From: a virus
IMG/VR virus record: IMGVR_UViG_3300007344_000212
Location: 1-25,528 of that record
Direction: 5' to 3' (one strand)
DNA length: 25,528 bases
Shown here: piece by piece, positions 1 to 25,528 of the stretch
Layout: every line of letters begins with the position of its first letter
How positions within the stretch are numbered: the stretch's first letter is position 1
Made by a program: the position numbers and the translations under genes
The notes under the pieces: model-generated
Told to the model about the DNA's origin: nothing
Database searches by the model: none
Seen by the model: only the letters and a program-made list of their open reading frames with translations

Positions 1-462
1 CCTGATGTAGATTATCTTACTGGTAATCACTCTGCTCTTCCAGTTCGACAAGCACAAGAAGCGGGGCTTCCTCCTTCTATGGTCTTGTCACTAGCAGAGA
101 TCTTAGATTTACCAGATACTTGGAATGTGCTGCCTAGATATACTGATCTTATTATTGATGATGTAATCTATCGTCATGGTGATAAGGGTCGAAGCAACCA
201 AACAAACGCAGCATTCCTTAATGCACAGAATGAATTCATGTCTGTTGTACAAGGACACATGCATTCCCAAGGTGGAGTTCTCTATGGTGCAAACCAATCA
301 AAGAGATACTTCGGTATGCAGGTAGGGTGTGGAACTGACCCACGTTCTCCCTATCTAAATTACAGCAAGATCTACAGCAAGCGTCCTATGCTAGGATGCG
401 GTGTTGTACTAGATGGTGAAAGAGCTATCTTCGAGCCTTTATTCCTCGAAGAGTGGCGTTGA
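1..462 (+). CDS. Calcineurin-like metallophosphoesterase, C-terminal part (5' end outside window)
   Basis: The reading frame is open from base 1, so the gene is cut by the window start; about 153 C-terminal residues are visible. Residues encoded near bases 22-30 read G-N-H, the metal-binding motif of calcineurin-like phosphoesterases. Downstream are an H-G-D-K-G segment and V-V-Q-G-H-M-H-S, which matches the family's last metal-binding motif (GHxH). These enzymes hydrolyse phosphomono- or diesters at a dinuclear metal centre; phage versions are common near replication genes but their substrate is usually unknown. The N-terminal motifs (DxH, GDxxD) would lie upstream and cannot be checked. An internal ATG at 79 exists, but starting there would lose the GNH motif. 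The family is well supported; the substrate is not. Confidence 0.8.
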   Translation, partial: PDVDYLTGNHSALPVRQAQEAGLPPSMVLSLAEILDLPDTWNVLPRYTDLIIDDVIYRHGDKGRSNQTNAAFLNAQNEFMSVVQGHMHSQGGVLYGANQSKRYFGMQVGCGTDPRSPYLNYSKIYSKRPMLGCGVVLDGERAIFEPLFLEEWR

Positions 463-469
463 ATTATAT

Positions 470-504
470 TGGGAATGGTTCCCATAGCCAAGTTAAGTGT
501 TAAC
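470..504. promoter_or_regulatory. Two tandem inverted repeats in the ssb leader
   Basis: The 58-bp gap before the SSB gene holds two perfect dyads. Bases 470-484 form a 6-bp arm pair around a TGG centre (TGGGAA/TTCCCA). Bases 492-504 form a 5-bp arm pair around GTG (GTTAA/TTAAC). Neither is followed by a T-run, so they do not look like terminators. A TATATT hexamer at about 465-470 resembles a -10 box, but I see no convincing -35 box. The Shine-Dalgarno sequence AAAGGA (507-512) follows the second dyad. They could be an operator or a site for translational autocontrol by SSB; that role is inference. Confidence 0.35.
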
Positions 505-520
505 AGAAAGGACAGACACA

Positions 521-1027
521 ATGGCAAATCGTAACAATGAACTCTATTCTCCGGTCGTTGAGGTTGCATGGGCAAACCTTCGTAAGCCTGATGAGTTCCG
601 TGGTAGCAAGAAGCATGACATTCAGGTTGTTGTCAACGATGACTTCAAGAAGCAGCTTGATTCTTTCAACATGCCTCTCAACGGTACTTACACCGGCAAG
701 GAGAGCGGTGATACCATCGTCAAGGTTAAGACGACTGAGTTCACCAAGCAGAACAAGGATCAGTACGGTCGCATCGTCGATTCACGCGGCGTGAAGACCG
801 ACTACTTCCCCGCGAAGGGCGACAAGGTTCGCCTTAAGATCTGGGCACGTGAGTGGGAAGGCAAGATGAGCCTGTTCCTTAGCGGTGTGCAGGTCATCGA
901 GGCCAACAACTCCAGCAGCAGTGGCTGGGAAGCCCACGACGATGGTTTCGTGGCAGAAGAGTCATCAGCTCCGGTAGTAGACAGCGAGACTACTCCCGAT
1001 GTTAGCGATGACGATATCCCGTTCTGA
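521..1027 (+). CDS. ssb: Phage single-stranded DNA-binding protein (T7 gp2.5 position)
   Basis: This 168-aa protein coats ssDNA at the replication fork and probably organises polymerase, primase-helicase and recombination proteins. The body (about residues 1-125) is consistent with one OB-fold domain, with alternating hydrophobic strands and many Lys/Arg. A Ser/Glu/Asp-rich linker leads to the C-terminal tip D-D-D-I-P-F, which matches the protein-docking tip of bacterial SSB. The ATG at 521 is preferred over an upstream in-frame start at 497 because AAAGGA lies 8 nt before it. The gene sits immediately before the resolvase and primase-helicase, as gp2.5 does in T7. From about codon 70 the codons become C/G-ending (35 of 60 bases G+C at 781-840), as in the capsid gene, which suggests high expression. 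Identification rests on the tip, length and synteny. Confidence 0.8.
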   Translation: MANRNNELYSPVVEVAWANLRKPDEFRGSKKHDIQVVVNDDFKKQLDSFNMPLNGTYTGKESGDTIVKVKTTEFTKQNKDQYGRIVDSRGVKTDYFPAKGDKVRLKIWAREWEGKMSLFLSGVQVIEANNSSSSGWEAHDDGFVAEESSAPVVDSETTPDVSDDDIPF

Positions 1028-1431
1028 TGACGTTATTGTATGAAGCTACGTTTCCAATCAACCCCGTAGCAGCCAGCCGACCTAGAGTAACTACCAAAGG
1101 TCACTCGTATTACGCTGGTCCATACAAGAACTTTCGGAAAGATATTCAACCCCTCATTGAGGAGCTGGCCAAGGGCTTCGTGCCCTTGGTCGGCCCTCTT
1201 TCGGTGGATGTAGATATCTGGGTACAACGTCCTAAGTCTACTAAGTTGCTATCTCCCCGAGCCGATATTGATAATTATTTAAAGGCTATCTTTGATTCAT
1301 TCAATGGAATCTTATGGGAAGATGACTCGCAAATCACAATCGTACATGCTATGAAAGCATGGACTGAAAGCAACGAAGTAGAGGGTTCATTCGACATCCG
1401 TATAGAAAAAGACTGGAACTTCGATGAGTGA
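1027..1431 (+). CDS. rusA: RusA-family Holliday junction resolvase
   Basis: This 134-aa protein probably cleaves Holliday junctions or branched replication intermediates. The key block at residues 77-100 reads P-R-A-D-I-D-N-Y-x-K followed by D90 and E98-D99-D100. It matches RusA, where Asp residues of the D-x-D-N-x-x-K motif and a later Asp bind Mg2+ and a Lys is catalytic; here these would be D80, D82, K86 and D99/D100. The length fits the family (about 120-135 aa). The start ATG shares its A with the SSB stop codon (TGATG), indicating translational coupling. It occupies the place of T7 gp3 endonuclease I, so a non-homologous enzyme appears to fill the same resolving role. Confidence 0.85.
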   Translation: MTLLYEATFPINPVAASRPRVTTKGHSYYAGPYKNFRKDIQPLIEELAKGFVPLVGPLSVDVDIWVQRPKSTKLLSPRADIDNYLKAIFDSFNGILWEDDSQITIVHAMKAWTESNEVEGSFDIRIEKDWNFDE

Positions 1432-3130
1432 AGACAGTTATGTTATTGCTAGAGAGCAATGTCCCAAGTGTGCATCTCAAGGCCACGATAACTCCGAGGA
1501 CAACCTAGCAAAGTACAGCGATGGTCATGCATACTGTTATAGATGCAAGTATTATATGAAAGGTGATATGATTTCAACACCACGACAACCTATCGGCGAT
1601 TGGAAGCCTTTGTACGGAGACTACTCCGATCTCCCAGACCGTCGTCTAAATGAAGAAACACTGCGGAAGTTTGGCTACCAACAGATTAACCATCCTGAGA
1701 AAGGATGCATCCACATTGCCAACTTCTATTCCAACGGTACTCTTGTAGCACAAAAGTATCGTGGTCCTGACAAGCAGTTCAGGTGGCGAGGCGAAGCTCG
1801 TAGTGCTGGTTTGTTTGGTCAGCATTTGTTCGATGGCAGTAACAGTCGTCGATTGGTCATCACCGAAGGTGAGATCGATGCTATGTCGGTTTACCAAGTC
1901 AACGGTGGCTGGCCTGTTGTATCACTCAATGGTGGTACTGGTAATGCAGAGAACAATATCAAGGATAACCTAGAGTGGATCTCTAAGTTCCCAGAAGTTG
2001 TTCTTATGTTTGACAGCGATGATGCAGGTCGAGAGGCAGCCGTTAAGTGTGCTCAACTTCTACCGCCTGGTCGTACTAAGATTGCATCACTTCCTAGAAA
2101 GGATGCTAATGAAATGCTCCTTTCAATGGATGGCAAGGGAATTGTCAATGCAATCTTCCAAGCCAAGCTCTATAGCCCAGATGAGATCTTACATGTCAAG
2201 GATATTGCAGATTCAGATAATGAAGACATGCAAGTCTATGCCTATCCTTGGGACAAGCTTAGCGAGTTCCTTCTAGGCCAACGCAGCGGTGAGGTTAATC
2301 TGTGGTGCTCGGGTACTGGTTCAGGTAAGTCAACAATCCTACGTGAGATTGCCCACCATCATCTTGAAGAAGGTCGATCGGTAGGTATGATCATGCTAGA
2401 AGAATCTCCTGAAGAAACCAGAGATGACATGATCTCCTTGCTTATCAACAAGCCGGTTAGAGCAATTCGTGCTAATCGTATTATGAATGATCTTCGTAAG
2501 AAGATGGGCAAGGATCCTATTAACATTGAGTTTTTTGATGATATGGATCATGAGGAATACTCAGCAGCAAGAGAGCATCTTGAGTCTACCAACCTGTACA
2601 TCTATGACCATCTTGGTAACAGCGCAATGCAAAATATCATGGCTCGTATGGAGTACATGGCTATTTCATTGGGCGTAGATGTTATCATTCTTGATCACAT
2701 TACTGCACTGGCTGCGGGATTGATGGGACAAGACAGTGACGAGAATCAGAGCGAGCGCATCCTGATTGATACTGTTATGAAGCAGCTTCGATCTTTGTCC
2801 GTTCGAACTGGTGTACATGTTGATATCGTGTCTCAGCTTAAGAAGACGGATAAAGCTTTTGAGGAAGGTACTAGAATTACCTTGCAGGATCTTCGTGGTT
2901 CTGGTAGCTTAGCGTCTGTGCCAAACACCATCATTGCACTTGAGCGAGATCGTCAAGCAACGTGTGAGTATGAAGCGAATACGACTGTCGTCAGAGTTCT
3001 AAAGAATAGACTCACTGGTCGAGCAGGCGTAGCGTCTTGTTTATATTATGACCGTAAGAAGGGTAGGCTCCAAGAGGTGCCTTTCCAAATCTCTGAAGGT
3101 CATGTCGTTTTAGATCCTAATAGTAAGTAG
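1424..3130 (+). CDS. Bifunctional DNA primase-helicase (T7 gp4-like)
   Basis: This 568-aa fork protein unwinds dsDNA 5'-3' as a hexamer and makes RNA primers. Domains in order: an N-terminal zinc-binding domain with C13-x2-C16 and C38-x2-C41; a TOPRIM primase core with E148-G-E150 and D197-S-D199; a linker around 245-275; and a RecA-like DnaB-type helicase with Walker A S-G-T-G-S-G-K-S-T at 296-304, an acidic E-E-S-P-E motif at 326-330 and Walker B I-I-L-D-H at 421-425. The length is close to T7 gp4A (566 aa). The start overlaps the resolvase end by 8 nt. All catalytic motifs are intact. Because it carries its own zinc domain, it should recognise template trinucleotides for priming as gp4 does. 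Confidence 0.95.
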   Translation: MSEDSYVIAREQCPKCASQGHDNSEDNLAKYSDGHAYCYRCKYYMKGDMISTPRQPIGDWKPLYGDYSDLPDRRLNEETLRKFGYQQINHPEKGCIHIANFYSNGTLVAQKYRGPDKQFRWRGEARSAGLFGQHLFDGSNSRRLVITEGEIDAMSVYQVNGGWPVVSLNGGTGNAENNIKDNLEWISKFPEVVLMFDSDDAGREAAVKCAQLLPPGRTKIASLPRKDANEMLLSMDGKGIVNAIFQAKLYSPDEILHVKDIADSDNEDMQVYAYPWDKLSEFLLGQRSGEVNLWCSGTGSGKSTILREIAHHHLEEGRSVGMIMLEESPEETRDDMISLLINKPVRAIRANRIMNDLRKKMGKDPINIEFFDDMDHEEYSAAREHLESTNLYIYDHLGNSAMQNIMARMEYMAISLGVDVIILDHITALAAGLMGQDSDENQSERILIDTVMKQLRSLSVRTGVHVDIVSQLKKTDKAFEEGTRITLQDLRGSGSLASVPNTIIALERDRQATCEYEANTTVVRVLKNRLTGRAGVASCLYYDRKKGRLQEVPFQISEGHVVLDPNSK

Positions 3131-3143
3131 GAGAGCAGATCCC

Positions 3144-4826
3144 GTGCGACTGGTATTCGACATCGAGGCTGATAACCTGTACTGGAATGTCACGGAAGTA
3201 TACTGTATTGTAGCTCACGATATTGATACGCGCCAAACATGGAAGTTTACACCTGAAAATATCAAAGAGGGTGTTAGATTTATCATGTCAGCGGATACCC
3301 TCATCGGACATAACATAGTTACTTTCGATATTCCCGTTTTAGAAAAACTATTCAACGTGGAGTACAAGGGCAAGGTACTAGATACGCTCGTCGTTTCTAG
3401 GCTTATGTATCCTGATGTAAGACAGCATCCATTTGGAGGCAATGGTCTTAAGCAGTGGGGTCAACACCTAGGTAACTATAAGATTGAGTTCAATGATTGG
3501 TCGCATTATACAGAGGAAATGCTTGAATACTGTGTCCAAGATGTGTTACTGAACTACGATATTCTTCAAGCTCAAAAAGACTTTATCAAGGAATATGAGA
3601 AGGTTGTAAAGTTTGAGATCTTAGTTGCTCAGATTTGTTTCAAACAACAACTGCATGGGTTTGGCTACGATCTTAGTAAAGGCATCGACCTTGAACAGAT
3701 CTTGGCCATTGAACGGGCTGATCATCTAGACCAACTTCAATTGATCTTTCCTGACAAGGTAGAAGAACGATGGTCTCAAAAGACTGGTAAGCAACTGAAG
3801 TCTAAGATTACTCCGTTTAATCCACAGAGCAATATCCAAGTCTATGAACGTCTTATTGAAAAGTATCCACATGTTCGTAAGATTATTCCAGAAACTGAAA
3901 AGGGGAATCCTCAGGTTGATTCGTTGGTACTGGCTGAACTATCTAAGGCTGGGGTCACCGAGGCTGAGCAGATTCTAAAGTATCGAGATAATCTAAAGCT
4001 TGAAGGACAACTGAAAGATTGGAACGACAGAGCATCCAAATCTAAGGATGGTCGTATCCACGGTGAAGTAAACACCCAAGGTGCTGGAACAGGACGATGC
4101 ACTCATGCTAATCCAAACGTGGCTCAAGTGGCCAAGGATAAACGAATGAGAGCGTTGTGGAATCCCGGCATCAAAGACTATGTACAAGTTGGTTGTGACT
4201 TGTCTGGTCTAGAACTGAGAATGCTAGCACATTATATGTATGAATACGACAACGGCGCTTATGCCGATGTTATCTTGAACGGAGATGTTCATACAATGAA
4301 TCAGAAAGCTGCTGGTCTTGCTACAAGAGACCAAGCTAAGACCTTTATCTATGGCTTCTTGTATGGAGCTGGTGATGCAAAGATTGGCACCATTGTAGGT
4401 GGCAGTCGTAAGAAAGGTCAGGAACTAAAAGAAAAGTTCTTGGCTCAGTTACCAGCACTAAAGAAAGTCCTTGATGCCGTTCAATGGTCTTTTCTTGAAC
4501 GAGGTGAGGTTCAACTTCCTGATGGGAGATGGGTCAAATGTAGATCCGAACATGCAGCTCTAAATACTATGCTCCAAGGCGCCGGTGCCATTGTATCCAA
4601 GTATTGGATGGTGGTAGCTAATGCTAGGCTTAAACATCTAGGCAACAAAGTAATTCAAATGGCATACGTTCATGACGAATTACAATTTGCTGTACATAAA
4701 GATGCAGCCGACAAGGTCTGTAAGATCTTAGAGGCAGCTAGCTTAGAAGCTGGTGAACGTCTTGGAATCAAGATGCCGATTCATTCTGAAGCGTGCATTG
4801 GTTCTAACTGGCAGGAAACACACTAA
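3144..4826 (+). CDS. Family A DNA polymerase with 3'-5' exonuclease (T7 gp5-like)
   Basis: Replicative polymerase of 560 aa. The N-terminal proofreading exonuclease has D6-x-E8 (ExoI), H56-N57 with D62 (ExoII) and Y129-x3-D133 (ExoIII). Polymerase motifs are A at D352-L-S-G-L-E-L-R, B at R395-x3-K399-x3-Y403 with Y407-G, and C at H510-D511-E512. The start is GTG at 3144, with TAGGAG at 3128-3133 as ribosome site. It is about 140 residues shorter than T7 gp5 (704 aa), much of it lost between exonuclease and palm, so the thioredoxin-binding loop of T7 is probably absent. The residue equivalent to E. coli Pol I F762 is Tyr (Y403), as in T7; this state has been associated with virulent phages. 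Confidence 0.95.
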   Translation: MRLVFDIEADNLYWNVTEVYCIVAHDIDTRQTWKFTPENIKEGVRFIMSADTLIGHNIVTFDIPVLEKLFNVEYKGKVLDTLVVSRLMYPDVRQHPFGGNGLKQWGQHLGNYKIEFNDWSHYTEEMLEYCVQDVLLNYDILQAQKDFIKEYEKVVKFEILVAQICFKQQLHGFGYDLSKGIDLEQILAIERADHLDQLQLIFPDKVEERWSQKTGKQLKSKITPFNPQSNIQVYERLIEKYPHVRKIIPETEKGNPQVDSLVLAELSKAGVTEAEQILKYRDNLKLEGQLKDWNDRASKSKDGRIHGEVNTQGAGTGRCTHANPNVAQVAKDKRMRALWNPGIKDYVQVGCDLSGLELRMLAHYMYEYDNGAYADVILNGDVHTMNQKAAGLATRDQAKTFIYGFLYGAGDAKIGTIVGGSRKKGQELKEKFLAQLPALKKVLDAVQWSFLERGEVQLPDGRWVKCRSEHAALNTMLQGAGAIVSKYWMVVANARLKHLGNKVIQMAYVHDELQFAVHKDAADKVCKILEAASLEAGERLGIKMPIHSEACIGSNWQETH

Positions 4827-6724
4827 TGCCTACTTGGTATTCAATTAGAAACAGACTGGAGGCTGGCGAAGTAAGAGCCAGAAACTCCTTTGAACGATTC
4901 TTAACGTCGTTCATCACTTCTTATGGATGCTTGGATGTATGGTATAGATCCGTCGCTTCAGACTCTTCGGAGCTGGAGTGTCGGATCTTTTACATCCAAT
5001 CAGATGATTCCTATGTAGCTACAGAGACATGGGAACGTACGGGGGAACGCCCTGAGTTCTGGCTTCAGATGAAAGGCACTGCAGCCACAATCAGAGCCAC
5101 TATTATTTCACTGTTACCTTACATTTCACAACTCCATTCAAAGAAACGACACGGCGAATGGAACTTCGGACCAATAGAACCATTCCTTGGTGAAGGGTCT
5201 ATTACTGTTGATGTAGGAGGTAACACAATTATTACTGGTAGGTTTGGCGACATTGCTTTGTATAGCAATGGAGTTGAACTTGACTGGGAAGATATTGTAT
5301 GGGACTTTGATGGATGCGCTACAACAGCAACCTGTCCACCAACAACTTCTGTATGCTTTTCAAACTTAGGCTATCCTATTGAAGATTGTACAGGTACAGT
5401 TGGAACATGTGTACGAGGTAGCTGTGGATCGTGGATTGCAACGTATCCTGAAAGCTTAGCTGAGTGCGATGGTACTTGGTATGTTGGGGAAGACCTAACT
5501 AGCAAGACTGGTGATTACTGGGATACTGTTTTCAGTTGCCCAGATCCAACAGGAACTTGTGTTACAGGTGATTGTACACTTGGGTTTACAGCATCCTATC
5601 CAGTAACAGAAGCAGCTTGTACTGGCGACTGGTTTAAGGGCGTAGATCTTTCTAGCGAAGGTCCAGCTTATTGGGATGAATACTACAACTGCGAAGATCC
5701 AATTGGATGCTGTGTAGTAGGAACAACTTGTGACTGGGATTCTATTTCTGTTACCACTGAAAGCGAATGTACTACATTAGGTGGCACATGGACTGAAGGA
5801 GTTAAGGGTAAAGAATGTACAATAGCACAATACGAAGAAGACAATAACTGTAACCCAGCTCCTCCGCAAAGTATTTCTTATGTAGTTACTTACTATGTAA
5901 CTGATGCTCAGTTCTCAGCGCCTTTATTTCCCGGTATTGCAAGTCCTGCAGGACCTGTGTTTGATACTTCTGCATATGAAAACAATTGGTATACACATCC
6001 AGCTGTTACACCCGGTTCCCAAGTAACATGGCCTTTAGCACTACAAGCTTCGTCCCCAGATTTTTGTGCAGGCTATACGCTTAATAACTATAGCTATAAT
6101 AAAACACAAGTAAGTGGTTCGTTAACTTTGATTTACAACTTTAGTTATCTTAGTGGTGATGAAGACGAAGCTGTATACGGTATTGATAGTATTGTAGGAC
6201 ACCCTGGTTTTAATTTAAATGACCAACTCGTAACGTTTAACACCGATGTTTGGTCGGATGATGCCTGTTGTTTTCCTTTTGATTGCTGCACAACAAATCC
6301 AACGTATTGCGAAGGTATACACTACTATCAGCACTTGGGTACAATGACTACAATCAACGCTACCTTAAATGGAACACTAACTCGTACTTATAACGCAATT
6401 ACAGGCAATACTGATTACGCTGGTACAGTAACAGTACGGCCTCAGGATACTAGTCTAAGTAATACTACTATTGAATTTGGCTCTAATGTCTCATACTTTA
6501 GTACAGGAATCACAGATAGCCCTTCAAAATGGGTTTCAGCTGGTGCTGCTAGAGATGATTACCCAAAGAAAATTCACATCGGTTCTGTTACAATTCAAAA
6601 TAATACTGATGTATCTTGGGGAGATAATCTTGTCCCTTATACTTATGAAGCAGGCGCAGACGGTTTATTCTTAGCTGGTGTACAAGCATACCGTCTTACT
6701 AATACAATTTTGGAAACAGCATAA
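4826..6724 (+). CDS. Large Cys-rich repeat protein of unknown function
   Basis: I do not recognise this 632-aa protein. Three parts are visible. Residues 1-163 are a mixed domain with many aromatic and charged residues. Residues 164-342 hold about 17 Cys, organised in two complete repeats and a partial third of about 50 aa. Residues 343-632 are a Ser/Thr/Asn/Tyr-rich, beta-strand-like region with another Cys cluster at 481-495. I see no signal peptide or membrane helix. The composition looks like an extracellular or virion adhesin, not a replication enzyme, yet the gene is locked inside the replication operon: its ATG shares its A with the polymerase stop (TAATG), and its end overlaps the next gene the same way. 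It could be a virion-associated protein or a late-acquired cargo gene. The open frame is certain; the function is unknown. Confidence 0.85.
   Translation: MPTWYSIRNRLEAGEVRARNSFERFLTSFITSYGCLDVWYRSVASDSSELECRIFYIQSDDSYVATETWERTGERPEFWLQMKGTAATIRATIISLLPYISQLHSKKRHGEWNFGPIEPFLGEGSITVDVGGNTIITGRFGDIALYSNGVELDWEDIVWDFDGCATTATCPPTTSVCFSNLGYPIEDCTGTVGTCVRGSCGSWIATYPESLAECDGTWYVGEDLTSKTGDYWDTVFSCPDPTGTCVTGDCTLGFTASYPVTEAACTGDWFKGVDLSSEGPAYWDEYYNCEDPIGCCVVGTTCDWDSISVTTESECTTLGGTWTEGVKGKECTIAQYEEDNNCNPAPPQSISYVVTYYVTDAQFSAPLFPGIASPAGPVFDTSAYENNWYTHPAVTPGSQVTWPLALQASSPDFCAGYTLNNYSYNKTQVSGSLTLIYNFSYLSGDEDEAVYGIDSIVGHPGFNLNDQLVTFNTDVWSDDACCFPFDCCTTNPTYCEGIHYYQHLGTMTTINATLNGTLTRTYNAITGNTDYAGTVTVRPQDTSLSNTTIEFGSNVSYFSTGITDSPSKWVSAGAARDDYPKKIHIGSVTIQNNTDVSWGDNLVPYTYEAGADGLFLAGVQAYRLTNTILETA
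5402..5818 (+). repeat. Protein-level Cys-rich repeats, about 50 aa period
   Basis: These lie within the 632-aa protein. Repeat 1 (residues 193-242), repeat 2 (243-293) and a partial repeat 3 (294-331) each start G-x-C-V and share the order C, short gap, C, then C 14-15 residues later. Repeats 1 and 2 then have an aromatic G-x-W-x-x-G-x-D-L stretch, a Y-W-D motif and a final C-x-D-P. Cys positions are 195/200/214/238, 245/250/265/289 and 295-296/302/315/331. A degenerate unit may precede them at 168-192. The even spacing suggests a paired disulfide or metal-binding module. At DNA level the copies have diverged, so the duplication is not recent. Confidence 0.75.
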
Positions 6725-6870
6725 TGCAAGGACTAGGTGACTTACTTTATTACGTCTTTCATTACACAGGCATTCATTGGTTAGTGCATAAGTTTAGTTA
6801 CTACACTGGCTTTGAATGTGGATGTAATGCTCGACGTAAGAAACTTAATAAGAGATTTCCTTTTAAATGA
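6724..6870 (+). CDS. Small basic protein, 48 aa, unknown function
   Basis: A 48-residue frame fills the gap between the Cys-rich gene and the next gene exactly: its ATG overlaps the upstream TAA by 1 nt (TAATG), and its TGA overlaps the next ATG by 3 nt (ATGA). This double coupling is the main reason to call it real. The N-terminal 30 residues are rich in Tyr, Phe and His and mildly hydrophobic. The C-terminus has C32-G-C34 followed by N-A-R-R-K-K-L-N and a Lys/Arg/Phe tail. A C-x-C plus R-R-K-K-L-N ending looks like a small nucleic-acid- or metal-binding tail, but no function can be assigned. Confidence 0.7.
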   Translation: MQGLGDLLYYVFHYTGIHWLVHKFSYYTGFECGCNARRKKLNKRFPFK

Positions 6871-7298
6871 AACATAAAATAATTCTTCGTGGTTGGAGGG
6901 ATATCAACAACGATTGGCGATCTAGATGGCTTCGGTATGGGACTGGCGATGAATTAACTCACTGTACCTTAAGTGTTGGTGACTTAACTCTCCATGTAAA
7001 TTACAAAGGAAGTAACTGGTATCCGACTCATCGTTTGTTTAATACCTACGATAGCTACTTTGAATTACAAGATGCTATATACATAGGCGAAGTAAAACGA
7101 CCCGTTTATATCAAACCAGATCCGGGCAGTACATGGCAGGTTATCAAATGGAGATATCTGTTTGGTCCTCGACCTAATTGCTGCACTACGGCGTGTATAG
7201 ACGCGTTAAGACAAAACGGAGTCGATTGCCCTGAGCTTATAATGCCACATAAACTTATTGATTACTTTGATAATGATTATATTAGGCCTGAGCGGTAA
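6867..7298 (+). CDS. Hypothetical protein, possibly a permuted papain-fold (NlpC/P60-like) hydrolase
   Basis: This 143-aa protein shows a His in a strand context (T-H32-C-T-L-S-V-G-D) and, much later, N-C105-C106-T-T-A-C-I-D-A-L, a Cys at the head of a predicted helix. That order (His first, Cys later, near the start of a helix) is the layout of circularly permuted NlpC/P60 or LRAT-like thiol enzymes, which act on peptides, lipids or amides. This is inference from two motifs; a structural protein with chance Cys residues remains possible. It is coupled upstream by ATGA and overlaps the start of the kinase gene by 26 nt. There is no signal peptide, so if it cuts cell wall it would need a holin or delivery with the virion. 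Confidence 0.6.
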   Translation: MKHKIILRGWRDINNDWRSRWLRYGTGDELTHCTLSVGDLTLHVNYKGSNWYPTHRLFNTYDSYFELQDAIYIGEVKRPVYIKPDPGSTWQVIKWRYLFGPRPNCCTTACIDALRQNGVDCPELIMPHKLIDYFDNDYIRPER

Positions 7299-7998
7299 AG
7301 CTCGGACAGGAAAATCAAGACTATGTAAAGAATTATACGATGCAGCTGAGCGTTTAGGTTGGGACATTGAAATCAAACCGTTTGCCGGTCCCCTAAAGAA
7401 ACACGTTGTGGAAACACTAGGGTTTACTAAAGAAAGTAATCCTAGTATGTATCGCAAGTACTGCCAAAAGATTGGCGCTGAAGAACGCAAGAAAGATCCA
7501 GATCATTGGGTAAAGCTATGGCATAAAGATATGCTAGAAGAATTCAAGACTGAGATGGAAACAAGCGAGCGTCCTGTTCTGTATTTGGTAGACGATGTGC
7601 GATATGCCAACGAGATTAAGACTCTTAATAGACCAGATGTAAATGCAACTATCTTGTTTGTTAAGCACGGTAAACGACAGATTGAAGATCCTGACGGAGC
7701 ATGGAGACAGCACGAATCAGAAAACTTAGCTAACACTTATGAAAAAAGTCCAGATGAATACTTAAAGAACGAGGTTGGTTATCACTTTGTAGTGCATAAC
7801 GACAAACCAGAAGAAGAGATTCAAAAGTGGGCTACAAATTTCATTAGTTACTTAGCCGCATCTGATCCGTGCTTATGTGAAACATGTGTTGCAAATTATG
7901 AAATGCGAGAACCAAACATAGACAAAATAGATGAGGAGCTAAAAGAGTTTCTCAACGATCTTTTAGGAGAAGAAGATGAAGAAGACGGCGATGCCTGA
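7273..7998 (+). CDS. Deoxynucleoside monophosphate kinase (T4 gp1-like)
   Basis: This 241-aa protein should phosphorylate dNMPs to dNDPs with ATP, recycling nucleotides from degraded host DNA. The P-loop G-K-A-R-T-G-K-S is at residues 8-15. The D-D-V-R-Y-A-N-E segment near residue 110 matches the DVRxxNE signature of phage dNMP kinases. I chose the ATG at 7273 because the P-loop then starts 7 residues in, as usual; in-frame TTG codons at 7258 and 7267 are possible, and no clear Shine-Dalgarno decides it. A C-E-T-C pair and a very acidic C-terminal tail (E-E-D-E-E-D-G-D-A) follow the kinase body. The tail's codons also supply the ribosome site and first codons of the exonuclease gene, a 23-nt overlap. 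Confidence 0.85.
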   Translation: MIILGLSGKARTGKSRLCKELYDAAERLGWDIEIKPFAGPLKKHVVETLGFTKESNPSMYRKYCQKIGAEERKKDPDHWVKLWHKDMLEEFKTEMETSERPVLYLVDDVRYANEIKTLNRPDVNATILFVKHGKRQIEDPDGAWRQHESENLANTYEKSPDEYLKNEVGYHFVVHNDKPEEEIQKWATNFISYLAASDPCLCETCVANYEMREPNIDKIDEELKEFLNDLLGEEDEEDGDA

Positions 7999-8713
7999 CG
8001 TTGCTATTCTAGATGCAGATATCATTGCGTATAAGGCAGCGTGCTGGGCTGAAGCTCATAGTTCTTCTTTGTCGGATATCAAAGATAGACTATCCTTTGA
8101 TGTTAACTATTGGACTCCTCCGGGTTTGTCTAGACGTATGCTGGCATTTTCTTGTAGTAGGCAGGATAATTATCGTAAAGATTATTGGCCAAGCTACAAA
8201 GAGAATCGAACAGGTAAGCCAAGACCTAAGTTCTTAGAGGTCTGTCAAAGGATCCTTCAAGAAACAGAGCAGACCGTTGCCTTGCCTCGCCTTGAGGCAG
8301 ACGATATTGTGGGCATCGGTATGAGTTCTGGGACTATGGTTGGAGTCAGCCTTGACAAAGATCTTAAGTCTTGCCCTGGTTGGTACTGGAATCCAGAAAA
8401 GCTGGACTTCCCTATTTATATTAACGAAATAACAGCTAATCTATGGTTTCATAAGCAATGGCTTATGGGCGATTCAACAGACCACATTCCGGGTATCCCT
8501 AAAGTTGGTCCTGTTAAGGCCCAAAAGTTATTGGACTCTGTAACCCACGTTAACTGGACTCCCCTAGTCTTACATGAATACGAAAAACGAGGCTTTGATC
8601 TGGACTATTGTCTGGCTCAGGCCCGTTGTGTCCGTATCCTTCGAGATGGAGAGTGGGACAAGGAGGCCAAGGTCCACGTGCCTTGGTCTCCTTGCTGGGG
8701 CGTTAACGCCTGA
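7976..8713 (+). CDS. 5'-3' exonuclease (T7 gp6 / FEN-like)
   Basis: This 245-aa nuclease removes RNA primers and degrades DNA ends in the 5'-3' direction; in T7 the equivalent gp6 also feeds host-DNA nucleotides to replication. Metal ligands are visible in order: I-L-D13-A-D15, L-E107-A-D109-D110, S-L-D127-K-D129 and G-D166-S-T-D169. The R/K-rich stretch at 67-78 with Y-K-E-N-R and the H3TH segment after residue 166 (I-P-G-I-P-K-V-G-P-V-K-A) complete the FEN fold. AGGAGA at 7964-7969 lies about 6 nt before the ATG, supporting this start over the ATG at 7991. The length is a little below T7 gp6 (300 aa). It ends the tightly overlapping gene chain that begins with the polymerase. Confidence 0.9.
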   Translation: MKKTAMPDVAILDADIIAYKAACWAEAHSSSLSDIKDRLSFDVNYWTPPGLSRRMLAFSCSRQDNYRKDYWPSYKENRTGKPRPKFLEVCQRILQETEQTVALPRLEADDIVGIGMSSGTMVGVSLDKDLKSCPGWYWNPEKLDFPIYINEITANLWFHKQWLMGDSTDHIPGIPKVGPVKAQKLLDSVTHVNWTPLVLHEYEKRGFDLDYCLAQARCVRILRDGEWDKEAKVHVPWSPCWGVNA

Positions 8714-8715
8714 GT

Positions 8716-8761
8716 CTAAGAGAAACTAAGAACTAAGCTATACTAAGCAAAGGAGAGACAC
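8716..8761 (+). promoter_or_regulatory. dut leader: four CTAAG repeats plus ribosome site for a TTG start
   Basis: The 48-bp gap between exonuclease and dUTPase is the only non-overlapping junction in this part of the map. It contains CTAAG at 8716, 8726, 8733 and 8743. A strong ribosome site AAAGGAG (8749-8755) follows, 6 nt before a TTG start codon. The repeats could bind a regulator or be part of a phage promoter, but I see no matched copy elsewhere that would define a consensus. Confidence 0.4.
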
Positions 8762-9265
8762 TTGAATAGCTATACTACTAATCATAATGAATATACAAAT
8801 GAGTCTTCTGTAACAACCGAGAGCCAAGTATTCTACATGCCCTCGATTAAGATCTATACATATCCAGACGCTAAGATGCCAACGGTAAGCACCCAAGGTA
8901 GCGGTGGCTTGGATCTATTTGTATATGATTATAAGGTTGAAGATCATCAAACTACCGTCTTTACAGGCGCTCATGTGGAGATTCCCCTTGGGCACGTAGG
9001 CTTGGTAATACCTAGGTCTTCGACTGGAACCAAGGGATTCCGTCTCAAGAATACGGTTGGTGTCATTGATGCTGACTACCGAGGCGAGATCCGCCTTGTA
9101 TGTGATAGATTTGAGAACGAGGAAGATGTAGTAGAGGTGGGAGTAAAGATTGCCCAGCTCGTTATTCTTCCTGTATGTCCATTCCCCGTGGAGCAGGTAT
9201 CAAGTCTTGAGGATTTAAGTGAAACAGAAAGAGGGGCTAATGGATTCGGTTCAACAGGACTTTGA
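8762..9265 (+). CDS. dut: dUTP diphosphatase (dUTPase)
   Basis: This trimeric enzyme hydrolyses dUTP to dUMP and PPi, keeping uracil out of phage DNA and supplying dUMP for dTMP synthesis. All five family motifs are present in order: G-S-G-G-L-D-L (46-52), P-R-S-S-T-G-T-K-G (84-92), G-V-I-D-A-D-Y-R-G-E (100-109), K-I-A-Q-L-V-I (129-135) and R-G-A-N-G-F-G-S-T-G (157-166). The start is TTG, chosen because AAAGGAG sits 6 nt upstream; the first downstream ATG near the conserved body (8837) has no ribosome site. The resulting N-terminal extension of about 25 Asn/Thr/Ser-rich residues is unusual for the family. The gene overlaps nrdJ by 26 nt, and both act in dNTP supply. Confidence 0.93.
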   Translation: MNSYTTNHNEYTNESSVTTESQVFYMPSIKIYTYPDAKMPTVSTQGSGGLDLFVYDYKVEDHQTTVFTGAHVEIPLGHVGLVIPRSSTGTKGFRLKNTVGVIDADYRGEIRLVCDRFENEEDVVEVGVKIAQLVILPVCPFPVEQVSSLEDLSETERGANGFGSTGL

Positions 9266-11150
9266 TTATTCAGACGATTGGAGTGAGTTTAGTAAGTTCA
9301 TCCATCTGAGTAAGTACTCAAGGTGGAATGAAGATAAGAAGCGGCGAGAGACTTGGGGCGAAACAGTAGACCGCTGGTGGGTTTGGCTCAATGAGCAGGC
9401 CGCCAAGAACGGCGTTACTGAAGTTCCGTCTTTCGTTAAGGATCTAGTCTATAAGCGAGAGGTCATGCCAAGTATGAGATCTCTAATGACTGCCGGTAAG
9501 GCAGCTAACAGAGACAATACTTGCATCTTTAATTGTTCATATCTGGAGTTGGACTCCCCAATTGCATTAGCGGAGCTGCTGTATATTCTTATGAATGGTA
9601 CAGGAGTTGGCTACAGTGTGGAGAAGCGGGTCGTTGATAAGTGGCCTGCTATTCCAGAGAACATTGAACGCAACGAGGGCCACTACCTTGTAGCCGGAGA
9701 TAACAAGGCAGGCTGGGCAGACATGGTTAAGCAGTTACTTAATTGTTTAATTAATGGAAAGCATCCTACATGGGAACTCCATAACATCCGCCCTGCTGGT
9801 GCCAGACTTAAGACCTTCGGAGGGCGCGCATCTGGTCCCGAACCCCTAGAAGATTGTCTTCGGTTTATTACCAAGACAATCTATGGGGCAAGGGGCCGTA
9901 AGCTGCGTCCTATTGAAATCCATGACATGGCTTGTGTCATCGCTAATTCAGTCATCGTTGGCGGCGTGAGACGCTCGGCTATGATTAGTCTATCAGATCT
10001 TGACGATCATGAGATGGCTAGAGCCAAGTCAGGGAACTGGTGGGAGAACCACTCCTACCGTTCCCTCGCCAATAACAGCGCAGTCTATGAAGAGAAGCCA
10101 GCAATGGATGTCTTCATGGAGGAGTGGCTAAATATTTACCGCAGTTATAGTGGTGAAAGAGGTATCTTTTCCCGGCAAGCTGCTCGGCATTGTGCTAATC
10201 AGATTAATCGAAACTCAGATCATTACTTTGGTACTAATCCTTGTGGTGAGATTACTCTACGGCCTATGCAGTTCTGTAACTTGTCTGAGGTTGTCTTGCG
10301 GCCTAAGGATGGCATCCGTGCGGTGTTTGATAAGGTAGAGGCAGCAACCATTATTGGGTGCATCCAAGCTACCTGCACGCACTTCCCCTATCTTCGAAAG
10401 AAGTGGCGGGACAATACCGAAGAGGAGGCGCTGCTTGGCGTCAGCCTTACCGGCATCTGTGACTACGAGCCGTCATACGGAGAGTTGCTTGACTACCGAG
10501 AAAAGGCTCACAACGTTGCTGCAGAGTGGAGCACAAAGCTCGGCATTAAGATGCCCGCTGCTATCACTACGGTGAAGCCCAGCGGTACTGTATCGTGCCT
10601 TGTTGACTCTAGTTCCGGCATCCATGAGCGATGGTCACAATACTACATCCGGCGTGTCCGCATGGACCGCAAGGATCCTATGTGCCAAATGATGATGGAT
10701 CAAGGTATCCCCGGCGCTCCATGCGTCAACAATCCTGATAACACCTATGTCTTTGACTTTCCTATTGGAAGCCAAACACCAGTTAAGCATAAGTCGGCCA
10801 ATGGTCAGCTTCGAACTTGGGGACTGGTAAAGGAAGGATACACTGATCACAATCCAAGTGTTACTATTACTTATCAACCACATGAGTATATGGAACTTGG
10901 AGCTGAGCTTTATGGTAATTACTGGGAGATTGCACAAGGACTTTCGTTCTTGCCTAAGTCTGAACACGTATACCAACAGGCTCCTTATGAATCCATTACA
11001 GCTGAAGAGTATGAGCAGCTAGCTAAGGCTATGCCTACGATGGACTGGTCTGCTCTCAGTAAATATGAAATGGAAGATAACACTAAGTCCAGTCAAGCAT
11101 TCGCTTGCACTGGCGGTGCCTGCGAAATCGTAGACACTACAGAAGGTTAA
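9240..11150 (+). CDS. nrdJ: Adenosylcobalamin-dependent ribonucleoside-triphosphate reductase (class II, monomeric type)
   Basis: This enzyme reduces NTPs to dNTPs using a B12-derived radical, independent of oxygen. Catalytic residues are in place: N333-P-C335-G-E337 (thiyl-radical Cys and Glu), C346 in F-C-N-L-S-E, and the redox partner C99 in F-N-C-S. The C-terminal pair C623-x4-C628 (C-T-G-G-A-C-E) is the swinging-arm reductant typical of the Lactobacillus leichmannii RTPR type. Other conserved stretches are N-G-T-G-V-G-Y-S near 119-126, G-G-V-R-R-S near 241 and K-P-S-G-T near 446. At 636 aa it is about 100 residues shorter than the L. leichmannii enzyme. The ATG at 9240 is preferred over an in-frame GTG at 9219 because AGAGGGG (9229-9235) lies 4 nt before it. 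Cobalamin must come from the host. Confidence 0.93.
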   Translation: MDSVQQDFDYSDDWSEFSKFIHLSKYSRWNEDKKRRETWGETVDRWWVWLNEQAAKNGVTEVPSFVKDLVYKREVMPSMRSLMTAGKAANRDNTCIFNCSYLELDSPIALAELLYILMNGTGVGYSVEKRVVDKWPAIPENIERNEGHYLVAGDNKAGWADMVKQLLNCLINGKHPTWELHNIRPAGARLKTFGGRASGPEPLEDCLRFITKTIYGARGRKLRPIEIHDMACVIANSVIVGGVRRSAMISLSDLDDHEMARAKSGNWWENHSYRSLANNSAVYEEKPAMDVFMEEWLNIYRSYSGERGIFSRQAARHCANQINRNSDHYFGTNPCGEITLRPMQFCNLSEVVLRPKDGIRAVFDKVEAATIIGCIQATCTHFPYLRKKWRDNTEEEALLGVSLTGICDYEPSYGELLDYREKAHNVAAEWSTKLGIKMPAAITTVKPSGTVSCLVDSSSGIHERWSQYYIRRVRMDRKDPMCQMMMDQGIPGAPCVNNPDNTYVFDFPIGSQTPVKHKSANGQLRTWGLVKEGYTDHNPSVTITYQPHEYMELGAELYGNYWEIAQGLSFLPKSEHVYQQAPYESITAEEYEQLAKAMPTMDWSALSKYEMEDNTKSSQAFACTGGACEIVDTTEG

Positions 11151-11159
11151 CCCCCGTCT

Positions 11160-11196
11160 GAGAGGGATCCGGCTAACGCTGGGTCTCTCTCTTTTT
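11160..11196 (+). terminator. Rho-independent terminator after nrdJ
   Basis: A 14-bp stem (11160-11173 with 11178-11191, three G-U pairs, no mismatch) closes on a TAAC loop and is followed directly by five T's. It ends the replication/nucleotide module. Only 18 nt separate it from the next start codon, so no obvious promoter fits between them. Confidence 0.9.
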
Positions 11197-11214
11197 CTAT
11201 TTTCGGAGAACACA

Positions 11215-11469
11215 ATGTCATATTTAAACATGGAGGCAATCTTTCAACGCCTCCGGTCAGGTATCGTTATGCTGTCACAAGGTGAACAGCGTACAGTATT
11301 AAACTATCTTGTGGATCAAGTACATGAGCTTAGAGAACAAGTTGAAAGCCTTCGTCGATCCGAATCTACCGAAGGTCCTCAAGGAGAGGATAGCGAAGGT
11401 AGAGTACGTCGAGGACGAAAGCCCAAGTCTTACCAGGGAGAAACTGGCGAGACGGCAGGGGATGCTTGA
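11215..11469 (+). CDS. Small coiled-coil protein with a disordered charged tail
   Basis: This 84-aa protein is unrecognised. Residues 1-47 are helical and contain heptad-like leucines (V-L-N-Y-L-V-D-Q-V-H-E-L-R-E-Q-V-E-S-L). Residues 48-84 are Gly/Glu/Ser/Arg-rich with R-R-G-R-K-P-K and look disordered. The start ATG has CGGAGA at 11204-11209, about 5 nt upstream. From 11324 its sequence is shared, in another frame, with the next gene, and the disordered tail maps exactly to that shared part, as expected for an overprinted region. It could be a small regulator or an oligomerising virion accessory. Confidence 0.65.
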   Translation: MSYLNMEAIFQRLRSGIVMLSQGEQRTVLNYLVDQVHELREQVESLRRSESTEGPQGEDSEGRVRRGRKPKSYQGETGETAGDA

Positions 11470-11521
11470 CACAATTGCCATCTTAGAAGCCATGGTACGT
11501 GATCAAGAAAGGAAGAAGTAA
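11324..11521 (+). CDS. Small protein, 65 aa, overlapping the previous gene in the +1 frame
   Basis: This frame runs from ATG 11324 to TAA 11521, and its stop overlaps the next gene's ATG (TAATG), which argues that it is translated. The product is balanced and helix-prone, with E-K-L-A-R-R-Q-G-M-L-D-T-I-A-I-L-E-A-M near the C-terminus. I see no strong Shine-Dalgarno before 11324; coupling to the upstream gene, an upstream TTG at 11309, or +1 frameshifting from the 84-aa frame are alternatives. A shorter product starting at ATG 11471 is out of keeping with the well-formed upstream segment. Function unknown. Confidence 0.6.
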   Translation: MSLENKLKAFVDPNLPKVLKERIAKVEYVEDESPSLTREKLARRQGMLDTIAILEAMVRDQERKK

Positions 11522-12591
11522 TGCCTATCTTTATGAACGACCCTACCATGCGAGATGTACAATATCAAGTTGGTAGTTATCGAGATAGTTTTAGTTTAGC
11601 AGATTTATTTACTAATAGACTATCATCTCGTATGTCTCAATTTGGTGAAGCAGCTAAGACTAAAACTATGGAACTTACATCTGGGTTTCAAGATTTTGGT
11701 TTAAAGGATATTCGAGAAGAGCGTAGAGAAGCTGAAATCGGCAAAGCATCCGCTGAATCCGAAAAGGCTTTGGGCGCGCTTGCTCAAGCTAAACAAAGTC
11801 GAGGACCAATTACAAGTTTATCCAAGCTTGTACAAACTCGTCAACAAAAACTACAGAATTTACAACGTGCTCGTAAATCACTAGAACGTGCTAAAGACAT
11901 GTACAAAATGACTGGCACTTCCTTTGAATATGATTTAACAGGGTACGATGTAAAAGCCCCAGAAGCTGCAGCATTTGAAACTCAGTTTGATCAGGCTGTT
12001 GAACAACGTAAACAACAATACGCTGAAATGTATGGCTTTGATTCGTTTGAAGACATGCCTGCAGATTATGCATCCGTTGGTGCTGTCGGGCCTCAAGGTC
12101 AATCACAAGAAAGTACAATTGGACAACGTGATATTATGGATATGATCATGTCTGATATGACAGGCATGGATTATTCCGATCTTGTTCGACTTAACACATG
12201 GACTCAAGAGGGCTATCAGCATTCAGGTGCTGGTTGGTATCAGCCTTACGCACAACAAGGTTTACAAGATTATACTGGCGATCAAATGGAAGCCCTAAAA
12301 GCTTTCTATGTTACATCTAATCTTCAGTCTTATGAAGCAGCAAGGAAAACTGCTGAACAAGAAGATCTGTTTAGACAGAAAGCAGCTAAGACTGCTAGAG
12401 AACAGACTATTGCTGGTGGCAAGGCTTTAGAGAAGTCAGCTACTAAAAGCCTTGGTCAATCTTTAGAAGATGTTCAATTACAAATTAGAGAGCTAGACAC
12501 AGATTTTATGAATAAACTCGGAGCCTTTACCGAAGGACCTCGTAAGAAAAAAGTACGAAGCGTTTCTTTCGACGAAGGCAGACCACAATGA
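11521..12591 (+). CDS. Hypothetical virion-region protein with long helical segment
   Basis: This 356-aa protein is unrecognised. It is Gln/Ala/Lys-rich with a long predicted coiled coil at about residues 65-135 (many Ala, Glu, Lys, Arg) and a second helical stretch at about 265-335, separated by a Tyr/Met/Asp-rich middle (150-260). It ends in a basic K-K-K-V-R segment. The start is fixed by the TAATG overlap with the previous gene. Its place just upstream of the portal and its helical composition fit an internal virion or head-assembly protein, but motif evidence is lacking. There is no signal peptide or membrane segment. Confidence 0.7.
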   Translation: MPIFMNDPTMRDVQYQVGSYRDSFSLADLFTNRLSSRMSQFGEAAKTKTMELTSGFQDFGLKDIREERREAEIGKASAESEKALGALAQAKQSRGPITSLSKLVQTRQQKLQNLQRARKSLERAKDMYKMTGTSFEYDLTGYDVKAPEAAAFETQFDQAVEQRKQQYAEMYGFDSFEDMPADYASVGAVGPQGQSQESTIGQRDIMDMIMSDMTGMDYSDLVRLNTWTQEGYQHSGAGWYQPYAQQGLQDYTGDQMEALKAFYVTSNLQSYEAARKTAEQEDLFRQKAAKTAREQTIAGGKALEKSATKSLGQSLEDVQLQIRELDTDFMNKLGAFTEGPRKKKVRSVSFDEGRPQ

Positions 12592-12603
12592 TAGGAGATA
12601 ACT

Positions 12604-12942
12604 ATGGGTGGTGGTCCTACAATTGCAGGCGGTATGAGTGAAGAACAATACCGTAAACTACAAATGGAAGAACGAGCTTACATGGCGCAACAAGAAGAGC
12701 GTCAGATGAAGCTTATGGGTGAAATGGAAGATAAGCGTCTAGCTAGAGAGCAAGCTGAAATTCAAAAGCAAGAACGTGTTCGTGCTAGAGAAGAAGAAGC
12801 TCTCGGTGAACTTGAAGCCGGTATCGGTGAAGAGGTCACTGGCTTGAAGGCTGCAGAGGAAGAAGAAGATAAAGATATTGTCATGGACTTCTATGGTAGT
12901 TTAGCTAAGGGTCAAGACAATAAAGGGAGTAGACCGGAATGA
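12604..12942 (+). CDS. Highly charged coiled-coil protein, hypothetical virion-associated
   Basis: This 112-aa protein begins M-G-G-G-P-T-I and continues as one long helix of Glu, Arg, Lys, Gln and Met (about residues 14-95). The ribosome site AGGAGA (12594-12599) lies 4 nt before the ATG. The last 4 nt overlap the portal start (ATGA). A short Gly-rich N-terminus plus an extended helix occurs in some phage internal-virion or scaffolding accessories; this is an analogy only. No catalytic motif is visible. Confidence 0.7.
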   Translation: MGGGPTIAGGMSEEQYRKLQMEERAYMAQQEERQMKLMGEMEDKRLAREQAEIQKQERVRAREEEALGELEAGIGEEVTGLKAAEEEEDKDIVMDFYGSLAKGQDNKGSRPE

Positions 12943-14558
12943 ATCTAGCAGGTGAACTTGAAAGCACCATTGCAGATCGTTTTTCGGAACTAGATATCAG
13001 ACGAAGATCTAAACTAGATCGAGCACGTGAATGTGCTATTCTTACTGTACCAAGTTTAATGCCACCCGAGAACTGGTCTGAGGAGTTTGAACTTCCTCAA
13101 CCTTATTCTTCTGTTGGATCAAGAGGAGTCACAGCCCTAGCATCTCGTATGCTATCAGCTTTGATTCCTCTTAACGATCTACCGTTCTTTACCTTTGCTC
13201 TTAAGAGTGGGGTAGAGCCTGAGGTAGAAGTCGGAACTCTCCTTGATTCTTTAGCAATGCAAGTCTACGATAAGATGAAGAGCAAGAACATCCGTGAGGC
13301 GTTCTTTCAAGCACTTCAAAGTCTTATTGTAGTTGGTGATATTGCTGTAAAGATCGAGGAAGACTTTACATTTAGGTGCATTAGGTTTGACCACTATGTT
13401 GCTATCCGTGACGTAGTAGGGGATCTAGTTGAGTTTATTCATTTAGAATTTATTCCCGATGAAACTCCACTCCCAGCTGACAGTCAAGAGACTTGGGGCT
13501 ATGGATTGTGGAACCGCAATGGTTTTAAAACTATTTTCTGTCGTTATGTTTTAGACGAAGAAGGTAAATGGCATGGGCGTAAAGAAGACTTTGATGGTAA
13601 CGTCATTGATGAAGGCGTCTACGAAGTCTTCCCTTATGCCGTGCTTCGATGGAACTCCGTGGTCAGTGAAAACTATGGGCGTTCTAAATGTGAAGAGATC
13701 TTTGGTGATCTAAAGACTCTTGAAGCTTATACAGAAAGTCTTATCAATGGAATGGCAGCCGCCTCTACATTCTTCATGTCTGTGTCTCCAACAGGAGTTA
13801 CAGAACTTACCGATCTCGCAACAGCTCAAAATGGAGAATGGGTTGCTGCTAGACAAGAAGATGTCTATGTTATTTCGCCTGCTCAAACAATCAATCCGCA
13901 GATTCAACAGACACAGAACAGTGTAGAGATGATGCGTCGAGAGATTGGCGAAGCCTTCTTAATGAACCGAGGTTCAATTAGAAACGCAGAGCGTGTAACT
14001 GCAACAGAAGTACGTATGATTGGTCAGGAACTAGAACAGGTCTTAGGTGGAGCGTTTAGCTCCATCGCTAGAGATCTTCTGGTTCCTGTTATTAAACGTA
14101 CTATTTACTTAATGGTAGAGGCTGGGGATATTGATCCTCGCCTATCACAAGACTTCTTTGATAGAGACGGTAGACTAACACTAGATATCGTCACTGGTCT
14201 ACAAGCACTTAGCAGAGATACAGAACTTCAGAAGCTTATGCAGATGGGCGAAATGATTCGTAACCTTCCGCAACAAGCTGTTCAACATTTCCGATTTGAT
14301 GAATACGGCAAGGCTCTTATTTCAGCTCTTGGGTTTGATCCACGTAATTGGATTAAGTCACAAGGAGATCTTGATGAAGAGCGAGCTAAGATGATGCAAG
14401 AGCAAACCCAAGCACAGGTAGCTGGCGCTGCGGGTCAAGGACTTGCTCAAGCTGCTGGTCAAGGTGTTGGCCAAGCGGCACAAGCCATGGCTCCGCAGAT
14501 CATGGAACAGATCATGACTGGTGGAGGCGCTCCTGTACAAGGAGGGCCGATGGGATGA
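12939..14558 (+). CDS. Portal protein / head-tail connector (T7 gp8-like)
   Basis: This 539-aa protein forms the dodecameric portal ring through which DNA is packaged and to which the tail attaches. The N-terminus has the family pattern: R-A-R-E-C-A-x-L-T-V-P followed by Q-P-Y-S-S-V-G-S-R-G-V-T-A-L-A-S-R-M-L-S-A-L-x-P and the F-F-T-F segment. The length is almost identical to T7 gp8 (536 aa). The Gln/Ala/Gly-rich C-terminus (about 470-539) resembles the flexible barrel or tail part of these portals. The start overlaps the upstream stop by ATGA. Scaffold and capsid genes follow two small genes downstream, matching T7 synteny. Confidence 0.93.
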   Translation: MNLAGELESTIADRFSELDIRRRSKLDRARECAILTVPSLMPPENWSEEFELPQPYSSVGSRGVTALASRMLSALIPLNDLPFFTFALKSGVEPEVEVGTLLDSLAMQVYDKMKSKNIREAFFQALQSLIVVGDIAVKIEEDFTFRCIRFDHYVAIRDVVGDLVEFIHLEFIPDETPLPADSQETWGYGLWNRNGFKTIFCRYVLDEEGKWHGRKEDFDGNVIDEGVYEVFPYAVLRWNSVVSENYGRSKCEEIFGDLKTLEAYTESLINGMAAASTFFMSVSPTGVTELTDLATAQNGEWVAARQEDVYVISPAQTINPQIQQTQNSVEMMRREIGEAFLMNRGSIRNAERVTATEVRMIGQELEQVLGGAFSSIARDLLVPVIKRTIYLMVEAGDIDPRLSQDFFDRDGRLTLDIVTGLQALSRDTELQKLMQMGEMIRNLPQQAVQHFRFDEYGKALISALGFDPRNWIKSQGDLDEERAKMMQEQTQAQVAGAAGQGLAQAAGQGVGQAAQAMAPQIMEQIMTGGGAPVQGGPMG

Positions 14559-14818
14559 CCTTAAGTAAATCCGCTAAGTACTATAGATCAAACCCTAAAG
14601 CGCGTAAAGTTAAAAGCGAATATGATACTAAGTACCATAAGTCTCCATCTCGTCGTAAGTATCGTTCTGAACTTAATCAAGAGAACAGAAAGCGTGGAAC
14701 CTACGGCAATGGAGACGGTAAAGATGTATCTCATACGCGCAAAGGTACAACTGTATTAGAAACACAATCTAAAAATAGAGCCAGACAAGGATCTGGCGGC
14801 AAACGCAAAAGGAAATAA
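14555..14818 (+). CDS. Small very basic protein, conserved-looking, unknown function
   Basis: This 87-aa protein is rich in Lys, Arg, Ser, Tyr and Asn. The start Y-Y-R-S-N-P-K-A-R-K, middle G-N-G-D-G-K-D-V-S-H-T and end K-N-R-A-R-Q-G-S-G-G-K-R-K-R-K have the look of a short phage protein carried with the portal in many podoviruses, though I cannot name a characterised member. The charge suggests nucleic-acid binding, perhaps during packaging. ATGA coupling to the portal fixes the start and suggests co-production with it. Confidence 0.7.
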   Translation: MTLSKSAKYYRSNPKARKVKSEYDTKYHKSPSRRKYRSELNQENRKRGTYGNGDGKDVSHTRKGTTVLETQSKNRARQGSGGKRKRK

Positions 14819-14820
14819 TA

Positions 14821-15036
14821 ATGGCAAAGTTTGATTATACTGGAGTTACTGCCGGTATTAGGGATAACGATTGGGAGACTTGGCTTGAAGCTGCTCCCCA
14901 AGATGTTGCTGACACTCTCGCTGGCATCGTTGGACTTACTGACGTAGGTACTGATGGCGATTGGGATGTTGTCAACGATTCTAACTATAATGAACTACTA
15001 ACTCAAACACGTGGTTTTTATAAGAAGGTGAAGTGA
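14821..15036 (+). CDS. Small acidic hypothetical protein
   Basis: This 71-aa protein has an acidic, Asp/Trp-containing body (D-N-D-W-E-T-W, D-G-D-W-D-V-V) and a short basic end (F-Y-K-K-V-K). It begins 2 nt after the previous stop and ends 1 nt before the scaffold start. The upstream AAAAGGAAA gives a ribosome site. It contrasts in charge with the basic protein just before it, so the two could interact; that is speculation. Function unknown. Confidence 0.65.
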   Translation: MAKFDYTGVTAGIRDNDWETWLEAAPQDVADTLAGIVGLTDVGTDGDWDVVNDSNYNELLTQTRGFYKKVK

Positions 15037-15037
15037 A

Positions 15038-15910
15038 ATGAGTGAAGAGAACACTGAACAAGTTACTAACGAGGTATCAGAGACTACTGCTGCTCCTCAG
15101 CCTGGTACTCCTGAGTATGATGCTACTATGGCTGCTCAGGGTACTGTAGCTACTGGTAAGGTTCCTGATAAGTTTAAGAACCCAGATGGTTCTGTAAACA
15201 TGGATGCCCTTATTAAGTCTTATACATCACTTGAACAAAAGCTTCATCAACCTACAGAGGTCGAAGAGACAGAGCCTACAATTGAAGATGCTGGTCCCGA
15301 TGCTGTAGTTGATGAGCTTAGAGTTCCAGATGTAGAAAAGGAAGCAGAAGAAACAGTCGAAGCCGCAGCAAAGGTCGGGCTTACACGCGAAGACCTTGGT
15401 CACATGACTAATGAGATCATGCGGTCTGGTACTATTTCAGATGAACAGCGAGCATCTCTCAACGATCGAGGGATTGATGATGCTGTTATCGACGCTGTTG
15501 TAGAAGGGCAACGTGCTCGTATGCGACAGCAATATTCTGCAGCTGCTGACATTGTTGGCGGCTCAGATCGTCTATCTAAGATTTTTGGATGGGCCGCTCA
15601 TAATTTAGATGAAATGCAGCGTGCCCAAATCAATGCTGGCCTTGCCAGCAATGCAAGTGAAATCACATTACGTGGCTTAGCTTCTATGTATGATACTGCT
15701 GTAGCCAATAAGCCGAAGAGTCAGGAGATGCAAGCTGGGCCTCGTAAACCGGGTCAGTCACCTGCTGGTAGAGAAGTTGTGCAGGGCTTCTCAACAAAGG
15801 CAGAGTACTACAAGGCTTATGAGGATCTCACAAAGAATCCCCATGACCAGAAGCTTCGTAATACGATTGAAGAGCGTATGGTGAAAACTGATTGGACAAC
15901 TATTAGGTGA
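15038..15910 (+). CDS. Capsid assembly scaffolding protein (T7 gp9-like)
   Basis: This 290-aa protein probably directs procapsid assembly and leaves before maturation. It has the usual composition: an acidic, disordered N-terminus (Glu/Thr/Pro-rich to about residue 100), then helical segments and a basic C-terminal part that would contact the shell. The segment P-D-K-F-K-N-P-D-G-S-V-N-M-D-A-L-I-K-S-Y near residue 45 is typical of T7-like scaffolds. The length is close to T7 gp9 (307 aa). The position immediately before the capsid gene supports the call. The 138-bp gap that follows is the largest non-coding stretch between annotated genes after the portal except for the post-capsid leader. Confidence 0.88.
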   Translation: MSEENTEQVTNEVSETTAAPQPGTPEYDATMAAQGTVATGKVPDKFKNPDGSVNMDALIKSYTSLEQKLHQPTEVEETEPTIEDAGPDAVVDELRVPDVEKEAEETVEAAAKVGLTREDLGHMTNEIMRSGTISDEQRASLNDRGIDDAVIDAVVEGQRARMRQQYSAAADIVGGSDRLSKIFGWAAHNLDEMQRAQINAGLASNASEITLRGLASMYDTAVANKPKSQEMQAGPRKPGQSPAGREVVQGFSTKAEYYKAYEDLTKNPHDQKLRNTIEERMVKTDWTTIR

Positions 15911-16048
15911 TGCTCTCTAAGGACAGCTAAACCCTAATAGAAGTCAACGGCCCGCAAGGATAACCGTAATTAGAATAAACTATATTAACTTCGCTTGCAA
16001 GTTCAAATTATTTTAACATTCAAAACAATTCAATAAGGATTAAAACAA
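15911..16048 (+). promoter_or_regulatory. Capsid gene leader, AT-rich
   Basis: This 138-bp non-coding stretch precedes the major capsid gene. It becomes strongly AT-rich after about 15970. A small dyad AACTT/AAGTT with a 7-nt centre lies at 15987-16003, and a ribosome site AAGGAT at 16035-16040 precedes the ATG by 8 nt. The AT content and position make it a likely site for a capsid promoter, but no clear -35/-10 pair or phage-type promoter can be defined. Confidence 0.35.
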
Positions 16049-17359
16049 ATGGCCTATCCTGATATTACCTGGGATACTGGAAACATGTACGGTCGTACGA
16101 CCGATCCCTCAACCGGCGCTACCACTGGTGGTGCTAGCGGTACTGATAAGCTTTGGCTTCCTATCTGGAGTGGCGAAGTCATTCGTGCCTACGACCACTA
16201 CCGTATCTTTGAACCCATGGTTGAGAGCCGCTCTATTGCTAGTGGTCGCGCCATGGAGTTCCCAATCACTGGTACTGTTGCAATGAAGAGTGCATGGAAC
16301 GCTGGTGAAGAGCTAGTTGGTAACATCGACGATCATGTCTCAAAGACTATCGCTGTTACCCTCGATGCTCGTCCCATCGCTTCACACTTTGAAATTGACA
16401 ACATCGACCTTATGATCACCCAGTGGGAGTTCCGTTCTGAGCTAGCCCGTCAGGCTGGTCAGACCCTCTCCAACGCCCGTGACCTTCAGGTCGGTGCTTA
16501 CTTAGTTCGCGCTGCTTGCGAGAACCAGATTGCTACCGATCCCCGTCTTAGTGGCGTAGGTACTTCTACCACTTGGAGAAACACTCTTAAAGAGTCACCC
16601 CTATTCCACGTCGGTGATGATGGCGCTGCTGGTACAGGCGTTGTTGGTAAGAGTGCTCTTGCAAACCTCGGTCTTGCAGGCGCAACTGCTGCTAACCGTG
16701 CAAGCGCAGCTCTTGCACTTCTTGAGTGCATTGAAGAGTTCATGGTCCACCTTCAGGAGATCAACGCTCCTACTGCCGGTGTTTACTGCGCAGTAACCCC
16801 ACGTGTCTTCCAAGACATTCGTGCTCTAGGCGTTGCTCGTACTAGTGCTGACCTTGCTGGTGGCGCTGGTCGTCCATACTTTGGCGGTGTTGCTGAAGCT
16901 GGTGGCCTTGGTGCTGGTCTTTCCGATGGCATGGCTGCTCTTACTGACTCACTAGAGTACATGGGCTGCCGTATTGTTAAGACTAACCATCTCCCCAACT
17001 TTGATGCAGGTGCCACAGGCGCAGAGATTGGTGAAGCCCGTTACAACCTAAACTTTGCTAACGACGCTGGAACCTCTGCCGGTAACGGTATCGGTGTTGG
17101 TGCCGTTATTTGGCAATCAGGGGCCGTCGCTTCTATCCAGAAGACTGGCCTCAAGGTTGACACCGTTGATGACGTTCGTCGCAACACCGTCTTCACCGTT
17201 GCTAGCATCATGGCTGGTACTGGTGTACTTAAGCCAGAGTGTGCCTCAGTTGTTTGTGTCAAGGATCTTGGCACTGACACCAAGGCTCAAGCTCGTACCC
17301 TTCTCGGTATGACTGCTGAGTGGGCTGATCTTGCTGGTGGTTCAGGTTACTACGCCTGA
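16049..17359 (+). CDS. Major capsid protein (T7 gp10-like)
   Basis: This 436-aa protein forms the icosahedral shell (HK97-like fold in this family). The N-terminal third shows the T7-like pattern: D-K-L-W-L-P-I-W-S-G-E-V-I-R-A-Y, then R-S-I-x-S-G-x-A-M-E-F-P-I-T-G-T and the D-D-H-V-S-K-T-I-A-V-T-L-D segment before the long helix. It is longer than T7 gp10A (345 aa); the extra length lies in Gly/Ala-rich loops between about 180 and 330. Codons are strongly biased to C-ending forms (GCT/GGT/CGT/AAC), as expected for the most abundant virion protein. A good ribosome site lies upstream and a terminator follows within 140 bp. No slippery heptamer for a 10B-type frameshift is seen near the stop. 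Confidence 0.95.
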   Translation: MAYPDITWDTGNMYGRTTDPSTGATTGGASGTDKLWLPIWSGEVIRAYDHYRIFEPMVESRSIASGRAMEFPITGTVAMKSAWNAGEELVGNIDDHVSKTIAVTLDARPIASHFEIDNIDLMITQWEFRSELARQAGQTLSNARDLQVGAYLVRAACENQIATDPRLSGVGTSTTWRNTLKESPLFHVGDDGAAGTGVVGKSALANLGLAGATAANRASAALALLECIEEFMVHLQEINAPTAGVYCAVTPRVFQDIRALGVARTSADLAGGAGRPYFGGVAEAGGLGAGLSDGMAALTDSLEYMGCRIVKTNHLPNFDAGATGAEIGEARYNLNFANDAGTSAGNGIGVGAVIWQSGAVASIQKTGLKVDTVDDVRRNTVFTVASIMAGTGVLKPECASVVCVKDLGTDTKAQARTLLGMTAEWADLAGGSGYYA

Positions 17360-17396
17360 TAATTAATAGACTGAAAGGAACCTTTGTTATGGTTTT

Positions 17397-17447
17397 GGTC
17401 CTCTCCGAAAGGGGGTGATCCAGTCTCGCCAGCGGTAATCAATGGCG
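17397..17447 (+). other. Stem-loops in the capsid-tail intergenic RNA
   Basis: Two hairpins precede the terminator. One has a GAAA tetraloop at 17407-17410 with a G-C/G-U stem (17402-17406 with 17411-17415, extendable across a mismatch and bulge to 17397/17421). The second pairs CGCCA (17427-17431) with TGGCG (17443-17447). With the terminator, the 165-nt gap carries at least three consecutive stem-loops. They could stabilise the capsid mRNA 3' end or be RNase sites; no coding signal is evident apart from a 9-codon frame at 17390. Confidence 0.4.
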
Positions 17448-17466
17448 TTAAGTCCGCAATACTTGA

Positions 17467-17501
17467 CCGGCTCTTGGGGGAAACCCCAAGGGTCGGCTTT
17501 T
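17467..17501 (+). terminator. Rho-independent terminator after the capsid gene
   Basis: A 13-bp stem (17467-17479 with 17484-17496, two G-U pairs) closes on a GAAA tetraloop and is followed by C and four T's. The position directly behind the capsid gene matches T-phi of T7, which lets through only part of the transcription and so lowers tail expression relative to capsid. Confidence 0.88.
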
Positions 17502-17524
17502 ACATCTTATATAGGAGATTCGAC

Positions 17525-18184
17525 ATGGGAGCTTACACAAGACTCCAAGCTGTTAACGAGATGCTCCTCTTTTCTGGTGAAACTCCTGTTGCATCTTTAG
17601 ATTCATCCTCAGGAGTCGATACCACAATTGCAGAGCAGATTCTAGAACAGAAAACAATTGATGCTCAAGCTAGAGGCATGGCAAATAACCTGACTATCAG
17701 GGACTTTACTGCCGATGCTGCTGGTTATGTGTTCCTTCCCTCTAATGTATTGTCAGCTGAAATGTTGACTATGGTCAATGCCGCTCATAAGGATGTTACT
17801 TATGCTCGCGTTGTGACCCGAGGATGGGAAACTGGTACACCGTTTTTTTATAATCTTACAGATAATACCCCTTTGTTTGAAGCGGGTAAGACATATACTG
17901 CTGAGCTTATCTTAAGCATTTCATGGGACAACATGGATACCGCTATCCAAAAAGATATCATGATGCAAGCAGCTCGTCAATATCAAATGCTTACCCAAGG
18001 TGATGGTGCTGTAGATAACTACATTGCTCAGCTAGAGCTTTATTATGGAGCTAAAGCTAAAGGAGCCGATGTACGCAGCAAGGGTTATAACTTATTTAAC
18101 CTACACCGTACAGCACGCAATGCTGTATCAAGGTATGTACGAAACGATCCCAACCGTTTCAGACAATGGAATCTAGATTCATAA
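17525..18184 (+). CDS. Tail tubular protein A (T7 gp11-like, head-tail adaptor)
   Basis: This 219-aa protein forms the ring between portal and nozzle in T7-type tails. The start M-G-A-Y-T-R-L-Q-A-V-N-E-M-L-L-F-S-G-E-T-P-V is the family's hallmark N-terminus, where a helix is followed by a short loop. The C-terminal Y-I-A-Q-L-E-L-Y-Y with a basic end fits as well. The ATG at 17525 has TAGGAGA at 17511-17517; the frame stays open upstream to a TTG at 17384, but that stretch would translate the terminator hairpin and is rejected. The length is close to T7 gp11 (196 aa). Confidence 0.92.
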   Translation: MGAYTRLQAVNEMLLFSGETPVASLDSSSGVDTTIAEQILEQKTIDAQARGMANNLTIRDFTADAAGYVFLPSNVLSAEMLTMVNAAHKDVTYARVVTRGWETGTPFFYNLTDNTPLFEAGKTYTAELILSISWDNMDTAIQKDIMMQAARQYQMLTQGDGAVDNYIAQLELYYGAKAKGADVRSKGYNLFNLHRTARNAVSRYVRNDPNRFRQWNLDS

Positions 18185-18194
18185 GGACTAAGGT

Positions 18195-21100
18195 ATGCCT
18201 ACTTTTGATAAACGAGCGCGTTATCTGGGTGGACAATCTAGAGTTGCAATACCTTCATTATCAGGCGGTGTTGGAAGACAAGCTCCAACTAAACGCGCTA
18301 TCAATGAAGCGGAGAATCTAGACAACGTACTAGTTACTCTAGAGCGTTCTGTTGAAAAGAGATCCCCAACCAACTTTATCCAACGCTATGAAGACTCTAT
18401 CTTAAGTACACTTGATACCACAGTTACAGATTCGTCTTTAAACTTAGCTGATCAGACTGCAAACGCTGATTACGGATTCTTTTGGTTCCAAGTTTCAGAA
18501 GAACAGAGGTATCTTATTGCTTTAAACTTTGCTAGTGCATCTTCAACAGATTACATGCAAGTATTTAAAGTAACTAAGGATGGGTTCTATGAGTGTACTT
18601 TTGAGTCAGGAGTACTTGCCGCTAACCACGCTTACTTTACTGAAGGCAACGGCGGCACAAAGAAATTTAAGGACAGCCTGAGTTCAATCACGGTTGGTCC
18701 TCAAATGCTAATTAATAACAATAATGTTTATGCCGGATACACTAGTATTCCTATTACCTTTAACGGTACTACCGATCAATTAGATCCAGATAATGGAGAT
18801 CCTGTTTATACTCCAGCAGCTGATGAAGTTCATTGGTGCAAAGTAGGATTAGACGGTAACGTTATTAAATCCGGTAACATTTACACTGAAGATATTAAAG
18901 GAAGAAAACTTGTTTATTTCACAACTACTCCAGTTGATCCAGAAGGTCAAGCATCTATTTACGTGGACGGTAAGTTCTATATTCGCAACGATCAAGTTTT
19001 CGTGGAAGTCCCTGGCGGAACTGATCTGGAAGAATACCTCTACACAAAAATAGATAAAAGTGGAACGTTAAGATTTATTAGCGCAACTGATACAGGAGGC
19101 TCAGCTAACGTTGATACCTTTACTGTAGACGAAGAAAACATGCCTTTAGAATTGCTTTCATTCCATTTAATAGGAATAGAAGTATATGACCATCAGCATG
19201 GACCAACAGCAGATTGTACTATTACCTTAACGTTTGATGAATTAGAAGGGCGAAATCAGTTTGCTGAACTAACAAAGTTATATATAGCTGGTAAGCCTCT
19301 ATCTATTAGCGATACCACGCTATCAGATAATGGGGTAGATGAATGGTATATTACATGGGATGAGTCTACTGCTGCTACTCCAACTGATATTGAGGACGCT
19401 ACGTCAGAAGTGTATAGTGCTCATGCAGCCGCTTCAACAGTACCTTTTAATGTAACTTTTTCATTTTACGGTACATACCAAAGTACTGCTGATTTGCCCA
19501 CAGATATCCAAGGTTTAGTAGATAATTATGCTGGTGGACTTTTTACCCTTACTAATGATACTGTGCTTATCTTTACCTGTTCTTCTGATGGAACAGCTGA
19601 TGGAAGTATTCCAGCTCCCGCAACTGAAGCCGGAGAAGGAGATGCCGTCTTTAGTCTACGTACTGACAACGATGGCGGAGCCTTAGCTAAGTTTATCCCA
19701 GTAGAAGACTGGCGTTATCCTGACTCAACAAGACGGTATCTAGGTAATAAACTGTCCGACTTTTCTGAGTTTAAGTTTCCGCCAAGAGCTGGAGAACTTA
19801 CCGCAGATAACGATGGGGCACCATCGGCTGATGCCGCTGACTTAAACCTGCCGCCTGTAGATATGGATGGTCTTGTAGGAGAAACTCTTGAAGAGCTGTA
19901 CGATGATCTATCAGCCGGTGGAACAGGAAAGATCTACTACGTAGAAAACTCTTATGCTGGTGAAGTACCTGGTTATTACATTGTTAAGGACGTAGCCAAT
20001 AGTCCTTATACTCGTCTAATTAGAACACCTATTGAGTACTCTGTATTAGATGCTGATAGGTTCCCAAAGATTCTTAAGATCAAACAGTTTAACGCTGGCA
20101 TCGAAGAGTTTACAATTGAGAATATGAATTTAGAAGAACGTCGTTCGGGTAATCTTCAGACCAACCCCGGTCCAGAAGCATTCAAAGATGGCGTACAACG
20201 TCAGATTAAGAGCATGGCTTTCTTCCGAGATCGTCTATTCTTCTCTGCTGCTGATACCGTATTCTCATCTAGGACAGGAGACTTCTCTGATTTTTGGGTA
20301 CAGAACCCCGGTATTGTAGCTGATACAGATCCTATTGATATTCGATTATCGACAAACAAGTACGCGGAAGTAGAGTCTATGACTCCGTTTTCTTCTAACT
20401 TGTTTATCAATACCGGATCAGATATTCAGTTTACACTTAAGGGATCTGAGAATAACATCACTCCGTTTACTGCTGAGATTAGCCCAACGGCTTTCTATTC
20501 AACATCTCCGTTAGTAGACCCCGTGCTGTTAGGATCTCAGATTTATTTCTTTGCTCCAAAACGAGCTTACATTTTCTTTAACGATAGTACGGTTTCTATT
20601 AACCAAGCTATCGAAGTAAGTCTAACTTGTCCTAATTATTTACCAACTAACTTTGGTGATATTACTGTTGTCCCTGGCTACGATACTTTGTGCATGATTG
20701 ACAACGACAACAAGAAGTTTGTCTACATGTACACAAACAGATATCGTGGATCTGAAGTAGCTCAGAATGCTTTCTTTAGATACATATATGATTCGGATAT
20801 TGTTACTCTTAATTCATATGATAATGATATCTATCTAGTATCAAGGCACTCCGACTACAAGCATTACCTAGAATATCAAAAGTTCTATGAAGAAGATCTA
20901 TCTGTTCCAAGATTGGACCACCAGATTTCTATTTCAGAATCTAGTGGCGCAGGTGGGTCTATTACATACGACGGTGTAGACGACGAAACTACTATCGTTG
21001 TAGAGAACTACGGTAACCCGTTACCAGATACTCTATACATTGCTGTAGATCAACCGGAGGAAGAGCGAGCTGGTGAAATTATTTTATTAGCATCCGGTCA

Positions 21101-21593
21101 ACGCGATGAAGAAGTAGTTAAGGGTGTGTCTAGTGCAAGCGGAACTTTAACCATTGTTCTTGCAGGTAACTACACAACAAACAGTAACTACCGTAAGTTT
21201 ATTATTGGTACGTCATATACAATGACTATTCAATTATCTCCTCAGTTTATCCGCGACCAGAATCAGAATGTTATTGAAGGTGTATTCTCTATGAGAACCT
21301 TGCACCTTCAGCACCACAACTCTGGGTCGTATCGAACCGAGAAGAAGGTACGTGGACGTAGGAGTGTTATCCTAGAGTTCACACCAGAAGAGTTAGACGA
21401 AAGCCAAGTCTCTGATCCTGATGATCTCCCAATGCCTTTGTATGAAAAGCAAGGTGAGACTTTCTCTAAGATCCTAGGCTTTGCTGCCGAGACCGATGTG
21501 TACATTGTTTCTGATTATCCTAATCCAGTAAACATTGCACAGATCGAAATCAAAGGACGATTTACGAACAAAACCTCTGGATTTGTCCGTTAG
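18195..21593 (+). CDS. Tail tubular protein B (T7 gp12-like, tail nozzle)
   Basis: This 1132-aa protein should form the hexameric tail nozzle. The N-terminus has the family pattern I-P-S-L-S-G-G-V-G-R-Q-A-P-T, then E-N-L-D-N-V-L-V-T-L-E-R-S-V-E-K-R-S-P-T-N-F. Around residue 675 the segment F-F-R-D-R-L-F-F-S-A-A-D-T-V-F-S-S-R-T-G-D matches another conserved block of gp12 proteins. It is about 340 residues longer than T7 gp12 (794 aa); the extra material lies in the Thr/Asp-rich region of about 200-560, probably surface insertions. The ribosome site AAGGACTAAGG overlaps the gap after tail tubular A (10 nt). A terminator follows the stop by 16 nt. Confidence 0.92.
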   Translation: MPTFDKRARYLGGQSRVAIPSLSGGVGRQAPTKRAINEAENLDNVLVTLERSVEKRSPTNFIQRYEDSILSTLDTTVTDSSLNLADQTANADYGFFWFQVSEEQRYLIALNFASASSTDYMQVFKVTKDGFYECTFESGVLAANHAYFTEGNGGTKKFKDSLSSITVGPQMLINNNNVYAGYTSIPITFNGTTDQLDPDNGDPVYTPAADEVHWCKVGLDGNVIKSGNIYTEDIKGRKLVYFTTTPVDPEGQASIYVDGKFYIRNDQVFVEVPGGTDLEEYLYTKIDKSGTLRFISATDTGGSANVDTFTVDEENMPLELLSFHLIGIEVYDHQHGPTADCTITLTFDELEGRNQFAELTKLYIAGKPLSISDTTLSDNGVDEWYITWDESTAATPTDIEDATSEVYSAHAAASTVPFNVTFSFYGTYQSTADLPTDIQGLVDNYAGGLFTLTNDTVLIFTCSSDGTADGSIPAPATEAGEGDAVFSLRTDNDGGALAKFIPVEDWRYPDSTRRYLGNKLSDFSEFKFPPRAGELTADNDGAPSADAADLNLPPVDMDGLVGETLEELYDDLSAGGTGKIYYVENSYAGEVPGYYIVKDVANSPYTRLIRTPIEYSVLDADRFPKILKIKQFNAGIEEFTIENMNLEERRSGNLQTNPGPEAFKDGVQRQIKSMAFFRDRLFFSAADTVFSSRTGDFSDFWVQNPGIVADTDPIDIRLSTNKYAEVESMTPFSSNLFINTGSDIQFTLKGSENNITPFTAEISPTAFYSTSPLVDPVLLGSQIYFFAPKRAYIFFNDSTVSINQAIEVSLTCPNYLPTNFGDITVVPGYDTLCMIDNDNKKFVYMYTNRYRGSEVAQNAFFRYIYDSDIVTLNSYDNDIYLVSRHSDYKHYLEYQKFYEEDLSVPRLDHQISISESSGAGGSITYDGVDDETTIVVENYGNPLPDTLYIAVDQPEEERAGEIILLASGQRDEEVVKGVSSASGTLTIVLAGNYTTNSNYRKFIIGTSYTMTIQLSPQFIRDQNQNVIEGVFSMRTLHLQHHNSGSYRTEKKVRGRRSVILEFTPEELDESQVSDPDDLPMPLYEKQGETFSKILGFAAETDVYIVSDYPNPVNIAQIEIKGRFTNKTSGFVR

Positions 21594-21609
21594 TGTTCTC
21601 TCTTTTTTG

Positions 21610-21643
21610 CTCCCGGTTCCCCTTTGGGGAGTCGGGAGTTTTT
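21610..21643 (+). terminator. Rho-independent terminator after tail tubular B
   Basis: A 13-bp stem (21610-21622 with 21626-21638, two G-U pairs) with a TTT loop, which in practice opens to a larger loop, is followed by five T's. Another T-run (21603-21608) lies on the upstream side, so the hairpin has a weaker A/T context on both flanks. Only 16 nt separate it from the next start codon. Confidence 0.88.
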
Positions 21644-21659
21644 ACATTTTGGAGATATT

Positions 21660-22376
21660 ATGGCTTATACAGATCAAATTGCGTATCGAGATGTAGACAG
21701 AGCCTATACAAGGGTTGCTAATCTAGGTAGCCTTAAGCTATGTTACATCAGATCCTTTGAGATTACCAAAGCATCTGACACTCAATTCGCATTAACCGTA
21801 AATAAGCATCAGCTTATTGGTAAGTATCCTACTATCAATGCTGCTTTTGGAGCGTTGGTTGGTTGCTTCCATTCGCTTGGTGTAAATGAAGAGTATGCCT
21901 TAGAGGCTATCTCAACAATGATTGCTGAAGGGACTGGTCAATATCCCAAGGCATATCAAAAACTAACAATGCTTTTTTCAGGTAGTGGTGTTCCTACAAC
22001 AATTCTAACAGACAGTTCTACAACAGAAGATATCTTATCTTCAACTGCCACAACCCTTGAATGGATTAATGCAACAGACCCAACCAAGTTTCAACTTTGG
22101 TGGGGATCGTTCACAGGCAACACAACTACCGGCAGCGGTAGATATCCTTTTAAAGGTGCAGCACAAGCGGAACTATACTCTGCAAGATTTAAAGGAACGA
22201 TTGTAGTTGATTCAATAAATCCAACTTACGATCAAACCATTACACTGGGAGCTACAGCAGACGATCCTATTGATGGCGTCGAAGCAACTGCTAATGTGGT
22301 TTTAACCAATGCAGCAAACGTTGACCTCAAATCTATTGGTAACTTTACAGCAACTATTACTGTAGAGGAAATCTAA
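21660..22376 (+). CDS. Hypothetical tail-region protein
   Basis: This 238-aa protein is unrecognised. The first 120 residues are mixed helix/strand (A-Y-T-D-Q-I-A-Y-R-D-V-D-R-A-Y). The rest is Thr/Ala/Asn-rich and strand-like, ending in T-I-T-V-E-E-I. The ATG at 21660 has TTGGAGAT (21649-21656) upstream; a start at 21624 would place codons inside the terminator stem and is rejected. It couples to the fibre gene by TAATG. It lies where T7 has gp13-gp16, but it is far too short to be an internal core protein and looks instead like a tail or fibre adaptor. Confidence 0.7.
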   Translation: MAYTDQIAYRDVDRAYTRVANLGSLKLCYIRSFEITKASDTQFALTVNKHQLIGKYPTINAAFGALVGCFHSLGVNEEYALEAISTMIAEGTGQYPKAYQKLTMLFSGSGVPTTILTDSSTTEDILSSTATTLEWINATDPTKFQLWWGSFTGNTTTGSGRYPFKGAAQAELYSARFKGTIVVDSINPTYDQTITLGATADDPIDGVEATANVVLTNAANVDLKSIGNFTATITVEEI

Positions 22377-23755
22377 TGCCGTATAAAAGTAGTACAATTA
22401 TTACAGAACTAGATAACATTAGTATCGCATCTGGACCTACATATGCGTACAGTGGATTATCTGGTATTGACAACAACAGATCACATTCGTCTCAGATCCA
22501 AGTATTGTTTTACTTTGATCAGTTTCAAAACGGAACAAACGTAAGTGATTATACTTGGGATAACTGGTATGATCCTTACTTACTGCCAGTAAAGACTGAT
22601 GAAGGTACTACGATTCTTAATTATGATCAGTCTACTCAAACAGTAACCATTACAAACACAGAAGCAATTACTCGTACAGATGCTAATGGCACTGGAGGAC
22701 TACAGCTTCCTACGTTTAACAATGGTACTTACATTAGAATCCTTAGATCTCAGAACGTTACTAATCCGTCCCATACCTTTGGGGCCGGAACTAGAGTAAC
22801 GTCTACTGCTTTGAACAACTCATTTAGGCAGGTCTTTGATTCTATCCAAGAACTAGACGATCGTCTTATTAGAGTCGAGGGTTCTGCTTTTGAAGATGGC
22901 TTTGCTTTTTCTAATCTTACTGATGTAAATGTAAGCGGAAGCTCAACATGGGATGTTCTTAGATGGAACGGATCTAGTTGGGTCAACGACCAGATGGATG
23001 CATCTAGGATTTCAACTGGTACACTAAGCAATGATCGGCTTTCAAACGTTCCAGTATCAAAGCTTGCTGGTGTTCTAGCAGATTCTCAAGTAGCTCAAAG
23101 TAATGTAACTCAGTATGCAACTGACGTTGCTGCTGCCATTGAGCTAGACGATATTAGCAATGTTGCAGCTACATTGGTTACAGATAATTCATTTATTGTT
23201 TATGATTTTGGAACAAGTAACTGGACAGCCTTAAGTCCTGCTAATACGCAAATTGCATTGGGTTTAGAAACTGCGGTTCTTTCACCTCTAGTAGATCTAA
23301 GTACTCTACCAGATGTAAGTGCAGGAAGCGTTGGAAACATTGTTACACTTACTCAAGCTGAGTATGATGACATTGCATCACCAGATCCTGACACAATCTA
23401 TGTAGTGTCTGGTGGAACTACTGTTGGTGCTTCAATTCAAGATTCGTATCTTATGCTTATTGAAGCTCCTCCTGATAGTACAACCCAAGCTTATACAATT
23501 GATGGTCGTGTTGCTGCAGGAAGAACTATTACAGCTTTTACTGCAAGAACCACATCCGGTACTATTAACGTTGCGTTGAAGAACTTAACAACAGGTAACA
23601 CAATTACGTCATTATCCGGCGTAAGTTCATCTGGTTCAACCAATGTTGGTCCTTTTACTTATCAAGATGTTGCTGAGAATGCAAGACTTGCCATTGAAAT
23701 CAGTAGCGGAAGCAGTGCTTCATTTCTTGAATTAGTCGTGGAGTACTTACAATGA
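22376..23755 (+). CDS. Tail fibre protein with T7 gp17-like anchor domain
   Basis: This 459-aa protein probably attaches the fibre to the tail. Residues 1-165 resemble the T7 fibre N-terminal anchor: strands ending in T-R-V-T-S-T-A-L-N-N-S-F-R-Q-V-F-D-S-I-Q-E-L (139-160), where a short loop leads into the helical stalk. Residues 180-202 carry an L-T-D-V...G...W-D-V-L-R-W-N-G-S-S-W unit, a repeat type common in phage fibres and present twice in the truncated fibre at the window end. A second unit (L-D-D-I-S-N-V) follows. The C-terminal 110 residues are Ser/Thr-rich and strand-like and could carry a receptor-binding or adaptor domain. The next gene overlaps by ATGA. Confidence 0.85.
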   Translation: MPYKSSTIITELDNISIASGPTYAYSGLSGIDNNRSHSSQIQVLFYFDQFQNGTNVSDYTWDNWYDPYLLPVKTDEGTTILNYDQSTQTVTITNTEAITRTDANGTGGLQLPTFNNGTYIRILRSQNVTNPSHTFGAGTRVTSTALNNSFRQVFDSIQELDDRLIRVEGSAFEDGFAFSNLTDVNVSGSSTWDVLRWNGSSWVNDQMDASRISTGTLSNDRLSNVPVSKLAGVLADSQVAQSNVTQYATDVAAAIELDDISNVAATLVTDNSFIVYDFGTSNWTALSPANTQIALGLETAVLSPLVDLSTLPDVSAGSVGNIVTLTQAEYDDIASPDPDTIYVVSGGTTVGASIQDSYLMLIEAPPDSTTQAYTIDGRVAAGRTITAFTARTTSGTINVALKNLTTGNTITSLSGVSSSGSTNVGPFTYQDVAENARLAIEISSGSSASFLELVVEYLQ

Positions 23756-24357
23756 CGCCGCCTACCGTGCAGTTCATCCGGGCAGGCGGCCCGACGCTGA
23801 TCATCCACGACGCGTTCGGTGGTTCTGGATCGGCGACCGGACGAACTCCCGATACCGTCGACAATGGAGAAGTTTGGCAGACCTCTAGAACTTGGGTGGT
23901 GGGATCCGGCTACCTAAACGCGACAAGCAGTAGCGGCGTTCAGTATTGCGCAATCGATCCGACGGCGTCTAATTTCACTGTCGAAGCCATCTCTCAGGGC
24001 GATGACAGCGTCGGCACAAACTATTTCAGGCATGGGTTTTACTGGCATTATGACACGAGTACCGGCGCTTTTAGCCGTCTAATTTTCGATGATGACAGCA
24101 CACTCACGCACCAAGAGTACACCGGCTCGATTTTTACGGTGAACACAAACGTCGACACATTTGCGGCGGTTGCGAACAACACCGACATCGACTGGTCAAT
24201 GACTTGTAATGCATCGTCGATTAATTGGACTATTTCCGTCGGTGGTTCGACGATTAGTTCCGGGTCTGTGACGCCGACATACTCACCATCTCTTATCGGA
24301 TTTTGGCATCGATACGGCAACACCGCCAGATGCCTCGATTTCAAGGTCTACGCATGA
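23752..24357 (+). CDS. Adhesin-like beta-sandwich protein on a G+C-rich segment
   Basis: This 201-aa protein is probably a fibre-tip or receptor-binding subunit. The order of alternating strands, with H-D-A-F near residue 19, W-x-x-S-R-T-W near 43 and a closing L-I-G-F-W-H-R-Y-G-N-T-A-R-C-L-D-F-K-V-Y at the end, resembles a laminin-G/concanavalin-type jelly roll that binds glycans; I infer this from pattern only. Base use differs from the neighbours: 40 of 60 bases at 23761-23820 are G or C, against 28 of 60 in the preceding block, with many GCG, CCG, ACG and GAC codons. It overlaps the fibre stop by ATGA, so it is co-translated. Horizontal acquisition is likely. Confidence 0.7.
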   Translation: MTPPTVQFIRAGGPTLIIHDAFGGSGSATGRTPDTVDNGEVWQTSRTWVVGSGYLNATSSSGVQYCAIDPTASNFTVEAISQGDDSVGTNYFRHGFYWHYDTSTGAFSRLIFDDDSTLTHQEYTGSIFTVNTNVDTFAAVANNTDIDWSMTCNASSINWTISVGGSTISSGSVTPTYSPSLIGFWHRYGNTARCLDFKVYA

Positions 24358-24479
24358 ACACCATCAAGCACTTCCACAACATCGCAGGCGGTTTCGACCG
24401 CATCACCGGCGATTATATTTTATCTTATACTTTAAGGATAACAAATGAATACCATTCATTACTATTCACAATTAGCTAA
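24354..24479 (+). pseudogene. Truncated start of a foreign version of the next gene
   Basis: A frame opens at ATG 24354, coupled by ATGA to the adhesin-like gene, and encodes M-N-T-I-K-H-F-H-N-I-A-G-G-F-D-R-I-T-G-D in G+C-rich codons. At about 24414 the sequence changes abruptly to AT-rich, and the frame then runs into the ribosome site and start of the downstream gene before stopping at 24479. The downstream gene also begins M-N-T-I followed by aromatic residues. The simplest reading is a recombination junction that kept only the first 20 codons of the donor's copy. It may still be translated as a 41-aa peptide. Confidence 0.45.
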
Positions 24480-24669
24480 GCATCTTTCTTCAATGACTTC
24501 TGTTCTACAGGCCCTAGCTTCTCACTTTGAATCTGTAGAAGAACGAACTGAACTAGATGAACAATTTATTAACAACCTAGTTGCTTCGGCAACGTCTATG
24601 CTTACTGAAGCTTCTAATTTAAACACAATCATTTATAACCCTACTGATCCCCCAGCACCGGAGGTATGA
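24445..24669 (+). CDS. Small helical protein between fibre genes
   Basis: This 74-aa protein is unrecognised. It is helix-prone with M-N-T-I-H-Y-Y-S-Q-L-A-K-H-L-S at the start, two acidic/hydrophobic helices (E-E-R-T-E-L-D-E-Q-F-I-N-N-L) and a Pro-rich end. The ribosome site AAGGAT (24433-24438) lies 6 nt before the ATG. It ends 1 nt before the repeat fibre starts. Its position between two fibre genes suggests a fibre assembly chaperone or small tail component. Confidence 0.65.
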   Translation: MNTIHYYSQLAKHLSSMTSVLQALASHFESVEERTELDEQFINNLVASATSMLTEASNLNTIIYNPTDPPAPEV

Positions 24670-24670
24670 T

Positions 24671-25528
24671 ATGCCAATTTATAAAGGCTCCTCCCAGATC
24701 AATGTAGGAGCCACTACGCATACACATACGCTTGCTGATATTACTGATGCTGGATCAGCTGCTGGGTCAGATACTACTGACTTTGCTGCTGCTTCCCATA
24801 CGCATACCTTAAGTAATATTACAGATGCCGGTACAGCAGCTGCTTCGGATACAGGTGACTTTGAACCTAGTGGAGCAGTGTCTTCTCACTCAGCTACTAC
24901 TAGTGGAGTTCACGGTATCTCAGCTTATGGCGCTACTCTTGTAGATGATGCTGATGCAGCTACGGCTCGTACAACTCTTGGTCTTGGGACGGCTGCTACA
25001 AGTAATACAGGTGATTTTGCACCTACGTTACATACGCATACACTGTCTCAGATTACTGACGCAGGTACTGCAGCTGCATCCAACACTGGAGACTTTGAGG
25101 CTTCAGGTGCAGTATCTACACACGCCGCTGTTACTAGCGGAGTACATGGTATCTCTGCTTTTGGAGCTACTCTTGTAGATGATGCAGATGCTTCTGCAGC
25201 TAGGACTACTCTAGGTCTAGGCACAGCAGCTACATCTAACACAGGTGACTTTGCTGCTGCTAGTCACACGCACGCACTCGGCGATCTTAGCGACGTTGAT
25301 ACAGGTGGAGCCACGACGGGGCAGGTGCTGGAGTTCGACGGAGCAGAGTGGGTCCCAGCGACTCCGTCTGCCGGTGCTGCCGCACTCGACGACCTCACCG
25401 ATGTCAGCACCGCAGGTGCGACCACCGGCGATGTGATCGTCTACAACGGCAGCACTTGGGCACCGGCGGCTCAGTCTGGCGGTGGAGAGATCGTGTCGGA
25501 CGCTGAGGGTGGCTACGGCGAGAACTCG
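24671..25528 (+). CDS. Repeat-rich trimeric tail fibre protein (3' end outside window)
   Basis: The frame runs from ATG 24671 to the window end without a stop (286 codons), so it is truncated. H-x-H motifs recur at residues 17-19, 43-45, 121-123 and 199-201; in T4 gp37 such motifs bind iron along the axis of the trimeric fibre needle. A 78-residue unit (from H-T-H-T-L through S-G-V-H-G-I-S-A to R-T-T-L-G-L-G-T-A-A-T-S-N-T-G-D-F) occurs twice in full. From residue 203 a different repeat appears twice: L-x-D-L-x-D-V-x-T-x-G-A-T-T-G followed by N/D-G-x-x-W-x-P-A. At the same point the codons become G+C-rich (41 of 60 bases at 25321-25380, against 29 of 60 at 24901-24960). The receptor-binding tip would lie beyond the window. 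Confidence 0.85.
   Translation, partial: MPIYKGSSQINVGATTHTHTLADITDAGSAAGSDTTDFAAASHTHTLSNITDAGTAAASDTGDFEPSGAVSSHSATTSGVHGISAYGATLVDDADAATARTTLGLGTAATSNTGDFAPTLHTHTLSQITDAGTAAASNTGDFEASGAVSTHAAVTSGVHGISAFGATLVDDADASAARTTLGLGTAATSNTGDFAAASHTHALGDLSDVDTGGATTGQVLEFDGAEWVPATPSAGAAALDDLTDVSTAGATTGDVIVYNGSTWAPAAQSGGGEIVSDAEGGYGENS
24797..25264 (+). repeat. Two direct 234-bp (78-aa) fibre repeats
   Basis: Unit 1 spans 24797-25030 and unit 2 spans 25031-25264; a third begins at 25265 and then diverges after the H-T-H. The protein units are nearly identical (changes such as Y86/F164, S59-D/S137-N), while many third codon positions differ. This pattern means the duplication is old and the protein sequence is held by selection, or that related units were exchanged between fibres. 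Confidence 0.85.

Follow-up and report, generated by a model that had tools for sequence, protein, structure and literature searches.

A T7-like podovirus has probably gained parts of its host-recognition machinery by horizontal exchange from a siphovirus-like phage group with a G+C content of 58-64%. The acquired pieces are a cassette at 23752-24411 and the portion of a second fibre gene (fibre B) that begins at base 25265. Both were found in the window, which is the whole of one virus record (25,528 bases, classed as possibly a fragment). The features of the adhesin region discussed below are as follows.

22376..23755, + strand: fibre A, 459 aa, resident composition, GC3 0.24 (Pfam PF24243)
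23752..23779, + strand: left flank of the cassette, consisting of the ATGA overlap and first 28 bases, MTPPTVQFI reading frame (28/28 in L100; near-identical in L090 and L099)
23752..24357, + strand: cassette ORF, adhesin-like, 201 aa, GC 0.53, GC3 0.60; its N-terminal MTPPTVQFI is common to the donor group
24354..24411, + strand: truncated donor start of the next gene (MNTIKHFHNIAGGFDRITG), by identity to L099 and L100
24445..24669, + strand: resident 74-aa gene, GC3 0.25, homologous to the MNTI gene found in high-G+C contigs (42% L079, 36% L009, 37% L040)
24671..25528, + strand: fibre B, reading frame open up to the contig end
24671..25264, + strand: fibre B codons 1-198, resident shaft of 78-aa H-T-H repeats, GC 0.478, GC3 0.212
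25265..25528, + strand: fibre B codons 199-286, imported LxDLxDV part (the tip), cut by the contig end, GC 0.655, GC3 0.682

The phage and its relatives

Placement of the window as a T7-like podovirus was based on PHROG and Pfam matches, which identified genes for a primase-helicase, DNA polymerase, exonuclease, ribonucleotide reductase, portal (head-tail connector), scaffold, major head protein, tail adaptor and nozzle. The G+C content of the phage is about 44%. Its nearest relative, L103, is 99.4% identical over 10,458 bp (window 7384-17841) and stops short of the fibre. Other relatives are L088/L101 (portal 94% and nozzle 70% identical to the window), L089/L102 (nozzle 63%), and L104, L106 and L105, with adaptors that are 68%, 66% and 63% identical, respectively. 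The adaptors of L107-L110 are more distant (26-30%). L105 has a GC of 0.54, and the GC3 of its nozzle gene is 0.63 versus 0.23-0.35 in the window, L088, L089, L104 and L106.

The replication region of the window also holds a G+C-rich gene (497-1027; GC3 0.63) with a codon score of +14.1, leaning to the G+C-rich table. Its product weakly matches phrog_112 (gp2.5-like ssDNA-binding protein; E 5e-4) and is non-adhesin in appearance, and no relatives of it were found in the 13 contigs compared. Because this gene is G+C-rich as well, composition by itself does not single out adhesins.

Composition switch within fibre B

A maximum-likelihood analysis of GC3 along fibre B placed the change point between codons 198 and 199, at base 25265, with a log-likelihood gain of 29.0. 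None of 5000 synonymous shuffles within the gene reached that gain, the largest being 11.7. This bears out the original prediction of a G+C and codon switch near codon 199, where GC3 rises from 0.21 to 0.68, and since the jump persists against synonymous shuffles, the amino acids are not its cause. The 2-unit support set of the change point consists of codons 196-199 and 212-214, and GC3 alone therefore places the switch only within about 16 codons. When scored for the siphovirus-like over the backbone codon table, codons 199-286 gave +30.4 and codons 1-198 gave -106.9. On the same score, the best of 464 backbone windows of 88 codons reached +13.3, with the caveat that many of these windows lie in genes that trained the backbone table.

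H-T-H occurs at codons 17, 43, 121 and 199 of fibre B. The last three are spaced exactly 78 codons apart, so the switch coincides with a repeat boundary, at the start of what would be a further shaft repeat. Beyond codon 199, LGDLSDV and LDDLTDV units are found. The H-T-H repeats thus do give way to LxDLxDV repeats, as had been proposed, but a change of this kind is ordinary: LxDLxDV is also present in 3 of the 11 fibre-like ORFs bearing H-x-H among the loci surveyed (window counted), and the fibre of L048 carries both repeat types with an even composition. Since single uniform fibres hold both, the repeat-type change was dropped as evidence in itself. The unusual feature of fibre B is its composition jump. 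Among 20 surveyed ORFs that each carry two or more H-x-H motifs (both strands, window counted), only the window combined 0/300 shuffles with a GC3 difference of at least 0.2; L009 also gave 0/300 shuffles, but its GC3 difference was 0.18. GC3 change points gave one clear case in 20 ORFs, and H-x-H as a possible general recombination hotspot was set aside on that footing.

A match to PF12789 (Phage tail repeat) scored 25.1 bits, below the curated cut-off of 27. For fibre B, comparison with PDB sequences returned one weak match, the short tail fiber gp92 (E 0.013).

Different relatives for the two halves of fibre B

Among 50,697 phage records, codons 1-198 had no protein match at E 1e-3, and the tip matched 28 records, all at less than 60% identity. 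As these records gave no closer answer, relatives of the two halves were taken from IMG/VR contigs. The tip has 10 relatives there, the best being L082 (86% identity in the best segment), a contig with a GC of 0.58 that is evenly G+C-rich throughout its fibre. When the whole window was compared by blastn with L091, a longer stretch of the same contig, the single match joined 25265-25365 to L091 6712-6812 (81% over 101 bp, E 1.6e-21). The composition change and the DNA homology to L091 therefore share their start, which is base 25265, the first base of H199. In-frame DNA identity to L082 is 6/15 just before H-T-H and 13/15 just after it. At only 81% identity to the tip, L091 is a relative of the donor and not the donor itself. 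For the shaft, the best protein matches are L001, L002 and L003/L004, and the best nucleotide match is L002, ending at 25253. It had been suggested that the fibre halves be compared separately and that shared closest relatives, with the G+C shift present throughout their lineage, would speak against a switch of lineage. Instead, the tip leads to the higher-G+C group and the first half to L001, L002 and L003.

We regard it as very unlikely that the tip is native to the podovirus family with a locally high G+C, or that it came from a G+C-rich relative inside that family. The existence of L105 as a podovirus relative with elevated G+C (its contig ends inside its first fibre) and of an evenly composed fibre with both repeat types in L048 would fit such an origin. 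However, the GC3 jump survives synonymous shuffles, and the best DNA match of the tip is a siphovirus-like contig, with homology that starts at the switch.

The tip consists of the contig's last 264 bases and its junction was found in a single contig, so a misassembled join is possible for it. According to this alternative, which we consider unlikely, the assembler fused a podovirus contig to a fragment of a G+C-rich phage present in that sample, at the repeated H-T-H. The closeness of the switch to the contig end and the repetition of H-T-H within the gene are compatible with such a chimera, as is the finding of the junction in no other contig: only L082 (tip residues 1-74) and L086 (1-67) among the 10 tip relatives have matches that reach the first residue of the tip, and both are without the resident shaft upstream. 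Nevertheless, the join preserves both the reading frame and the 78-aa repeat register. Near the junction, the window and L082 have no exact word longer than 14 bases in common; that word lies on the donor side (from 25271) and would be a small overlap for de Bruijn assembly, had the source been L082-like. In addition, DNA of the same donor group is held by the cassette, which has resident sequence on either side and, being internal, is far less exposed to this doubt.

The original prediction also named H-T-H as a spot of homology for swapping fibre tips. The join does fall there. On the other hand, the nearest donor relative shares at most 14 exact bases around the junction, the H-T-H codons are spelled differently in the resident repeats and in the donor, and no such join was present in the other fibres surveyed. 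We infer only that the exact H-T-H codons might have guided the tip exchange.

An adhesin-like cassette with near-identical flanks

Fibre A lies directly upstream of the cassette. Its N-terminal 160 aa are as in sister podoviruses (61% L088, 55% L089), and its C-terminal ~110 aa (DSYLMLIEAP...VVEYLQ) are homologous to the C-terminal end of the fibre in the high-G+C group (47% over 110 aa in L090). In the window, L090, L099 and L100 alike, the cassette position is downstream of a fibre with this type of C-terminus. The cassette ORF has a codon score of +34.3 for the siphovirus-like table. An IMG/VR scan with it gave one confirmed locus, L090 (77% over 39 aa), where the match is cut by the end of the L090 contig.

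Searching with a pattern taken from the truncated frame 3′ of the cassette led to L099 and L100 (GC 0.62 and 0.64). At the right edge, bases 24353-24411 are 58/59 identical to L099 and 24350-24411 are 59/62 identical to L100, and identity ends at 24411. The resident 74-aa gene is intact at 24445 and is thus preceded by a truncated donor copy of its own start. Between the near-identical flanks, the proteins of the window, L099 and L100 are dissimilar (201, 157 and 142 aa): the window protein aligns with its L099 and L100 counterparts over only the 13 and 9 starting residues. A pattern search for MTPPTVQFI returned four contigs, namely L099, L100, the L090 contig and L111 (GC 0.59), and the last has yet another gene there.

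For the middle of the cassette, no relative was found in the IMG/VR scan or in the pattern-search contigs. The ORF had no PHROG match and no significant Pfam match, and its protein had no match to PDB sequences at E 1. A single-sequence AlphaFold model was unusable (mean pLDDT 35.5).

The view that the distal adhesion machinery as such stems from a higher-G+C lineage is too broad. It holds for the tip and the cassette, whereas fibre A, the 74-aa gene and the 198-codon shaft are of resident composition.

Adhesin regions of sister podoviruses

In L089 (GC 0.42), the fibre is followed by genes of 120 and 379 aa with a GC3 of 0.63 and 0.60. These are 85% and 82% identical in protein sequence to genes of L040 (GC 0.58), with 76% DNA identity over 1.6 kb. 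L089 thus appears to hold a second exchange, in a sister phage, with G+C-rich adhesin-region genes akin to those of an unrelated contig. In L104, the same place is occupied by a 378-aa gene whose GC3 is 0.64. In L106, the fibre (GC3 0.20) and an MTPP-type gene (GC3 0.32) are of resident composition. Adhesin-region genes with a GC3 of at least 0.60 are consequently present in three of the four podoviruses covered there (window, L089, L104 and L106), a count that leaves out L107-L110 as well as L088, L103 and L105, whose contigs stop before the adhesin region.

The probable donor group and its unrelated backbone

L082/L091 and L090/L092 belong to a single lineage, with 95-97% DNA identity over ~5 kb but different fibres, and the best IMG/VR matches of the cassette (L090) and the tip (L082) fall in it. 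The fibre region is common to L090/L092, L099 and L100 at 84-85% DNA identity. The best DNA matches of the tip and of the 23752-24411 cassette thus come from one higher-G+C group (L082/L091, L090/L092, L099 and L100). L082 and its kin are probably siphovirus-like, judging from gene order, a weak PHROG match to a major tail protein (E 0.006) and a gene that reads as tape-measure-like.

For those ORFs of the window that were compared with L082/L090, matches lay mostly in the fibre region, with two further frames at 1-462 and 6727-6867. The window's capsid, portal, polymerase and nozzle had no match in these contigs. Identity at the transferred pieces is above that elsewhere, with 58/59 and 28/28 at the cassette edges; that of the tip is only 81%. 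With recognition genes related and backbones unrelated, the sequences point to a horizontally exchanged host-recognition module.

The two further frames are described here in their own right. The first encodes a metallo-phosphoesterase (phrog_221) with 38.6% identity over 150 aa to a frame of L082, which also has a phrog_221 gene. The second, of 47 aa, has 42.5% identity to a small Cys-containing protein whose gene immediately precedes the fibre in L082 and L090. A small protein of this type also occurs in L093, a contig from a metagenome-assembled genome (MAG), and is common to otherwise unrelated phages.

Proposed exchange and possible hosts

We propose that the cassette was joined at the start codon of the adhesin gene, inside DNA almost identical between the groups, and that the fibre tip was joined at a boundary of the 78-residue shaft repeat, at H-T-H, which would have kept frame and register. 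The outcome would be a resident shaft bearing a foreign distal part in frame. Recombination through these short homologies during co-infection would be the most economical account. Position and precedent suggest that the swapped parts bind the receptor, and the two phage groups presumably share hosts.

A phage protein with a dockerin-like C-terminus is encoded in L093 (1894-2520), L089 (12578-13237), L079 (3066-3689) and L009 (8421-9047), and also in L040. Dockerin_1 scored above cut-off in L089 and had no match in L079. A search of genome contigs with the dockerin-like alignment (L079, L009, L089) gave one confirmed locus, L093 in the Phycisphaerae MAG MED835, and L093 is itself a phage contig binned in that MAG. 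At E 1e-15, the alignment was matched in 1 of 397 Phycisphaerae genomes and 1 of 392 genomes of the phylum, MED835 both times. The window's nozzle protein has matches in 3 of the 397 Phycisphaerae genomes, at 26-36% identity. Phycisphaerae may be considered a weak lead to the host, based on a dockerin-like protein and a single phage contig binned in a MAG.

A more far-reaching scheme is offered tentatively, and we consider it possible but doubtful as a whole. Podoviruses and siphovirus-like phages 15-20 G+C points apart might share an adhesin exchange locus. In it, a mobile, hypervariable adhesin gene would sit between near-identical flanks, formed by its own opening 28 bases and by the initial ~55 bases of the MNTI gene. 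Fibre tips would move at shaft-repeat boundaries, and the common host might be an uncultured marine Phycisphaerae planctomycete.

Comparison with known systems

In the window, the joints of an apparent exchange of recognition parts can be placed at the base level, for uncultured phages with unrelated backbones and very different G+C. The event is still readable because composition has not yet ameliorated and one joint is 98% identical. Shared adhesin cassettes might also serve to connect phages with unrelated backbones through the host that they have in common.

At the distal tail-fibre locus of T-even phages, adhesin specificity was reportedly found by Tetart et al. in 1998 to be swapped by recombination between conserved fibre motifs, and these motifs are said to be linked to G-x-H-x-H. 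The join in the window is similarly located at an H-x-H motif. A literature search on His-box adhesins and GxHxH found no paper, which is not taken to mean that the present case is absent from print.

A report on Alteromonas describes a host-recognition module common to phages A5 (podovirus), V22 (myovirus) and P24 (siphovirus) (PMC10579305). As in that account, a fibre and neighbouring genes are common here to otherwise unrelated genomes and, probably, tail types. The Alteromonas module is presented there as a syntenic block of up to ten genes in phages with known hosts (PMC10579305). In contrast, the pieces in the window are smaller, one of them is intragenic, and they are joined across a large G+C gap. 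For E. coli phage tailspikes, another report describes conserved DNA motifs that flank the receptor-binding domain and are proposed as recombination sites (PMC10408124). Similarly, a variable part of the window is bordered at either end by short conserved DNA, a pattern that spans phage genera in the tailspike account. The first tailspike motif is placed inside the tailspike gene (PMC10408124), whereas the flanks in the window surround an entire short gene and extend into the following one. The window thus appears to be a fresh example of phages swapping their host-recognition parts, a well-known phenomenon, with unusually clear joints.
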